Shown here: positions 1-64,000 of the stretch, in pieces | How positions within the stretch are numbered: the first letter of the stretch is position 1 | Layout of the letters: each line of letters begins with the position of its first letter | From: Mesorhizobium sp. NZP2298 | GTDB taxonomy: Bacteria > Pseudomonadota > Alphaproteobacteria > Rhizobiales > Rhizobiaceae | NCBI RefSeq assembly: GCF_013170825.1 | Contig: NZ_CP033365.1 | Location: 6,584,001 to 6,648,000, forward strand | DNA length: 64,000 nt | Direction: 5' to 3' | Program-made: the position numbers and the translations under genes | Notes under the pieces: model-generated | Told to the model about the DNA's origin: nothing | Database searches by the model: none | The model's input: only the letters and a program-made list of their open reading frames with translations

Positions 1-1054
1 TGCCAGCGTCGGCAAGCTGGACGTTCACCCTCAGTTCGTCGCCGGATCGCTGAACGCTGCCGTTGAGCATGTAACGCGCTCGAACCAAGGCCGGCGTTTT
101 GAGTTCATCGCCGTTCTTCTCCAAGGACGGGAGCCCGGAGAGCACGACATAGTCGGCAACCTCGGAGAGGGCCGTGGTAATGTCCTGGACGAGCCCCTTG
201 GCGAAAAAGTCGTCGCCTCGCTTTCCGGTGAGATTGACGAAGTCGGCAACGCTGATGGATGGCCGCCCGGAGCGCTGGCTGGCTGGAGGAGCGTTTGCCG
301 ACTGCAGAGTTGTCGTGTCGGCGGCAGACAGCAGGGATTGCCACAGCGCCCGCGTCTCCGGGCTCGCCTCGACGCCGAACTCCTTCTTCAGCATGCTCCT
401 GCAAGCCTCGTATGTCCTTATCGCCCTGTCGCGCTGGCCGCATGCGGCAAGCAAGTCCATCTTGAGCCGATAGGACTCCTCCCGCGCCGGGTCCATGCCC
501 AGAATTCGATCGGCCAAGGCTAGCCCGGCCTCTGTGTCCACGAGGCGGGCAAGTTTTTCAAAGGACTCAAGCGCACGGCCCAGCAGCCTGTCGCGTTCCG
601 ACGCCGCCCAGTCATCGAAAGCGTTGCTCCCCAGATAGACGCCATCAAGAAACGGTCCGATATAGTGCGCCAGAGCCGTCTCGAGGTCCGGTGCGGAGCG
701 GGCGGAAAGCCCGGATTCAAACTCCTCGACATCAACTCGCACCGTGTCCGGTCTGAGGCCTATCAACTCCCTCCGGGAATGGATGATATCCACGCCCGCC
801 CGCGACAGATCCCGGCGCAGAACGCTGAGGGTCTGACGCAAGCTGTTGCGCGAGTGTTCGCTGTCGCTATCGCCCCAGAGCAGATCAGCCAGCTTCTCCC
901 TTGTCGCCGTCATGCCTGGACACCGGGTCAGATAGGCAATGATCGCGGGACCCCGCTTCCCGGTCAACCAGATCGGGCCGACAGTTTCCTTCTCAATTCG
1001 GAAGCCGCCGAAGAGTGAGATTTTACTTGCGGCGACGCTGTCCCCACTTTGCAT
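1..1054 (-). CDS. BTAD-type (SARP-like) transcriptional regulator, partial
   Basis: The gene runs off the left edge, so only the first ~350 residues are visible and no stop is seen. The start is the ATG at 1052-1054 (complement). An N-terminal winged-helix segment is followed by a bacterial transcriptional activator (BTAD) region; the stretch LWGDSDSEHSRNSLRQTLS near residues 55-75 is typical of that family. The visible C-terminal part (SVADFVNLTGKRGDDFFAKG, then LVQDITTALSE) resembles the TolB-like domain found behind BTAD or CadC-type DNA-binding domains in rhizobia, where ...FTNLSGDPEQEYFADGL is common. The protein probably senses an unknown cue and activates transcription. It is divergent from the transporter fragment to its right. 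The ligand and targets are unknown. Confidence 0.75.
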   Translation of the reverse strand, partial: MQSGDSVAASKISLFGGFRIEKETVGPIWLTGKRGPAIIAYLTRCPGMTATREKLADLLWGDSDSEHSRNSLRQTLSVLRRDLSRAGVDIIHSRRELIGLRPDTVRVDVEEFESGLSARSAPDLETALAHYIGPFLDGVYLGSNAFDDWAASERDRLLGRALESFEKLARLVDTEAGLALADRILGMDPAREESYRLKMDLLAACGQRDRAIRTYEACRSMLKKEFGVEASPETRALWQSLLSAADTTTLQSANAPPASQRSGRPSISVADFVNLTGKRGDDFFAKGLVQDITTALSEVADYVVLSGLPSLEKNGDELKTPALVRARYMLNGSVQRSGDELRVNVQLADAG

Positions 1055-1277
1055 TTCTTAACAGCTTCCCAGCCTAACGAAATTCTAACTCAAAACTAAC
1101 GCTTCGCAACCGGTAGAACCACGCGTTCAAGCGCTACCGTGACGACAGATCAATTAAGGCATCGCTCAAGTAGGGGCAACTGAACGAACCGCCGGTTGTA
1201 GGGACGGAACCGGGCGCCCTGAAATAGTTGGAGCCATCGCAACCCCGCGACAGGCTTTATTCCCAGGGGTGCGGTGG

Positions 1278-1985
1278 ATGTCCGAGCCTAAGGCCAATTT
1301 GCTGCTGCTGTTTGCCGCTGCCCTATGGGGCTTGGGCAACGTCGCACAAAAGACGATGCCTGTTCATCTTGACGCGCTGAGTGCCGTCGGCTTGCGCTGC
1401 CTGATCGGGGGGTTGCTTGTGCTGCCCTTTGTCTTGACCGAAAGGCGACTGCCCGCGGGGCCGGGCCATTTTTCCAGCCTGGCCAGGGTGGGCGTGCTGT
1501 TTGCCGTCTCCATCACGCTTCAGCAACTTTGCCATCTCGGCGCCACGGTCACAAATGCAAGCTTCCTGGTGAGCACGGCAACCGTGATGACGCCACTTGC
1601 CGCCTGGCTGCTCATCGGTGAACGTCCGACCGCGAGCCTCGCGGTCGCCGCCGGGCTGACCGTGGTCGGCGCCCTGCTTTTGTCCGGCGGGATCGGCAGT
1701 CTCGGCGGCGGCGATCTCACCGCCATTCTGTCGGCCGCCTGCTATGCGCTGTGGATGGTCGAGCTCGGCCGGCGCATGCAAGCCCATGCGCGGCCGTTCA
1801 CCAGCGCGGCGACACAGTTTCTAGGCGCCGCCGCCTTCGCCCTGCCGCTCGGGGCAATCCAAGGCACCTCTTGTGGACCAAGCCGACCTGCTGCTGTTCG
1901 GCGTGGGGGCCAAGGCCCCCCGCCAAATTTCCACATGTTGAAAATGACCGCCCTGAAAGCAAGCGGTTGTCGGGATGGAGAATAG
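1278..1985 (+). pseudogene. Truncated EamA/DMT-family permease
   Basis: The first ~185 residues are a hydrophobic EamA-type (drug/metabolite transporter) sequence with about six membrane segments and the family pattern AALWGLGNVAQK near the start. A full member has ten segments and ~290-300 residues. After ALPLGAIQ, near base 1860, the frame leaves the family and ends in unrelated, low-hydrophobicity residues (PSRPAAVRRGG). A neighbouring frame at 1865-1925 still reads DQADLLLFGVGAK, which could be the displaced continuation, so a frameshift and deletion are likely. ATG 1278 follows AGGGG at good spacing and is preferred over GTG 1269. Probably not functional as a transporter. Confidence 0.6.
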
Positions 1986-1986
1986 C

Positions 1987-2844
1987 ATGTTCGAAAGCAA
2001 GCATCAGGACGCAAGCGCCTCGTCCGCGGCGGCCTCCTTTCGCGAGCAGGCGCGAGCGATAGGCACGGGCATTCCGAAGCCGACTGAACGACCGGCCAAT
2101 GGGCCGGCAAAACGGGCCAGCTCATATTTGAGACTGGCGGGAACCCTTGCCGCTTCGGTGTTTTGGGCATCGCAAGCCCATGCCGCCAATGTTGATGTTG
2201 CTGTCGTGTTCGCGGTCGATTTCTCGTCCTCGATTGATCCGGAGATTGCCGACATGCAGCGCGAGGGGCATGCCGCGGCGCTCACCTCGCCCGAGATTAT
2301 CGCGGCCATCACCCGAAATTATGTTGGCTGCATCAGCGTAGCCTACTTTGAATGGTCAAGCCCCGGACACACACGCATCGTGCTGCCGTGGATAAGCATC
2401 TGTGGGCTGGAAGACGCCAAGGCGGCGGCCTCGGTGATCAGCAAGAGAGGCGATACCGGCCATATTCGCAGGGGGCGAAGCGGCACATCCGTTTCCTCGG
2501 CCATCGACGTCGGAACGCTTCTGCTCGATCAGTTTCCTGGAAAGGCGGCCAAGAAAGTGATCGACATCTCTTCCAACGGTGAGAACAACGATGGACTTCC
2601 CGTCCAGCCCAGCAGGCTCAACGCCATCGCCAAGGGATACACGATCAACGCGATCGCCATTCCAGCAGAAGATGAGAATCCCGACCAACCATTGGCATCC
2701 TATTTCGCCCAATCGGTCATTGGCGGCTCGCAAGCCTTCGTCATGACATCGAAGGGCCCAAGCGACTATGCCACCGCGCTGCGCCGGAAGCTGGTGACGG
2801 AAGTGAGCATGGACGGCGACCCACGAATTCCCGGCATCAGGTAG
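1987..2844 (+). CDS. DUF1194 (von Willebrand A-like) exported protein
   Basis: About 285 residues. After a ~45-residue hydrophilic leader comes a hydrophobic stretch ending in Ala-rich sequence (ASVFWASQAHA), which looks like a late signal peptide. Then comes a VWA-like fold beginning DVAVVFAVDFSSSID, whose DxSxS pattern is the metal-binding MIDAS motif. This matches the DUF1194 family of alphaproteobacteria, whose function is not known. ATG 1987 has GGAG seven bases upstream and is preferred over ATG 1975. The gene starts at the broken end of the upstream transporter gene and is followed by a likely terminator. Periplasmic location is inferred from the leader. Confidence 0.75.
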   Translation: MFESKHQDASASSAAASFREQARAIGTGIPKPTERPANGPAKRASSYLRLAGTLAASVFWASQAHAANVDVAVVFAVDFSSSIDPEIADMQREGHAAALTSPEIIAAITRNYVGCISVAYFEWSSPGHTRIVLPWISICGLEDAKAAASVISKRGDTGHIRRGRSGTSVSSAIDVGTLLLDQFPGKAAKKVIDISSNGENNDGLPVQPSRLNAIAKGYTINAIAIPAEDENPDQPLASYFAQSVIGGSQAFVMTSKGPSDYATALRRKLVTEVSMDGDPRIPGIR

Positions 2845-2874
2845 CAAACGCCACCACAGCGCTGACCGAAAAGG

Positions 2875-2904
2875 ACGGGCCGAGCAGGCCGTTCGCGTTT
2901 TTTT
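2875..2904 (+). terminator. Probable Rho-independent terminator after the DUF1194 gene
   Basis: A short GC stem (ACGGGCC pairing with GGCCGT, one bulge) lies just downstream of the stop codon at 2844. It is followed within a few bases by a run of seven T at 2898-2904. Position and structure fit transcription termination of the DUF1194 gene. Confidence 0.45.
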
Positions 2905-3028
2905 GCGCGAAATGGGCGGAGGAAGCGGGGGGGTGCCCCAAGGACGCCATGCCTTGACAGAAAGACAAAATGTCATTCGACTAAGGTGGAGGGCGGGCTT
3001 GATGCGGGCTTGAAAACGAGTCTTCGCC

Positions 3029-4012
3029 ATGAAGCTGGTCTTTGTCGAAGCGATCGGCAGCAAGGTATCAAGTGTCGGTTTTGGCTGCGCTTCGCTTGGC
3101 TCTCGCATCGGAGTTCGCAAGGGGCTCGAGACGCTCGAACGCGCGTACGAGGCTGGGATAACGTGGTACGACGTAGCGCCTTCCTATGGCGACGGGATGG
3201 CGGAATCGATCTGGGGCGAATTTGCATCCAGGAAGCGCGATAGTGTCTGCGTCTGTACCAAGGTTGGCATGCGTCCGCCGAAGACCTCCGCCACCATGCG
3301 AGCGCTGAAGCCGTTGTCACGGATTGCCATTGCGACGGTTCCGGCGCTCAAGCGGTATGCCTCAAGAGTGCGCCCCACGCCATTCAAGGTGCCGCTGTCT
3401 GCGGAGTTTATAAGATCAAGCGCCGAGGAGAGCCTGCGGCGTCTTCGCACGGATTACGTCGATGTCCTTGCGCTGCACCGTCCGACCGCCGAGGAACTTG
3501 TTCGCGAGGATATCATCCGGGCCGTGGAGCGCGTGGTTCAGGACGGGAAGGCCCGGGCCATTTCGGTCGCAGGAGACCTTGAGGCTGGAATGACGGCTCT
3601 CGATGAATCGCTGCCTTATCGCTTCGTTCAGATTGCCAATACCCCGCTGGAGCCCAACCTGGGGAAGTTGAAGGAGCGCGCTCACGGGCACAGAACGTTT
3701 GTGACGCATGGGACCTTCTCAGGCCTCGATCGAATCGTCGAGACGTTAAATGCGCAAAAGGAAATACTGGCCGCTCTTGGCGACCTCGGATACCGCGGCA
3801 GTCCGACTGACGTTGCTGTCTCATTTCTCGCCGACTACGCATTCGCAACCAATTCAGCAGGCGTCACCCTGGTCTCCATGTTCAAGAAGGAGCACCTCGA
3901 TTTCAATCTGCTGCGATTGAAGAACCATCCAACACCCGAGCGGCTAAATGCCATCGTCGCCGCGCTCGCCATGGGCGTGAAGACTGATCAGCTTCGCCTG
4001 CCGGGGTCTTAA
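3029..4012 (+). CDS. Aldo/keto reductase family protein
   Basis: 327 residues, the normal length for the aldo/keto reductase superfamily of NADPH-dependent TIM-barrel oxidoreductases. Recognisable parts are the opening VSSVGFGCASLGSR, TWYDVAPSYGDGMAES (the D and Y of the catalytic tetrad), FASRKRDSVCVCTKVG (the K), and YVDVLALHRP (the H). All four catalytic residues are therefore visible. The substrate cannot be told from the sequence. It stands alone between the DUF1194 gene and a P-loop protein and shows no operon partner. Confidence 0.85.
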   Translation: MKLVFVEAIGSKVSSVGFGCASLGSRIGVRKGLETLERAYEAGITWYDVAPSYGDGMAESIWGEFASRKRDSVCVCTKVGMRPPKTSATMRALKPLSRIAIATVPALKRYASRVRPTPFKVPLSAEFIRSSAEESLRRLRTDYVDVLALHRPTAEELVREDIIRAVERVVQDGKARAISVAGDLEAGMTALDESLPYRFVQIANTPLEPNLGKLKERAHGHRTFVTHGTFSGLDRIVETLNAQKEILAALGDLGYRGSPTDVAVSFLADYAFATNSAGVTLVSMFKKEHLDFNLLRLKNHPTPERLNAIVAALAMGVKTDQLRLPGS

Positions 4013-4303
4013 TGAGGCGCAAAGCGGCCATTGATCGCGGATCGCGGCTGCGCGTCGAGCACAAGCGCATCTTCGGCGTTTGAACCCAAGCCATCCTGAC
4101 AGGCTCACCGAACGATCCCTTACAAATTCGTAAGGAGCGGTTCATGCAAACGGAGGAAGCTGGCTAACAAAAATGGTGCGAGTTCACGCATGTAGCAGCT
4201 TGCTGGTTGCTTCGAGACCGTGTTCGAATTTCGCCCCTTGGTCGTTGTTCCCGTAGCCGGTCGAGGGTGAGTTGGTTGGAACATATCACCGGAGCCGGAT
4301 CGC

Positions 4304-5032
4304 GTGATTGTCGAGTTATTTGGCCCTGCCGGGTCGGGCAAAACAACGTTTGCACATGCACTTCAGCGCCGTCTGCAAGCTCAAGGCCACGTTGCGAAAG
4401 TCGTGCTTTCCTATCAACCCGGTGTCCATTCCACACCATTTGACCCTGGCGGACTTTGGTACGCTTTCCAGCGTGTTGTCAGGGCGATACTGCGAACAGC
4501 CGCCTTTGCTTTCCGTCCTTTGAACAACGCGGATGAACTCAGGCTGACAGTCAAGCTAGTCCGAATTTTAACGCCTAGAAATCCGATTTTGGCTGATAAG
4601 GTTCAGCCGCTACATCCTTGCCCTATCAGTGGCTTGGCAGTATTCGGTCGGCGATCGGAAATTGTGATTTTCGATCAGGGTTTCATTCAGGCTGTCTGCT
4701 CTCTTAGCCTGTTTAGTGGAGTTGCGGACACGGCGTCACTGGCAACGGTCCTGGATCTGATACCCACTTCGGATCTTGCGATAAGTGTGGACGCCGCCGA
4801 ACCTTTGTTGTCGAAACGGCTGAAGGACCGACTCTTTCATCAGAGCTATATGGAGCGGCTGTTCGAGGCGGATTCCAAAACCAACTTGCAATCGATACCA
4901 ATCATCCGCCGGGTAAAAGGCCTCCTTCTCGGCAAGGAGAGATCAACATTAAGCATCGACATGTCGGACGAACGCAGCCTCCAGGAGGCTATATTTCGCG
5001 TCGAAAGAGAAATTGTCGAAATGCGTAGCTAG
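4304..5032 (+). CDS. P-loop NTPase / kinase-like protein of unknown role
   Basis: 242 residues starting at GTG 4304 (GGAG lies ten bases upstream). The first residues IVELFGPAGSGKTTFAHAL contain a clear Walker A motif (GPAGSGKT). A hydrophobic strand followed by Asp, EIVIFDQGF near residues 122-130, fits Walker B/DxD of a nucleotide or small-molecule kinase. Arginine- and lysine-rich segments near KRLKDRLF may form a lid. Its base composition looks more AT-rich than the flanking housekeeping genes, and it has no partner gene, so it may be acquired. I cannot assign a substrate. Confidence 0.65.
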   Translation: MIVELFGPAGSGKTTFAHALQRRLQAQGHVAKVVLSYQPGVHSTPFDPGGLWYAFQRVVRAILRTAAFAFRPLNNADELRLTVKLVRILTPRNPILADKVQPLHPCPISGLAVFGRRSEIVIFDQGFIQAVCSLSLFSGVADTASLATVLDLIPTSDLAISVDAAEPLLSKRLKDRLFHQSYMERLFEADSKTNLQSIPIIRRVKGLLLGKERSTLSIDMSDERSLQEAIFRVEREIVEMRS

Positions 5033-5226
5033 GATCGTTTTCAGGTCAACCGAGCGGCCACGATCTCAAGGCAGGTAAGGGTAATCACACCGCGGGGCTG
5101 CGAGAACGCAAGGGAACAAGGTCCACGGAAATTCCACGGGCAGAGTGCCGTGTTGCGTTTCGTTCGCCCGCCGGTCAGGGAAAAAGTGACCGGCAACGAC
5201 ATCGCATTGAAACTGTCTGAAAGAAC

Positions 5227-5301
<75 letters not shown>

Positions 5302-5463
5302 CGCCGATGGCGGGGCTTCTGCCATATCGAACCGGCAAGCGCAAGGCCAAGAACAACGCTTCTGTGAAAGCCTTTGCCGGATAGCTTTTAATGACATGGC
5401 GGCGCCACAATGTTGGCTATCCCTGAACAACAGGGTTGGCCGGCCGCCGGCCGGGACGGGACG

Positions 5464-5640
5464 ATGAGCGACAAGACGATATCACCGAAAAAGGGCAGCA
5501 CGGACCGCAAGGGCCGGCTCGCCGAGCAGTTGCGCGCCAATCTGCAGAAACGCAAGGCGCAATCGCGCTCGCGCCGTACAGGTGAAGCCGACCAGAGGCC
5601 GGACGGGCTCGGCACGGCCAGGGAAATACAAAAAGATTAA
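5464..5640 (+). CDS. Small basic hypothetical protein upstream of murA
   Basis: 58 residues, highly charged (RKGRLAEQLRANLQKRKAQ) and predicted mostly helical. The chosen start is ATG 5464; the open frame extends upstream to 5410 without a better start. It precedes murA by about 130 bp in the same direction. Its sequence offers no domain I recognise. The composition and conserved-looking position before murA suggest a real gene rather than a chance frame. Confidence 0.6.
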   Translation: MSDKTISPKKGSTDRKGRLAEQLRANLQKRKAQSRSRRTGEADQRPDGLGTAREIQKD

Positions 5641-5769
5641 CTCAAATCGGCCACTCTTGGACCGGAGCGGGCGAAATCCTATTTCTTGAACCAGATTGGC
5701 CAATGGTCTAGACGGGCCGATACTCAAACGATTGAACCGGCCTTTTTGAGCCGAGAGGGACGTTCTTCC

Positions 5770-7062
<1,293 letters not shown>

Positions 7063-7128
7063 GCCAATCGGCGCGATTCCAAGCGTCCTGCAAAGCCGAA
7101 TATTGGCGAAATCCTCGGTGAAGGCATC

Positions 7129-7156
7129 CTTCTCCCCGTCACGATACGGGGAGAAG
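7129..7156 (+). repeat. REP-like palindromic extragenic element
   Basis: A perfect 11-bp inverted repeat, CTTCTCCCCGT / ACGGGGAGAAG with a 6-base loop, lies between murA and the next gene. It is followed by GTGGCCGGCAGAGCGATGAG. This resembles the short palindromic repeats dispersed in Mesorhizobium and related genomes. It could stabilise or end the murA transcript. Confidence 0.65.
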
Positions 7157-7270
7157 TGGCCGGCAGAGCGATGAGGGGCAGCGCAAACCGAAGATATTGG
7201 CGCGGTTGCGCCGATCGCCAAGACCGCCTAACAGAAGGGCTGAACCGTCAACTTCAGGTGCGAAATCCGC

Positions 7271-7705
7271 ATGGCAGCCCTCAAGCTTATCGCGCTCGAC
7301 GACCAGGATCTGAGCATTGTTTCGGCTCATGTCCAGGACGCCGTCCTGAAAGTCAGTGACCTCGAATACCTGCCCTCGGCCAAGCGCTTCGTGCTGACCA
7401 TGAACCGTTTCGTCTGGGAGGCGAAGTCGAGCCTGTTTCGCCAGCACAATGAGCGGCGGCAGGCCGTTCTGCATTTCGATCGGGTGCTGGGCGCCAAGAC
7501 CAATGGCATTGCCCGCGACAAGCCGGCCGAGGTGCTGTCCCTGCTGGCGATCAGCTTCATCGAGATCAGCAAGCCGGCAGGCATCGTCGAGCTGATCTTT
7601 TCGGGCGGTGGCACCATCATGCTCGATGTCGAATGCATCGAGGCCCGCCTTGCCGATATTGGCGGCGCGTGGGAAGCCACGTCGCGTCCCGTCCACAAGG
7701 CTTGA
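7271..7705 (+). CDS. DUF2948 family protein
   Basis: 144 residues, beginning MAALKLIALDDQDLSIVSAH. It lies directly before hisD, a position and sequence typical of the DUF2948 family in Rhizobiales. No catalytic motif, signal peptide or membrane segment is visible. It is separated from hisD by seven bases and so is probably co-transcribed with it. The function is not known. Confidence 0.8.
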   Translation: MAALKLIALDDQDLSIVSAHVQDAVLKVSDLEYLPSAKRFVLTMNRFVWEAKSSLFRQHNERRQAVLHFDRVLGAKTNGIARDKPAEVLSLLAISFIEISKPAGIVELIFSGGGTIMLDVECIEARLADIGGAWEATSRPVHKA

Positions 7706-7712
7706 GTGCCCC

Positions 7713-9005
7713 ATGGCCATCACGCTTGCCCAGTCCGATGCTGATTTCGAGCAGCGTTTCGCCGCCTTCCTGACGACCAAGCGGGAAGTATCCGCCGATG
7801 TCGAGGCCGCGGTGCGCGCGATCATCGCTCGGGTGCGCGCCGAGGGCGATGCGGCGCTGATCGACTATTCCAGTCGGTTCGACCGTGCCGACCTGAAAAG
7901 CGTCGGCATCGCCGTATCGAAAGACGAAATCGCCAGCGCCTATGATAGGGCCGATGCACAGACGATCAAGGCGCTCGAATTCGCGCGCGACCGCATCCGT
8001 GCCTATCATGAGCAGCAGCTTCCGAAGGACAATCGCTATACGGATGCCGCCGGAGTCGAACTGGGCTGGCGCTGGACGGCGATCGAAGCCGTCGGGCTCT
8101 ACGTGCCGGGCGGCACCGCAAGCTATCCAAGCTCGGTGCTGATGAATGCCATACCGGCCAGGGTTGCCGGCGTCGAACGCGTCGCGATCTGCGTGCCCGC
8201 CTCCGGCGGCGCCATACCGCCGCTGGTGCTCGTGGCGGCCGATATCGCTGGCGTTTCCGAAATCTATCGCGTCGGCGGCGCCCAGGCGATCGCCGCCCTT
8301 GCCTATGGCACCGAAACGATAAAGCCGGTGGCCAAGGTCGTCGGCCCCGGCAATGCCTATGTCGCGGCGGCCAAGCGGCAGGTGTTCGGCACGGTCGGCA
8401 TCGACATGATCGCCGGCCCCTCGGAAGTGCTCGTGGTGGCCGACGGCAACAACAATCCTGACTGGATCGCCGCCGACCTGCTCGCCCAGGCCGAACACGA
8501 TGTATCGGCGCAATCGATCCTGATCACCGACGATCCGGCCTTCGGCAAGGCAGTCGAACAAGCGGTCCAACGCCAGTTGCAGAGCTTGCCGCGCGGCGAG
8601 ACCGCCGCGGCGAGCTGGCGCGATTTCGGCGCGGTGATCGAGGTCAAGACCATCGAGGCCGCGCTGCCGCTGGTCGACCGTATCGCGGCCGAACATGTAG
8701 AGCTGGCCATCGACGATGCCGAAGGTTTCCTGTCGCGGATGCGCAATGCCGGTGCCGTCTTTCTCGGCCGCCACACGCCGGAAGCCATCGGCGACTATGT
8801 CGGCGGCTCCAATCACGTGCTGCCGACGGCCCGCTCGGCGCGCTTCTCGTCGGGCCTGTCGGTGCTCGACTTCGTCAAGCGCACCTCGGTCCTGAAACTC
8901 GGGCCGGAGCAGTTGCGTGTGCTGGCGCCGGCGGCGATCGCGCTCGCCAAGGCGGAAGGGCTCGAGGCGCATGGCCGCTCCGTCGCCATACGGCTGAACA
9001 TGTAG
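7713..9005 (+). CDS. hisD: Histidinol dehydrogenase
   Basis: 430 residues. It catalyses the last two steps of histidine synthesis, the NAD-dependent oxidation of L-histidinol to histidine in a Zn enzyme. Clear signatures are AVGLYVPGGTASYPSSVLMNAIPA, VGPGNAYVAAAKRQVFG (nucleotide binding), DMIAGPSEVLV, LLAQAEHD (Zn ligands Gln and His) and the His-rich GRHTPEAIGDYVGGSNHVLPT. ATG 7713 gives the normal N-terminus; the frame is open back to 7608 but overlaps the upstream gene. It is coupled to the UPF0262 gene six bases downstream. Confidence 0.97.
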   Translation: MAITLAQSDADFEQRFAAFLTTKREVSADVEAAVRAIIARVRAEGDAALIDYSSRFDRADLKSVGIAVSKDEIASAYDRADAQTIKALEFARDRIRAYHEQQLPKDNRYTDAAGVELGWRWTAIEAVGLYVPGGTASYPSSVLMNAIPARVAGVERVAICVPASGGAIPPLVLVAADIAGVSEIYRVGGAQAIAALAYGTETIKPVAKVVGPGNAYVAAAKRQVFGTVGIDMIAGPSEVLVVADGNNNPDWIAADLLAQAEHDVSAQSILITDDPAFGKAVEQAVQRQLQSLPRGETAAASWRDFGAVIEVKTIEAALPLVDRIAAEHVELAIDDAEGFLSRMRNAGAVFLGRHTPEAIGDYVGGSNHVLPTARSARFSSGLSVLDFVKRTSVLKLGPEQLRVLAPAAIALAKAEGLEAHGRSVAIRLNM

Positions 9006-9011
9006 GCTGAG

Positions 9012-9497
9012 ATGACGGGCCCCGATCAAACCCGCGCAAAGCTGATCGATGTCGAACTCGATGAATCGATCGGCCGTTCGACGCCCGATGTCGAGCACGA
9101 ACGGGCGGTGGCGATCTTCGACCTGATCGAGGAGAACAGTTTTCAGCCCGTCAACGACAGCGGCGCCGGTCCCTACCGGCTGAAACTGTCGTTGGCCGAG
9201 CAGCGCCTGGTCTTCGCCGTGGCGCGCGAGGACGGCACCGCGGTGGTCACCCACATCCTGTCGCTGACGCCGCTCCGGCGCATCGTCAAGGACTACTACA
9301 TGATCTGCGAAAGCTATTACGACGCCATCCGCTCCTCGACGCCGAGCCATATCGAGGCGATCGACATGGGCCGGCGCGGTTTGCACAATGAAGGTTCGCA
9401 GACGCTGATGGACCGGCTCTCCGGCAAGATCGACATCGACTTCGACACGGCGCGACGGCTGTTCACGCTGGTCTGCGTGCTGCACTGGCGGGGCTAG
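9012..9497 (+). CDS. UPF0262 family protein
   Basis: 161 residues, matching the uncharacterised UPF0262 family that follows hisD in many Rhizobiales (internal pattern [20 protein letters not shown]). It is mostly charged and soluble, with no membrane segment. It starts six bases after hisD and overlaps or abuts the next gene, so it sits in a hisD operon. No biochemical role is known to me. Confidence 0.85.
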
Positions 9498-9499
9498 CC

Positions 9500-9955
9500 C
9501 TGGTACCCGGCGCCCTGCCCCGCTCGATCCTGTTCCTGTGCGGCATGAACGCCGTGCGCTCGCCGATGGCCGAGCAACTGGCGCGCCGGATGCTGCCCGC
9601 CACCATCTTCGTCGCCTCGGCCGGCGTGCGCGCCGGCGAGCGCGACCCGTTCGTCGACGCCGTGCTTGCCGAGGAGGGTCTCACGCTGGGCGAGCGTCAT
9701 CCAAGGACGCTGGGCGATCTCGAGGACGACTATTTCGACCTGATCGTCACGCTGGCGCCGGAGGCGCACCATGCCGCGCTGGAGCTCACCCGCTCGCTCG
9801 CCGTCGAGGTCGAATACTGGCCGACGCAGGACCCAACCGGTGCCAGCGGCACGCGCGAGCAGATCATGGCGGCCTACCGCGACGTGCGCGAGCGACTGAA
9901 GTTGCGCATAAGCCGACGTTTTTTGCCTCCAGAAGCAAAAAACGCGACGGATTAA
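9500..9955 (+). CDS. Low-molecular-weight phosphotyrosine phosphatase-like protein
   Basis: The catalytic loop of this family is CX5R(S/T). Here it reads C-GMNAV-RS, and its cysteine codon (9539-9541) lies before the first in-frame ATG at 9545. The true start must therefore be upstream. No in-frame ATG, GTG or TTG exists between the upstream stop near 9390 and that cysteine, so a rare start such as CTG 9500, with GGGG six bases before it, is assumed. The rest (RSPMAEQLARRM, TLGDLEDDYFDLIVTL) fits the family. It likely removes phosphate from proteins or small molecules. The last codons hold a strong hairpin (9918-9943). Confidence 0.7.
   Translation: MVPGALPRSILFLCGMNAVRSPMAEQLARRMLPATIFVASAGVRAGERDPFVDAVLAEEGLTLGERHPRTLGDLEDDYFDLIVTLAPEAHHAALELTRSLAVEVEYWPTQDPTGASGTREQIMAAYRDVRERLKLRISRRFLPPEAKNATD
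9918..9943 (+). repeat. Perfect 9-bp inverted repeat inside the 3' end of a CDS
   Basis: GTTTTTTGC and GCAAAAAAC form a perfect stem around an 8-base loop. The sequence codes for FLPPEAKN, the last residues of the phosphatase-like protein. The U-rich stem is like that of a bidirectional terminator or RNA-stability element, ahead of infA. Confidence 0.6.
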
Positions 9956-10052
9956 GCGTGTTCACAAGCGCTCGATTATCATATAGGTTCCGCCGAAATT
10001 CCGGCCTGGGCGCGCCTGGGCGCCGGAACTGCCATCCAAGCAAAGGTATCGA

Positions 10053-10271
10053 ATGCCGAAGGAAGAAGTCCTCGAGTTTCCGGGTGTCGTGACGGAATTG
10101 TTGCCCAACGCGATGTTCCGGGTGAAGCTCGAAAACGAACATGAGATTATCGCCCATACGGCCGGCCGCATGCGTAAGAACCGCATCCGCGTGCTGACCG
10201 GCGACAAGGTTCTGGTCGAGATGACGCCATACGACCTGACCAAGGGCCGCATCACCTACCGCTTCAAGTAA
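10053..10271 (+). CDS. infA: Translation initiation factor IF-1
   Basis: 72 residues, the exact family length, with the OB-fold sequence [20 protein letters not shown] and [19 protein letters not shown]. It binds the A site of the 30S subunit during initiation. It stands 24 bases before maf and is transcribed with it. In Rhizobiales infA–maf–yacG is a conserved neighbourhood, which supports a core chromosomal location for this part of the window. Confidence 0.98.
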
Positions 10272-10294
10272 GATCAAGGCCCGGCCGGAACGCG

Positions 10295-10921
10295 ATGAGC
10301 ATTTTGCAGAAGCTGGTGCTTGCCTCGGGTTCGCCGCGCCGCATCGAACTCTTGCAGCAGGCCGGCATCGAGCCGGACCGGATCCTGCCAGCCGATATCG
10401 ACGAAACGCCGCTGCGTGCCGAGCATCCGCGTTCGCTCGCCAAGCGGCTGTCGAAGGAAAAGGCCGAGAAGGCGTTCGCGTCGCTCAAGACCGAGACGGA
10501 CTACGCGCCAGGCTTCGTGTTGGCCGCCGACACGGTTGTCGCGGTTGGGCGGCGCATCCTGCCCAAGGCCGAAACACTCGATGATGCCGCCAACTGCCTC
10601 GGGTTGTTGTCCGGTCGTTCGCACCGCGTCTATTCCGGCATCTGCCTGATCACGCCAGGCGGCAAGCTGCGCCAGCGGCTGGTCGAGACGCGGGTGCGTT
10701 TCAAGCGACTGCCGCGCGAGGAGATCGACGCCTATGTCGCCTCGGGCGAATGGCGCGGCAAGGCCGGCGGCTATGCCGTCCAGGGCCTCGCGGGGGCCTT
10801 TGTCGTCAAGCTCGTCGGCTCCTACACCAACATCGTTGGGCTGCCGCTCTATGAAACGGTGGCGCTGCTGTCGGGCGAAGGCTTCAAGATCCATCAGAAC
10901 TGGCTGTCCACGCGGCCATGA
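10295..10921 (+). CDS. maf: Maf-like nucleoside triphosphate pyrophosphatase
   Basis: 208 residues. Maf proteins hydrolyse non-canonical or modified NTPs (dTTP/UTP or m7GTP types) to the monophosphates. The opening [18 protein letters not shown] holds the SxSPRR signature. [11 protein letters not shown] carries the catalytic Asp, and [13 protein letters not shown] is the usual C-terminal loop. The stop overlaps the yacG start by four bases (ATGA), so the two are translationally coupled. Confidence 0.93.
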
Positions 10922-11115
10922 ATTCCGACTCCAAGATCACGCCGCTACGCCCAAAGCGCCCCTGCCCCGAATGCGGCAAGCCATCGGCGCGCGACACCTT
11001 TCCGTTCTGCTCGACGCGCTGCAAGGACATCGACCTCAACCGCTGGCTGAAGGGCGCCTATGTCATCAAGGCTCGCGACGACGAGGAAGAGCCGGACACC
11101 GACGAGCCGCAATAA
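10918..11115 (+). CDS. yacG: DNA gyrase inhibitor YacG-like zinc protein
   Basis: 65 residues with four cysteines in the YacG pattern, CPECGK near residue 16 and [15 protein letters not shown] near residue 31. These form a small zinc finger that in E. coli binds gyrase. An acidic tail ([12 protein letters not shown]) is typical. Its start codon overlaps the maf stop. It is the last gene of the infA operon; the convergent ROK gene lies 32 bases further on. Confidence 0.93.
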
Positions 11116-11147
11116 GGCCTGGCCATCAGCGCGGGACCAGACTTCGA

Positions 11148-12353
11148 TCAGGCTTCTGCCGAGCCCGCGGGGCCATTGGCGTCCGATTGCAAGAAGAATC
11201 TGTCGAGGAGGGGAATGCAGGCCGCCCCAAGGCCGGCTGCCTGCCGGTCCGAAGTGCCCTCCCTGACGAAGAGAGCCGCCAGATCACTGGCGCCGATGGC
11301 CGAGAGCTTTTCCCTGATCTCGCGCACCAGCTCGGCTCTCACCCATTGCGGCATGAGGCCGTCCAGAACGATGCCCCTGAATGTGGCAAGCGCCGACGCC
11401 GAATGGACCGCCATCGATATGCTGGACGAGGTTGCCTCGATCCATTTCCTGAGCTCCGGGTCGGGGGCGCGAGACCCTGGCGCCAGACCGACATCGTCAA
11501 CCGAAACCGATGTGCCGAGCGGTGCCACACCGCCGCTCGCAGATGGTACCAGGATGCGTCCGATTCCAGGCCTTGCATCGCGCCGCGAGAAGCCGAGGCG
11601 ACCATGTTGGACAATGCCTCCGTCAAGCAAATGCCCGATGAAGATATAGAGGAAGTCGGGCGCGCCCCCGGCCAGCCCATAGGCCAGTTCCGCGCTGCAT
11701 GCCGCCACCGCGTCCCGATCGAGATAGATCGATAGATGTGTTTCCTTGCCCATTTGCAGGGCCAGGTCCTCAAACTCGGCCCACGCGCTCTCCGGACCGT
11801 CCGTGCCCTTGCCGTTTGCGACCGCCGCGAGAATATCCGAAGCTACCGCTATGCCGATGTCCTCCAGCCGCGCGTGCTGGGCTGCGGTCAGGCGCGAGCG
11901 CATCTCGGCAATCGCCGTATATGCGATGCGTGCTATTTCACCCATTTCGCCCGCGCCGTAGGACAGCCTTCGCTGCTCCAGAACCCCGCCGACAAAATCG
12001 ACTAGTGCGATGTCCGCATGGCGCAGCCCCAGCCGCAGGCCAAGAAACAGCGCTCCCTCGGGATTGATCGACATCGGGACCGACGGCTGTCCGACCTTGC
12101 CCTTGACGGGCCTTCCCGCCGACAGCAGTCCTTCCGCCTCGAGGGAGCGGACGATGACGGACGCGGTCTGCTTGGTTAACCCGGTGATCTCGGCGATCTG
12201 GGCTTTGGACAGTTGACCGTGAATCCTGATCAGCGACAGGGCAAGACGTTCATTCGACGCGCGGAGGCCGACCTGGTTCGCGCCCCTGTAAGCTGGATAG
12301 ATACCGTTTGGGCTCGTTCGGGCAGAGCTTCCGCCCCCTATACGTCCGGTCAC
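11148..12353 (-). CDS. ROK-family transcriptional repressor
   Basis: About 401 residues from GTG 12353. The frame is open to 12455, but that TTG lies inside an operator-like repeat. A winged helix-turn-helix near residues 28-75 (RIHGQLSKAQIAEITGLTKQ, ASVIVRSLEAEGLL) is followed by a ROK sugar-kinase-like domain. The C-terminal domain lacks an obvious intact ATP-binding DxGGT motif (it has LVDFVGGV), as in NagC/XylR-type repressors that bind a sugar without phosphorylating it. It is divergent from the SGNH hydrolase and sugar ABC transporter genes, whose upstream AAGTCA repeats it probably binds. Confidence 0.85.
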   Translation of the reverse strand: MTGRIGGGSSARTSPNGIYPAYRGANQVGLRASNERLALSLIRIHGQLSKAQIAEITGLTKQTASVIVRSLEAEGLLSAGRPVKGKVGQPSVPMSINPEGALFLGLRLGLRHADIALVDFVGGVLEQRRLSYGAGEMGEIARIAYTAIAEMRSRLTAAQHARLEDIGIAVASDILAAVANGKGTDGPESAWAEFEDLALQMGKETHLSIYLDRDAVAACSAELAYGLAGGAPDFLYIFIGHLLDGGIVQHGRLGFSRRDARPGIGRILVPSASGGVAPLGTSVSVDDVGLAPGSRAPDPELRKWIEATSSSISMAVHSASALATFRGIVLDGLMPQWVRAELVREIREKLSAIGASDLAALFVREGTSDRQAAGLGAACIPLLDRFFLQSDANGPAGSAEA

Positions 12354-12444
12354 CGTGAATACCCCAATAGGACGCGCCCGCCGACCTGGATGTTGGCAGA
12401 CGCAGATACGACCCTTGGCAAGGATTTGCAGGAGCGAGGTAAAT

Positions 12445-12471
12445 AAGTCAATCAAAATTACCTATTGACTT
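12445..12471. promoter_or_regulatory. Inverted repeat, likely ROK operator 1
   Basis: AAGTCAAT and ATTGACTT form a perfect 8-bp inverted repeat with an 11-base spacer in the divergent region between the ROK gene and the SGNH hydrolase gene. The right arm also contains a -35-like TTGACT. The AAGTCA half-site recurs in the palindrome at 13705-13721. Confidence 0.65.
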
Positions 12472-12522
12472 GATCCGCGACCTGAAAGTAGCTGGCATGG
12501 ACCAAAGACGAGGGAAGCGAAG

Positions 12523-13692
12523 ATGGTACGCGGCGACTGGATCGCAACATGGACTGCCAGCCCTATGAATGTCTGGGGCGCCGACATGGTGATCCCGGGG
12601 TTCTACAACCAGACGGTTCGCGAGATTGCCCGCATCAGCGTCGGTGGCCAGCGGTTAAGGATACGGGTGTCGAACGAGTTCGGCAGCGCACCGGTCGTCA
12701 TCAACGCGGCGCATGTCGCACTGGCGGGCGAGGACGGAGCCATCCAGCCCCTGACGAGCCGCCCCCTCACCTTTGGCGGCGACGCGACCGCCTCGATCGC
12801 GCCGGGCGCTCCGCTGTTCAGCGATCCCGTGGAATTGGCAACGCCCGCGCTGTCCCGGCTTGCCCTGAGTTTCTATGTGAGCGGCCACCTTCCGGTGGAA
12901 ACCCACCATTACGAGGCGCAGCAGACGGCTTTCATATCCATACCGGGGAATTTCGCGGCCTCCGAACTCCTGCCGCTTCAGCAAACCACCACCAGCCGCT
13001 ACTTCGCTTCAGCCATCTACGTCGACGCAAAGGAAGGATCGCGCGCGATTGCCTGCTTCGGCGACTCCATTACCGACGGCTACGGTTCGCAGATAGACGG
13101 CGACAGGCGGTGGCCGGACATTCTGAGCGAGCGGCTCAGCGCCGGCACCGCAACGCAGGACCTGGCCGTGCTCAACCTTGGCATCGGCGGCAACCGGCTT
13201 CTGAGCAATCGCCGCGGCACGAAGGCTTTGGAGCGGTTCGACCGCGATGTGCTCAGCCTGCCCAGGGTATCGCATCTCGTCATTCTGGAGGGCGTCAACG
13301 ACATAGGCTGGCCCAACACCGCGCTCGCGGGCGCCGATGAGGCCGTAACGGCAAAACAAATCATATCGGCGATCAGGCAGCTTGCCGCGCGCGCCGAGAC
13401 TGCCGGCATTCGCGTCATCCTGGGGACCCTGACCCCATTCGAAGGAACAACATCGGAATCGCCGGTCGGCGATTTCTACACCCCCGAGAAGGAGAAGGGT
13501 CGCGCCGCCGTCAATGCATGGATCCGAAAGGCCGAAGGCGTTCACGGCTTTGTCGACTTTGATGCCGCCGTTCGCGATCCTGGCCGGCCAACCAGGCTCC
13601 TCCCAGCCTATGATTGCGGCGATCACATCCACCCGAGCGACGCGGGCTACAGGGCCATGGCACAAGCCATCGACATGGCCCTGTTCGAGTAA
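12523..13692 (+). CDS. SGNH/GDSL-family hydrolase
   Basis: 389 residues. An N-terminal β-rich domain (residues 1-170) precedes an SGNH hydrolase domain. Block I is ACFGDSITDGYGS with the nucleophile Ser, block II has the Gly (NLGIGGNRLL), block III is EGVNDIGW with the Asn, and block V is CGDHIHPSDAGY with Asp and His. All four SGNH residues are present. Such proteins are carbohydrate or acyl esterases. No signal peptide is visible, so it may be cytoplasmic. It begins the inducible sugar locus next to the ROK repressor. Confidence 0.88.
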   Translation: MVRGDWIATWTASPMNVWGADMVIPGFYNQTVREIARISVGGQRLRIRVSNEFGSAPVVINAAHVALAGEDGAIQPLTSRPLTFGGDATASIAPGAPLFSDPVELATPALSRLALSFYVSGHLPVETHHYEAQQTAFISIPGNFAASELLPLQQTTTSRYFASAIYVDAKEGSRAIACFGDSITDGYGSQIDGDRRWPDILSERLSAGTATQDLAVLNLGIGGNRLLSNRRGTKALERFDRDVLSLPRVSHLVILEGVNDIGWPNTALAGADEAVTAKQIISAIRQLAARAETAGIRVILGTLTPFEGTTSESPVGDFYTPEKEKGRAAVNAWIRKAEGVHGFVDFDAAVRDPGRPTRLLPAYDCGDHIHPSDAGYRAMAQAIDMALFE

Positions 13693-13704
13693 TGGCATAT
13701 TTAG

Positions 13705-13753
13705 TAAGTCATTCTGACTTATTATTGACACATGCCAATGTTTGTTGCATAAC
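13705..13753 (+). promoter_or_regulatory. Promoter with palindromic operator before the sugar ABC operon
   Basis: TAAGTCA-TTC-TGACTTA (13705-13721) is a perfect 7-3-7 palindrome. Directly behind it are a -35 TTGACA (13725-13730), a 17-base spacer and a -10-like CATAAC (13748-13753), about 50 bases before the ABC binding-protein gene. The palindrome shares its half-site with the repeat at the ROK gene, so ROK repression is inferred. Confidence 0.7.
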
Positions 13754-13803
13754 GTCCTCGAACGCTGGCGAGCCGTGGCTGCAAGCGTCAATGGGAGGAT
13801 TTC

Positions 13804-14757
13804 ATGCGAACCAATAGTCTGCGGTTGCCGCGCATAGCGCTGGCATGCGCGTTCAGTGCCTTCACCGCCTTCGGACCAGCGGCTGCTGGAGCGGCGGACC
13901 TTTCCTCGATTCTTTTCGTCAATCCGCTGCCCAAATATCCGGCGTGGCGACTGATCGGCGATTGCGTCGCCAATCGGGCGAAGGAACTGAACATTCCCAC
14001 GACGGAATCCGGCCCGACCACCGGCAATCTCGATGCCACCGTCATGATTCAGCAGATACAGCAGGGCATCGCCAACAAGGCGGGAGCGATACTGACCTTT
14101 CCGGCGACGGCGGGATTTGTTCCCCTGCTCCAGCAGGCGGGGAAGGCCGGTATCACGGTCGGCACGTTCTATGGTGCTTCCGGAACGGAATCCGGCTCGA
14201 ACGTAAACATCGGGGCAAACTTCACCCGGGTCGGCGAAATCTTTGTCGAAGCGATAGCAAAGCGCGAGGGCCCGCAGCATGTCGGGCTGATGGCGCAGGG
14301 ACCAAGCGGCGCGGCCAAAGCCTTCGTCGACGGGTTCACCGCGGCGGCCGCGAAGACCCAGAACGTCACCGTGTCCGCTGTGGTCTACACCAATGACGAT
14401 GCCAGCAAGGCGCTTGACCAGGCCAATGCCCTTTTGACGGCGCATCCCGAGGTCAACGTCATCGCCTCGCATATGGGAACCGCCACGCAGGGCGGGACCG
14501 CCGCCATCAAGTCCAAGGGCCTGACCGGCAAGGTCGTATTCGTCGCCAATGGGACGGCAGGTGGCGGCGAGCAAGGACTTGCCGACGGCACCGTCTACAA
14601 GCTGATGCTGCAGGATCTTTGTACGGCGGGGTCCAAAATGGTCGATTCCGTCGCGGCCATCGCTCACGGCGAGACGGTTCAACCGCAGATCGATGTTGGC
14701 GTGCGCATGTTCGACGCGAGCGACTACAAGGAATATCTCGCCAAGGGATGGCAGTGA
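13804..14757 (+). CDS. Sugar ABC transporter, periplasmic binding protein
   Basis: 317 residues with a signal peptide (RIALACAFSAFTAFGPAAAGA) ending near residue 31. The mature part is a ribose/LacI-type (Peripla_BP_4) two-lobe binding protein: SILFVNPLPKYPAWRLIGD opens lobe 1, and ASHMGTATQGGTAAIKSKG is in the hinge/ligand region. It delivers a sugar to the permease encoded downstream. Its stop overlaps the ATPase start (TGATG). The sugar is not evident; the neighbouring GH4 gene hints at an α- or β-glycoside product. Confidence 0.88.
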   Translation: MRTNSLRLPRIALACAFSAFTAFGPAAAGAADLSSILFVNPLPKYPAWRLIGDCVANRAKELNIPTTESGPTTGNLDATVMIQQIQQGIANKAGAILTFPATAGFVPLLQQAGKAGITVGTFYGASGTESGSNVNIGANFTRVGEIFVEAIAKREGPQHVGLMAQGPSGAAKAFVDGFTAAAAKTQNVTVSAVVYTNDDASKALDQANALLTAHPEVNVIASHMGTATQGGTAAIKSKGLTGKVVFVANGTAGGGEQGLADGTVYKLMLQDLCTAGSKMVDSVAAIAHGETVQPQIDVGVRMFDASDYKEYLAKGWQ

Positions 14758-15545
14758 TGGCATTCGCCCAGCCGGACATTCCGGCACCCGCGCTGGAGAT
14801 GCTCGGGGTGGGCAAGTCGTTCGGCAACGTCAAGGCGTTGTCGAATGTCGACATCACCGCCGGGGCGGCCGAAATCCATGCCATTGTCGGCGACAATGGT
14901 GCGGGCAAGTCGACCACGCTCAAGATCATGTGCGGGATTTTCCGTCCGGATCAGGGGCAACTGCGACTGGGCGGAAAGTCGGTCGAGATGCGCGACGCGT
15001 CGGAGGCCCATCACCTCGGCATCTCGGTTGTTCATCAGGACCTCGCCCTTGTCGAATGCCTGGACATCGCCACGAACATGGCTTTGGGAGCCATTCCGCG
15101 CAGAGGACGCTTCCGGCTAGACCGCCGCCGCATGGAGACGGAAGCCGCCAAGGTGCTGGACGAGCTGAAGATAAGGGTCGGCTCGGTCCGCACCCAGATC
15201 GGACTGCTTTCTGGAGGCGAACGTCAAATCGTCGCCATAGCCCGCGCGGTTCGGATGGATCTTCCGATCATGCTTCTCGACGAGCCTACCGCGGCACTGG
15301 GGGTCCGGGAGACGGCCCATGTGGGAGAAATCCTCGGCGAGCTCCGGCAGCAGGGGAAGGCCGTCATCTGCATCAGCCACGACATGGATTTCGTGTTTCG
15401 CAATAGCGACAGCATCACTGTCATGCGGCTGGGGCGCTCGGTCGCGACGCGACGCACCAGGGATACCAGCCGCGATGAAATCATCGGACTGATTACAGGT
15501 GCGATCCAGGGCGACACTGCCAGTTCCGATCCAACCTTTGCCTGA
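14757..15545 (+). CDS. Sugar ABC transporter, ATP-binding protein
   Basis: 262 residues, a single nucleotide-binding domain rather than the double form of RbsA. Walker A is VGDNGAGKSTT, the signature is LSGGERQIVAIARA, Walker B is IMLLDEPTAAL, and the H-loop is ICISHDMDFV. This single-domain form fits frcA-like fructose/ribose importers of rhizobia. The start ATG 14757 overlaps the binding-protein stop codon. Confidence 0.9.
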   Translation: MAFAQPDIPAPALEMLGVGKSFGNVKALSNVDITAGAAEIHAIVGDNGAGKSTTLKIMCGIFRPDQGQLRLGGKSVEMRDASEAHHLGISVVHQDLALVECLDIATNMALGAIPRRGRFRLDRRRMETEAAKVLDELKIRVGSVRTQIGLLSGGERQIVAIARAVRMDLPIMLLDEPTAALGVRETAHVGEILGELRQQGKAVICISHDMDFVFRNSDSITVMRLGRSVATRRTRDTSRDEIIGLITGAIQGDTASSDPTFA

Positions 15546-15561
15546 ACGAGGGAACCAGACC

Positions 15562-16563
15562 GTGGCCAGCGAACGGGCAGAACACCAATCTTCGACAGCC
15601 TCGCAAGGTGTCCTTTCAACACTGATGTTGCGCCAGGAAACGACATTGCTGGCGGTCATCGTGGCGGTTGGAATCGTTGCCACGCTTCGCAACCCCGCAT
15701 TCCTCAACCCGGCAAATCTCACCGACATCGCCCGCGCGGCGGTGATCTATTTCGTCATGGGTTGCGGCGCTTCACTGCTCATGATCGGAGGCGGGCTCGA
15801 TTTCTCCGTGGGCGCCGTCTTCACGCTTGGCGGCATCACCTGCGCGTGGTTGCTGGTGTGGGGAGCGCCCTGGCCGCTTGCGGTCCTGGCGGGCGTGGCG
15901 GCTGGCGCCGCCGTCGGATACGTCAACAGCGTGATCATCGAGCGGCTGCACGTGCCTCCGATCATAGCGACCTTGGGCACCTTCTTCATCGTCGGCGGGC
16001 TATGTGTCCAATTCACTGGCGGAGAAGACATTGTCCCGCTGCCCGAAACGTTTCAGGCCCTGGGTCAGGGAGCCGTGCTCGGGATCCCCTACATCGTTCT
16101 CTATGCCATCGCGCTGGGGCTGCTCTTCTGGTTCCTGCTCGAACAGACGCCGTTCGGTGTCGAGACACGCGCGCTGGGTGGCAATCGGAAAGCCGCGATC
16201 GCCAACGGCCTCAAGGTCAACAGGCTCGATACGATCCTCTACGTCACCGCCGGCGCCACCGCCGGCCTTGCCGGTGTCATCTACGCGGCGCGCGTTGGAA
16301 GTGGCCAGGTTGCCGCCGGTGGCCCCTCGGTCACACTCTCGGTCGTCACGGCCGTACTCATAGGCGGTATCAGCTTGCTCGGAGGCTTGGGGACAATCAC
16401 CGGCGTTGCGGTTGGGGCCCTATTGCTATCGGCGATCGATAACGCCCTCATCGTTGCCAGCGTGCCGCCCCAATACAATAGCATCATCATCGGCGCGATC
16501 CTTATCTGCGCAGTGGCGGTTGATCACATGCGCAGGGAACGTCTGTACAAGCGCCGTCGGTGA
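15562..16563 (+). CDS. Sugar ABC transporter, permease
   Basis: 333 residues from GTG 15562, which has GAGGGA nine bases upstream. About eight to ten membrane helices are visible, with the BPD_transp_2 pattern MIGGGLDFSVGAVFTLGGI near residue 75 and ALGGNRKAAIANGLKVNRLD as the cytoplasmic coupling loop. It forms the channel of the importer encoded by the two preceding genes and closes the operon; the GH4 gene converges on it. Confidence 0.9.
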   Translation: MASERAEHQSSTASQGVLSTLMLRQETTLLAVIVAVGIVATLRNPAFLNPANLTDIARAAVIYFVMGCGASLLMIGGGLDFSVGAVFTLGGITCAWLLVWGAPWPLAVLAGVAAGAAVGYVNSVIIERLHVPPIIATLGTFFIVGGLCVQFTGGEDIVPLPETFQALGQGAVLGIPYIVLYAIALGLLFWFLLEQTPFGVETRALGGNRKAAIANGLKVNRLDTILYVTAGATAGLAGVIYAARVGSGQVAAGGPSVTLSVVTAVLIGGISLLGGLGTITGVAVGALLLSAIDNALIVASVPPQYNSIIIGAILICAVAVDHMRRERLYKRRR

Positions 16564-16586
16564 GGTCTTTCCCGGAGCTCGTCCGA

Positions 16587-17972
16587 TCAGGCCGCGTGGG
16601 TTTTGCGGCTTGTCCGCACCCAGGCCGGCAGCCAGTCGCCGTGGGCAGCCAGGAGATCATCGACCAGTGACCAGATCTGGTCGAGATCGAGCTCCGCCGC
16701 CGTGTGCGGATCCATCATCGCCGCGTGGTAGATGTGCTCGCGGTTCTCACTCACCAGCGCCCGCACCGTCAGTTCCTGGACATTGATGTTGGTACGGATC
16801 AGCGCCGTCAGCTGCGGCGGCAGGTCGCCTATATAGGTGGGCTGGATGCCCGAGGCATCGACGACGCATGGCACCTCGACGGCACAATCGCGGGGCAGCG
16901 AAGTGATGCAGCCATTGTTGCGGACATTGCCATAGATCACCGACGGTTCGCCGGTCCAGACCGAATTCATGATCGAGGAGGCATATTCCGGGGACTGCTC
17001 GACCTCGATGCGGTCGGCCGAACGATAGGCTTGTGCCTGGCCCTTCCAGCGCTCGATCTGTTCGATGCAGCGCTTGGGATATTCGTCGAGCGGGATGCCG
17101 TATTTCTCGATCAGGTCGGGGCGGCTTTCCTTGATGAAATAGGGCGTGTATTCGGCGAAATGCTCCGAACTTTCGGTGACGAAATAGCCGAGCCTGGTCA
17201 GCATGTCGTAGCGCACCTTGTTGGGGCAGCGCGGATTCCAGCCGGCTTTTGGCGCGCGGCCTTCGCGATAGGCGCGAACGAGATCCGGATAGAGATCGCG
17301 ATAGGAACCGCCCGGCTGGCGATGCTCGAACTTCAGATAGAACGACATGTGGTTGATGCCGGCCGAGCGATAGCGGATCTCCTCGTAGGGAAGATCGAGA
17401 TCGTGCGCCAGTTCCATCGCCGTGCCCTGCACCGAATGGCAGAGGCCGACCTGCCGGATGCCAGGGTATTTCTCCGATATCGCCCAGGTGTTGATTGCCA
17501 TCGGGTTGACATATTGCAGCATGATCGCCTGCGGGCAGACGGTGAGCATGTCCTCGCAGATCGTCCACAGATGCGGCACGGTTCTCAAGCCGCGCATGAT
17601 GCCGCCGACGCCGAGCGTGTCGGCGATGGTCTGGCGCAGGCCGTATTTCTTCGGCACTTCGAAGTCGGTCACGGTGCAGGGCTCGTAGCCGCCGATCTGA
17701 AAGGCAACGACGACGAAGTCAGCACCGACCAGCGCCTTGCGCTGGTCGGAATAAGTCTCGGCCTTTGCTTTGACGCCGAGCGTCGCGATCAGCTTGTCGA
17801 CGACGACAGCGCTTTCTTCCAGCCGCTGCGGATTGATGTCCATCAGCGCGATTGTCGCTCCCGACAAGGCCTGCCGCTGCAGCACGTCGCCGACAATGTT
17901 CTTCATGAACACCGTCGAGCCGGCGCCTATGAATGTGATCCTGGGATTTCTTGCCACGCCAATCTCCGGCAT
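16587..17972 (-). CDS. GH4 family α-glucosidase/α-galactosidase (NAD-dependent)
   Basis: 461 residues. The N-terminal Rossmann start NPRITFIGAGSTVF binds NAD. VNPMAINTWA, VGLCHSVQGTA (metal-ligand Cys and His) and YRSAGINHMSF are family 4 hallmarks. GH4 enzymes use NAD and a divalent metal in a redox-type hydrolysis of glycosides inside the cell. It is convergent with the sugar ABC operon, so it may process the imported sugar. AglA and MelA types cannot be separated here. Confidence 0.88.
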   Translation of the reverse strand: MPEIGVARNPRITFIGAGSTVFMKNIVGDVLQRQALSGATIALMDINPQRLEESAVVVDKLIATLGVKAKAETYSDQRKALVGADFVVVAFQIGGYEPCTVTDFEVPKKYGLRQTIADTLGVGGIMRGLRTVPHLWTICEDMLTVCPQAIMLQYVNPMAINTWAISEKYPGIRQVGLCHSVQGTAMELAHDLDLPYEEIRYRSAGINHMSFYLKFEHRQPGGSYRDLYPDLVRAYREGRAPKAGWNPRCPNKVRYDMLTRLGYFVTESSEHFAEYTPYFIKESRPDLIEKYGIPLDEYPKRCIEQIERWKGQAQAYRSADRIEVEQSPEYASSIMNSVWTGEPSVIYGNVRNNGCITSLPRDCAVEVPCVVDASGIQPTYIGDLPPQLTALIRTNINVQELTVRALVSENREHIYHAAMMDPHTAAELDLDQIWSLVDDLLAAHGDWLPAWVRTSRKTHAA

Positions 17973-18364
17973 AAGTTCAGGCTTGATGCGGCTTCGACTA
18001 TGCCGCGCTCAAGCCTCCGCCGTCCAGCCTGGGCGAACTGGACGACAGCCTGCGGCGCTGGACATCGCCCTTTCGCCTGCTGAACTCGAGTGCGAGCTCG
18101 ATCGCATGGTCGCGCCCGGGCGCGGTCGGTGAAGATGGCGGCGCCGGGACGGAGGCTAACTGGCCACAAGAGGCCGGGCCTCAGGCCATTCCGGCGGTGC
18201 AAGCACCCGAGGAAGCCGCCTTTCGATGGCATCTCTTTTCCTGCCAGAAATCGACAGCTGGGCGCTGGACAGGCCGAATTCCCGTGCTATAACCCACGCG
18301 CTTTCAAGGGGCGCCCATGGCGCCTCATGAAATCCGGTTCACGAGAATTCGTTTGCCGGAACAG
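17973..18364. other. Intergenic stretch between GH4 gene and tRNA-Phe
   Basis: I see no convincing gene here. Open frames are shadows or lack start signals and family patterns. The promoter of the GH4 gene (leftward) and that of tRNA-Phe (rightward) should lie inside. Confidence 0.5.
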
Positions 18365-18440
<76 letters not shown>

Positions 18441-18652
18441 TCCCCTCTTCTCCCGACAGTCTCTTTCGCCGAAGGCTCTACGCTTCTGTCTCGGCAACTA
18501 GCTGAAATACTTACTGATTTCGGTTCCCAAAGCGCGGATGGTCGGGTTTCGTGGAATTTCGGCGCAGTTGGTCCAACGAGGCGGGGGGCTGGTATTTTCG
18601 CTGGTATTGGAGATCCTGATGGTATCGATGCAGCCAAATGGAGGTCCCGAAA

Positions 18653-19963
18653 ATGGCTCTTTCCGACGTAAAATGCCGTAATGCCCGACCCGCTTCCAAG
18701 CTCGTGAAATTGTCTGACGGTGGCGGGCTCCAGCTTTGGGTGCAGCCTACCGGATCTCGCCTATGGCGCCTCGCCTATCGTTTTGGCGGCAAGCAGAAGC
18801 TTCTGGCGTTGGGCAGCTATCCCCTCATCTCCCTCGCTGAGGCACGCGAGGCGCGCGATACCGCCAAACGTCTCCTCCTACGTGGCATCGACCCCGCACA
18901 GGAGCGTAAGTCGCAAAAGGCTTCGGCGGAGGACACCTTTCGCTCAATCGCGGAGGACTATGTCGACAAGCTGAAGAAGGAGGGACGTGCCGACCGGACC
19001 ATCACCAAGGTCAAATGGCTGCTCGACTTTGCCTATCCAACGTTTGGGGACAAAAGCGTTCGGGAGATCGATCCGGCTACAATTCTTGCCGCTCTCCGCA
19101 GCGTGGAGGTTCGTGGTCGATACGAGTCGGCCAGGCGAATGCGCTCCACCATCGGCAGCGTGTTTCGATATGCAATCGCAACCGCACGCGCCGATGTAGA
19201 TCCGACGATCGCCCTGAGGGGCGCACTCGTCGGTCCGACGGTCACGCCCCGTGCCGCGGTTACCGATCCTAAGGCCTTGGGAGGCTTGCTGAGGGCGATT
19301 AATGCATTTGACGGACAGCCTACAACCCGAGCCGCTCTGAAGCTGATGGCCCTGCTATTTCCCCGCCCCGGCGAGCTGCGCGCGGCCGGATGGGACGAGT
19401 TCGATTTCGAAAGCTCGGTGTGGAGCATCCCTGAAGGACGCATGAAGATGCGACGGCCGCACCGCGTACCTCTTTCCACGCAGGCCGTCAGCGTCCTGAC
19501 CTCACTTAGAGAAATCTCTGGTGGTGGATCGCTGTTGTTTCCTAGTGTTCGATCGGGTTCGCGTCCGATTTCCGACAACACGCTTAACGCAGCCCTTCGC
19601 CGTATGGGCTATGGCAAAGAAGAAGCTACCGCGCACGGCTTTCGAGCAACGGCATCAACTCTGCTAAACGAATGCGGCAAGTGGCACCCGGACGCCGTAG
19701 AGCGGCAGCTGGCCCACATTGAGAACAACGACGTTCGGCGCGCCTATGCCCGGGCAGAGCACTGGGAAGAGCGCGTCAGGATGATGCAATGGTGGGCCGA
19801 TTATCTGGATGAACTCGAGAGCAAAAACTCGCGGGTGGTCTCAATCGGGGGACGCGAGGCAAGCCTGCTGTCCATACATCCTCGCGAGGGTCTAGTTTGG
19901 AAGCCAACAGCGACGGTTCGCCAAACGACGAGTCGAACCTCCAACCTCCGAAAATCACACTGA
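18653..19963 (+). CDS. intS: P4-type tyrosine integrase (symbiosis island IntS-like)
   Basis: 436 residues. ATG 18653 has GGAGG in front and is preferred over 18638. It has an N-terminal DUF4102 arm-binding domain (MALSDVKCRNARPASK to ~90), a core-binding domain (~95-200) and a catalytic domain with Arg243 (PRPGELR), His328/Arg331 (HGFRATAST), His355 and Tyr365 (NDVRRAYARAEHW). It catalyses site-specific recombination between the tRNA-Phe end and the circular element. A degenerate copy of its C-terminal half lies at 29486-29982. Confidence 0.9.
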   Translation: MALSDVKCRNARPASKLVKLSDGGGLQLWVQPTGSRLWRLAYRFGGKQKLLALGSYPLISLAEAREARDTAKRLLLRGIDPAQERKSQKASAEDTFRSIAEDYVDKLKKEGRADRTITKVKWLLDFAYPTFGDKSVREIDPATILAALRSVEVRGRYESARRMRSTIGSVFRYAIATARADVDPTIALRGALVGPTVTPRAAVTDPKALGGLLRAINAFDGQPTTRAALKLMALLFPRPGELRAAGWDEFDFESSVWSIPEGRMKMRRPHRVPLSTQAVSVLTSLREISGGGSLLFPSVRSGSRPISDNTLNAALRRMGYGKEEATAHGFRATASTLLNECGKWHPDAVERQLAHIENNDVRRAYARAEHWEERVRMMQWWADYLDELESKNSRVVSIGGREASLLSIHPREGLVWKPTATVRQTTSRTSNLRKSH

Positions 19964-20320
19964 ACCCCGTCGAAAACACCGAAACTGGGCGACCAATGTT
20001 GCAGGCCCGGAGGGTCATCGTTTTCCACAGGAAATCAATACGTTATGTTGGCCACACATTTCCTTCGTATTCTCTCGTATGGTCTGGCGAACCTAAGGAC
20101 CAGGAGGAGGACTAGTATTCCCTCCGCGGTGTCTCGTCGTCCACAAGAAGGGTCGATTAACCCGTGACGAACGTGGCTGGTTTGGGGCCGATACCCGACC
20201 GACTGCTTCTGGGTGTCGAGGATCGAATAGCTGTCGGAGGTGCGGACCTCTTTTACCGCTTCGGACCGGCGCTGACTCTGAGGCGGGAACCAGGCTCAGC
20301 GCAGACCGAGGGAGCACAAG
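19964..20320. other. Intergenic stretch between intS and the dGTPase gene
   Basis: No supported gene. It holds the convergent 3' ends of intS and the leftward dGTPase gene. Small frames here are low-quality and overlap in several phases. Confidence 0.5.
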
Positions 20321-21751
20321 TTATATCGGTTTAAACATGCTCTCAGCTGCATCGGAGTTAAGGCGCGCCCAGAACTCCATCGCGTACCTGTCCGTCATGC
20401 CGGCGACGAAGTCGCAGACCTCACGTGCTTTGACGCTTACATTAGGCGCTTTCCGAATGCGGCCCCGGACGTCGGCGGGCATCAACAAGTCACCCCGGTC
20501 TCCCATCAGAGCCTTGAAGATGTCGGTGACGAGGTCGTAGCCCCGGTATTCACCAAGCTTCACGCGCGGCGCATAGATCGCAGCCACAAATGTGTACTGC
20601 TTCAACACCTCCTTGCGGAGCATGAGCTTCTCCGGAAGGTATATCTGGCTGAGCGATGGGCACTCTTTGTGGGCTTTGAGTTCGACCCCCGAGATGAACT
20701 GGTGTACGAGCTCCGATGAGAACTCTGTCCTCTTGTAGCCGTCCTCGCTCATGACCTTGGAGGTGCGGTACGCCTCGGCGAATGTCAGCAGGCTCTCGTC
20801 GCGTTTCGCTTGTTGGGCGATGTCGTCTTCTATCACCATGCCGTCGAGCGGCGAATCCGCATCCTCCGCCGGCTGCTCTATTATCTCGGAGAATATCTCC
20901 ATGAAGACAGCCTGTATCTCATTGATGGTCACCGTCCGCTTCATCGGCTTCGAGGCCCGCTTCGCTACCGCGCTGAGCAAGGCGTCGTCCGACGCCAGCA
21001 TCTCCGCAGGGGACAGGAACCCGACTTTGAAGCAGTCCTCGAGGTCGTAGACCGAGTAGGCGATGTCGTCCGCCAGATCCATGATGCTGCATTCGATCGT
21101 GCAGAACTTCTCCTCAGCACCGAGGACGTAGCCGTTGAGCACCGATGCCTTGACCCGGTCGACGATAATTTTCTCCGAGCCGTAGTAGCCTTTGACAAAG
21201 CCGTCCGCCGCCTTCCGGATGGCGGGTATCTCGTTGTCGTACTTCAGAGTGGCCGCGATGGTCCGATGGCAGAGATTGAGCCCTGCCCTATCGTCCCCCG
21301 CCAAAGGTTCGGCGTACCGCAACTTCTTCTCAAGGCGCGTCAGGATTCGCAGGGTCTGCGCGTTCCCCTCGAAGCCGCCGTAGCGTTGCATTGCCTTATC
21401 GAGCGCGCTCTCGCCGTTGTGGCCGAACGGCGGGTGACCGATGTCGTGCACGAGCCCGGCGGTCGCGCAAAGCCTTGGGTCGATCTTGCCGCCGAGATCC
21501 TTGTCGTAGTCGTAGTTGATGCGCTCGGCGATGCCCTGAGCGATCTGCGCCACTTCCAGAGAGTGGGTGAGCCGGTTGCGGAAGAAGTCCGACTCCCTGC
21601 TTGGGAAGACCTGGGTCTTGCCCTGTTGCCGGCGGAAGCTTGCGGAATGGATTATCCGCCCGTAATCTCGGCCGAACTCGTCGCGCCACTTTTTGTCGTG
21701 GCCGTCCTTCTCGGGGACTACTTCTCGGCTGCGGTCCGCATCGGTGTACAT
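20321..21751 (-). CDS. dGTP triphosphohydrolase (HD-domain dGTPase)
   Basis: 476 residues. dGTPases cleave dGTP to deoxyguanosine and triphosphate. The HD signature is complete: His63 (RLTHSLEVAQIAQGI), His102-Asp103 (LVHDIGHPPFGHNGE) and His106. A downstream Asp in DLADDIAYSVYDLED gives the fourth metal ligand. Length and pattern fit the Dgt type. Some dGTPases are known anti-phage defences that drain dNTPs. It begins three bases after the small coiled-coil gene and closes the leftward operon of the accessory cassette, so a role tied to nucleotide pools in that system is inferred. Confidence 0.88.
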   Translation of the reverse strand: MYTDADRSREVVPEKDGHDKKWRDEFGRDYGRIIHSASFRRQQGKTQVFPSRESDFFRNRLTHSLEVAQIAQGIAERINYDYDKDLGGKIDPRLCATAGLVHDIGHPPFGHNGESALDKAMQRYGGFEGNAQTLRILTRLEKKLRYAEPLAGDDRAGLNLCHRTIAATLKYDNEIPAIRKAADGFVKGYYGSEKIIVDRVKASVLNGYVLGAEEKFCTIECSIMDLADDIAYSVYDLEDCFKVGFLSPAEMLASDDALLSAVAKRASKPMKRTVTINEIQAVFMEIFSEIIEQPAEDADSPLDGMVIEDDIAQQAKRDESLLTFAEAYRTSKVMSEDGYKRTEFSSELVHQFISGVELKAHKECPSLSQIYLPEKLMLRKEVLKQYTFVAAIYAPRVKLGEYRGYDLVTDIFKALMGDRGDLLMPADVRGRIRKAPNVSVKAREVCDFVAGMTDRYAMEFWARLNSDAAESMFKPI

Positions 21752-21754
21752 GGT

Positions 21755-21922
21755 CTAGGCCGGCTGATTAACGTGGCCGTGTTGCTGTCCATCTTTGGCA
21801 TCATCCTGCGCCTTCTTCTCCTGCGCACGCTGCTCGGCCAGGATCCGTACCGTCTCCCGCAGAGTGCTCAGTTCCCGCTTCGCCTCCTGCCTTGCGTGCA
21901 CGACAGCCTGGAAGTTTGCCAT
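21755..21922 (-). CDS. Small coiled-coil protein
   Basis: 55 residues starting at ATG 21922 with AGGAG nine bases upstream. The sequence (AVVHARQEAKRELSTLRETV, ILAEQRAQEKKAQDD) is charged and has heptad spacing, predicting one long helix. It lies three bases before the dGTPase start and 77 bases after the ATP-grasp gene, so it belongs to the leftward operon. It could be a scaffold or regulator of one of its neighbours. No family recognised. Confidence 0.6.
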   Translation of the reverse strand: MANFQAVVHARQEAKRELSTLRETVRILAEQRAQEKKAQDDAKDGQQHGHVNQPA

Positions 21923-21999
21923 TCTATTTCTCCTGCTTGTTTGTCGACCCAAGGTTGGACCCTGGATGTTCTCATTATGTTCTATTTCGGCGACCTTGG

Positions 22000-23406
22000 C
22001 TATGCATCGTCCGCCCGAATCATGCGCGTAGGTACCTCGGCCTTTCGTGCGACGTCGGCTATGTGGCTCGTCAGGCCGACCTCCCCCCGCAGCAGGAGCC
22101 CGTGCCCCGTCGGAAGCGACTGTACCCGCAGCCGCAACGATTCGAGACCCTCCGATACGTCGAATACTACCCATCCGTCCGCCTCGCCCGGAACGATGAT
22201 CGAGCCGGCCGAACGGCTAGCGCCGCGGTGAAGTTGCATCACCCAGACCTGCTCGCCGTCGAACGCCCACTCGAAGCGTACGTCGCCCAGCGCGGCGACG
22301 AGGCGGGCGTGCGTGGCGTGGACGGTCGCCACCACTACATCCGGAAGGGCCATCGGCGGCGTAGTGCCTTGCATGAAGTCCTCGCCGGTGCCGCAGGCGC
22401 CTTCAACATAGAGGATGCGGTCCGCACCCTGCACCGCTGCGCCCGACCATACGGCCGGCACGGCCTCCTGGGCCAGCACGGATACGATCGCGGTGCCGTC
22501 GGGATCTTCCCTCAACAGTAGGGAGAAGGGGTCCAACCATCCTCGCGAGGTGGTGAACTTGCCCGGTACCTGTTCCACCGGACACGTCCTGGTCCAAATC
22601 TCCTTGGACCCGGTCGGCGTGCCGAAAGCAAATGGGGCCAAGCGCCGGCCAATTACCGTGCTCCGTGGAACCGGAAAACCAGCCAGGTGCGCGACGAGCA
22701 GGCCGAACGCTTTGTCGCCCATCATCCGGGAGAAATCGTTGGGCCACCGAACGTCCACCCGATTGCCGGGCAGGGTTTCGTGGGGACCAAACTCCCAATA
22801 GAGAACGTGCGACTGCCGGTAACCCCGCGGTGCGGGGTGGAGGCTGAACTCGAGGCGGGCCGCCTCGCCATGGGCGAGCTCGGGCCCGAATCCAAAGACG
22901 GTTTGGAAGGCGGCGTTGGCCCACGGGGCGGGGAGGGAGGCAAAACCTTCCCTCTCGACGCCACGGGGCGTCGCGTCGGGACGGAACTCCACGACATCAT
23001 CGAGGATCACGCCGGAGACGCCGCCATCGGACACGTCAATGGTCTCATTAACTATGGCGAAGCTTCCCTCCGCCGCGAAACGGGCCAGGGCGGTCAGAAC
23101 GGCCTCAGAGTCCTGCAGCGCATAGAGGAACTCGCGGCTCTGCGAAGACGCTTCGCTGAAGGTGCGAATGTTGACCGTTCCTTCCCCGCTCCGTTCGAAC
23201 AGCGCCTGCACGGCTTCCGAGGCGGTGGCGAATTGGTGGTTGGCCGGCAATCCGGCCAGCCGGCAGTATTCCTGCCGGGGTCCCGAGGGCGACGGCGAGA
23301 AGCTCACGAACTGGGCGACGTTGAACCTCTCGGCCAGTCGGTCCAGCGTGGCGTCCTTGCGGAAGTCAGGCGGGGCGAGGTGAGACAGGTTTCCGGAATG
23401 GATCAT
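22000..23406 (-). CDS. ATP-grasp protein related to PEP synthase/PPDK nucleotide-binding domain
   Basis: 468 residues. The C-terminal third carries VRFEWAFDGEQVWVMQLHRG, the pattern of the ATP-binding domain of PEP synthase and pyruvate phosphate dikinase (DIEWAxDG...LxxLQxRP). The swivelling phosphohistidine and PEP-binding domains of those enzymes are absent, so it is an orphan ATP-grasp module. An N-terminal segment DATLDRLAERFNVAQFVSFS may bind a substrate. Likely activities are ATP-dependent ligation or phosphotransfer; the substrate is unknown. It leads the leftward operon with the coiled-coil and dGTPase genes. Confidence 0.6.
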   Translation of the reverse strand: MIHSGNLSHLAPPDFRKDATLDRLAERFNVAQFVSFSPSPSGPRQEYCRLAGLPANHQFATASEAVQALFERSGEGTVNIRTFSEASSQSREFLYALQDSEAVLTALARFAAEGSFAIVNETIDVSDGGVSGVILDDVVEFRPDATPRGVEREGFASLPAPWANAAFQTVFGFGPELAHGEAARLEFSLHPAPRGYRQSHVLYWEFGPHETLPGNRVDVRWPNDFSRMMGDKAFGLLVAHLAGFPVPRSTVIGRRLAPFAFGTPTGSKEIWTRTCPVEQVPGKFTTSRGWLDPFSLLLREDPDGTAIVSVLAQEAVPAVWSGAAVQGADRILYVEGACGTGEDFMQGTTPPMALPDVVVATVHATHARLVAALGDVRFEWAFDGEQVWVMQLHRGASRSAGSIIVPGEADGWVVFDVSEGLESLRLRVQSLPTGHGLLLRGEVGLTSHIADVARKAEVPTRMIRADDA

Positions 23407-23617
23407 CGGCGCTTGGGATCCAACATGGTCATCAGGTCTCGCTGCTCATTGGTTTTACACTTGGGACGGTAAACACTCCGTTGGCAAGAGACAAATCGAC
23501 CGCAGCTTTTTGCACCTGCAAAAGATGGTACTGCGACAGCCTGGCGACTTGAGGCACCGGGCCACGGATGGGGTGCCCGACGATTCTCGCTGCCGAATCC
23601 CTTTCGCGACCTCTCTA

Positions 23618-23920
23618 TCATATGAGAGCCGAAAGGTTATTAAGAATATGCAGAATATGCATTCGATGCTCCTCCGGCGCGTTGCGCAGGCGGCTCATGG
23701 CCTCCTCCAACTCCGAGCCGGACGCAGTTGCGGTGCTGTCCGCCTTCACGAGCCAGTCGGCGAGGTCGGCCTCGAGCCCGGCGGAAGGCGGCACCTTGCG
23801 CGAAAGAACCTTGCTCACATGCCCTTGGGTGACGCGGCAGAACTCAGCCAACTCGCGCTGGCGAGTGCGAGTGCTCCTTAGGACGGCGTTCACGGTATCG
23901 ATGATATCCGTCGATTGCAT
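23618..23920 (-). CDS. XRE-type helix-turn-helix regulator
   Basis: 100 residues from ATG 23920. An HTH of the XRE type lies near residues 15-45 (RTRQRELAEFCRVTQGHVSK, then VLSRKVPPSAGLEADLADWL). The remainder is a helical tail. A longer start at 23953 (GAGGAA before it) is possible. It sits at the point of divergence between the two operons of the cassette, 211 bases from the ATP-grasp gene, and its start is within ~52 bp of the OGG-like gene start. The natural inference is that it represses one or both. Confidence 0.7.
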   Translation of the reverse strand: MQSTDIIDTVNAVLRSTRTRQRELAEFCRVTQGHVSKVLSRKVPPSAGLEADLADWLVKADSTATASGSELEEAMSRLRNAPEEHRMHILHILNNLSALI

Positions 23921-23971
23921 TGACCTGTGTTTCACGAAATGAATATAATGCATACTTCCTCGGAACAATTT

Positions 23972-24796
23972 ATGCAACACGTCATCTCCCTCCACAACGG
24001 CACACCCGTGAGCCTCTTCCTGCCCGATCCTGCGGAGTCCGTGGTCCCGGGAGTGGCTTGGGGCCGGTTTGAAGAAGCGTTGACCCCTGCATTCTGGGCC
24101 GCACAGGCCTGGATGCAGGAATTGGCGGGCGGTGAGGCGTTCGGCCTTGGCGACACCCTGGCGGAGGAAGTGGCCGCCTGCCTGCTCGGTGGGTACGGTG
24201 CGCCCGCTGAAGTCGGTCTCGCGGCATATGGGAGGGTGCGGCAAGCGATGCGCAGCACTGCCGTCGTTGACGTCGGTGCGATCGAGGCCATGCTGACGAT
24301 GCCTCTGAATGTTGGCGATAGGTTGGTCCGGTATCGCTTCGCTAGGCAAAGGTCGCGACAACTGGGCGAGTGCCTCGCGAGGATCGCCGATATCGACGAG
24401 GCCGCGCTGGACGACATCTCGCTCAGGGACGCACTGACGCGGCTGCCGGGGATCGGCCCCAAAACGGCATCTTGGGTTGTCCGGAACCGCAGGGCGAGCG
24501 ACGAGGTCGCGATACTCGATATCCACATCGTGCGGGCGTGCGTCCATATGGGAATATTCGGCGGCGGTGCGACGCCTGCGAGTGACTACGTGGGCCTCGA
24601 ATCCCGTTTCATCGGGTTCTGCCGCGCTGCCGGCCTACGCGCTTCCTTGCTCGATGCACTGATGTGGCGAACCATGCGATCGATCGGCCCGTCATTCGCG
24701 GGCTTGCGGCCAGCGTCGAATCCGAGTTCAACTGGAGGACGCGGCAAGGGGAAGACAGCATGTCCGGAGGTGGTGGCTCGAGCAGGGACGATCTGA
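23972..24796 (+). CDS. OGG-like helix-hairpin-helix DNA glycosylase/lyase
   Basis: 274 residues. Helix-hairpin-helix LPGIGPKTASWVVRN is followed by VAILDIHIVRA. Lys164 and Asp183 match the catalytic Lys249 and Asp268 of human OGG1, so a bifunctional base-excision/lyase activity is expected, classically on 8-oxoguanine. Start M at 23972 gives MQHVISLHNGTPVSLFLPDP; ATGs at 23927, 23939 and 23948 are also in frame. OGG-like enzymes are accessory genes of type IV CBASS together with QueC. Here a QueC-like gene is three genes downstream, but there is no CD-NTase. It overlaps the next gene by 37 bp. Confidence 0.78.
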   Translation: MQHVISLHNGTPVSLFLPDPAESVVPGVAWGRFEEALTPAFWAAQAWMQELAGGEAFGLGDTLAEEVAACLLGGYGAPAEVGLAAYGRVRQAMRSTAVVDVGAIEAMLTMPLNVGDRLVRYRFARQRSRQLGECLARIADIDEAALDDISLRDALTRLPGIGPKTASWVVRNRRASDEVAILDIHIVRACVHMGIFGGGATPASDYVGLESRFIGFCRAAGLRASLLDALMWRTMRSIGPSFAGLRPASNPSSTGGRGKGKTACPEVVARAGTI

Positions 24797-25098
24797 GTCC
24801 GGGAATCGGAGGGGGGCCGGACACCTGCGGCCAGACCTACAACGCCCCCATCAACAGCCCTAAGCCTTCCGTGCTGGGGCCCGTGTCCATCGGGACCGTT
24901 CTCACCGTCGACGTCGTTCCCACCGGCACTACCAGCACCCTTGTCGTCCGTGACGCGATGGGACGAATCGGCGGCTCCCTGACTTTCCTGGGCTATACGC
25001 AGGTCATCAACTGCATCGTCCAACGTGGCGTGGCCTACACGGCGACGGTGCTGGCCATAGCGGGCGGCGTCTACACCGTCGAGGTGGTACCCGTCTGA
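24760..25098 (+). CDS. Small protein with Gly-rich N-terminus, unknown family
   Basis: 112 residues from ATG 24760, which has AAGGGGAAG just upstream; the frame stays open to 24664 but that part is inside the OGG gene. The first residues are MSGGGGSSRDD, then GIGGGPD, then a β-rich domain of about 75 residues with alternating hydrophobics (IGTVLTVDVVPTG, VYTVEVVPV). There is no signal peptide or membrane segment. It overlaps the OGG-like gene and its stop overlaps the kinase start (TGATG), so the operon is tightly coupled. A flexible Gly tail on a small β domain suggests a substrate, tag or scaffold. I do not recognise the family. Confidence 0.6.
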   Translation: MSGGGGSSRDDLSPGIGGGPDTCGQTYNAPINSPKPSVLGPVSIGTVLTVDVVPTGTTSTLVVRDAMGRIGGSLTFLGYTQVINCIVQRGVAYTATVLAIAGGVYTVEVVPV

Positions 25099-26300
25099 TG
25101 CGCAGCCTTTCGGTGGTAGGCGGGATCTACCGCGAGCGCTGCCTGCAACCGACCTGGGATGCCGTCCTCGGATCCGCCGGTCGTGCCGCCCAGGCACTCG
25201 GCACCGTCAAGGCTTCGCGGAAGCGGTTGCACGCTTACATGAGCGATCGGGCGCGGAGCGAAGTCGAACTCCTCGCCGAACTCGCCGACTTCGAGTTGGT
25301 ACCCACGGACCTGCCTTTCCTGGTGTTGTTTGACTACGCACATACGCTTGGCGACCCTGTCATATCGCCGCCGATCGGCTTGATGGGCCAGCGACCGCCG
25401 CTCGCCGTCAAAGACGACGTCGTGCTCCGCTACGGCATGCTCGAGGGCGATGCCGTCGTCGCCGCCAACATCGCGGTTTACGATCCACAATCCGCTTTCG
25501 GCGCTGCCGCGTTCACTGCCAACGGCTCGTCGGCCAAGAGGCTTGCAGTGGTGCTCAACAGGCTCGAGTTGCGCTCGATCACCGGCGAGGAAGATCCTCG
25601 CGCCGGTGCCGACTGGCTGTTCCGGAACGACGGTGCCGAGGTGGTCGTGCTGAAGATGGGGGCCTTGGGCGCACGGGTAATCACGCCGGACGGGGCGTGG
25701 GAAATCCCCCTCTATCGATCGGAGCGCGTTTGGAAATTGGGATCCGGCGACGTCTTCTCCGCAACGTTCGCTGCAATGTGGGCCCTGGAGGACATGGCGC
25801 CCGATGACGCGGCGGACATCGCGTCGCGGGCGACCGCGTGGTACTGCGGCCATCGCGCCCTTCCCACCCCGGACGCCGCCACGCTTGCCACGATGCCGTT
25901 CGAGCAGGTGCGCCCGGGTACGGGCCGCATATACTTGGCGGCGCCGTTCTTCGACCTCGGGCAGCGCTGGCTGGTGGAGGAAAGCAGGCGCGCCCTGCTG
26001 CAAGCAGGTGCCCAGGTGTTCTCGCCCATCCACGAGGTCGGACCCGGCGCCGCCGAGGTCGTCGCTCCGGCGGATCTCGCCGGCATCGAGGACTGCGACG
26101 TACTGCTGGCGATCGTCAACGGGATGGACCCCGGGACCGTCTTTGAGGCGGGCTACGCCATCCGCAAGGGCATACCGGTCGTCGCGCTGGCCGAGAATTC
26201 GCGGGAGGAGGATCTCAAGATGTTCGTAGGCTCCGGGGCGACGGTGACCAGCGACTTCGCGACGGCCATCTACCAGGCTGTCTGGAGACTGCCGCGATGA
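25098..26300 (+). CDS. PfkB-like kinase fused to nucleoside 2-deoxyribosyltransferase
   Basis: 400 residues. Residues 1-265 resemble a PfkB/ribokinase fold: VVVLKMGALGARV and then KLGSGDVFSATFAAMWA, whose GSGD (215-218) matches the GAGD active site with catalytic Asp218. Residues 277-395 are a nucleoside deoxyribosyltransferase/DRHyd domain: RIYLAAPFFDLGQRWLVEES, CDVLLAIVNG, and DPGTVFEAGYA with the nucleophile-type Glu350. Such domains cleave or exchange the N-glycosidic bond of (deoxy)nucleotides. The fusion suggests base release and sugar or nucleoside phosphorylation in one protein. It overlaps both neighbours by one to four bases. Confidence 0.75.
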   Translation: MRSLSVVGGIYRERCLQPTWDAVLGSAGRAAQALGTVKASRKRLHAYMSDRARSEVELLAELADFELVPTDLPFLVLFDYAHTLGDPVISPPIGLMGQRPPLAVKDDVVLRYGMLEGDAVVAANIAVYDPQSAFGAAAFTANGSSAKRLAVVLNRLELRSITGEEDPRAGADWLFRNDGAEVVVLKMGALGARVITPDGAWEIPLYRSERVWKLGSGDVFSATFAAMWALEDMAPDDAADIASRATAWYCGHRALPTPDAATLATMPFEQVRPGTGRIYLAAPFFDLGQRWLVEESRRALLQAGAQVFSPIHEVGPGAAEVVAPADLAGIEDCDVLLAIVNGMDPGTVFEAGYAIRKGIPVVALAENSREEDLKMFVGSGATVTSDFATAIYQAVWRLPR

Positions 26301-26893
26301 CTACCGCCTTGCTCCTGTCGGGCGGCATGGACTCTGTCAGCATCGCATGGTGGCTTCGGCCCGACGTCGCGTTGACGATCGACTACGGCCAGAAGCCGGC
26401 CGAAGCCGAGATCGACGCCGCCGGCCACGTGGCCCAACTACTCGGCATCTCGCACGAGGTGATCCGGGTCGACTGCTCGTCCCTGGGTTCTGGCGATATG
26501 GCCGGTACCGCGCCCGACGCCGCGGCGCCGGTGTCGGAATGGTGGCCCTTCCGGAACCAACTGCTCGTCACGCTGGCCGGAATGGCGGCGGTGCGCCATG
26601 GCGTGTCGCGGCTGCTGATAGGCGCTCTGGCCACCGATGGCGCCCACGCCGACGGTCGGCCCGAGTTCGTGGAGCGGGCATCGCAGCTCATGGCCATGCA
26701 GGAGGGCGGGATAGTCGTCGAGGCGCCCGCCATCGAACTCGATGCGGTCGAGCTGGTGCGTCGATCGGGAATCGATCAGGGCACGCTTGCCTGGGCGCAT
26801 TCCTGTCATACCGGCAACTACGCTTGCGGCAGGTGCCGCGGCTGCACCAAGCACTTCAACACATGGCAGGCCCTTGGCTGGACTCCTCACTGA
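26297..26893 (+). CDS. QueC-like 7-cyano-7-deazaguanine synthase family enzyme
   Basis: 198 residues, slightly short of usual QueC (~220-240). The PP-loop SGGMDSVS (8-15) binds ATP, and Cys170, Cys177, Cys180 and Cys183 (CHTGNYACGRCRGC) form the C-terminal zinc site. QueC makes preQ0 from 7-carboxy-7-deazaguanine. No queD, queE, folE or tRNA-guanine transglycosylase gene is nearby, so this copy is not part of a queuosine operon. QueC homologues are also defence components (QatC, and type IV CBASS). It starts inside the kinase stop codon (ATGA). Confidence 0.85.
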   Translation: MTTALLLSGGMDSVSIAWWLRPDVALTIDYGQKPAEAEIDAAGHVAQLLGISHEVIRVDCSSLGSGDMAGTAPDAAAPVSEWWPFRNQLLVTLAGMAAVRHGVSRLLIGALATDGAHADGRPEFVERASQLMAMQEGGIVVEAPAIELDAVELVRRSGIDQGTLAWAHSCHTGNYACGRCRGCTKHFNTWQALGWTPH

Positions 26894-27554
26894 CGAACCC
26901 CACCCTCGAACGCCAGCAGGGAAATGGGTTGCGTGGCTGCCTCCCGACTGCACCCTATCGGTGCTGGACCCGCCGCAGCCAACGCATGAGCACGCCTTCA
27001 AGGAAATGCTGCAGGCCCGCCGATCAAGCGTCGGGGGCGATATTGCTTGGTCGGACATCGAGGCGGTGCTCTGGCATTCGGCCAGAACGGTCACGAACGA
27101 CGGTGTCGGACGCGCCGGGATCGAGATTGAGCGGCGGCCAGCGCCAGCGGCGGGCGGGCTTCACTGCATCCATATAGTCTGCCAGATGTGCGCAAACGAT
27201 GGGCAGCCGAGGCTGTACCTGCCCAGGCATGGGTTCGCTGAGCTCAACCACCGCGCTGGCTCGGCGGCATTAAATCGCGCGGAGGTGGTCCAACTGCTTC
27301 CGGGGGCCGCAGGCTGCACGCTTCGGTTTGTGGCCGACATGGACAAGGTCTCAGCGGCGTACAACAATCCGGAGAGCTTGGTGTGGCGCGATTCCGGAGC
27401 CCTGGCGGCCACAATAGGTCTCGTGGCCGAATGGCTCGACCTCTCTGCAAACATGCTGGGTATTGCGGGCGGAGAATACATGCGGTCGATCGGATTTCCT
27501 GGCGAACGCTTCCTCGCCGTCGGCGGTATCCAAATTTCGTCGAGGTCTCCCTAG
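26874..27554 (+). CDS. SagB/ThcOx-like nitroreductase-family protein
   Basis: About 226 residues. RPAPAAGGLHCIHIV matches the R-PSAGG-H motif of SagB-type FMN oxidoreductases, and AAYNNPESLVWRDSGALAAT, LVAEWLDLSANMLGIAGG and VGGIQI are the usual C-terminal nitroreductase blocks. The start is uncertain: ATG 26742 lies too deep inside the QueC-like gene, TTG 26874 and GTG 26961 are the realistic options. FMN-dependent oxidation or reduction of a modified base, nucleotide or peptide is plausible. It ends the rightward operon. Confidence 0.65.
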   Translation: MAGLLTDEPHPRTPAGKWVAWLPPDCTLSVLDPPQPTHEHAFKEMLQARRSSVGGDIAWSDIEAVLWHSARTVTNDGVGRAGIEIERRPAPAAGGLHCIHIVCQMCANDGQPRLYLPRHGFAELNHRAGSAALNRAEVVQLLPGAAGCTLRFVADMDKVSAAYNNPESLVWRDSGALAATIGLVAEWLDLSANMLGIAGGEYMRSIGFPGERFLAVGGIQISSRSP

Positions 27555-28235
27555 CAAGTAAATGCCGCAGTCTTAGCGGGTGGCGAACCGCGCTCGTTCG
27601 CTGTTCCCACCTTAGGAATCCCGCTGGCTTCCAGCTCTCTCTCAAGTTTAGGCATTGCCGCACCAGACAATATCTGATCTGATTCTTATGAACGCGACCA
27701 CAGAATCTTCTTGGCATTACTAAGGCGCGCTCTATGACTGGCAGACGTTGCTTACAGGTGTATTGTCGGCACGTATCTATTGTGGATTCAAATCCAGCGT
27801 CAAAGACGCCAGTCGCGATTTGAGAGCGAATGGATCGCACTCGAACGCAAACGTGAGAACCTGGCCCCCCGCATCGGGCTTCCACACGCTCTCGCAGAGC
27901 TCAGCAGATATTGGGCTGCCTCGTTCGAGTCCTCGCGCAGCCTGGTCGCAGCGTCGCGTGCTTCCGCAGTCTCTGGAGAATCATTTGGAGTCGCCTGTAT
28001 TTTCGTGGTCGTATATCCCTAGTCAGCGCGACCGGCGAAGTTCGGCCAAGCGATCGGCCAAATCGACCTACCGATCGCAAATTTCGACATACTATCAATG
28101 CGCTAAGCATAGCGAATATCGGCCATCATCGGCATCGGCATTGGCGTCGTCGATCAACCGTCTCGGTGAAGCTGAGGTAGCGGCTAACATCGGCCAAATG
28201 ATCGGCCAGTTATGGGCGCTCAGCTAAAATTTCTG
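27555..28235. other. Non-coding stretch upstream of the Fic gene
   Basis: No convincing gene in either strand; the open frames overlap each other without family similarity or ribosome sites. The right half carries several copies of ATCGGCCA(A), described separately. Confidence 0.5.
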
Positions 28236-28274
28236 TTGACATATACGTACTTAGCGCGATCTAACATCGGCCAA
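28041..28274. repeat. Dispersed ATCGGCCAA motifs upstream of fic
   Basis: TCGGCCAA or ATCGGCCA occurs at 28042-28049, 28053-28061, 28118-28125, 28189-28197, 28201-28208 and 28266-28274. Two copies sit in the longer direct repeat CTAACATCGGCCAA (28184-28197 and 28261-28274). The last copy ends two bases before the fic start codon and overlaps the predicted -10. This looks like an operator array for an autoregulator or antitoxin. Confidence 0.55.
28236..28264 (+). promoter_or_regulatory. Probable fic promoter
   Basis: TTGACA (28236-28241) is followed after 17 bases by ATCTAA (28259-28264), giving a weak -10. The -10 overlaps the direct repeat that runs up to the start codon, so a bound repressor would block both polymerase and leader. 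The resulting mRNA leader would be very short. Confidence 0.45.
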
Positions 28275-28276
28275 TT

Positions 28277-29464
28277 ATGGAAGAGACCGTACAGCGCATC
28301 GAGCCGGCGCGCCTGGAAGACGTTGCGGAGCCTATCTCCGACGCGCTGGCTGAGCTGTCAGCAAGCTCGGCGGTTCTCGGCGCCAAGCTGCATCCGCGCA
28401 CGGCCGCGAACCTGGCGGATCTCGTGCGCATCATGAACACCTATTACAGCAACCTGATCGAGGGCCACAACACGCGCCCCCGCGACATCGAACGCGCCCT
28501 CGCCGGCGAATTCGACAAAGACCAGGAACGACGCAACCTGCAGGTGGAAGCCGCGGCCCATGTTCGACTGCAGGGGGAAATCGATCGCCTGGCAGCGGAG
28601 GGTCAGCTCCCAGAACCGGCTTCGCTTGATTTTTTGCGCTGGCTGCATGCGGAATTCTACCGTGACGCCGATGAGGCGATGTTGCGCATTCGCGGCGCAG
28701 ACAGAGAATTCTTGATGGTTCCGGGTCGGTGGCGATCACAGCCTGAACATGATGTCACTGTCGGCCGCCACCAGCCGCCGTCAAGCGATCGCGTCGAAGC
28801 GTTCATGGAGCATTTCGCTAGCCGGTACCGCTTCCAACGTACGGGCAAAGCGGCTAGGATATTGGCGATTCCGGCCGCGCATCATCGGTTCAATTATATT
28901 CATCCCTTCCCAGACGGCAATGGACGCGTCAGTCGCTTGATGAGTCACGCCATGGCCCATGAGGCAGGAATCGCCGCGCACGGGCTGTGGTCGATTTCCC
29001 GAGGCCTGGCGCGGGGTCTGGAAAGCCGCGGCGACTATAAACGCATGATGGATCACGCCGACATGCCACGCCAAGGCGATCGCGACGGCCGCGGTAATCT
29101 TTCTATGCGGGCGCTGGCGGATTTTACCTTATGGTTTCTACGCGTATGCATCGACCAGGTCAGTTTCATGTCCAGCCTGTTCGATTTGAACCAACTTGCC
29201 CGGCGCCTGCAGCGGTTCGTTCAACGCTACGACCTGAAGCCGGAAGCTTTCCGGCTGCTCGAGGAGGCGCTTCTGCGCGGCGAGTTCGATCGCGGTGAGG
29301 CCTCACGTATCGCTGGCTTGCCGGAACGTACGGCCCGCCGCGTGTTTACCGAGGTGCTCGAGCTTGGCCTGCTTGCGTCCGATACCCCGAAAGGACCGGT
29401 ATCGCTACGCTTCCCGGTCGACACGTTGGACGAACTGTTTCCTAAGCTATTTCCGGAAACTTAG
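28277..29464 (+). CDS. Fic-domain protein (AMPylase), class II
   Basis: 395 residues. The Fic active-site motif HPFPDGNGR is at 209-217 (catalytic His209). An N-terminal inhibitory helix carries SNLIEG at 58-63, the (S/T)xxxE(G/N) motif whose Glu blocks ATP binding, so this is a self-inhibited class II Fic. Residues 1-40 form the usual Fic_N region, and a C-terminal winged-helix-like segment ([20 protein letters not shown]) could bind DNA. Such proteins AMPylate target proteins. It lies between the accessory cassette and the integrase remnant, with no separate antitoxin gene. Confidence 0.88.
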
Positions 29465-29485
29465 CGTCGCATAACTGCGCCTACT

Positions 29486-29982
29486 GTTTCCCCGCCCCGG
29501 CGAGTTGCGAGCCGCCGGATGGGAAGAGTTCGACTTCAAAGGCTCGGTGTGGACCATCCCGGAAGCAGGCATGAAAATGCGGCGGCCGCACCGCGTTGCA
29601 CTTTCGAGGCAGGCCATCAAAATCCTGACCGATCTCAGAGACATTTCCGGCAGCGAGGCGCTGCTGTTTCCAAGTGCGCGATCGGGTTCTCGTCCGATTT
29701 CCGACTATACACTTAACGCCGCCCTGCGTCGCATGGGTTACAGCAAGAAAGAAGCAACGGCTCACGGTTTCCGAGCAACGGCATCAACTCTGTTGAATGA
29801 ATGCGGCAAGTGGCATCCAGACGCAAGAGAGACAGCTGACCCATATTGAAAAGAACGACGTTCGGCGCGCTTCCGCCAGGGCAGAGCACTGGGAAAAGCG
29901 CGTCAGTATGATGCAGTGGTGGGCCGATTATCTGGACGAAATTGGGTGCACGAAACCTGCAGTTGAACCCAAACAAGTGTAA
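29486..29982 (+). pseudogene. Integrase remnant (C-terminal half, frameshifted)
   Basis: The sequence matches intS residues ~234-390 closely. FPRPGELRAAGWEEFDF, MKMRRPHRVALSRQAIKIL, and TAHGFRATASTLLNECGKW are all recognisable. Near 29825 there is a net 2-base deletion relative to intS that shifts the frame, and the continuation (QLTHIEKNDVRRASARAEHW) reads on in another frame. The catalytic Tyr codon of intS is replaced by Ser (RRASARAEHW). The N-terminal half is missing and the fic gene ends 22 bases before the homology starts. It is a dead second integrase, likely from a tandem element. Confidence 0.85.
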
Positions 29983-30207
29983 CTGCAACCCCGTGTCCGC
30001 ACCTATCGTGAACATGAACATCAGCTTTGCGTACGTTATGACATTGGCCGCGTCTATGTTGGGGCGGAACCGGCGACGCAGTCCTTCGAGGGACAGGGGC
30101 TTTTCACAAATCTACGTCAAGCGGCTTAACTGGTTGTGGAGCTTCAATCGTTATTCCGAGTCGGCTGACGGCCGGCGTCAGCACAGCGTCAGGAACAGCG
30201 GTCTGGC

Positions 30208-30357
30208 TCAGCGTTCCGGCTTGTCGTCCCGGAGGATGCGCTCAGCGGCTCCGTCAAGATCCTCGTATTGGCCACTCTTCAACGCCCACAGAAAGCCAGT
30301 CAGCCCCAGTGCGCCAAGAAATAGGGCGACTGGCATGAGGTAGACGAGTATCGTCAT
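30208..30357 (-). CDS. fixS: cbb3 oxidase maturation protein FixS/CcoS
   Basis: 49 residues, one membrane helix (LMPVALFLGALGLTGFLWAL) followed by KSGQYEDLDGAAERILRDDK, the FixS pattern. It is needed for cofactor insertion into cbb3 oxidase. The start ATG 30357 overlaps the fixI stop by four bases. Confidence 0.92.
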   Translation of the reverse strand: MTILVYLMPVALFLGALGLTGFLWALKSGQYEDLDGAAERILRDDKPER

Positions 30358-32642
30358 GATGACCGCGCTAATGGGTGAATGCCGGAATGCGTTGCCGAAG
30401 AAGCCCTCGTCAGCTCGGCGAGCCTAAAGCCCTGCAGCCGCAGCCCGTTTCCGATCACCAGCAGCGATGAGGCGGACATCGCGACCGCGGCGATCAACGG
30501 CGTGACGTTGCCGAAGATGGCGATCGGCACGGCAACAGCGTTGTAGATGATCGCGATGGCTATGTTCTGGCGGATCAGCCGCCCTGCCTTCCGCGAGACG
30601 TCCAGCGCAAGGGGTACGGCCGAAAGGCTTTCACGCAGGAACACGAAATCGGCGGCGTTGCGGCCAATATCGGCGGCGGTCGCGGGAGCGATCGAGACGT
30701 GCGCCGCGCCCAGCGCTGGCGTGTCGTTGAGCCCGTCGCCCACCATCAGGACCTTGTGGCCGGCCTTGGTCAGCACTTCGATCCGCTCAGCCTTCTCGGA
30801 CGGCAGCAGCGCCGAAACAAAACGGTCGATGCCCAATATTCTTGCGACATCGCCACAAGCGTCCGGGGTATCGCCCGACAGCATTTCGACCGACACGCCG
30901 GCATCCTTCAATTGCCCGACCGCCGCCTTGGCGTCGGCGCGCGTAGCGTCCTCGAACGTGAAGGAGGCGACGATCCTCCCATTCTTCGAAAGCACCGTCC
31001 CGCCATAGCCGCCATACTTGCCTTTGCCACCGGTCCGGGCTTTCCATCCGGCCCAGCCGCGCCGGCCAAGACGCCAGGTGCTGTCCGCGGTCGTGGCTTC
31101 GATGCCGAGACCCGGGTGCTCGCTGACGGCTTCCAGCTTCGACTGGCCGGCAAAACCCGCGAATGCGGCGATGGCCTTCGAGAACGGGTGACGGGAGTGC
31201 GCCGCCATGTCGGCTGCGATCGCCAGCATCGCCGGATCGATGGTCGACGCGTTGACCAGCCTGGGCTGACCGAGCGTCAGCGTGCCGGTCTTGTCGAATA
31301 CCGCCACGTCTATCGCGGCCAAGCGCTCAATGGCCGATCCGTCCTTGACCATCACGCCGGCTTCGAACAAGCGGCGCGCCGCGACCACTTGCACGATAGG
31401 CACGGCCAGACCGAGCGCGCATGGGCATGTGATGATGAGAACGGCGATCGCGATTGTCACTGCCCGGTGCCAGTCGCCGGTTACCGCCATCCAGCCAAGG
31501 AACGTCACGAAGGCGGTGAGATGGACCACCGGCGCGTAGAGCGCCGAGACACGGTCGGCGATCCGCCGATAGTGCGCACGACCACCTTCGGCGGCTTCCA
31601 TCAGCCGGACCATTTCCGCCAGGAAGGAGTCCTTTGCCGCAGCGGTCGCTTCGATGGTCAGCGGGCCGGTAAGGTTGAGCGTGCCGGCCTGAACCTGTTG
31701 CCCGGACGTCACGGTTTTTGGTGTGCTCTCGCCAGAAACCAGCGAGCAGTCGAGATCCGACGCGCCCCGAATGATCCGGCCGTCGACAGGGACCCTTTCG
31801 CCTGCGGCGACCAGAAGGTGCATGCCCGGTTCGATCTCGCCAACCGGCAGGTAGTCGCGCGCGCCATCGCCGCGCAGCACCATGGCGCCACGTGCGGCCA
31901 ACTGGGACAGGCCTTTCACGGCGGTCCGTGCCCGTTCGCGCATGACGTGATCCAGGGTGCGGCCGATCAACAGGAAAAACAGCAGGGATACGGACGCGTC
32001 GAAATAGGCGTGATCGCCATGATTGATCGTCTCATAGAGGCTCATGGCATAAGCGAGCGACACCCCAACCGCGATCGGCACGTCCATGTTCATGCGGCCG
32101 TGGCGCAGTGCATTCCAGGCCGAGCGGAAGAAGATGCCGCCGGCAAAGGTGAGCGCCGGGATGGCGATCAATGCAGAGACCCAGTGAAACAGGTCGCGGG
32201 TAGCACCTTCGGCGCCGGACCAGACCGAGACCGAAAGCAGCATGATGTTGCCGGCGGCGAACCCGGCGACCGCGACCGCGCGGATCAGCTCGGCAAGCGT
32301 CTTGTCTTTTTCATCGATCTCGGCGGCGAACAGATGCGCCTCGTAGCCCAGTCGTCTCAGCGCAGCGACGAAGGGCGGCACCTCGTCGCCTCGCCACCGG
32401 ATCGCGACGCGCTTGGTCGACAAGTTGACACGCGCGTCTTCGACATTGTCGAGCTTTGCCAGCGCCGTCTCGATCGCCTGGATGCAGGCTGCGCAATGAA
32501 CCGTCGGTACTGAAAGGTCGGTCTGGCGAAGACCATCGCCAACCAAGCGGCTCGCCAACCTGATCTCCTGGCCAGATGGCAGGACCGATGTGGTACCGGT
32601 CAGATCCATTGCCTGTTCCGCGCCGGGTGCACAGCAGCTCAT
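30354..32642 (-). CDS. fixI: Cation-transporting P-type ATPase FixI/CcoI
   Basis: 762 residues. A CopA-type Cu-exporting ATPase that supplies copper to cbb3 oxidase. Visible are an N-terminal CC pair, the HMA motif HCAACIQAIE, the membrane CPC motif (IITCPCALGLAVP), the phosphorylation site DKTGTLTLGQP, and the hinge MVGDGLNDTPAL. It overlaps fixH by four bases at its start and fixS at its stop, so fixGHIS is one coupled operon reading leftward. Confidence 0.95.
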   Translation of the reverse strand: MSCCAPGAEQAMDLTGTTSVLPSGQEIRLASRLVGDGLRQTDLSVPTVHCAACIQAIETALAKLDNVEDARVNLSTKRVAIRWRGDEVPPFVAALRRLGYEAHLFAAEIDEKDKTLAELIRAVAVAGFAAGNIMLLSVSVWSGAEGATRDLFHWVSALIAIPALTFAGGIFFRSAWNALRHGRMNMDVPIAVGVSLAYAMSLYETINHGDHAYFDASVSLLFFLLIGRTLDHVMRERARTAVKGLSQLAARGAMVLRGDGARDYLPVGEIEPGMHLLVAAGERVPVDGRIIRGASDLDCSLVSGESTPKTVTSGQQVQAGTLNLTGPLTIEATAAAKDSFLAEMVRLMEAAEGGRAHYRRIADRVSALYAPVVHLTAFVTFLGWMAVTGDWHRAVTIAIAVLIITCPCALGLAVPIVQVVAARRLFEAGVMVKDGSAIERLAAIDVAVFDKTGTLTLGQPRLVNASTIDPAMLAIAADMAAHSRHPFSKAIAAFAGFAGQSKLEAVSEHPGLGIEATTADSTWRLGRRGWAGWKARTGGKGKYGGYGGTVLSKNGRIVASFTFEDATRADAKAAVGQLKDAGVSVEMLSGDTPDACGDVARILGIDRFVSALLPSEKAERIEVLTKAGHKVLMVGDGLNDTPALGAAHVSIAPATAADIGRNAADFVFLRESLSAVPLALDVSRKAGRLIRQNIAIAIIYNAVAVPIAIFGNVTPLIAAVAMSASSLLVIGNGLRLQGFRLAELTRASSATHSGIHPLARSS

Positions 32643-33136
32643 TGCAGCGCTCCTTGCGAAATCATGATCCTGCGGACGTCGCGATAGGGTAGCGCCAGGC
32701 CGGCATCGGCGTCGACTTCGACGATCCAGACGCCGTCCTTCGGCATGTGCCGCGCCGCGAATTCCTCGCCGGAGGCGAGGGCGAGCGTAACGGACTTGTC
32801 CTCTTTCTCGTATGCGGGATGGCGAAACAGCACCTTGACGCCATGCAAGGGGACCGGCTTGCCGGTGGTATCGCTCAAGCTGTAGCGGACCTCACCCCGA
32901 GCGATCGTCAGTTTGCCGGTCCAGCCGAGTGCCGCCTGCGCGCGCCCTTCCTCGGCCTTTTTGTTGAATTGCTGGCTGGCCACATAGGTGTTCTCGACGA
33001 CAAGGCCGGTCCAGCTCGTGCTGGCGAGTGTCGCCATCGTGAGATTGACCGCGATGATCACGCCGAAAAAGCCGAGAATGGTGAGCAGCATGTGCCTGCC
33101 GGTGAACTCACGCGTCTTTTGCGTATTGGTGCTCAT
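32639..33136 (-). CDS. fixH: FixH-like cbb3 assembly membrane protein
   Basis: 165 residues. An N-terminal membrane helix (HMLLTILGFFGVIIAVNLTM) with the FixH signature, then a periplasmic β-rich domain (GWTGKLTIARGEVRYSLSD). It is needed for cbb3 oxidase assembly. The start overlaps the fixG stop by four bases (ATGA). Confidence 0.93.
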   Translation of the reverse strand: MSTNTQKTREFTGRHMLLTILGFFGVIIAVNLTMATLASTSWTGLVVENTYVASQQFNKKAEEGRAQAALGWTGKLTIARGEVRYSLSDTTGKPVPLHGVKVLFRHPAYEKEDKSVTLALASGEEFAARHMPKDGVWIVEVDADAGLALPYRDVRRIMISQGALQ

Positions 33137-34704
33137 CTGGCGATCTCCGGGGCGTTGAAGGTGGCGGTGTATTCGTCCGATTCGAAGCTCGCTCTGTCCT
33201 CGACGCGGAACTTGAAGGTTTGTGCAGCGTGCCGAACCTCACCCGCTGGCTGGCGCACGAAGACCTTCAGCATGTTCAGCCGGTCGGCTTCGACCGCGAT
33301 GGCGAAGAAGCGAGCTGCCGGCAGATCACTGCCGACGACGCTCATTTCGGCTCCCTGCAAGCCCTGCATCGTGACGACGATCGTCCTTGGCTCGGGGATC
33401 ATGTTAAGCAGCTTGACGGTGTAACCGTTGCGGATCGAGCCGTCGGACAGGGTCACGAATTGCGGATTGCGGTCGTGCAGGACGTTGATCTCGAGTCGGT
33501 CGCGCGTCAGCAGCGAATAGATCAAGGCAAGCCCGACCGCCGTCCACGCGCCCATGTAGAAGAAGGTCCTCGGCCGGAAGATCTTGCGAATATGGAAATG
33601 CGCCAACCTGGCGGAGAATGTGCTGTCGGCCGTTCTGACGAGTGAAGGGTTCACGGGACCGGAGCCGCCTGCGGTCGCCACCGCCATGTTGGCGTTGTAG
33701 TCGGACAGCGTCGCATAGGAGATCAGCCCGCGCTCCTTGCCGAGCTTGTTCATGACGCCGTCGCAGGCATCAAGGCACAGCGCGCAAGTGATGCATTCGA
33801 GTTGCTGGCCGTCGCGAATGTCGATCCCCATCGGGCAGACTGCGACACAGGCATTGCAGTCGACGCAGTCACCGACCGGCTGCCCCGCAGCCTGGACCTT
33901 CTTGGCGTGCCGCGAACGAGGTTCGCCACGCCAGTCATTGTAGGTCACAGTGAGCGAATTCTCGTCGAGCATGGCAGCCTGGATGCGCGGCCACGGGCAC
34001 ATGTAGGTGCAGACTTGCTCGCGCATCAGCCCGCCGAACGTGTAGGTGGTCGCCGTCAGCACCGCGATGGTGACGTAGGCGACCGAAGCGGCGGTGCCGT
34101 TGAATACGTCGCCGATCAGCGTCGGCGCATCGGCGAAATAGAGGATCCAGGCGCCGCCGGTAGCTGCCGCTATGACCAGCCAGATGGCGTGTTTCGACAC
34201 ACGCAGCACCAGTTTGCGCGCGGTCCAGCGGCCGGCGTCGAGCTTCATGCGAGCGTTGCGATCGCCTTCGATCGCCCGCTCGACAACTAGGAAAAGATCG
34301 ACCCATACCGTCTGCGGGCAGGTATAGCCGCACCAGGCGCGGCCGACGGTGGACGTGATCAGGAAGAGGCCGATGCCGGCCATCATCAGAAGGCCGGCGA
34401 CATAGTAGAATTCCTGCGGCCATATCTCGATGAAGAAGACGTAGAAACGGCGGTTGGCAAGATCGATCAGCACGGCCTGATCAGGAGCAAACGGACCTCG
34501 ATCCCAGCGCAACCAGGGCATCAGATAATAGATGCCCAGCGTGATCGCCATCACCAGCCATTTGAAGCGGCGAAAGCTGCCCGAGGCGCGTTTAGGGAAG
34601 ATTTTCTTGCGCGGAGCATAGAGCGGCTGTCGTGTCTTGGCGGAGTTGACCGCTTTTGCCTCGAGCCGCTCCATCTGCGTTTTATCCAGCACGTGCATCT
34701 CCAC
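33133..34704 (-). CDS. fixG: FixG/CcoG cytochrome oxidase accessory ferredoxin
   Basis: 523 residues with five to six membrane helices. A 4Fe-4S region CVDCNACVAVCPMGIDIRDG is followed by a second set ECITCALCLDACDGVM. CcoG acts in copper reduction and delivery for cbb3 oxidase assembly. It heads the fixGHIS operon, with an FNR-like box about 100 bases upstream and fixP beyond that, also leftward. Confidence 0.95.
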   Translation of the reverse strand: MEMHVLDKTQMERLEAKAVNSAKTRQPLYAPRKKIFPKRASGSFRRFKWLVMAITLGIYYLMPWLRWDRGPFAPDQAVLIDLANRRFYVFFIEIWPQEFYYVAGLLMMAGIGLFLITSTVGRAWCGYTCPQTVWVDLFLVVERAIEGDRNARMKLDAGRWTARKLVLRVSKHAIWLVIAAATGGAWILYFADAPTLIGDVFNGTAASVAYVTIAVLTATTYTFGGLMREQVCTYMCPWPRIQAAMLDENSLTVTYNDWRGEPRSRHAKKVQAAGQPVGDCVDCNACVAVCPMGIDIRDGQQLECITCALCLDACDGVMNKLGKERGLISYATLSDYNANMAVATAGGSGPVNPSLVRTADSTFSARLAHFHIRKIFRPRTFFYMGAWTAVGLALIYSLLTRDRLEINVLHDRNPQFVTLSDGSIRNGYTVKLLNMIPEPRTIVVTMQGLQGAEMSVVGSDLPAARFFAIAVEADRLNMLKVFVRQPAGEVRHAAQTFKFRVEDRASFESDEYTATFNAPEIAR

Positions 34705-34802
34705 TCGCGCGCGGCCTATGACATCGTTGTGCGACGGACTTGTCTGCTTCGACAGACGTCCGGTCTGCAGTGAGCCCGCTTCGCCGTGTGGGCCGCGCCG
34801 CC

Positions 34803-34816
34803 TTGCTGCAGGTCAA
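34803..34816. promoter_or_regulatory. FNR/FixK-type box before fixG
   Basis: TTGCT-GCAG-GTCAA matches the TTGAY-N4-RTCAA consensus with one mismatch. It is ~100 bases upstream of fixG. The fnrN gene at 38947-39711 supplies a candidate activator. Confidence 0.6.
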
Positions 34817-34901
34817 TCGCCGCATGCCGGAATGGTGTCGGGGCCCGACTCGTGCCGGGCCCCGTCGCTTGGCGGGGAGGGCCGAGAATAGGCTTCCGTT
34901 C

Positions 34902-35765
34902 CTATTCTCCGCCGCCAAGCGAATGGACATAAACCGCAAGTTCCTTAACCTTGGTCTCGCCGAGACGCCCGATCCAGGCCGGCATGACACCGTGCTTCGG
35001 CGCGCGGACTTGGACGGCGATGGCTGTCTCGCCGGGTGCGTAGAGCCAGATCGCATCGGTCAGATTGGGCGCGCCGAGCTCTTTGTTGCCTTTCGCATTA
35101 TCGCCATGACAGGCGACGCAGTTTTCCGCGAATACCTTGGCGCCGGGCTCGATAAGACTTGCATCCTGGACCTTGCCCGAGAGGCTGGCGACATAGGCGC
35201 CGACCTGTGCGATCTGTTCGGGCGTGATGATGTCACCGAAGGGGGGCATTTCCGACTGCCGAGTATCCGGGTCGGATGCGAAACGGATGCCGTGCGCGAT
35301 CGTTTGCTGGATCTGCTCGGTCGTGCCGCCCCATAGCCAGTCATCGTCGTTCAGGTTTGGAAAGCCCTTCGACCCTTGGGCGCCCGAGCCGTGGCATTGC
35401 ACGCAATTGACCTTGAAGGTAGCTCCACCGGCCGCTACCGCGAATTCACGCAGCGCGTCGTCGGCTGCAATCTCGGATACGGTCTTCTGCTGGATGGCCG
35501 CGACATATTTGCCCTTGGCGGCTTCGGCAGCCGCCAGCTCAATCTTGACAGCGTTGCGGCTGGAATAGCCAAGCACACCCTTGGTCGCGGAAGACAGCAT
35601 CGGCCAAGCCGGATACGCAATTGTATAAGCCACCGCCCAAGCGACGGTGATGTAGAAGGTTATCACCCACCATCGGGGCAATGGGTTGTTGAGCTCCCTT
35701 ATCCCGTCCCATTCATGACCAGTCGTTGAGATGCCCGAGACTTCATCGATATGCTCGCTGCTCAT
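34902..35765 (-). CDS. fixP: cbb3 oxidase diheme subunit FixP/CcoP
   Basis: 287 residues. N-terminal membrane helix (WWVITFYITVAWAVAYTIAY), then two c-type heme motifs, CVQCH and CVACH, in the periplasmic part. It passes electrons to FixO and FixN. Two bases separate it from fixQ. Confidence 0.95.
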   Translation of the reverse strand: MSSEHIDEVSGISTTGHEWDGIRELNNPLPRWWVITFYITVAWAVAYTIAYPAWPMLSSATKGVLGYSSRNAVKIELAAAEAAKGKYVAAIQQKTVSEIAADDALREFAVAAGGATFKVNCVQCHGSGAQGSKGFPNLNDDDWLWGGTTEQIQQTIAHGIRFASDPDTRQSEMPPFGDIITPEQIAQVGAYVASLSGKVQDASLIEPGAKVFAENCVACHGDNAKGNKELGAPNLTDAIWLYAPGETAIAVQVRAPKHGVMPAWIGRLGETKVKELAVYVHSLGGGE

Positions 35766-35767
35766 GA

Positions 35768-35917
35768 TCAGTCGTCCTTGAGTGGAATCTGGGCGGCTTG
35801 ATCGGCCTGTATTTTGCCGCCGGGACGCAAGGCAAAGGCAATGCAGCCGACGAAGAAGAGCGCCATGGCAAGCAGACCCCAGCTGTCCGCGAATTCCCGC
35901 ATCAAATTATAGCTCAT
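35768..35917 (-). CDS. fixQ: cbb3 oxidase small subunit FixQ/CcoQ
   Basis: 49 residues from ATG 35917: one membrane helix (WGLLAMALFFVGCIAFALRPG) with the usual charged tail. The longer frame to 36007 is a shadow of fixO. It stabilises the oxidase complex. Confidence 0.92.
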   Translation of the reverse strand: MSYNLMREFADSWGLLAMALFFVGCIAFALRPGGKIQADQAAQIPLKDD

Positions 35918-35927
35918 TGCGTCCCCC

Positions 35928-36659
35928 TCAGCGGTAGCCGGCTGCATCGTCATAGGTCTTGAAATCGACCAGTGTTCCCAGCATTTGCAGATAGGCGACG
36001 AGGGCATCCATCTCGGTCACCTGCTGCGGATTGCCGTCCAGATCACCGACTTTGGCTTTCGGATAGCGTTTCTCGAGGCCCGAGGTATCGGCATTCGGGT
36101 CGGCCTGGGCCATCAGATCGGCATTGGCGTGCGCGATCATGTCATCGGAGTACGGGACGCCAACACGCGCGTTCGCAACCAGATGCGTCGAGAAGTCCTT
36201 CACCTCGATCGGAGCGTCCTTCAGGAAGGCATAGCGAGGCATGATAGATTCCGGCACCACCGAACGTGGATCCATAAGGTGCTGAACGTGCCATTCGTTG
36301 GAATAGCGGTTGCCGACTCGTGCAAGGTCAGGGCCGGTGCGCTTCGAGCCCCACTGGAAGGGGTGGTCGTACATGGACTCGGCGGCCAGGCTGTAGTGGC
36401 CGTAGCGCTCGACCTCGTCCCGGAAAGGCCTGATCATCTGGCTGTGGCAGAGGTAGCAGCCCTCGCGCACATAGATGTTGCGTCCGGCGAGTTCCAGTGG
36501 CGAGTAGGGCCGCATGCCTTCGACTTTCTCGATCGTGTTGTCGAGATAGAAAAGCGGCGCAATCTCGACGATACCGCCGACGGTCACGACAAGAAGAGAC
36601 CCAACGAGAAGAAGCGTGGCGTTCTTCTCGATGATCGCGTGTTTGTCCATCAAGCCCAT
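35928..36659 (-). CDS. fixO: cbb3 oxidase monoheme subunit FixO/CcoO
   Basis: 243 residues, with an N-terminal anchor ([20 protein letters not shown]) and one heme c motif, [15 protein letters not shown]. It is encoded 11 bases after fixN and ten before fixQ, in the standard fixNOQP order read leftward. Confidence 0.96.
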
Positions 36660-36670
36660 TGTCTGGCTCC

Positions 36671-38281
36671 CTATTCGGCAGGCCGGAGGGCGGGCTCGGA
36701 ACCTGGCATTGGTTGCTCTTCGCGCTGGTGGCCAAGAATGGTCATGGTCACGTTCCAGGCCATGAGCAGGGCGCCGGTGAGGTACATCGCACCGCCGATG
36801 GCGCGCATGACGTAGAAGGGATGCATGGCGGCGACGGTTTCGGCGAAGGAGTAGACGAGGAAACCCTGCTCATCGTATTCGCGCCACATCAGGCCCTGCA
36901 TGATGCCGGACACCCACATCACCGCGGCGTAGACGACGATTCCCAGCGTCGCCAGCCAGAAATGCCAGGTGACGAGGCGCATCGAATAGAGCCGGTCGCG
37001 GTTCCACAGTTTCGGCACCATGTAGTAGATTGCGCCGAACGAGATCATGCCAACCCAGCCGAGCGCGCCGGAATGGACATGGCCGATGGTCCAGTCCGTG
37101 TAGTGCGACAGCGAATTGACCGTCTTGATCGACATAATCGGACCTTCGAAGGTCGACATGCCGTAGAAGGCGACTGCCATCACCATCATGCGGATGATCG
37201 GATCGGTGCGCAGCTTGTCCCAGGCGCCAGACAGCGTCATCAGGCCATTGATCATACCGCCCCATGAGGGCATCCACAGCATGATCGAGAACGCCATGCC
37301 GAGCGTCTGCGCCCAGTCGGGTAAGGCGGTGTAATGCAGGTGGTGCGGGCCAGCCCAGATGTAGAGAAAGATGATCGCCCAGAAGTGGACGATTGACAGG
37401 CGGTAGGAATAGACCGGCCGGTTCGCCTGCTTGGGCACGAAATAATACATCATGCCGAGGAACCCGGCGGTGAGGAAGAAGCCGACGGCGTTGTGGCCAT
37501 ACCACCATTGCGTCAAGGCGTCCTGGACGCCGGAGAAGGCGGAATAGCTCTTGGAGCCGAGGAAGGAGGCCGGCATCGACAGATTGTTGACCACATGCAG
37601 CATCGCGATTGTCACGATGAAGGACAGGTAGAACCAGTTGGCGACGTAGATATGCGGTTCCTTGCGCTTCAGGATCGTGCCGAGGAACAGGATGAGATAG
37701 GCGACCCAGACGATGGTCAGCCAGAGATCCACATACCATTCGGGTTCGGCGTATTCGCGGGCTTCGGTGATGCCGAGCAGGTAGCCGGTCGCGGCCATGA
37801 CGATGAACAGCTGGTAACCCCAGAACACGAACCAAGCGAGATCACCGCCAAACAGCCGGGCGCGGCACGTGCGCTGCACGACATAGAGAGACGTGCAAAG
37901 CAAAGCGTTGCCGCCGAAGGCGAAGACGACGCCGGATGTGTGCAGCGGCCGCAGCCGGCCGAAATTGAACCAGGGTTGGATGTTGAGGTGAGGGTATGCC
38001 AGCTGCAGGGCAATGATCACACCGACGAGCATGCCGACGACGCCCCAGAATACCGTTGCAATGGCTCCGTAGCGGATCGGGCCATCCATGTAGGCGGAGG
38101 TGTCGATCGGAGCCGCCGGCTTGAAATCTGTGTTGCGCAGCAGGATCGCGGTAAAGCCAGCCACGGCGAAGAACAAAACCCCCATATGCTGGCGAAAAGG
38201 TCCTTCTACGCCGAAGCCGGCAGCCACCAGGGCCGCAAAAGCAAACAGGCTTAGAACGACGATCTCCGTGCCGAATTTCAT
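36671..38281 (-). CDS. fixN: cbb3 oxidase catalytic subunit FixN/CcoN
   Basis: 536 residues from ATG 38281, which has GGGGAGA upstream; the extension to 38320 is unsupported. A 12-helix heme-copper oxidase subunit: [15 protein letters not shown] and [19 protein letters not shown] contain heme/CuB histidines, and [18 protein letters not shown] carries the CuB His pair. It reduces O2 with very high affinity, as needed in nitrogen-fixing bacteroids. An FNR-like box lies 80 bases upstream. Confidence 0.97.
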
Positions 38282-38360
38282 GACATCTCCCCGACCAGGA
38301 TTCCAATGCGCGGACGCCAAATCCGCGGTGCATTAATTCCGTAGTTGCCGCCTGCTCGCC

Positions 38361-38374
38361 CTGATCCATGTCAG
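38361..38374. promoter_or_regulatory. FNR/FixK-type box between fixN and the hemerythrin gene
   Basis: CTGAT-CCAT-GTCAG is a near palindrome matching TTGAY-N4-RTCAA except at the outermost base pair. It is 80 bases upstream of fixN and about 57 before the hemerythrin start, and could serve both. Confidence 0.6.
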
Positions 38375-38431
38375 AGCCGCACGATTTTGCTTCGGGCAGC
38401 ATCGAGTTCGGTGCAATCAGAAGGTGGCGAT

Positions 38432-38950
38432 TTGAACAAGGAAACGCAGCACGGGCCAACCCGCTCATGGACAAGTGCGGCTTTCTCGCGCCAGGCCGGC
38501 ACAGAGGCGATTCCGGGCGAGGTCATGAGGCTTGCCCATCGGGAAAAGCTGGAGCTCTGCTTCTCGCTGGAAAGCATTGCCGATGCACTGCCGAACGTCG
38601 ACCGCCTCAAATGTCTTGGAACGGCCAAGAAGATCGTTCCGCTGCTCCGTGACATTCATGGGTTTGAGGAGAGGGTAATTTTCCCTGCGTATGAGGCGCA
38701 CTTGACTCCGGCCGAGGCCAAACTTGCCTCTACCAGCCGGTTGCGCATCGAGCACCTTGAGGATCAATGCTTCGCTGGCGAGGTGGCCGAAACGCTCCTA
38801 GCGATCGGTCATGGTGATCCGATAGAGAGCGCGGAAGCTGTCGGATTCATGCTACGCGGCTTCTTCGAAGGCTTGCGGCGACACATCGCTTTCGAACGCG
38901 AGCATGTCCTGCCGCGGATCGTAATAAGCGACGAAGGCCCCGACGCTTAG
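38432..38950 (+). CDS. Hemerythrin HHE-domain protein
   Basis: About 172 residues if TTG 38432 is used, which has AGAAGGTGG in front; the frame is open to ATG 38345. The helical bundle carries DIHGFEERVIFPAYEAH, RIEHLEDQ and LRRHIAFEREHVLPR, giving His and Glu ligands for a non-heme diiron centre. HHE proteins bind O2 or NO or sense iron. It is divergent from fixN and overlaps the fnrN stop, a common low-oxygen neighbourhood. Confidence 0.75.
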   Translation: MNKETQHGPTRSWTSAAFSRQAGTEAIPGEVMRLAHREKLELCFSLESIADALPNVDRLKCLGTAKKIVPLLRDIHGFEERVIFPAYEAHLTPAEAKLASTSRLRIEHLEDQCFAGEVAETLLAIGHGDPIESAEAVGFMLRGFFEGLRRHIAFEREHVLPRIVISDEGPDA

Positions 38951-39711
38951 GTCTCATTCACAAAGGCCGGTTGCCGCGCGCCTCGGCCGCCGCAGCGCTG
39001 CTCCAGCCGGCTCATGCTGTCGACCGTTACATGGCGTTTGTTCTCGATCCGGATCGCGCCGTCAGCCCGCAATCGCGTAAGCTGGCGGCTCACGGTCTCG
39101 TTCGTCAGTCCAAGGAAATCAGAGATGTCGGCACGTGTCAGCGGCAGATCGAAGCATGCCGACCCAGCCGCCGGGTCGATACTGGAATCCATATTCCGGG
39201 CGATCATGAGGAGAAAGCTCGCCACCTTCTCCGGTGCGGTCTTGCGCCCGAGAGTCACCATCCATTCAAGTGCCTCGTCGAGTTCGTCCAGCGTCTGCTT
39301 GAGCAGGCGATGCTCGAGTCCCGGTGATTCCTTCATTATCCGTTCAACGGCCGCCTTCGGAAACGAGCACAGCGAGACGGAGGTTGCCGCTTCCACATTG
39401 ATCGTGCTTTTCACCTTGAAGGGCCGTCCCAGAAAATCCGGTGCGAACCGAAGACCGACAATCTGCTGGCGGCCGTCCGAAAGGCACTTCGTCAGCTTCA
39501 CAACGCCTGAAAGCAAGTTTGAATAACTGTCGACGGCCTCGGCGTCGGCGATCAGTTCGACCCCCGGCTCGAGCTTGTGCCGCGACGAAGTTTTGGCGAG
39601 CCCAACCAAATGGTTTGGATCGAGCGCAGCGCAGACGCCGCGATGTCGTGCTGCGCAAGACAGGCAAAGAACGGGAATGCCGGAACTGTGAATGTCTTGC
39701 CGTACTGTCAT
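38947..39711 (-). CDS. fnrN: FNR-type oxygen-responsive regulator (FnrN)
   Basis: 254 residues. Cysteines 16, 19 and 27 (CLSCAARHRGVC) plus Cys115 (SVSLCSFP) match the 4Fe-4S ligands of FnrN (C-X2-C-X7-C plus one), so it senses O2 directly. The C-terminal HTH DISDFLGLTNETVSRQLTRL has the E--SR residues that read TTGAT-N4-ATCAA. It is divergent from hemN and is expected to activate fixNOQP, fixGHIS, hemN and probably itself. Confidence 0.92.
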   Translation of the reverse strand: MTVRQDIHSSGIPVLCLSCAARHRGVCAALDPNHLVGLAKTSSRHKLEPGVELIADAEAVDSYSNLLSGVVKLTKCLSDGRQQIVGLRFAPDFLGRPFKVKSTINVEAATSVSLCSFPKAAVERIMKESPGLEHRLLKQTLDELDEALEWMVTLGRKTAPEKVASFLLMIARNMDSSIDPAAGSACFDLPLTRADISDFLGLTNETVSRQLTRLRADGAIRIENKRHVTVDSMSRLEQRCGGRGARQPAFVNET

Positions 39712-39796
39712 TACGCTCGCGCTACCGATCCCAAGTTTCGACAGGATAGCAAGCGATGGCAGAGAAATCCTTGCGGCAGTTTGTCCGTGCTGGAGG

Positions 39797-39810
39797 CTGA
39801 CCGAAATCAG
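39797..39810. promoter_or_regulatory. FNR-type box between fnrN and hemN
   Basis: CTGAC-CGAA-ATCAG fits TTGAY-N4-RTCAA except for the outer base pair, the same deviation as at 38361-38374. It is 59 bases before hemN and 86 before fnrN, consistent with shared control. Confidence 0.55.
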
Positions 39811-39868
39811 GGCATTGGCTCTTCGACGCGTCCAGACTTCCGGCGAGGCAAAAACGGCGGACCACCAA

Positions 39869-41218
39869 ATGAGACCGGAATTAGCTGCCAGGCTTGGCGA
39901 GAACGTCCCGCGTTATACCAGTTACCCGACCGCGCCGCATTTCCATCCTGGCGTCGACGCTGATGTCTATCGAAGCTGGTTGAAGGCGCTCGAAAGCGGT
40001 GACGAGGTCTCGCTCTACCTGCACATCCCTTATTGCGACCGGCTGTGCTGGTTCTGTGCGTGCCATACAAAGCAGACCCGCCGCTACGAGCCGGTGGCTT
40101 CGTATCTCCGCTCGCTTCACGCGGAGATCGCGACTGTCGCCGGTCTTGTCGGCGGCAAGGCCCATGTCCGCGCCGTGCATTTCGGCGGCGGCTCGCCGAC
40201 CATGCTGAAGCCCGAGGATATGATAGCCTTGGGAACTGTCCTGCGGGATAGCTTCGATTTTCTTGCCGATGCGAAGATCAGCGTCGAAATCGAACCCAAC
40301 GACATGGACGAAGCCCGCCTTGATACACTTGCCGAGATCGGCATGGCGCGGGCGAGCCTCGGCGTTCAGGATTTCGATCCGAAGGTGCAGAAGGCGATCA
40401 ACCGCGAGCAGAGCTTTTTGCAGACCAAGGCGGTTGTCGACGGCATTCGCTCTCGCGGCGTAGGGTCCGTGAACCTCGATTTGCTTTACGGCCTGCCGCA
40501 TCAGACCAGGGAGAGCGTCTGTTCCACCGTGGCGCAGGCGCTGACTCTGGAGCCGGACCGGATGGCGCTGTTCGGCTACGCGCATGTGCCCTGGTTCAAG
40601 AAGCATCAGACTATGATCGACGAGGCATGGTTGCCGGGTCCGGCCGAACGGTTCGCTCAGTGGCAAATTGCCGCCCGTCTGATCATGGGCGCCGGATACG
40701 AGGCGATTGGAATAGACCATTTCGCCAAGCCGGATGATGCGCTTGCAGTCTCGGCTCGCGCGGGAACAATCCGCCGCAATTTCCAGGGCTACACCGAGGA
40801 TCGCTGCGAAACACTGATCGGGCTCGGGCCGTCATCGATCAGCCGGTTTCGACAGGGCTATTCGCAGAACATGCCGTCGACAGCCGAATATGGACGCATG
40901 GTCGAGGGGGGACATCTGGCCACGGTCCGCGGCATCGCGTTTTCCGAAGATGACCGTGTTCGCGGCTGGATCATCGAGCGCTTGATGTGCGATTTCGGCT
41001 TTTCAGCAGCCGATCTGGTGGAACGCTTCGGGGAAGCCGGACAAAAGCTTCTTTTCCAAGCAAGCTCCATCGCCATTGGCGACCCTGCTCGACCGCTTGA
41101 ACTCCAAGGTGACAGTTACGTCGTATCGGCGGAAAGTCGTCCCTTTGTAAGGAGCATTGCAGCGAAGTTCGACAAATATTTCGAAAGTGGAACGGCCAGG
41201 CACTCAGTGGCAGTCTGA
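39869..41218 (+). CDS. hemN: Oxygen-independent coproporphyrinogen III oxidase
   Basis: 449 residues from ATG 39869; the frame is open to 39692 across fnrN's start, which is unlikely coding. The radical SAM cluster motif is YCDRLCWFCAC (CX3CX2CXC). VPRYTSYPTAPHF and AVHFGGGSPTML are HemN signatures. It makes protoporphyrinogen IX without O2, supplying heme for cbb3 oxidase. An FNR-like box precedes it. Confidence 0.96.
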   Translation: MRPELAARLGENVPRYTSYPTAPHFHPGVDADVYRSWLKALESGDEVSLYLHIPYCDRLCWFCACHTKQTRRYEPVASYLRSLHAEIATVAGLVGGKAHVRAVHFGGGSPTMLKPEDMIALGTVLRDSFDFLADAKISVEIEPNDMDEARLDTLAEIGMARASLGVQDFDPKVQKAINREQSFLQTKAVVDGIRSRGVGSVNLDLLYGLPHQTRESVCSTVAQALTLEPDRMALFGYAHVPWFKKHQTMIDEAWLPGPAERFAQWQIAARLIMGAGYEAIGIDHFAKPDDALAVSARAGTIRRNFQGYTEDRCETLIGLGPSSISRFRQGYSQNMPSTAEYGRMVEGGHLATVRGIAFSEDDRVRGWIIERLMCDFGFSAADLVERFGEAGQKLLFQASSIAIGDPARPLELQGDSYVVSAESRPFVRSIAAKFDKYFESGTARHSVAV

Positions 41219-41754
41219 GTGCCACAGACGAACGTCACCGTCTTCAGTCGATCGCGAACCTCCTCTAAATCGCCGAAACCAGCAGCTAACAATTCGATAG
41301 TGCATATGACGCCACTTTACGATGCTGTGACGACGCGGGTATTTCCCAAAGGGGGTCGCATGGCAGAGGGCTGGGACCCGCCGGAACCCTGCAGGCAGGG
41401 CTCCACTTCGTATCCGCCCAAGCAGGTTGGATTGTTCGGCCCAGTCTTCACTGAATGTCAGCGACGCACCCCATTGCGGCTTCCGCTACTCAGCGCTGCG
41501 GCTCTTGAATGCCCCTTTGAGATGAGCTCATTCTGAGTAACAACCGCACGGCGTTCCCACGTGTCTGAAACCATGCATCAGTGCGGCTAGCACGCCCTGC
41601 GCCTGTTCGCGGTTTCCGGGCCGCCCAGGCACTTACTTGACCTCCAGCTGCTCGAAGTTCGCGCATAGGCCTTACATGACGGATCGGTAGGCCGCGACCG
41701 CCGGGAAATTAGGCACCCGGGCGGCTGCGCCAATTGACCAACTTTATGCTTCGA
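41219..41754. other. Intergenic stretch between hemN and the trb cluster
   Basis: No supported gene. A 105-codon frame at 41219-41536 has no family similarity and no ribosome site. The 3' ends of hemN and the DUF2274 gene converge here. Confidence 0.5.
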
Positions 41755-42024
41755 TTACTCGGAATCTGAACCTGACACGCGTCGCGATTTCTCTGACATG
41801 CCGGCGGGCAAGCTTTCCTTTCTGGCCTTGGCAAACGCTCTGTCACCTTCCAGAAACCCTGCCAGCATGAAAGGTATGAGTTCCGCTACCGTTTCAGACT
41901 CGCCATAGGTCTGGCGGTAAAGCGCCGCATAGTCCTTGAGTGCTTGGTTCAGGTCCGCGCTAACGGTGATGGTCATCTTCGAAGGTGTCCGGTCTGGAAG
42001 CTTTCCAAGTTTCAGATCTGCCAT
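41755..42024 (-). CDS. DUF2274 protein at the end of the trb cluster
   Basis: 89 residues (LGKLPDRTPSKMTITVSADL). The pattern MTITVSADLNQALKDYA resembles ribbon-helix-helix DNA-binding proteins, and a DUF2274 gene commonly closes Tn4371-type trb clusters after trbI. It is 12 bases downstream of trbI. A role in regulating transfer is possible. Confidence 0.75.
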   Translation of the reverse strand: MADLKLGKLPDRTPSKMTITVSADLNQALKDYAALYRQTYGESETVAELIPFMLAGFLEGDRAFAKARKESLPAGMSEKSRRVSGSDSE

Positions 42025-42036
42025 GATTACTCCTGT

Positions 42037-43251
42037 TCAAGTCGGGTATGGGCGCAGCACAAGATCCTTGTGTACAATCACGCGTAGGGGCCAACCGGGG
42101 CGGACGATAATGGTGGGTTGAATATTCAGGTTCTTTTCGGTGATGCGCTGGCCGGCTTGACTGATGTTTTGCTGAGTGGATTCCCGGATCGCCTTAACTA
42201 GGTCGCTTTCGTTTTCCCCAAAGCTCAACTCGGTACCAACGCCCAGTAGCGTCGCTAGAGCAACTCCCTTGATCAGCTGCCAGGTGTGAAAATCGACCTT
42301 GTCTTCAAGCCCAGCATAGCCGGCAGTATCCGTCGCTGGCAGATTGTCGATTCCGATCGAGGAACCGTCGGGCAGGATTATTCGCTGCCAGACCAGCAAT
42401 GCGCGCCTCTGCCCAAAAGCCACGACGCTGTCATAAGTGCCGATGAGGCGTGAGCCTTGCGGAATGAGCACAATGCTGCCGGTGACTGTGTCGTGCACAT
42501 TCTCGGTGACCTGCGCGACGACAAGGCCAGGCAAGTCGGAATTTATGCCGGTGACGAGACTGGCCGCGATCACGCTGCCGGCCATCAGTTGGTAGGGCGA
42601 GGCCGGCGTCTGCAGCGCGTGCTGATTGTAGATCCCGCTTGTGTTTCGCTGACTGATAAAATCGAGCTTGCGCTGTTGGTTGTTCTGGTCACCCTCGGCT
42701 GGGGCAACGGAAGCTGACACGCGCGTCGCTCCGGATTGCGGAAGCGCCTCAGACGGCTGCTGCGCACTCGGCCCGCCGCCGGCGACATCTGTCTGTCTGG
42801 GTCGATTGTCGATCCGGAACAAGACTTGCGACTCGCGCGCCTCAATTGCTTGCTGGGCAAGGCGCTGCTCCTCGGCGGAGATATCCTGCCCTGGCGCGAT
42901 GCCGAGCTGACGTTGGCGTTCAAGGATGGGGCGACCGAGGTCGCCGGGCAGTGGCGGTCCGAGCACAGGGGCCTTCGGCATGATCCCGGAATAGTCCTTG
43001 GGAAGCGCTTCTAGTCCCTCGGCGGGTGGCTTGCGCTCGGTGTTATAGCGGTCCTCTGCCTGGTGCTTGATACGCCATGCCGGTCCTTGAAGCGCCATCA
43101 TCGTGACGCCCAGAATGGCACCGGATCCGACTGCAGCGATGGCGACGATCACACCGCGCCTGAATCGGACAGCGCGGCGGGGCGAGGCTCGCAATTGCAG
43201 CTGCTCGGGATCGAGTTTCGGCGGCGCATCGGATCGGGAAGTATCGGTCAT
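42037..43251 (-). CDS. trbI: Conjugal transfer protein TrbI (VirB10 type)
   Basis: 404 residues from ATG 43251 (GGGGAGCG upstream). One membrane helix (GVIVAIAAVGSGAILGVTMM) near residue 35, a Pro-rich linker, then the VirB10 C-terminal β-barrel domain (GSIVLIPQGSRLIGTYDS). It spans both membranes and gates the type IV secretion channel. Confidence 0.92.
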   Translation of the reverse strand: MTDTSRSDAPPKLDPEQLQLRASPRRAVRFRRGVIVAIAAVGSGAILGVTMMALQGPAWRIKHQAEDRYNTERKPPAEGLEALPKDYSGIMPKAPVLGPPLPGDLGRPILERQRQLGIAPGQDISAEEQRLAQQAIEARESQVLFRIDNRPRQTDVAGGGPSAQQPSEALPQSGATRVSASVAPAEGDQNNQQRKLDFISQRNTSGIYNQHALQTPASPYQLMAGSVIAASLVTGINSDLPGLVVAQVTENVHDTVTGSIVLIPQGSRLIGTYDSVVAFGQRRALLVWQRIILPDGSSIGIDNLPATDTAGYAGLEDKVDFHTWQLIKGVALATLLGVGTELSFGENESDLVKAIRESTQQNISQAGQRITEKNLNIQPTIIVRPGWPLRVIVHKDLVLRPYPT

Positions 43252-43262
43252 GAGCGCTCCCC

Positions 43263-44291
43263 TCACCTGCTGGGCCGCGCAAAGAGCGGAATCCGCCGCG
43301 GCGGTTGCCGGCCGTCAGTCCTGGTGATGCGCACCACCTGCTGCTGCTTGCTGCCTAGACGCAGTTCTGCAGCGCCAAAGAGGCGATCGACGATGTAGTA
43401 GTTGCCGCGCATGCGATAATTGACGAGCTGGCTGTCCCCATCGGCACCGACGATGAAGAGAGGAGGCGCTTCACCCTGATCAATGCGACGGGGGAATTCG
43501 ATATAGACCTTGCTGCCATCGTCGAAAGCGCGCGTCGGCCTCCAGGGTGGTGTGTCGCCGGTGATTGAATACCGAAAGCGGATATTCTCGAGCGCCACAT
43601 TCGACGCCACCGGCGTGGCAGCCTCGGCTTGGGCGTTGCGCTGGCGTAGCGCGATGATCTGGTCCTCGCTATAGGTCCAGGAGATCGCCGCCATTGAGGT
43701 CTTCTCGGTGCTTTGAAGCTGCAAATGGTAGGTGCGTCGTTCCGTGGTGATCACCAGATTTGTGTTAAGTCCCGGCGCGAAGGGTTTTACCAGCACATGG
43801 GTGCGCTGATTGTCACCGGTGCCGCTGACGGTATCGCCGATCACCCAACGCACCGTGTCGCCGGCCGACACGGCTGTTAGCTTCTCGCCCGGCTGGAGTG
43901 CGATATCGGTAACGCGCTCCGGCGCGGCATAGAGCTGATAGAGTGCGCCATCGGCGAATGGATAGACCTGAACCGCATTCACGTACCCATACCTGGTGGG
44001 TTGCTGCGTCGCTGCTTTATTGGCATCGGAGACCCGTTCTTCAGGAGAGCGCTTGTCATCGGCCACCCTGTCCGGATCGGGCTGTAGCTGACCTGGCAAC
44101 GGCAGCGGCTTTGGCACTTCGACTATCTTGACCGGCTTCTCCGGCGGCTTCTCGATTGCGGCTGGTTTGAAATCGGCAGCATCATAGTAAATCTCAGGCG
44201 GCGGTACCGGCTTCGACGCGCAGGCGGAGAGGACTGCTGTAGAGGCCGACAGGATCAGCACGGCACGGACCGACGACATTCTATTCTTCAT
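43263..44291 (-). CDS. trbG: Conjugal transfer protein TrbG (VirB9 type)
   Basis: 342 residues. A lipobox VLSAC puts a lipidated Cys near residue 24. The VirB9 domain includes HVLVKPFAPGLNTNLVITTERRTYHLQL. With TrbI it makes the outer-membrane core complex. It overlaps trbF by four bases. Confidence 0.92.
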   Translation of the reverse strand: MKNRMSSVRAVLILSASTAVLSACASKPVPPPEIYYDAADFKPAAIEKPPEKPVKIVEVPKPLPLPGQLQPDPDRVADDKRSPEERVSDANKAATQQPTRYGYVNAVQVYPFADGALYQLYAAPERVTDIALQPGEKLTAVSAGDTVRWVIGDTVSGTGDNQRTHVLVKPFAPGLNTNLVITTERRTYHLQLQSTEKTSMAAISWTYSEDQIIALRQRNAQAEAATPVASNVALENIRFRYSITGDTPPWRPTRAFDDGSKVYIEFPRRIDQGEAPPLFIVGADGDSQLVNYRMRGNYYIVDRLFGAAELRLGSKQQQVVRITRTDGRQPPRRIPLFARPSR

Positions 44292-45013
44292 TGGTGGACT
44301 CCTTTTGGGGAAACGGACGTCGGCGCAGCACTGTCGAGCTCGCGCGACCAGTCGATCGCATTGATGAAGACGCCGAGCGGGTTGTTGCGCAGTTGGTCAG
44401 TATTACTTGGCGGGCGGATCACGATGGTGAGGATCGCGGTCCAGCGCGTCGTGCTGGCAAGGCTGCCGCGCTCAAAAACCTGCTCGGCCCATTTGACCTG
44501 GAACGAGCTGTCGGAAGCCCTGACCACGCTGGTCACTTGCACCGACACGCTGCGTGTGCCGATCTGGCCGAAAGGATCGTTCGCCTTGGCGTACTCGTTG
44601 AGAAAGAGCGCCGCGCGGTCGGTGGCGAAGTCATAGGCCGAAAGCCAGTTCTGCCGCACCAGCACCGGATCGGTGGAAACGGAACGGACATTCTGAATGA
44701 AGCGGCCGAGATGCCACGCGATCTGGGCATCGGAGGGCTCGTAGTCCCGGATTGCCGGCGCAACGGCGCGTGCCTCGCCGAAGCCGTCGACCTCGACGAC
44801 GTAAGGCACGACGCGGCTCTGCATCGACTGCCACACGAGTCCGCCGGAAAGTCCGGCCGCCAAGGTCAGACAGCCAAGAGCCATGAACCGCCAGTTGCGG
44901 GCCTGCACTCGAGATGAGCCTATGCGCTCGTCCCAGAGCTGCGCGGCCTTCTGATACGGCGTGACCGGCTCGGGCGTCTTGCCGTAACGTTGAATGGGTC
45001 GCTTGAATAGCAT
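44288..45013 (-). CDS. trbF: Conjugal transfer protein TrbF (VirB8 type)
   Basis: 241 residues with a cytoplasmic N-terminus (TPYQKAAQLWDERIGSSRVQ), a membrane helix (FMALGCLTLAAGLSGGLVW) and a VirB8 periplasmic domain. It is an inner-membrane scaffold of the transfer channel. trbL ends one base before its start. Confidence 0.92.
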   Translation of the reverse strand: MLFKRPIQRYGKTPEPVTPYQKAAQLWDERIGSSRVQARNWRFMALGCLTLAAGLSGGLVWQSMQSRVVPYVVEVDGFGEARAVAPAIRDYEPSDAQIAWHLGRFIQNVRSVSTDPVLVRQNWLSAYDFATDRAALFLNEYAKANDPFGQIGTRSVSVQVTSVVRASDSSFQVKWAEQVFERGSLASTTRWTAILTIVIRPPSNTDQLRNNPLGVFINAIDWSRELDSAAPTSVSPKGVHQ

Positions 45014-46336
45014 TTAGTCGTCCTTGTCGTTGAGAGAGGGATTGGCGCTGCCTCCCGGCCTGTCGCCTTCACGGACGGCCTGCATGGCGGTGTGACGGTG
45101 GGCACGGGCTGTCTGTTCGGAACGCAGGCGCCTGGCCCAGCCGGGCGCGGCATCAGCGACCGGACCAGTAGGGCTTCCGGTCATGGATGCGGTCGGCGCA
45201 CCACCGGTCGCGGTCCAGGCAGCTTCGCGCCCGGCATCAACGCTGCGCCCGAAGCCTCCTGCGGCAGATCGTGCCGCCCGCATTGCGGCGCCGCCGGCGG
45301 CGCTGGTCACACCATGCATTCCAGCAGCTACACCGGACAGGCCGGACTCGGGCGATGTTGCGCGCCCGATCTGCCAGGCCGTAGAAGCCGCTGACCCCAG
45401 GGTCGTGCCGGCACGGAGTGCGGTGAGACCGCTGCCGGTTGCCGTGCGCGCGCCGGCAAATGCTGCGCCTGCGGCAACGAGCGATGCACCGGCTGCGGCT
45501 GCCGTGGTTCCAAGTGCGGCGCCCGCGCCAAGCTGCGGCGCGCCCGAGACAAGACCGGAGGCTATCCCAGGTCCGAAAATGCCGAGACCAAGGAGCGCCA
45601 AGGCGCCCAGGACCTGTGACATGGCGGCGGCCAGATCCGGCTCCTTGCCTTGCAGCGCGGAAGCGAACTCGCCAAAGAGCGTGGAGCCGATGCCGATGAT
45701 GACGGCCAACACCATCACCTTGATGCCCGACGAGATGACATTGCCGAGCACGCGCTCGGCGAGAAACGCTGACCGGTTCCAAAGCGCGAAGGGCACAAGA
45801 ATGAATCCGGCCAGAGTGGTGAGTTTGAATTCGAGGATGGTGATGAAGAGTTGGATGGAGAGGATGAAGAAGGCGATGATGACCAGGAACCAGGCCACGA
45901 GCAGCACGAAGATGGTGAGCGCGTTGCCGAAGATTTCTGGGAAGCCGAGAAGCTGGCTTGCCTGATCGAGAAGCGGCCAGGCGCCCTCGAAACCGGTTGC
46001 GGCAATGCGGCCCGGATGCAGGAGATTGTCGGCGGAGAGATTGCCTGAGGACGCATTGATGCCGAGGCCAGCGAAGGACCGATAGATGATGTCGGCGAGG
46101 TTCTTGAAGTTATTCAAGATGAAGGCAAAGACGCCGACATAGAGCACTTTGCGGATGAGCCGGCCGAATATGTTGGGTTCGCCGCCGAATGCCCAGGCGA
46201 GGCCGGCAAGTGTGACGTCGATGCCGATCAGGGTCGTGGTAAGGAAGGCGACATCGCCCGAGAGCAGACCGAACCCGCTATCGATGTAGCGGATGAAGGT
46301 CTCCATGAAGCGATCAATGACCCCAAGGTCGTTCAT
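45014..46336 (-). CDS. trbL: Conjugal transfer membrane protein TrbL (VirB6 type)
   Basis: 440 residues from ATG 46336 (GGAGG lies upstream in ...GAGGAAGG-CGGC-ATG). Six or more membrane helices lie in the first 300 residues, then an Ala/Gly-rich, basic C-terminal tail. The frame extends to 46693 through trbJ and that part was left out. Confidence 0.9.
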   Translation of the reverse strand: MNDLGVIDRFMETFIRYIDSGFGLLSGDVAFLTTTLIGIDVTLAGLAWAFGGEPNIFGRLIRKVLYVGVFAFILNNFKNLADIIYRSFAGLGINASSGNLSADNLLHPGRIAATGFEGAWPLLDQASQLLGFPEIFGNALTIFVLLVAWFLVIIAFFILSIQLFITILEFKLTTLAGFILVPFALWNRSAFLAERVLGNVISSGIKVMVLAVIIGIGSTLFGEFASALQGKEPDLAAAMSQVLGALALLGLGIFGPGIASGLVSGAPQLGAGAALGTTAAAAGASLVAAGAAFAGARTATGSGLTALRAGTTLGSAASTAWQIGRATSPESGLSGVAAGMHGVTSAAGGAAMRAARSAAGGFGRSVDAGREAAWTATGGAPTASMTGSPTGPVADAAPGWARRLRSEQTARAHRHTAMQAVREGDRPGGSANPSLNDKDD

Positions 46337-46367
46337 GCCGCCTTCCTCGTCGTCAAGAGATTGGTGA

Positions 46368-47093
46368 TCAGTTGCCGGGATAGGCCGTGCCTGTGCCGAG
46401 GAAGCGCTTTGTCGTCTCGCGCGCGGCCTCCTCGAACTGCGCCTTGCGCGCCGCATCCTCGGCCTCAGCGCGGAACTGCGTTGCGAGCAGCGTCTGGATC
46501 TGCATCTGCTGCTTGGTCGAAAGCGCAAGGAGCTGGTTAGTGGCCTGACTTGCCTGAAGCGCACCGGCCGCGCCTTGGCTGCGGTTGACGAGATCGGCAA
46601 GCAGGTCGCCATCACCGCGAACATTCTCGACGATCTGCGACTGAACACCCATGGTCTGACGGAATGCCTGCATTGCGCTTTGCCAGCGGTCACGTGCGGC
46701 GCTCGCTACATCGCTGACCTTGATCGTGGCGTCGTAGCTTTCCGGATATTGATTACGCCACTGGTCCTGAAGCTTGTTGAGATCAAAGCTCAGGCCACTT
46801 GCCTGGTCCATCAGACCGTCGATCCGTTGGAGCGAGCCGGTAAGCTGACCCACGGAAGAAAAATCCAGACTCTGAAGATTGCGTGCCATGTTCTGCAGCA
46901 CGGTCGCCTGGTTCTGGAGCGACTGGATCTGGTTGTTGATCTGCTCCAGCGAGCGCGCCGCCGTGAGCACGTTCTGTGCGTAGTTCGACGGATCGAACAC
47001 GATGAGCGCGTAGGCCGGCTGCACGTAGTCGGCCATCGGCTTGGCGATCAACGAAAGGGTGATCAGGCCCGAGAGAAAGCGGCGCCGCATCAT
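46368..47093 (-). CDS. trbJ: Conjugal transfer protein TrbJ (VirB5 type)
   Basis: 241 residues from ATG 47093. A signal peptide (RRRFLSGLITLSLIAKPMAD) is followed by coiled-coil sequence (LEQINNQIQSLQNQATVLQN) typical of VirB5-like minor pilins. The start overlaps the trbE stop (ATGA). No trbK gene follows it. Confidence 0.9.
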   Translation of the reverse strand: MMRRRFLSGLITLSLIAKPMADYVQPAYALIVFDPSNYAQNVLTAARSLEQINNQIQSLQNQATVLQNMARNLQSLDFSSVGQLTGSLQRIDGLMDQASGLSFDLNKLQDQWRNQYPESYDATIKVSDVASAARDRWQSAMQAFRQTMGVQSQIVENVRGDGDLLADLVNRSQGAAGALQASQATNQLLALSTKQQMQIQTLLATQFRAEAEDAARKAQFEEAARETTKRFLGTGTAYPGN

Positions 47094-49540
47094 GACGATT
47101 GCTCCTTGGTTGGTTGAGGGAATTGCTGGAGAAGCTCGGCCGCCCAATCGAGGCCGCGGGCGCCGAGGAAGCGAAAGACAAAGCTGTCCTGCCCGTGCTC
47201 GGACAGGACCCTGTCGATCAGGCTTTGCGCGGCTGGACCCGAGGCGCCGCAAAGTGCAAGCGCGATGGGGCCGAGCCCGAGCTCGAAGAGACGGTTGCCG
47301 CAGCGCGACTGCAAATAGTAGTGCCGCTTCGGCGTGGCCCGGGCGATCAGTTCAATCTGCCGGTTGTTGAGACCGAAGCGCTCATAGGCAGTCCGTGCCT
47401 GCGGTTCCACGGCACGATCATTGGGGAGAAAAATGCGCTGTGGGCAGCTCTCGATGATCGCCGGCGCTATTGCAGAGCCGGCGATGTCGGCAAGCGACTG
47501 CGTGGCGAAGATCACCGATACGTTCTTCTTTCGCAGCACCTTCAGCCATTCGCGGATGCGGGCAGCAAAAAGCGGATTGTCGAGATAGACCCAGGCCTCA
47601 TCGAGCATGAGCAGCGTCGGTCGCCCGTCGAACCGCTCCTCAAGGCGATGGAAGAGATAGGTGAGCACAGGCAGCACAGCGCTTTGGCGATGCATCAGCT
47701 CCTCGGTCTCGAAGCACTGCACATCCGACAAGGCCAGCCGATCGTCATCGGCATCGAGCAATCGGCCGAAGGGACCGTCGAGCGTGTAGGGCATTAAGGC
47801 GGACTTCAGTGCATTGGACTGAAGCAGGACCGACAGACCGGTCAGCGTGCGCTCCTGCGCCGGCGCGGTGGCGAGGCTGTTGAGCGCCGACCAGATCGCC
47901 TCCTTCACCTCCGGCGTGAGGGTGACGTTCTCATGGGCAATCAGGCCGGCGATCCATTCAGCTGCCCAGCTGCGCCTACCCTGATCACCGATATTGCGCA
48001 GTGGCTGGAAGGCAAGCGCACCGTCCGAACCCAAGACATGATGCTCTCCACCCATGGCGAGCGTTGCCGCGCGCGCCGAATTGCCTTTGTCGAAGACATA
48101 GACCTGCGCGCCGGCATAGCGACGAAACTGCAGGGCGATCAGGGCAAGCAGCACCGATTTTCCGGCGCCGGTCGGTCCAACGATCAGCATGTGGCCGACA
48201 TCTTCGACATGAGAAGAAAGCCGGAACGGAGTCGACCCGCTGGTTTCGGCGATGAGGAGCGGCGGGGCCTCTCGTCCAGTGACTTCAGCCAGATGCTCGT
48301 TCGCCGCAGGACCGGCCCACACCGAGGAAAGCGGCATGAGATGGGCAAGGTTCAGCGTGTGAACGAGCGGCTGACGAACGTTGGCATAGACATGACCCGG
48401 CAGCGAGCCGAGCCAGGCTTCGACCGCATTGACGCTTTCGCGGATGGTGGTGAACCCGAGCCCATTGATGATGCGCTCGACCGCGCGAAGTTTCTCAGCG
48501 GCGGCTTGGCGATCCTCGTCCCATACCGTCACCGTTGCAGTGAGATACCCGAAGCCGACATGATCGCCGCCCAACGCCTGAAGTGCTTCATCGGCGTCGA
48601 GCGCCTTATTGTCGGCGTCGCTGTCGACGAGCGGAACGGGTTCGTTGCTTACAACCTCGCGCAGGATTGCGACGATCGATTTGCGCTTGGCAAACCACTG
48701 CCGACGCAAGCGGGTCAGCGTCTTGGTGGCCTCGGTCTTGCCGAGCGGAATGAAGCGCGTCATCCAGCGATAGGCGAAATCCTGATGATTGAGGGCATCG
48801 AGGATTCCGGGCCGGGTGAGGTTCGGAAAGCCGAGGATGGTAAGTGTGCGAAGATGTTGCTCACCCAGCATCGGCTCCAAGCCGCCGGTAAGCGGCACAT
48901 CGACCAGGATGCCGTCCAGATACATCGGCGTTTCCGGCACGGCGACCGGATGGCGGCGGGTCGAGATCGTGTCGTGCAGGTATGTCAGCGTCTCGGCGTC
49001 ATCGAGCAGACGCACTTCGGGCATGAAGCCCGACAGAAGATCCAGCACACGGTCGGTCTCGTCACGGAACCGCGCCATCTCCTGGCGCCAGTCTCTTTCG
49101 CCTTCTGAATGATGCGAGTCGACGAGCGCGCTTTCCGCCCGCGCCTGGGCGTCCGGTGGCGGCATGGACAGCAAGGTCAGGTGATAGCGGCTCTCGAAAT
49201 GCGCGACCTTGCCTTCGAAGGCAGCACGCCGTTCTTCATCAACCAGCCATGACGCCGCGTCCGGGAAACGCGAGGACGGATAGCCCAGCGCTTCGATGCG
49301 CTCGGCCTCGAAAAACAATGTCCAGCCGGAGCCAAGGCGTCTAAGCGCATTGTTGGCCCGGGCGCAGATGCCGATGAGTTCGGCTTCGGTCGAGCTTTCC
49401 AGATCGGGCCCGCGAAACCGAATAGTCCGCTGAACGCTGCCGTCCTTGTTGAGCACGATGCCGGGCGCCACCAGTGCTGCCCAGGGCAGATGGTCGGCAA
49501 GCCGGTCGGCCTTGCCGCGATATTCCGAAAGGTTCAGCAT
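47090..49540 (-). CDS. trbE: Conjugal transfer ATPase TrbE (VirB4 type)
   Basis: 816 residues from ATG 49540, which has GAGGGG at ten bases; ATG 49549 is also possible. It has Walker A VGPTGAGKSVLLAL near residue 450 and Walker B PTLLMLDEAWVYLDN. It powers pilus assembly and transfer. The N-terminal part overlaps the trbD stop by a few bases. Confidence 0.94.
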   Translation of the reverse strand: MLNLSEYRGKADRLADHLPWAALVAPGIVLNKDGSVQRTIRFRGPDLESSTEAELIGICARANNALRRLGSGWTLFFEAERIEALGYPSSRFPDAASWLVDEERRAAFEGKVAHFESRYHLTLLSMPPPDAQARAESALVDSHHSEGERDWRQEMARFRDETDRVLDLLSGFMPEVRLLDDAETLTYLHDTISTRRHPVAVPETPMYLDGILVDVPLTGGLEPMLGEQHLRTLTILGFPNLTRPGILDALNHQDFAYRWMTRFIPLGKTEATKTLTRLRRQWFAKRKSIVAILREVVSNEPVPLVDSDADNKALDADEALQALGGDHVGFGYLTATVTVWDEDRQAAAEKLRAVERIINGLGFTTIRESVNAVEAWLGSLPGHVYANVRQPLVHTLNLAHLMPLSSVWAGPAANEHLAEVTGREAPPLLIAETSGSTPFRLSSHVEDVGHMLIVGPTGAGKSVLLALIALQFRRYAGAQVYVFDKGNSARAATLAMGGEHHVLGSDGALAFQPLRNIGDQGRRSWAAEWIAGLIAHENVTLTPEVKEAIWSALNSLATAPAQERTLTGLSVLLQSNALKSALMPYTLDGPFGRLLDADDDRLALSDVQCFETEELMHRQSAVLPVLTYLFHRLEERFDGRPTLLMLDEAWVYLDNPLFAARIREWLKVLRKKNVSVIFATQSLADIAGSAIAPAIIESCPQRIFLPNDRAVEPQARTAYERFGLNNRQIELIARATPKRHYYLQSRCGNRLFELGLGPIALALCGASGPAAQSLIDRVLSEHGQDSFVFRFLGARGLDWAAELLQQFPQPTKEQSS

Positions 49541-49806
49541 GCGAGCCATCCCCTCAGGCGAAGGTGACGGACAAGCACGCTGGCAAAGTCGGGATCGCGC
49601 CTTGCGGCAAAGACCGCGAGCGTGTGGCCGCCAAGCCAGAGCACTAGCCCGGCAATCCATTGCTGCAAGCCTAGTCCGATGGCCGCAGCCACCGTGCCGT
49701 TGAGGATCGCCACCGCCCGCGGCGCGCCGCCCAGCAGGATCGGTTCAGTCAAGGCCCGGTGAACGGGAACCTCGAAGCCCTCGATATGTTGCACTCCGGC
49801 GGCCAT
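49534..49806 (-). CDS. trbD: Conjugal transfer protein TrbD (VirB3 type)
   Basis: 90 residues: VPVHRALTEPILLGGAPRAV is the VirB3/TrbD pattern, followed by one or two membrane helices. Overlaps trbE at its 3' end and trbC by one base at its start. Confidence 0.9.
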   Translation of the reverse strand: MAAGVQHIEGFEVPVHRALTEPILLGGAPRAVAILNGTVAAAIGLGLQQWIAGLVLWLGGHTLAVFAARRDPDFASVLVRHLRLRGWLAC

Positions 49807-50114
49807 CAGACGAGCGCCCCGCCGCCGAAGGAGAAGAACGAGAGGAAGAAGCTCGATGCGGCGAAGGCGATCGACAGGCCGAAGACGATCTGAATCAGCC
49901 GGCGGAAACCGCCTGCAGTATCGCCGAAGGCAAGGGTCAGGCCGGTGGTGATGATGATGATCACCGCGACGATTTTGGCGACCGGTCCCTGCACCGATTC
50001 CAGGATCTGCTGCAGCGGCTGTTCCCAAGGCATGCCGGAGCCGGCAGCGTGCGCCGGAACTGTGAGAAGAAACGCGAGCGCGGCAAACGAAAGAAAGCGG
50101 AGCTTCTTGCGCAT
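49806..50114 (-). CDS. trbC: Conjugal transfer pilin TrbC (VirB2 type)
   Basis: 102 residues. A long signal peptide ends in PAHAAGSG, then two membrane helices (IVAVIIIITTGLTLAFGD and LSIAFAASSFFLSFFSFGG). This is the major pilin precursor. Confidence 0.92.
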   Translation of the reverse strand: MRKKLRFLSFAALAFLLTVPAHAAGSGMPWEQPLQQILESVQGPVAKIVAVIIIITTGLTLAFGDTAGGFRRLIQIVFGLSIAFAASSFFLSFFSFGGGALV

Positions 50115-50125
50115 AAGGGGGCCTT

Positions 50126-51094
50126 TCAGAGTTGCTGGAGTTGCGGAGGCGTGAGTGGGGTGACGGCGTAGTCGCCGCTGCCGTCGAGACCTGTGACCTC
50201 AGCGATTGCATCGATGCGGCGCGACGAGCCGCGCCCCGCGATGAAGACGATGAGATCGATGGCATCGGCGATGAGGCGGCGCGGCACGGTGACGACAGCT
50301 TCCTGTGCAAGCTGCTCGATGCGATAGAGGGCAGAGCGCGCCGAATTGGCATGAACCGTGGCGATGCCGCCGGGGTGCCCGGTGTTCCATGCCTTGAGCA
50401 TGTCCAGCGCTTCCGCGCCCCTGACTTCACCGACGATGATGCGGTCGGGGCGGAGCCGGAGCGTCGAGCGCACGAGATCGGCGAGTGTGACCGAGCCCCG
50501 CCTGGTTCTCAGGGCAACGCAGTCCTTTGCTGCGCATTGCAGTTCGCGGGTGTCCTCGATGAGGATCACTCGCTCGTCGCATTCGGCGACTTCGGCCAGC
50601 AGCGCATTGGCAAGCGTCGTCTTACCCGACGACGTGCCTCCGGCGACAAGGATGTTGCGCCGTTCTCGGACTGCCTTTATCAACGCATCGGCCTGCAGCG
50701 GCAACATGATGCGATCGGCAACATAGTTGGCTAGCGTGTAGAGCTTTGCGGCTGGTTTGCGGATGGCAAAGCAAGGCGCCAGCACGACAGGCGGCAGCAG
50801 TCCCTCGAAGCGTTCGCCCGATGGCAATTCGGCGCTGACAATCGGATTGTCCGCATGCGCCTCGGCACGCACGTGGGAAGCGACCAGGCGGATGATGCGT
50901 TCCGCCTCGGAAGGATGCATATGCACGGCCGTATCGATTCGGCCTTCTCCCAGCCGGTCGAGCCGCAGCGCACCATCGGGATTGACCATCACCTCGATGA
51001 CCAATGGATCGGCCAGCGCCTCAGTGATCGTCGGACCCATGGCGGTGCGCAGCATCGCGCGGCGTCGGTGGTCGGCCTCTGGATGAGCGCTCAT
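50126..51094 (-). CDS. trbB: Conjugal transfer ATPase TrbB (VirB11 type)
   Basis: 322 residues. Walker A VAGGTSSGKTTLANALL, Asp box VILIEDTRELQC, Walker B RIIVGEVRGAEALDMLKAW and the His box GHPGGIATVHA are all present. It is a hexameric traffic ATPase of the transfer apparatus. Overlaps the RHH gene by four bases. Confidence 0.95.
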   Translation of the reverse strand: MSAHPEADHRRRAMLRTAMGPTITEALADPLVIEVMVNPDGALRLDRLGEGRIDTAVHMHPSEAERIIRLVASHVRAEAHADNPIVSAELPSGERFEGLLPPVVLAPCFAIRKPAAKLYTLANYVADRIMLPLQADALIKAVRERRNILVAGGTSSGKTTLANALLAEVAECDERVILIEDTRELQCAAKDCVALRTRRGSVTLADLVRSTLRLRPDRIIVGEVRGAEALDMLKAWNTGHPGGIATVHANSARSALYRIEQLAQEAVVTVPRRLIADAIDLIVFIAGRGSSRRIDAIAEVTGLDGSGDYAVTPLTPPQLQQL

Positions 51095-51504
51095 CCTTCC
51101 CCTCCTCCGCCTTTGTCTTTGCCAAGCGAGCGTTTCCCCGATGCGATCTGGCGACCGACCTGCTCGACGAATTTGTCGAAACGCTCCTGGGCAATCGCCT
51201 GCGTCGCCTTGTCCGGAACAGGCGTGTGGGCATGAAGCGTGATCGAAAAGCGGATGAAGAGCGCCAAGCTTTCCAATGTCATGTCGACATCGCGCCTGAC
51301 GTGACTGAGCTCGCGGGAAAGACGGTCCAGCCTCATGCCATAGCGCCGATCGAGTTCATACTCGCCACGCCGCTCGATGAAAGCTTCTACGGCCTTCGCG
51401 ACGACCGCGGATTTTGTGGTCGAGGGATCGCGGCTGAGGTTGTCCAGCTTCTCGCTCAATTCCGGTTCGAGCAGAAACTGGTGACGAATGCGGTGGGGCT
51501 TCAT
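51091..51504 (-). CDS. CopG/RHH-family protein in the trb operon
   Basis: 137 residues. The N-terminus (RIRHQFLLEPELSEKLDNL) has ribbon-helix-helix character and the rest is helical. A CopG-like gene between traG and trbB is a standard part of Tn4371-type ICE clusters. It may regulate transfer genes or act at the coupling step. Confidence 0.8.
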   Translation of the reverse strand: MKPHRIRHQFLLEPELSEKLDNLSRDPSTTKSAVVAKAVEAFIERRGEYELDRRYGMRLDRLSRELSHVRRDVDMTLESLALFIRFSITLHAHTPVPDKATQAIAQERFDKFVEQVGRQIASGKRSLGKDKGGGGEG

Positions 51505-51622
51505 GCGCTTGTTCCAACTGGCCGGCGCTGGCGGGCCGGCGGCGGAACAAGCATTATCGAGATGCCCAAAATTGCTTACGGCCGTTATCTACGCTGAGAT
51601 ACGCCCGAGCTGCGGAAAGCGT

Positions 51623-53653
51623 TCAGAAGCCGGGGACGATATCCTTATCATCGCCCCTTCCCTCGTTGATGCCATAGGCACCTGCGACGGTGGAGATCCG
51701 GTCCATGACGCGCTTGTCCGCCATCGCCTCGCTATCATCGTCTGCGGGTCTGGACAGATCGTCCTGGTCCGGTTCCTGGGTGACGGCGGTATGTTCTTCG
51801 GGTAGGCCAGGATGGCGCTGCTGCTGAACACCTCCCTCGTCCGCAAGCGCGGCGCCAGCGCTTTCATCGTCGGACGCAAGACGACGGTCGACGCCGCGTA
51901 CTTGCCCAGTCCAATCGTCCGGCCGCGACATCGGGCAGTCCGCGTAGGGTCCGTCGCGCAACACCGGCGAAGGCAGCACCCGCTCGGTGAAATTGTGATC
52001 CTCATAGTATCGCAGCTTTTTGGCCCGGATGGGGGGCAATCCCGAAACCAGCACCAGTTCGTCCGCGGGCGGCAATTGCATCACCTCGCCCGGTGTCAGC
52101 AGCGGGCGGGCGGTTTCCTGGCGGCTCACCATGACATGCGAGAGCCAAGGTGCCAGCCGGTGGCCCGCATAGTTGCGCATGGATCTGAGTTCCGTGGCCG
52201 TGCCAAGCGCGTCCGAGATTCGCTTGGCCGTGCGCTCATCATTGGAGGAAAAGGCAATTCGCAAATGGCAGTTGTCCAGAATGGCGTTGTTGTCGCCATA
52301 CGCTTTGGAGATCTGGTTCAACGATTGCGCGATCAAGTAGGCACGAATTCCGTAACCGGCCATAAACGCGAGCGCGGTCTCAAAGAAGTCGAGGCGACCG
52401 AGCGCCGGAAACTCATCCAGCATCATTAGCAGTTGATGCTTGCGGCTCTTCTTTGGGTCACCCTCGAGGCGCTCCGTCAGCCGCCTGCCGATCTGGTTCA
52501 GGATCAGTCGCACCAAGGGCTTGGTGCGCGAGATGTCCGATGGCGGCACGACCAGATAGAGCGACATCGGCCACTCCGCATCCATCAGATCGGCAATGCG
52601 CCAGTCGCAGTCCGATGTTACCGCCGCCACGGTCGGATCACGGTAGAGGCCGAGAAAAGACATGGCGGTCGAGAGGACGCCTGAACGTTCGTTCTCCGAT
52701 TTGTTCAACACCTCTCGTGCCGCCGAGGCCACGACGGGATGGACCTGAGGCTTATTGGCCGAGCCGAGATGGTTGGTCGTCATCATTCGCCGCAAAGTCG
52801 CGGCAAACGAGCGTTGCGGGTCCGACAGAAAGGTGGCGACGCGGGCAAGAGTCTTTTCCTCTTCGGCGTAGAGCACGTGCAAGATAGCGCCGACGAGGAG
52901 TGAATGACTGGTCTTCTCCCAATGATTCCGCCGCTCCAGCGCGCCTTCCGGATCGACTAGAATGTCGGCGATGTTTTGGACATCGCGAATCTCGTCCGAA
53001 CCTTTGCGTACCTCCAGCAGCGGGTTGTAGCGGGCCGATCGCGGATCCGTCGGATTGAACAAAAGGCAATGCGAGAACCTCGACCGCCAGCCGGAGCTCA
53101 GCTGCCAGTTCTCGCCTTTGATGTCGTGAATGACGGCCGAGCCGGACCAGGAGAGAAGGGTTGGGACAACCAGTCCGACGCCCTTGCCGGAACGTGTCGG
53201 CGCAAAGGCCATGACGTGCTCAGGCCCGTCATGACGCAGATACCGGTCCTTCAGTTTGCCGAGGAAGACGCCTGCCGGCTGAAACAGCCCTGCTTTCTCG
53301 ATCTCCCGCGTCGCCGCCCATCGAGAGGAGCCATAGGTGGTGACCAAGCCGCGCTGGCGCGCGCGCCAGAGGGAACCAGCGATCGCAGCGGCACAGCCCA
53401 TGAATCCACTGGTGCCCGCAAGCATGCCCGCCTTGTCGAATACCTCGGGCGCATAGGCATCGAATTGGAACCACCATTCCAACAGTTTCCACGGCTCGTA
53501 GATCGGCCAGCCAGCCGCGACAAACCATGGCGCGCCGAGTTGTTCCTGAAAGGCTAGCATATGAGCGCACCATTGCGTGGCAGCCCACACGCCGAGGAGA
53601 ACGATGGCGAACACAATGGCGATCTGCCCAATCAGAAGCTTCGTGGGCGTCAC
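51623..53653 (-). CDS. traG: Type IV coupling protein TraG (VirD4 type)
   Basis: 676 residues. Two N-terminal membrane helices, Walker A FAPTRSGKGVGLVVPTLLSW near residue 155, Walker B LLMMLDEFPALGRLD, and PLVRLILNQIGRRLTE. It links relaxosome and secretion channel. It is 118 bases upstream of the RHH gene, in the same leftward direction. The relaxase gene is not in this window. Confidence 0.95.
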   Translation of the reverse strand: MTPTKLLIGQIAIVFAIVLLGVWAATQWCAHMLAFQEQLGAPWFVAAGWPIYEPWKLLEWWFQFDAYAPEVFDKAGMLAGTSGFMGCAAAIAGSLWRARQRGLVTTYGSSRWAATREIEKAGLFQPAGVFLGKLKDRYLRHDGPEHVMAFAPTRSGKGVGLVVPTLLSWSGSAVIHDIKGENWQLSSGWRSRFSHCLLFNPTDPRSARYNPLLEVRKGSDEIRDVQNIADILVDPEGALERRNHWEKTSHSLLVGAILHVLYAEEEKTLARVATFLSDPQRSFAATLRRMMTTNHLGSANKPQVHPVVASAAREVLNKSENERSGVLSTAMSFLGLYRDPTVAAVTSDCDWRIADLMDAEWPMSLYLVVPPSDISRTKPLVRLILNQIGRRLTERLEGDPKKSRKHQLLMMLDEFPALGRLDFFETALAFMAGYGIRAYLIAQSLNQISKAYGDNNAILDNCHLRIAFSSNDERTAKRISDALGTATELRSMRNYAGHRLAPWLSHVMVSRQETARPLLTPGEVMQLPPADELVLVSGLPPIRAKKLRYYEDHNFTERVLPSPVLRDGPYADCPMSRPDDWTGQVRGVDRRLASDDESAGAALADEGGVQQQRHPGLPEEHTAVTQEPDQDDLSRPADDDSEAMADKRVMDRISTVAGAYGINEGRGDDKDIVPGF

Positions 53654-54308
53654 TGGCTTGCTCCGCTGTTCTGGAGAGATGGATCGAGCATCGCCCGGGA
53701 CGGCCGGAACAGGAATGCGCCCTATGTACGACTTGGTGCGATGAGAGGCTGTTTGGCGCGCCGTTGCTCTCCTTCGAGGTGTATCAATATTCGCGCACTG
53801 CTAAGTCGGAGGGGACTCATATCGGTCGTGCCTATCGTGAGCACGTGGTCGGCGAGCTGGCGGTGGCGTGCGGGCAAGCCGCTGAGGAAATTCTGAACAT
53901 CGAGTCCGGTCTGAGGTACAACAAGCCTATCGAGATCGGATCGCGAGGTAGCCCTGCCCGCCATGGGAATTCCTCAGGCGAGTACCGACATATTGGGCGC
54001 TGCCTTATAAGTGGAAGGCGCCTTCCCGTTGCCTCTATCGCAGATAAGTTACCTTCCGGCCTTCGCGCTGGGTTTCCCAGCTGGACTGCGTTTCAGTCTC
54101 AATTCGCTGTGCTTCTTGTGAGCCAGACACCATTTCTCGGACGGTGGATTGACGACATTCATTGTCCGACAAGCCCTCGCCGGCGATCTGTTGGGCAGAG
54201 GCGGCTATCACCCCGGCCGTGGCACATCCGCGCGCTGCAGAACCTCGATGAGCCGCCGGCTCAAACGCCCAGGCGGATGCAAAGATCCACAGATGCGTTC
54301 CGCCAGCC
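53654..54308. other. Intergenic stretch upstream of traG
   Basis: The promoter of the traG–trb operon must be here. A leftward frame at 54035-54334 (MPVICLATRAGGTHLWIFAS, with a charged C-terminal half) could be a small protein, but it has no ribosome site or recognised family. Otherwise no gene is supported. Confidence 0.4.
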
Positions 54309-54698
54309 CTAGTTGCCAAGCATATGACCGGCATTTCGCAACGCGTCTAGGAAGAGGCCGGCATGGTGAGTGACATCGAATTTGGCCTGCATTGACACCG
54401 GCATGCTGGTCCAATTCTCCAACGGTGCAATGAAGCGGGAGAAGGTATCGTCGATGACGCAGTAGCGGCTAATAAGGCCTTGTCTGTCCAACGCCAGCAC
54501 ACCAATCTGCCCGCCTCGATATCGGATGGCTGCGAGCCGTTGGACCTCGGCGTCATCATCGATCCGCACATCGAAAAGCAGGTTTCCGCGGCTCCTCGCG
54601 GCTATCTCCGCCGCTTTGTCATTGAAGCTCAAGCAGAGTGAGCGGACGCTTTCCACTGCCATCTGGAAAACCAACAAATCCAGTTCATTCACGGCCAT
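54309..54698 (-). CDS. Hypothetical protein
   Basis: 129 residues from ATG 54698 (frame open to 54740). The composition is balanced and soluble-like (MAVNELDLLVFQMAVESVRS, FDVRIDDDAEVQRLAAIRYR), with regular hydrophobic spacing that looks coding. There is no known motif and no clear Shine-Dalgarno sequence. It lies upstream of traG in the same direction, separated by ~650 bp. It may be real, but I would not assign a role. Confidence 0.45.
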   Translation of the reverse strand: MAVNELDLLVFQMAVESVRSLCLSFNDKAAEIAARSRGNLLFDVRIDDDAEVQRLAAIRYRGGQIGVLALDRQGLISRYCVIDDTFSRFIAPLENWTSMPVSMQAKFDVTHHAGLFLDALRNAGHMLGN

Positions 54699-54740
54699 GT
54701 GGGCAGTTGAGCCAATAAATGGATGATTGCAATGTCGCAC

Positions 54741-55640
54741 ACGGCTTGTTCACAGGTGTCGGCGACTGATTGTTCGTGGCTTTCTGTCCGCTGCCGGCGA
54801 TGGAATATTTGAAGGACGGCGGGTCCCGTATTTCCTGTCGCGTTGGCAACCGCGGCGGCCACCTGCCGGGCGGCAGCGGCAGAGACAATGTCATAGACAG
54901 GTGGAAGCGTGGGCTTTCTGCCCTTCAATAGTTCCCTGACCATACAGATTTGCACGCGCGGCCGCAGCTTGCCGCCCGCCTCAACGGATTCGGCTTCTCT
55001 GGCAGCACGTTCCATTGCTGCGGTCGCCTTGTTGAGCGTCACCAGAACGCCAAGCTTCGTGGCTGGCAAGATCGCCAACTCGCTCAAGCTCACGACCTCT
55101 ATTCGATGGACGGGCACGGCCGTGCATCGCCGCGGCAGGGGACAACATCGTCGTGACCGACCCTCAAGCCCTATATCGTGTCGGCGGGATCGTTCAGCAG
55201 GAACGGCGAGATCGCCGTGGAGGGCAAGCCCTTCCACATCGTGGCCGTCGGCGGGAGCGGCAAGATCCACGATCAAGCAGCTGAGAAAGATCACGCATAT
55301 AGCCACGATCCCGCGGTCCAGCCGATCTACATTTGAGGACGACCAGATCAAGCAGCGCGCCCTGTCGAATTTGGGTCCGGGATTGGCAGTTGGTCTATCC
55401 CTTCCTGACCATGGAACGCTCGATCCAGTCATGGCTTATAAGGCGGAGAGCGGCGACCAGAGCGCAGATGAGTACGCGCCTACTACGAGATCGGCTATCG
55501 CACCAATTCGAGCGGATCACGATCGATGGCGACACCGTGGCTTTCTTCGAGGCCGCTTGAGGCCTGCTACGCCGGCGACGGCTGTGAAATCCTGACCTCG
55601 AAGAAAGGAAACCGCATGGGCGTCAAATTTCGCTTCGGCG
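54741..55640. other. Decayed gene fragments, unassigned
   Basis: No intact gene is supported. Leftward, a stretch at about 54760-55110 reads like the C-terminal end of a larger protein (LPATKLGVLVTLNKATAAME, then GGKLRPRVQICMVRELL). Rightward, 55180-55336 (NGEIAVEGKPFHIVAVGGSG) and 55540-55646 (GDGCEILTSKKGNRMGVKF) also look coding but are broken from each other by stops. This is consistent with decayed island DNA. Confidence 0.4.
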
Positions 55641-55672
55641 TCGCCTAGGCCTCCTCACACCGTTTGGCTGAC

Positions 55673-56998
55673 TCAGCGGGCAACCCGGTCGAGAAAAGCG
55701 TCGAATGCGGCAGCGACAACGCGCATCGCAAAACGATGCTGCCGCCGTACGCGGACAAAACCCTTTTCGATGTCCACAATCCCGTCCTTGGCAAGCATCG
55801 CCAAGCGTTCAGCTGAATCGAGAAAATGGATTGGATCAGATCCGTGGGCGGCACAGATTGCCGGCACATCGGCCTCGAGATCGCACATTAGTCGCTCGAT
55901 GATTGCGGCTCGCGCGCGGTCTTCGTCGGTGAGACGGTAGCCCTTTGACGTCGCCAGACGGCCAGCTGCGATGTGCCGGCAGTAGGAATCCCGTGTAACC
56001 TCGTTCTGGACGTAGCCCACGCCAACACGCCCGATAGCCGACGCGCCGAAACCGATCAGGGTTTTGCAGGTGTCGGCCGAGTAGCCCAGCGAGTTGCGCC
56101 GCAGGCGACCGGTTTTCTGTGCCAGCGCGAGATCGTCGTCCGGCAAGGCGAAATGGTCGAGCCCGATCTCTCGGTAGCCGGCGGCAATCAGCGTCACGGC
56201 AATGGCCGCATCCTGTTCGGCGCGGGCAGCGCTGCCCGGAAGCGATGCCTCCTCGATGAGGCGCTGATTCTTAATAAAGGACGGAATGTGCGAGTAGCCG
56301 AACACCGCAAGCCGGTTGGGGCGCATGGCGACCGCCGCCCTCGTGGTCTCGACGCAAGACTGCACCGTTTGATGCGGGAGACCAAAGATGAGGTCGAAGT
56401 TGATGCTTGTCACTCCATGCCGACGCAGCATTTCGACGGCAGCCGCCGTCTGCGCCTCACTCTGGACCCGGTTGATCGCTTTTTGAACAGTGGGATCGAA
56501 GCTCTGCACGCCGAGGCTCGCGCGGTTCACGCCGGCTGCTTGCAAGGCTTCGGCCATATCGGCCGTGAACGTGCGTGGATCGATCTCGACGGCGATCGTA
56601 GCTGTTTCCGCAAGCGCAAAGTGGCGGCGCAGGAATTCCGTCAGGGCGAGGAACTCAACTGGCCCCATGAGAGTTGGCGTTCCGCCGCCGAAATGCACAT
56701 CGCTCACGGGCAGCGCCTGCGGCGCGTGCTCCGAGACCAAACGTATCTCGTCACGCAGCGCCGCCAGATAACTAACGATCGGCGCATCATGGCGGGTGAT
56801 GGTGGTGGGGAAGCCGCAATACCAGCACTTTGATCGGCAGAACGGAACGTGCAAGTAGAGTGACGCCGGATCGTTAGCCGGTAGGTTCCTGAGCCATTCC
56901 TCATAAGCGTCGGCGCCGACCGCCCCAGAGAACTCCGCGACAGTCGGATAGATGGTGTACCAAGGCAGGCGGGCTTCGCGATGTTTTGTGGTCTGCAA
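55673..56998 (-). CDS. hemN: Second oxygen-independent coproporphyrinogen III oxidase-like protein
   Basis: 441 residues. The radical SAM motif FCRSKCWYCGF (CX3CX2C) and VHFGGGTPTLMGP are conserved, as are RASLGVQSFDPTVQKAINRV and the C-terminal HemN domain. It differs clearly from the hemN at 39869 (opening WYTIYPTVAEFS against YTSYPTAPHF), so it is a paralogue, not a recent copy. Rhizobia often hold several hemN genes. No FNR-like box was found directly upstream. A remnant of this same gene lies at 60110-60358. Confidence 0.9.
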   Translation of the reverse strand: MQTTKHREARLPWYTIYPTVAEFSGAVGADAYEEWLRNLPANDPASLYLHVPFCRSKCWYCGFPTTITRHDAPIVSYLAALRDEIRLVSEHAPQALPVSDVHFGGGTPTLMGPVEFLALTEFLRRHFALAETATIAVEIDPRTFTADMAEALQAAGVNRASLGVQSFDPTVQKAINRVQSEAQTAAAVEMLRRHGVTSINFDLIFGLPHQTVQSCVETTRAAVAMRPNRLAVFGYSHIPSFIKNQRLIEEASLPGSAARAEQDAAIAVTLIAAGYREIGLDHFALPDDDLALAQKTGRLRRNSLGYSADTCKTLIGFGASAIGRVGVGYVQNEVTRDSYCRHIAAGRLATSKGYRLTDEDRARAAIIERLMCDLEADVPAICAAHGSDPIHFLDSAERLAMLAKDGIVDIEKGFVRVRRQHRFAMRVVAAAFDAFLDRVAR

Positions 56999-57210
56999 CA
57001 GTTACCGTCCCATGTTGTTGCCTTCCATCCTTACCACTGCGCTCTCCTGTGTCTTTGCGCTATATCAGTCCGTTCCGCTTTGGGCCCGATTATTTCGCAG
57101 CGATAGCCCCATTCAGCCTTGGCTGGACAGCGATGGTATGAGCACGCGCTGGTCAGGGACAAGCGCCATGGGTTTCCCGTCGAGACTTTCCCGCACACCG
57201 TTTGGTGTTA

Positions 57211-57235
57211 CTATCCTATCCTATCCTATCCTATC
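57211..57235 (+). repeat. (CTATC)5 pentanucleotide tandem repeat
   Basis: Five exact tandem copies of CTATC followed by CCCTCCC. No gene in phase with it is supported. Such repeats can vary in copy number by slippage. Confidence 0.8.
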
Positions 57236-57904
57236 CCCTCCCTTCAGCGTCCGATGGAACGCAGCATGCCGCATCCGACCAGTCGATTCGGCGTTGGGAC
57301 CAGACTTTTGCTCGCCGGCTGGTGCGTAAGACGGCGTCACGTAGCGATACCTGGCATCTCGATGAGTTCGTCGTATTAATTGCCGGCACGAGGCTTTGGC
57401 CGTGGCGCACCGTCTGTCAGAGCGGGAATTGTGCTCGAGGAGACCGTCCAGGTCCGCCCCTGCCAAGGCTGCAAGCCTGATGAACCAATTTAGAAAGTAG
57501 CGCTACGCCAGGCGCATGATCACCGACAAATCGCGCTCCTGTGGCCCGGCAAAGCGCCGGAGTGAAGCGCAACTCAAGCATCGCTCGCAACTGACAATCG
57601 AGCGAATTCGCATGTGCTTCCGTAAAAACAAAAATGGCCCATGCACGGCTTCCGATTTAGAGAGGGGCTTACAACGGCTCGTCTCGACCCTCCCGCCTTT
57701 CGGAACCACTTTGTCCGGACTAGCTGGAAAGCTGGTGCACCTCGCCACCGCCGAGGTGTGGCCCTTCGCCCTAACGAGGACGCTTACGCCTAGGCATGTC
57801 GGCATCAGTGGGGCATCTCGGCTGACGTACCGAGCGGTGCACTCGCATGATGTCAACAATGTCGAGGCTCAAAACAAACAAAAGCTATCGCCATTGAACG
57901 ATAC

Positions 57905-57920
57905 TGTCGCGAAGCGAACA
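57905..57920. promoter_or_regulatory. NifA-type upstream activator site
   Basis: TGT-N10-ACA (TGTCGCGAAGCGAACA), the NifA binding consensus, ~120 bases before a sigma-54 promoter, which is the usual spacing for NifA activation. Confidence 0.65.
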
Positions 57921-58038
57921 GACGAACCATGTCCGAAACATTTGCTTTTCATGCTCAGCTTGACCCTCAGAGCAAAAAAGGAAACGCAAACCAAGGTCCG
58001 ACGGCAAACTTGAGTGTCAATCGTAGCTTGGTCGTGAG

Positions 58039-58054
58039 GTTGGCACGTCATTTG
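58039..58054 (+). promoter_or_regulatory. Sigma-54 (RpoN) -24/-12 promoter
   Basis: TTGGCACGTCATTTGC matches YTGGCACG-N4-TTGC exactly, with GG and GC ten bases apart. Transcription would start near 58066 and run toward the porin gene at 58353, leaving a ~290-base leader. Confidence 0.8.
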
Positions 58055-58352
58055 CGGGGTGATTTTCGAAGCCGTTGTGACGGTACGCCCGCAGCTATCG
58101 GAGATAATCATGGCGATCGACTCGGAAGTGTTTGATTCCTCCCCGGGCATTTCAAGCAGGTGATATGAGAACAACAACTTATCGTGTTAAAGTATGATTC
58201 AGCTTCATCGCCCCTGTTGTTGAATAATTATTGTGATCCGTGTGTCACACTGCGATAGGCGCAGCGATGTGCATCGTTTTCGATTGTGGGGACAGGAAGG
58301 GCTGGCTCGTTCGTTGACGTCCCGTTCTTCAATATTTGAACGGAGATCAAGA

Positions 58353-59516
58353 ATGAACATCAGGAGCCTCCTGCTCGGCTCAGCTGCGGCCCTGATCGCC
58401 GTTTCCTGTGCCCGAGCCGCCGACGCCATCGTCCTGGCCGAGCCTGAGCCCGTTGAATACGTCAAGATCTGCGACGTTTACGGCGCTGGTTACTACTACA
58501 TCCCCGGCACCGAGACCTGCCTGCGCATCGGCGGCTATATCCGTTACGACATCGGCCTCGGCGATGTCGTATCGTATGACAAAGCTAGAACCACGGATGT
58601 GAAGACTGGCGCGGCCCAGGGCATATGGCAAAACCACACGCGTTTCACATTCAAAACTTGGACCGGGCAAGAGACCGAACTCGGTACATTGCAGACCTAC
58701 ATCGAGACCCGCATGAACTACGGCAAGCACACCGCCTATTCCGGTTCGGACAGTCCTCGATACTATGCCTTCAGCCAAGGCATCACGTTGACTTTCGCCT
58801 GGGTTCAGCTTGGTGGCCTCCGAGTTGGCAAGGACTGGTCCGCCTTCGACATGTTTATTGGCTCCGCGGGCGACGTGCTCAATCAGATGCTTATCCCGTA
58901 CGGCGCCTTCGATACTAATGTGGTTCAGTACTACTTTGACGGCGGTAACGGCTTTTCGGCTGTGGTTTCACTCGAAGAAGGCTCGGGCCTGGTCGGCACC
59001 ATCGACAGCTACGTTCCGCACCTAGTCGGCGGAGTGAAATACACACAACACTGGGGCGCGATCACCGGCGTTGTCGCTTATGATAGCAACTACGAATCGG
59101 TCGCCGGCAAGGTCCGCATCGACGTCGATGTTACCGACCAACTCTCGCTATTCGGAATGTTCGGCTACGGCTCCAGCGGCAAGCTCAACGATGACGTCAC
59201 TAACGCAATCGACGCTCATGGTCGCGGGTTCTACAAAAGTTGGGGCGGTAACTGGGCTTTCTGGGCCGGCGCCACTTACAAGCTCAATGAGACAACTTCG
59301 TTGAATCTTCAGCTCTCGGGTGATCAGCTCAGGAACTATGGAGTCGCTGCAAACGTTGCCTATGCGTTTCTTGCAGATTTCACAATTACAGCCGAGCTCG
59401 ACTATGACCGCTACGGCGACTTCGCCGTCGGCAAGGTCGACCCTTCCATTAGCTGGGCTAATGCCAACAAAAAGAGCAGTGTCGGCGGCATCCTCCGTTT
59501 CGAACGTTCATTCTAA
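58353..59516 (+). CDS. Outer-membrane porin (RopA-like)
   Basis: 387 residues from ATG 58353 (GGAGATC upstream). A signal peptide (MNIRSLLLGSAAALIAVSCA) ends near ARA-AD. The mature protein is Gly/Tyr/aromatic-rich with alternating β strands and ends in Phe (LRFERSF), as outer-membrane barrels do. CDVYGAGYYYIPGTETCLRI is the typical Rhizobiales porin start. It forms general diffusion pores. A NifA/sigma-54 promoter lies ~300 bp upstream, so symbiotic induction is possible. Confidence 0.9.
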   Translation: MNIRSLLLGSAAALIAVSCARAADAIVLAEPEPVEYVKICDVYGAGYYYIPGTETCLRIGGYIRYDIGLGDVVSYDKARTTDVKTGAAQGIWQNHTRFTFKTWTGQETELGTLQTYIETRMNYGKHTAYSGSDSPRYYAFSQGITLTFAWVQLGGLRVGKDWSAFDMFIGSAGDVLNQMLIPYGAFDTNVVQYYFDGGNGFSAVVSLEEGSGLVGTIDSYVPHLVGGVKYTQHWGAITGVVAYDSNYESVAGKVRIDVDVTDQLSLFGMFGYGSSGKLNDDVTNAIDAHGRGFYKSWGGNWAFWAGATYKLNETTSLNLQLSGDQLRNYGVAANVAYAFLADFTITAELDYDRYGDFAVGKVDPSISWANANKKSSVGGILRFERSF

Positions 59517-59559
59517 CGGGAGGAAGAGCTTCATCTCGGTGGCCTCAGGCGGCGAATGA

Positions 59560-60100
59560 CGATTATGGGGGGACCTGCCACGCCTGCGGCAGATAAGCCC
59601 TGACACGTTTGCAATCGGATACAGCTGCGATTAGGGCGCGGCCGATGCCCCGCTTGCCGGGATGTGACAGCTGGTAAAGCGTTGCGGCAGGTTTGCTGGC
59701 GGTCCCGGCGCTTGCGCTGACGCGTGCGGCGCAGTCCGGCGACACGGTGGAGGCCGCCGGCAGATGGGTGGGCGCGTGATCGCCGAAGCAATCGCCGAAC
59801 TCGCCCAGTATCCCAGCTTCGATAACGACTGAATCGGCGGCGACTCAATGCAACCTTGGCTTCCGGAGACCGCGCTGACCGCCGCCGGCCTGACCGCGCT
59901 CGCCGCGCAGGATGCTTCGGACAAGCAAATCACCTGCGTCAAGGCGCCCTTCAAGTCGCTGATCGACCATGTCTTTATCTCGCCCAATCTCGTGCCGTGC
60001 GACCACGATTTCATGATCCTCGCGCTCGACCGAACCATCGAGCGGTTCCTGGAAGTGTCGATCATCGCCCGGTCCTCTTGCGACTGGCCGGGCCTATCGG
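59560..60100 (+). pseudogene. Fragmented sequence with an endonuclease/exonuclease-like piece
   Basis: Between 59848 and ~60090 a rightward frame reads AAQDASDKQITCVKAPFKSL, then IDHVFISPNLVPCDHDFMIL, which resembles the C-terminal end of the endonuclease/exonuclease/phosphatase fold (DHxxxS...DH). The N-terminal part is missing and the frame runs into hemN-derived sequence. Upstream (59560-59840) nothing coherent is seen. Confidence 0.4.
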
Positions 60101-60109
60101 TGAGCGTTA

Positions 60110-60358
60110 GATCCAGAACGAGGTTACACGGGATTCCTACAGCCCGCACATCGCAGCTGGCCGCCTGGCAAAGTCAAAGGGCTACCGTCTCACCGACGAA
60201 GACCGCGGCGAGCCGCAATCATCGAGCGAGGACGAAATAGTGGACAGCGAAGGGTTTTATCCGCATGCGGCAGGAGGATCGCTTTGTGGTTAGCGCTATT
60301 GCTGCGTATTCGATGCTTTTCTCGGCCGGGTTTGCCCGTAGGCACAGCCAAGCAGCGT
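60110..60358 (+). pseudogene. hemN remnant
   Basis: The first part encodes QNEVTRDSYSPHIAAGRLAK and then SKGYRLTDED, nearly the same as residues ~335-368 of the hemN at 55673-56998 (complement). After a break a second part (FIRMRQEDRFVVSAIAAYSM) matches that protein's last ~35 residues in another frame. The middle is deleted. It is in the opposite orientation to the intact gene, so it derives from an inverted duplication or a related lost copy. Confidence 0.75.
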
Positions 60359-60505
60359 GAGGGGAGGCCAGAGGGATAACCAATCGTCGCTAAACGGCAT
60401 GCCCCAGCAAATAACGGCAAGGCGGTAGCGGCGCGCTTGAGCCCCGGTTGAAGTGCTTGGAGTTTTTCCGAATGGGCGAGCGTTGCGACTAATGAAGGCG
60501 TCACA

Positions 60506-62329
60506 TCATTCGACGGTGACTGATTTTGCCAGGTTGCGTGGCTGGTCGAGATCTGTGCCCATGAAGAGCGCCGTGTGGTACGCAAGAAGCTGTATCGGCA
60601 GCGAGAAGATCATCGGCGCGATAATCTCGTCGGTGGCCGGCAGCACGATCGTGTGCATCGTATCGAGTTTCGATGCGGCTGCCCCTTTTCCATCGGTGAT
60701 GAGGATAATGCGCCCTCCGCGGGCGGCCACTTCCTGCATGTTGGAGAGGGTCTTGTCGAAAAAGCGATCATGTGGCGCGATGACGATCACTGGCATGTTC
60801 TCGTCTATCAATGCGATAGGACCGTGCTTCAATTCACCCGCCGCATAGCCTTCGGCGTGGATGTAGGAAATCTCCTTGAGCTTCAGCGCACCCTCCATCG
60901 CCAGTGGGAAATTTGTGCCACGGCCGAGATAAAGGACATGATGACACTTTGACAGTTCGCGCGACAGAAGCTCAATCTCCGGCTGGATGCTGTCCAGTAC
61001 CTGCCTCATGAGGCCCGGCATTTCGGCGAGGCTCTCGACGAGCGCCTGCACCTCATCTTCGGTCACGGTTCCGCGGGCCTTGGCTGCGTGGATGGCGAGT
61101 GCGGCAAGAGCGGCTAGCTGGCAGGTGAAGGCCTTGGTGGAGGCGACGCCGATCTCTGGGCCGGCAAGGATCGGGAAGACCACATCGGCCTCCCGAGCGA
61201 TGGTCGATTCGCGCGCATTGACGACAGCGCCAATTTTCAGCCCAAGCTGCTTGCAGTACCTCAGCGATGCCAGCGTATCGGCGGTTTCGCCCGACTGTGA
61301 AATGAACAGAGCCGCAGACTGCGGCGACAACGGAATCTCGCGATAGCGGAATTCGGATGCAACATCTATTTCGACCGGCAGGCGCGCATAGCGCTCGAAC
61401 CAGTATTTTCCGATCAGCCCGGCGAGATATGCGGTGCCGCAGGCAGAGATCGCCAAGCTCGGGATCTTGGCGAAGTCGATGCCAAAAACCGCATCGGCAC
61501 CATTTTCGATGAAATTGATATAATGACCGAGCGCATCGGCGATGACCTCGGGCTGCTCGAGGATTTCCTTCTCCATGAAGTGGCGATGGCTGCCCTTGTT
61601 GGCCAGAGTGGCCACGGCCACGGAGGTCTGGCGCGGACGCGCGACGGGGTGGCCGTCGTAATCAAAGATATCAGCGCCCGTCCTGCCGACAACGGCCCAG
61701 TCACCGTCGATGAGATAGGTGATTTCATTCGTGAATGGAGCAAGCGCGATCGCGTCGGAGCCCAGGAACATCTCGCCGTCGCCGTGACCGATCGCCAGCG
61801 GTGGTCCATTGCGCGCCGCAATGATGGTCGACGGATCATCCTCAAAGAGGATGGCAAGCGCGTAGGCACCCCTGACGCTTTTCAGCATGGCATGCACCGC
61901 CTCACCACGCCTCATGCCCTCCCGGCGGTGCCTTGCCAAGAGATGCGCAAGGACCTCAGTGTCGGTGTCGGTCTGGAACTCGGCTCCCGTCGCCGCCAAT
62001 TCGTCCTTCAGTTCGGCGAAATTCTCGATGATGCCGTTATGGACGACGGCCACACCATCCGTGAAGTGCGGGTGTGCATTGCGTTCCGTCGGTGGCCCAT
62101 GGGTTGCCCAGCGGGTGTGGGCGATGCCGATGGTACCACCCAGCGGCTCTTCCTTGAGTCTCCTCTCGAGATTGACGAGCTTGCCCTCCGCGCGCCGGCG
62201 GTGCAAGGTGCCCTCGGTGATCGTCGCAATGCCGGCCGAATCATAGCCGCGGTATTCCAGACGCTTCAATGCGTCGACCAGGCGTTCCGACACCGGCTGT
62301 TGCCCAACGATGCCAACAATTCCGCACAT
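60506..62329 (-). CDS. nodM: Glucosamine-6-phosphate synthase (NodM type)
   Basis: 607 residues. N-terminal class II amidotransferase domain with Cys2 nucleophile (MCGIVGIVG) and then two SIS domains (ISACGTAYLAGLIGKYWFER and LGRGTNFPLAMEGALKLKEI). It makes glucosamine-6-phosphate from fructose-6-phosphate and glutamine, the precursor of Nod-factor chitin. It is called nodM rather than housekeeping glmS because a nod box lies ~100 bases upstream in the same direction and because it is on the symbiosis island. Confidence 0.92.
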   Translation of the reverse strand: MCGIVGIVGQQPVSERLVDALKRLEYRGYDSAGIATITEGTLHRRRAEGKLVNLERRLKEEPLGGTIGIAHTRWATHGPPTERNAHPHFTDGVAVVHNGIIENFAELKDELAATGAEFQTDTDTEVLAHLLARHRREGMRRGEAVHAMLKSVRGAYALAILFEDDPSTIIAARNGPPLAIGHGDGEMFLGSDAIALAPFTNEITYLIDGDWAVVGRTGADIFDYDGHPVARPRQTSVAVATLANKGSHRHFMEKEILEQPEVIADALGHYINFIENGADAVFGIDFAKIPSLAISACGTAYLAGLIGKYWFERYARLPVEIDVASEFRYREIPLSPQSAALFISQSGETADTLASLRYCKQLGLKIGAVVNARESTIAREADVVFPILAGPEIGVASTKAFTCQLAALAALAIHAAKARGTVTEDEVQALVESLAEMPGLMRQVLDSIQPEIELLSRELSKCHHVLYLGRGTNFPLAMEGALKLKEISYIHAEGYAAGELKHGPIALIDENMPVIVIAPHDRFFDKTLSNMQEVAARGGRIILITDGKGAAASKLDTMHTIVLPATDEIIAPMIFSLPIQLLAYHTALFMGTDLDQPRNLAKSVTVE

Positions 62330-62425
62330 GTTCTTCTCCGAATTCTTCCCGGCAGCCTTAGCCGACGCAGACGAGGGACGCCGCCCGGCATGCGCTCAGT
62401 TAGAGTCTTCTAATGGAATCCGGTA

Positions 62426-62473
62426 AGTTCGGTAAAATTGATTGTTGGGATAGCCATCATCCACGCCATGGAT
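62426..62473 (-). promoter_or_regulatory. nod box upstream of nodM
   Basis: Reading the complement from 62473, ATCCAT, then GATG, then TATCCCAACAATC and AATTTTACCGAACT follow in the order and spacing of the conserved NodD-binding nod box (ATCCA...GATG...ATCCAAACAATCGATTTTACCAATC). It faces nodM, 97 bases from its start codon. Confidence 0.88.
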
Positions 62474-62767
62474 GAACTAAACCTCAGTCCAATGCGGGTG
62501 ATGTGAACCGGGGCGTACGCTTCCGCCTTCAACGGGCTGCGCATATCATGGCCGGCGCCCTCACCTGCGTTAATAGCATGCAAGCCGGCCGGAGGAGACG
62601 GGGAATACTTGGGCCGAGTGCGAATGGGTAGCCCCAGCGCACTCTCTGATCTCGCCGTTCAATTGTGCGGACGTTGCTTCATGCATCATTCCTCGGGACG
62701 CAATGACTCCTTTCGGCGACGAGAAGCAAACCCTCTTCCGATCCTGGGGCCACGCACCACGTCTTAG

Positions 62768-63412
62768 CTATCCGCATGGGCCGTGCGGCAGGCCGAGAAT
62801 CGGTCGCCACAGTACCGGCCCATTCAGACGTCCCCTCCAGCGGATGCGCAACAGGCTGGCGTGAGAGATCTCGAGAAACCCGGCCACCGCCTCCGTTTTG
62901 CCGACGGGCTGCGGCTTTCCGATGCGCGACAATGGCCACGTTGCGAGGCGAAGGATCCGTTCCATACGCGTATCGGTCACCGTCACGATCCGGGTGAGAT
63001 TGTTGGCCAAGCCGAATTCGATCATGCCGGCGAAGAGCTCGTAGGTTGCTTGGGCAAGGCCGCCTGCCGCCTTGGGCGTTGATGGGGGCAAATCGAGCGC
63101 GAAACGGCTGCTTTCCCATATGTCGGGACTCGCGGGCGCCACAGCTTCACCCAGCAGCGCCGGGAATGTGTCGCGCAACATGGTCGGCCCAGTGGTTGGC
63201 AAGAGGCGCACGCAGCCACGAATTCGCCAATCGGATCCCTTGAGCAGCAGATAGACAGGCTTCAAGTCGTCAAAGGTGTCTGTTTCCATTTCGCCTCCGG
63301 TCTGAACTTCCCAATCGAGCCTCTCCTTGAAAACCCGATATCTGAGCCCGTGCATCTCTTTGAGCTCGCCTGCGAATTCGCTGTAGAGGCCAGGTGTGAT
63401 CAGCTGAATCAT
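62768..63412 (-). CDS. LuxI-type N-acyl-homoserine lactone synthase
   Basis: 214 residues from ATG 63412; the frame stays open to 63907 without family similarity. RYRVFKERLDWEV, EMETDTFDD, GCVRLLPTTGPTMLRDTFP and ESSRFALD carry the family's conserved Arg, Phe, Trp, Asp and Arg residues. It makes an AHL signal from SAM and acyl-ACP. TraI-type synthases control transfer of symbiosis ICEs, and the trb cluster is in this window. No luxR gene or lux-type box was found nearby. Confidence 0.88.
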   Translation of the reverse strand: MIQLITPGLYSEFAGELKEMHGLRYRVFKERLDWEVQTGGEMETDTFDDLKPVYLLLKGSDWRIRGCVRLLPTTGPTMLRDTFPALLGEAVAPASPDIWESSRFALDLPPSTPKAAGGLAQATYELFAGMIEFGLANNLTRIVTVTDTRMERILRLATWPLSRIGKPQPVGKTEAVAGFLEISHASLLRIRWRGRLNGPVLWRPILGLPHGPCG

Positions 63413-63729
63413 TCGTCGCCTCCGTGCGGGTTGTGTTCCCGCCATCGAAGGGCAAAGCGCACAGCGATGCAGCCTGTGGACGTTTACAGCTATCCTCGCG
63501 GAAGGATCCGGATCTCGCCTGACCGGAGGCAGCCAGCCTGGCAACCGCATGGATCGTCCGAACGCGAGCTTTGCTTGGCATTTTCCAGATGGAAGGTCCC
63601 CTTGCCCTTTGAGACCTGCTTTCCAAGGCGTATTCGCGAGTTTTATCCATGCCTTTATGGTCTTGGAGAGCGTGGCGGGCAGGCTACACAGTGGGTGGCC
63701 GAGAGGTCGGGAATCAGTTGGAATGGAGG
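63413..63729. other. Intergenic stretch upstream of the luxI gene
   Basis: No supported gene. Should contain the leftward luxI promoter; no dyad like a tra/lux box was recognised. Confidence 0.45.
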
Positions 63730-64000
63730 AATTCGTCTCGCCAAAGAGGGGATCCTTTGCAATGCACTGCCTGCCCGACACTCCCGCTTCAACGTTACGC
63801 GCCACATACCGCCGAGTAACAGCCGGACCGGCGACGCGGCTGTGCTGGTTGTTGGCCTGATCAGCGGCGGCACGGTGAATCTGAGCCACGTCGCCAGCCA
63901 TTTCCACGGACCGGCGAGCGTAGCCTCCAACGATCGCCGGCGGCGACGCTTCTTCCAGTTTACCAGTTCGACGAGGACTGGCTGGCGTGTACGCTGGTGG
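63730..64000 (+). pseudogene. IS4-like transposase fragment, frameshifted and cut by the window edge
   Basis: From about 63775 a rightward frame reads NVTRHIPPSNSRTGDAAVLV, then GLISGGTVNLSHVASHFHGP and VASNDRRRRRFFQF, close to the N-terminus of IS4-type transposases. Near 63962 the match shifts by one base to VYQFDEDWLACTLV, so there is a frameshift. No inverted repeat was found at its left side. Confidence 0.55.

Follow-up and report, generated by a model that had tools for sequence, protein, structure and literature searches.

The cassette described here, carried by Mesorhizobium sp. NZP2298 within a stretch of 64,000 nucleotides (the window), is probably a mobile anti-phage (conflict) system of the QueC protein-conjugation kind. 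We infer both the modification and the anti-phage activity, and put the probability of this reading at roughly 0.6. On our best reading, it would form the third branch of defence by QueC-type conjugation of nucleobases to proteins. According to the available text of PMC13279940, one defence system is known to use protein deazaguanylation, and a second is suspected of it. A widespread third branch built around a tailed HIRAN protein, together with loci in which a tailed TIR protein stands beside a Cap10-like TGT, would make QueC conjugation a general immune tagging chemistry with swappable sensors and effectors.

A divergent cassette beside a tRNA-Phe gene

Beside an integrase at tRNA-Phe lie six genes of enzyme type, a pair of small ORFs and one ORF resembling an HTH regulator (Table 1); cassette genes overlap by 1, 4, 20 and 37 bases. 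This layout confirms the divergent, short-spaced cassette with an HTH regulator next to an integrase that had been reported in a preliminary description. An integrase homologue (72-93%) adjoins the same tRNA in four of the 11 relatives' loci examined, several of which end at a contig edge, and one more of these loci holds a short integrase piece (48%). A second copy of the tRNA end was sought within the window and not found. The HTH-like regulator has BLAST matches in 33 of 80 loci; in L090, an annotated HTH occupies the corresponding position.

Table 1. Features of the cassette and its integration site (window coordinates).
Feature	Position	Strand	Support
tRNA-Phe(gaa), integration site	18365..18440	+	ARAGORN and Rfam
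Tyrosine integrase	18638..19963	+	PF00589, Arm-DNA-bind_3
dGTPase (DGT), optional effector module	20321..21751	-	TIGR01353, 482 bits; PADLOC dGTPase, 1e-118
55-aa ORF (CC) of the dGTPase module	21755..21922	-	no family match
ATP-grasp and swivelling phospho-His protein (PPS), rifampin phosphotransferase/PPDK-like	22000..23406	-	
HTH-like regulator, divergent	23618..23920	-	sequence inspection and BLAST
Predicted sigma-70-like promoter for the rightward operon	23920..23949	+	consensus match 11/12 only
OGG/HhH glycosylase-like protein (OGG)	23972..24796	+	PF22175
Small protein GLY, MSGGGG acceptor-like tail and predicted HIRAN-fold domain	24760..25098	+	
PfkB kinase-like/nucleoside 2-deoxyribosyltransferase fusion (NDT)	25098..26300	+	
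QueC-like PP-loop ligase (QUE), Cluster 4 signature	26297..26893	+	PF06508
SagB-like nitroreductase (SAG)	26874..27554	+	TIGR03605; ORF opens at 26742, TTG at 26874 proposed start

The core genes recur across phyla

A search seeded from the NDT gene yielded 59 non-redundant locus groups across phyla, scattered over many bacteria and some salt-loving archaea. GLY and NDT are present in all 59 groups, QUE in 58, OGG in 57 and SAG in 43; the sole group without QUE (L044) reaches a contig edge 30 bases past NDT. Pairwise divergences of the core genes correlate with r of 0.73-0.87 and 200 permutations gave at most 0.20, in a comparison that has no host-gene control. Since 59 locus groups across phyla share these genes with correlated divergences, the association is not due to chance. 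When viral contigs were searched in reverse with QUE as seed, GLY and NDT accompanied it in six of seven loci and OGG in four, the seventh locus ending at a contig edge; phage records searched with NDT gave no match.

Apart from the core genes, the HTH-like family, dGTPase and antisense shadow ORFs, gene families reach at most seven of the 59 groups; the partner genes seen at some loci include dGTPase, TIR, Mrr and Dam. Relatives of the cassette lie on 38 plasmid records, and the flanks of cassette loci hold CBASS, Gabija, TIR and Thoeris-type genes. A PADLOC and Pfam scan of ORFs drawn at random from crude gene calls (140 out of 283 lying near and 140 out of 243 lying far, at 5 kb or more) matched 196 PADLOC models in near ORFs versus 69 in far ones, figures that count redundant models rather than members and are therefore not a measured enrichment; dGTPase was found in five near members and is absent among the far PADLOC models listed. 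The neighbourhood search suggested in the preliminary description thus recovers the gene set from distantly related genomes, from plasmids and from the vicinity of defence genes, contrary to the case in which these genes would never co-occur elsewhere. The QueC and dGTPase of the island are extra copies: elsewhere, the genome has two complete QueE-QueD-QueC operons and a further two dGTPases.

A separable dGTPase module

The dGTPase of the window scores above the TIGR01353 cut-off and reaches 374.8 bits with NF041026, under the curated cut-off of 400 bits, while PPS shows the ATP-grasp and swivelling His domain fold of the PPDK/PEP synthase/rifampin phosphotransferase superfamily. As only 15 of the 59 groups have a dGTPase homologue at most about 8 kb from NDT, dGTPase is ruled out as an obligatory part of the cassette. 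PPS occurs in seven groups. In L117, the dGTPase-CC-PPS trio is alone in the 11 kb examined, with a CC homologue (39%) in the same place. In the two-operon system initially proposed, the leftward arm of dGTPase, 55-aa ORF and ATP-grasp protein is therefore separable and accompanies some cassettes only.

The solitary trio, the low counts and the distance of several kb that separates some dGTPase genes from NDT are compatible with two unrelated defence systems that abut here, dGTPase-CC-ATP-grasp and QueC-HIRAN, with no functional link. We consider this on balance unlikely, because the dGTPase also lies inside the rightward operon elsewhere, overlapping QueC in L092, some 14 bases past it in L052 and touching SAG in L026/L030. 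Moreover, dGTPase and PPS dock in other arrangements in L043, L084 and L100, and adjoin a divergent OGG-QueC-NDT set in L116.

A tailed small protein and a QueC-like ligase

GLY bears no telling sequence features, and a Pfam scan of 60 aligned relatives returned only scattered matches in one to three members (best E 0.0035). Its predicted model is mostly a confidently folded domain of HIRAN fold, an assignment at fold level only (Foldseek E 5e-3, 11% identity), preceded by a disordered N-terminal tail. This tail is near-invariant as M-[S/G/A/T]-G. In 51 of the 59 groups, [SG]G comes directly after the start codon; by eye, six of the other eight read start-A-G or start-T-G, one reads MSSSG and one is ambiguous. 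Among 106 partly redundant loci, Gly/Ser-rich starts were found in 64 ORFs, which comprise 60 GLY, two TIR proteins located next to QueC (L093 and L096) and two unrelated proteins. The tail of the window reads MSGG, versus MGGGSS in L093 and MGGS in type IV CBASS, and its beginning with serine rather than glycine counts against the tagging model. Both TIR loci are on plasmids and share the tail and the gene order NDT, TIR-TGT, OGG, QueC and MGGGSS-TIR. For the TIR-TGT protein, compared in L093 alone of the two loci, the closest solved structure is Cap10 (9ntn, E 6e-8), although its TGT models score under their curated cut-offs.

QUE (198 aa) keeps the PP-loop, RN and Cys4 motifs, and its D119, aligned to the base-reading Asp, is found in 59 of 59 sequences. 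Unlike canonical QueC, it has HxDG in place of YPDC (with His in 56 of 59 sequences; HADG in the window), and the QueE-QueD-QueC operons lie elsewhere in the genome. Compared with solved structures, it matches Cap9 (9nto, E 3e-7) behind the QueC structures 2pg3 and 3bl5. With SGGxDS, CH(x)5CxxCxGCxK and a PfkB-NDT neighbour, QUE belongs to the same QueC subfamily, Cluster 4, as that described with this neighbour in July 2026 by Libby et al. in the available text of PMC13329287. The preliminary description knew of no system on record that unites these genes; as a whole, the set was indeed not found in the open-access literature (bioRxiv lying outside), but the QueC subfamily with PfkB-NDT is already in print. 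The available main text of PMC13329287 makes no mention of HIRAN, OGG, SagB, dGTPase or glycosylase, and a text search of the DefensePredictor paper gave no match for QueC, PfkB or nitroreductase.

Which base would be attached?

QueE, QueD and QueC were surveyed in 43 genomes carrying 44 of the 80 loci. A two-sequence QueE profile matched in 30 of them and in 13 gave none. An 11-sequence profile was rerun on 16 of the 43 genomes, namely the 13 misses, the weakly matching G081, and in addition G041 and G067. The misses and G081 yielded nothing (three genomes) or partial matches no higher than 55 bits; G041 and G067 reached 230–246 bits, their own or a near-identical QueE being in the profile. 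As independent controls, eight additional carriers, with a QueE that the profile does not include, scored 180-244 bits over nearly the whole model. Among the 14 QueE-poor genomes, several of which are drafts or MAGs while UR115 (G052) is titled complete, canonical QueC (>190 bits) is absent in nine and PTPS/QueD in six; the QueE-positive control G071 is also without canonical QueC above 190 bits.

Because QueE is absent or weak in 14 of 43 carriers and the controls match at full length, CDG is not upheld as the general substrate, unless it is imported. With one third of carriers lacking QueE, the attached base may be something other than CDG made by the host, and these genomes lend themselves to finding out which base it is. 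The base-handling conflict cassette first proposed is kept, but its deazaguanine part is not secured (QueE absent in 13 of 43 genomes, with a weak partial match in a 14th). In a more specific and rather doubtful version, QUE would be a non-CDG nucleobase-protein ligase. dGTPase, NDT and OGG would free an ordinary or damaged guanine-type base from dNTPs or phage DNA, and QUE would join it to the N-terminal Ser/Gly of a HIRAN sensor of DNA ends, the tag reporting nucleotide breakdown and licensing exchangeable effectors (dGTPase, TIR, nuclease).

Accessory enzymes and alternative functions

NDT keeps GSGD (215-218) and E350 in 60 of 60 sequences. In OGG, K179 and D198 (GTG numbering), which we take to be the catalytic Lys and Asp known from OGG1, are kept in all 58 aligned sequences, the window included. 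The intact NDT and PfkB residues and the metabolic origin of the QueC family, which stems from tRNA-base synthesis, would fit a purine or deazapurine salvage operon, in which NDT/PfkB and the QueC-like protein recycle bases and the rest is regulatory or incidental; purine salvage is indeed what Libby et al. propose for Cluster 4 in the available text of PMC13329287. We find this improbable, as QUE is sporadic (among 384 other sampled genomes of the class, one has it at E<=1e-30; among 24 others from the same genus, one has it at close identity, 83%), the cassette resides on plasmids, the tailed HIRAN protein and OGG are nearly always present although they are not salvage genes, and the tail moves onto a TIR protein in L093/L096. 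DNA modification or base excision directed at phage 7-deazaguanine (Dpd-like or anti-modified-DNA) appears still less probable: it would make use of the invariant OGG Lys/Asp and of the handling of bases by QueC and NDT, but the ten window proteins scanned include no TGT or Dpd match, QueE is often missing in carriers and the tailed HIRAN protein is left unexplained. Finally, a RiPP-like cluster with GLY as precursor, a SagB-like oxidase (TIGR03605 matched in 42 of 42 aligned SAG members) and a QueC-like protein attaching the base is very unlikely despite its small Gly-rich protein and PP-loop ligase, given that GLY is mostly folded rather than a short precursor, SAG is missing from 16 of the 59 groups, no peptidase or exporter is conserved since no further family exceeds seven groups, and dGTPase, TIR, Mrr and Dam occur as partners at some loci.

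Discussion

In the conjugation mechanism that we favour, GLY would be a DNA-end sensor of predicted HIRAN fold, and removal of the initial Met would expose Ser/Gly-Gly on its flexible tail. By analogy with Cap9 and QatC, QUE would spend ATP on activating a nucleobase, be it a 7-deazaguanine or some other base resembling guanine, and join it to this N-terminus. The base modification initially suggested is thus sharpened to a likely modification of the GLY N-terminus rather than the editing of a free or DNA base. Judging from their intact active-site residues, PfkB-NDT may cleave or exchange (deoxy)nucleosides and in this way supply or recycle the base, and OGG may bind or remove the tagged base; more speculatively, the SagB-like flavoenzyme might trim or oxidise the product. 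Upon infection, the tagged sensor would license an effector, a role that would fall to modules exchanged between loci: dGTPase with its ATP-grasp/phospho-His partner in the window, TIR or an Mrr-type endonuclease.

Several components have relatives in known systems. The dGTPase shares TIGR01353 with anti-phage dGTPases, and relatives at these loci are annotated as 'anti-phage deoxyguanosine triphosphatase', but the window copy differs by its score below the NF041026 cut-off and by its ATP-grasp/phospho-His partner. Compared with the HIRAN domains of HLTF, Rad5 and HamB of Hachiman, a domain type characterised by binding of 3' ssDNA ends, GLY stands alone, shares 8-20% identity and carries a Gly-rich tail at its N-terminus. 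This tail resembles the ones that QueC partners bear in type IV CBASS and qatABCD: the available text of PMC13279940 reports that Cap9 attaches CDG to the N-terminal Gly of a partner with an MGGS motif, and that the MGTS tail and G2 of QatB are essential. With qatABCD, the cassette has in common a QueC-family protein with a tailed partner and separate optional effectors. It differs in that the partner is not the helical QatB and that the QUE active site retains the Asp replaced in QatC; among the ten window proteins, we found neither the QatA KAP ATPase nor the QatD TatD nor the QatC extensions. As for type IV CBASS, no PADLOC model for its cyclase (CD-NTase) matched and no Cap10-like TGT was found among the same ten proteins, and the window differs by a tail placed on a HIRAN-fold protein and by the addition of PfkB-NDT and SagB-like enzymes. 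The type IV CBASS operon includes OGG, and both systems combine a QueC-like ligase, an OGG-like protein and a partner with a Gly-rich N-terminal tail, to which the bridging locus L093 adds a Cap10-like TGT.

Gene layout and insertion site

The cassette, a predicted QueC–HIRAN nucleobase-tagging defence gene set, is organized in two divergent gene runs to the right of a tRNA-Phe gene and an integrase, and the gene calls of the preliminary description for both runs stand on re-examination. The protein folds, HIRAN for the small protein among them, are predicted ones.

Features of the cassette and its surroundings in the window
Feature	Position	Content or placement
tRNA-Phe	18365–18440	left of integrase and cassette
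Integrase	18638–19963	between tRNA-Phe and cassette
Leftward run		HTH-like ORF, 468-aa ATP-grasp/phospho-His protein, 55-aa ORF, dGTPase
Rightward run		tight overlaps; OGG-like glycosylase, 112-aa small protein, PfkB–NDT fusion, QueC-like, SagB-like
Neighbouring stretch	28277–29950	Fic protein (PF02661), then 3' part of a second integrase

The tRNA-Phe gene is an insertion hotspot. At this site, 4 of 11 relatives' loci (some ending at contig edges) carry an integrase homologue (72–93%), and a fifth carries a short 48% integrase piece. The second integrase remnant shares 80–86% DNA identity with the first, and the stretch containing it is a decayed neighbouring element of the same hotspot. In several relatives, sequence matching window 10–11.1 kb adjoins tRNA-Phe, so the ∼7 kb left of the tRNA (11119–18212) are extra or rearranged here.

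Recurrence of the cassette

The PfkB/nucleoside 2-deoxyribosyltransferase (NDT) fusion has at least 1,311 homologues among up to 7,999 scored candidates, of which 30 homologues were aligned before a one-genome-per-species collection was scanned; 99 loci were confirmed and 80 kept, giving 59 groups once NDT proteins were merged at ≥85% identity. The cassette recurs as a unit: the small protein (tail MSGGGG in the window) and NDT occur in all 59 groups, QueC-like in 58, OGG-like in 57 and SagB-like in 43. The same neighbourhood is found in distant genomes of several phyla, a point that the preliminary description had proposed to check. By record title, the carriers comprise among others Alpha-, Beta- and Gammaproteobacteria, Myxococcota, Acidobacteriota, Bacteroidota, Verrucomicrobiota and Spirochaetota, part of them represented by MAGs alone, and plasmid-borne cassettes also occur in a cyanobacterium and haloarchaea. 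Across the five families, protein divergences track one another (r 0.73–0.87); label permutations (n = 200), the only control used, reach no more than 0.20. Starting in reverse from QueC-like genes in viral contigs, NDT and the small protein were found in six of seven loci, a contig edge cutting the remaining one. QueC-like is sporadic: of 24 further genomes from the same genus, one has a close-identity copy, and there is a match at E ≤ 1e-30 in 1 of 384 other genomes sampled from the class.

Two small tailed protein copies occur in the groups of loci L051, L060, L062, L064, L069, L070 and L071; L069 aside, these groups lack SagB-like and have the second copy (MGG.. or MSG..) placed after QueC.

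Exchangeable partners

The partners of this core are modular. The dGTPase, a candidate effector, is present in 15 of 59 groups at varying positions, at times several kb off: divergent with the ATP-grasp partner as in the window, within the rightward operon overlapping QueC (a Moraxella plasmid), ∼14 bases after QueC (L052) or abutting SagB (L026/L030). ATP-grasp/phospho-His protein, small (55-aa-type) ORF and dGTPase also form a stand-alone trio (L117:4645-7721), where the 11 kb examined gave no match to the QueC set. At L116:4890-10665, the ATP-grasp gene and dGTPase lie by a divergent OGG–QueC–NDT set, with an NDT ∼27% identical and an OGG called by eye without Pfam match, which would represent a further subtype of the cassette theme. 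The ATP-grasp family is large, with 1,713 matches, but at E ≤ 1e-30 it occurs in just five of the 297 genomes sampled from the order, the window's included. At L119:3976-8781, an ATP-grasp protein without dGTPase adjoins an HD-domain-like ORF and a protein resembling a nucleotide kinase–adenylosuccinate synthetase fusion (domain calls by eye). Further partners across loci are TIR, Mrr-type endonuclease and Dam methylase. CBASS, Gabija, Thoeris-type and R-M genes lie in the flanks, near as well as ≥5 kb off, which records occurrence, not enrichment.

Core enzymes and the candidate base

OGG and PfkB–NDT are likely active because their key residues are kept (OGG Lys and Asp in 58/58; NDT Glu350 and PfkB GSGD in 60/60), and such activity would fit base supply or base removal alike. 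SagB-like is a genuine SagB relative (42/42 aligned members). The QueC-like ligase retains the PP-loop, RN and Cys4 motifs, and its D119, aligned to the Asp with which Cap9 (the QueC of type IV CBASS) reads the Watson–Crick edge, is present in 59/59; in contrast, the stacking Tyr is replaced by His in 56/59.

As a test of the deazaguanine base CDG as substrate, 43 carrier genomes were examined for QueE, and 30 gave a match. With a broader profile, a convincing QueE was absent from the other 13 and from one weak-match carrier (≤55 bits, partial), while eight control carriers with their own QueE outside that profile scored 180–244 bits. Among these 14 carriers, canonical QueC is absent in nine and QueD in six. 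The window's own genome encodes two complete, differing QueE–QueD–QueC operons (G000 contig 1, 6917561 and 7041277). The deazaguanine-type base proposed earlier is therefore possible as CDG in this host, but not as a general rule unless imported.

Relation to known QueC systems

Two plasmid loci, L093 (Rhizobium sophoriradicis) and L096 (Agrobacterium sp. MA01), appear to bridge the cassette to QueC conjugation systems and make the link concrete. L093 encodes NDT, a TIR–TGT fusion, OGG, QueC, then a TIR protein starting MGGGSS; L096 has the same gene order and tail. Pfam assigns ThsB-type TIR and TIR_2 at these loci. The TGT part, examined in L093 alone, has Cap10, the TGT of type IV CBASS, as top solved-structure match (9ntn, 6e-8), and its TgtA and TGT model matches fall under curated cut-offs. 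The tail therefore occurs on differing cargo while QueC remains constant. L093:9004-13366 and L096:8947-13358 can be read as machinery related to type IV CBASS but based on TIR; no CD-NTase is annotated within either interval.

The preliminary description knew of no such system, which holds for the full set, for which no description was found in the open-access literature searched, but not for its QueC group and PfkB–NDT neighbour, described by Libby et al. 2026 with purine salvage proposed (PMC13329287). The available main text of that paper makes no mention of OGG, HIRAN, SagB or dGTPase.

According to two reports (PMC13279940; PMC11996544), the CD-NTase of type IV CBASS (MGGS) receives CDG on its N-terminal Gly through Cap9, and the MGTS tail of QatB and its G2 are essential in qatABCD. 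Like the cassette, both place a QueC-family enzyme beside a tailed partner. By this analogy, we judge that the cassette probably performs QueC-based protein conjugation in defence, and we infer that it may modify a protein with an attached base, sense DNA ends and restrict phages. Such conjugation in defence is known; what is new here is the cassette as a putative further form of it.
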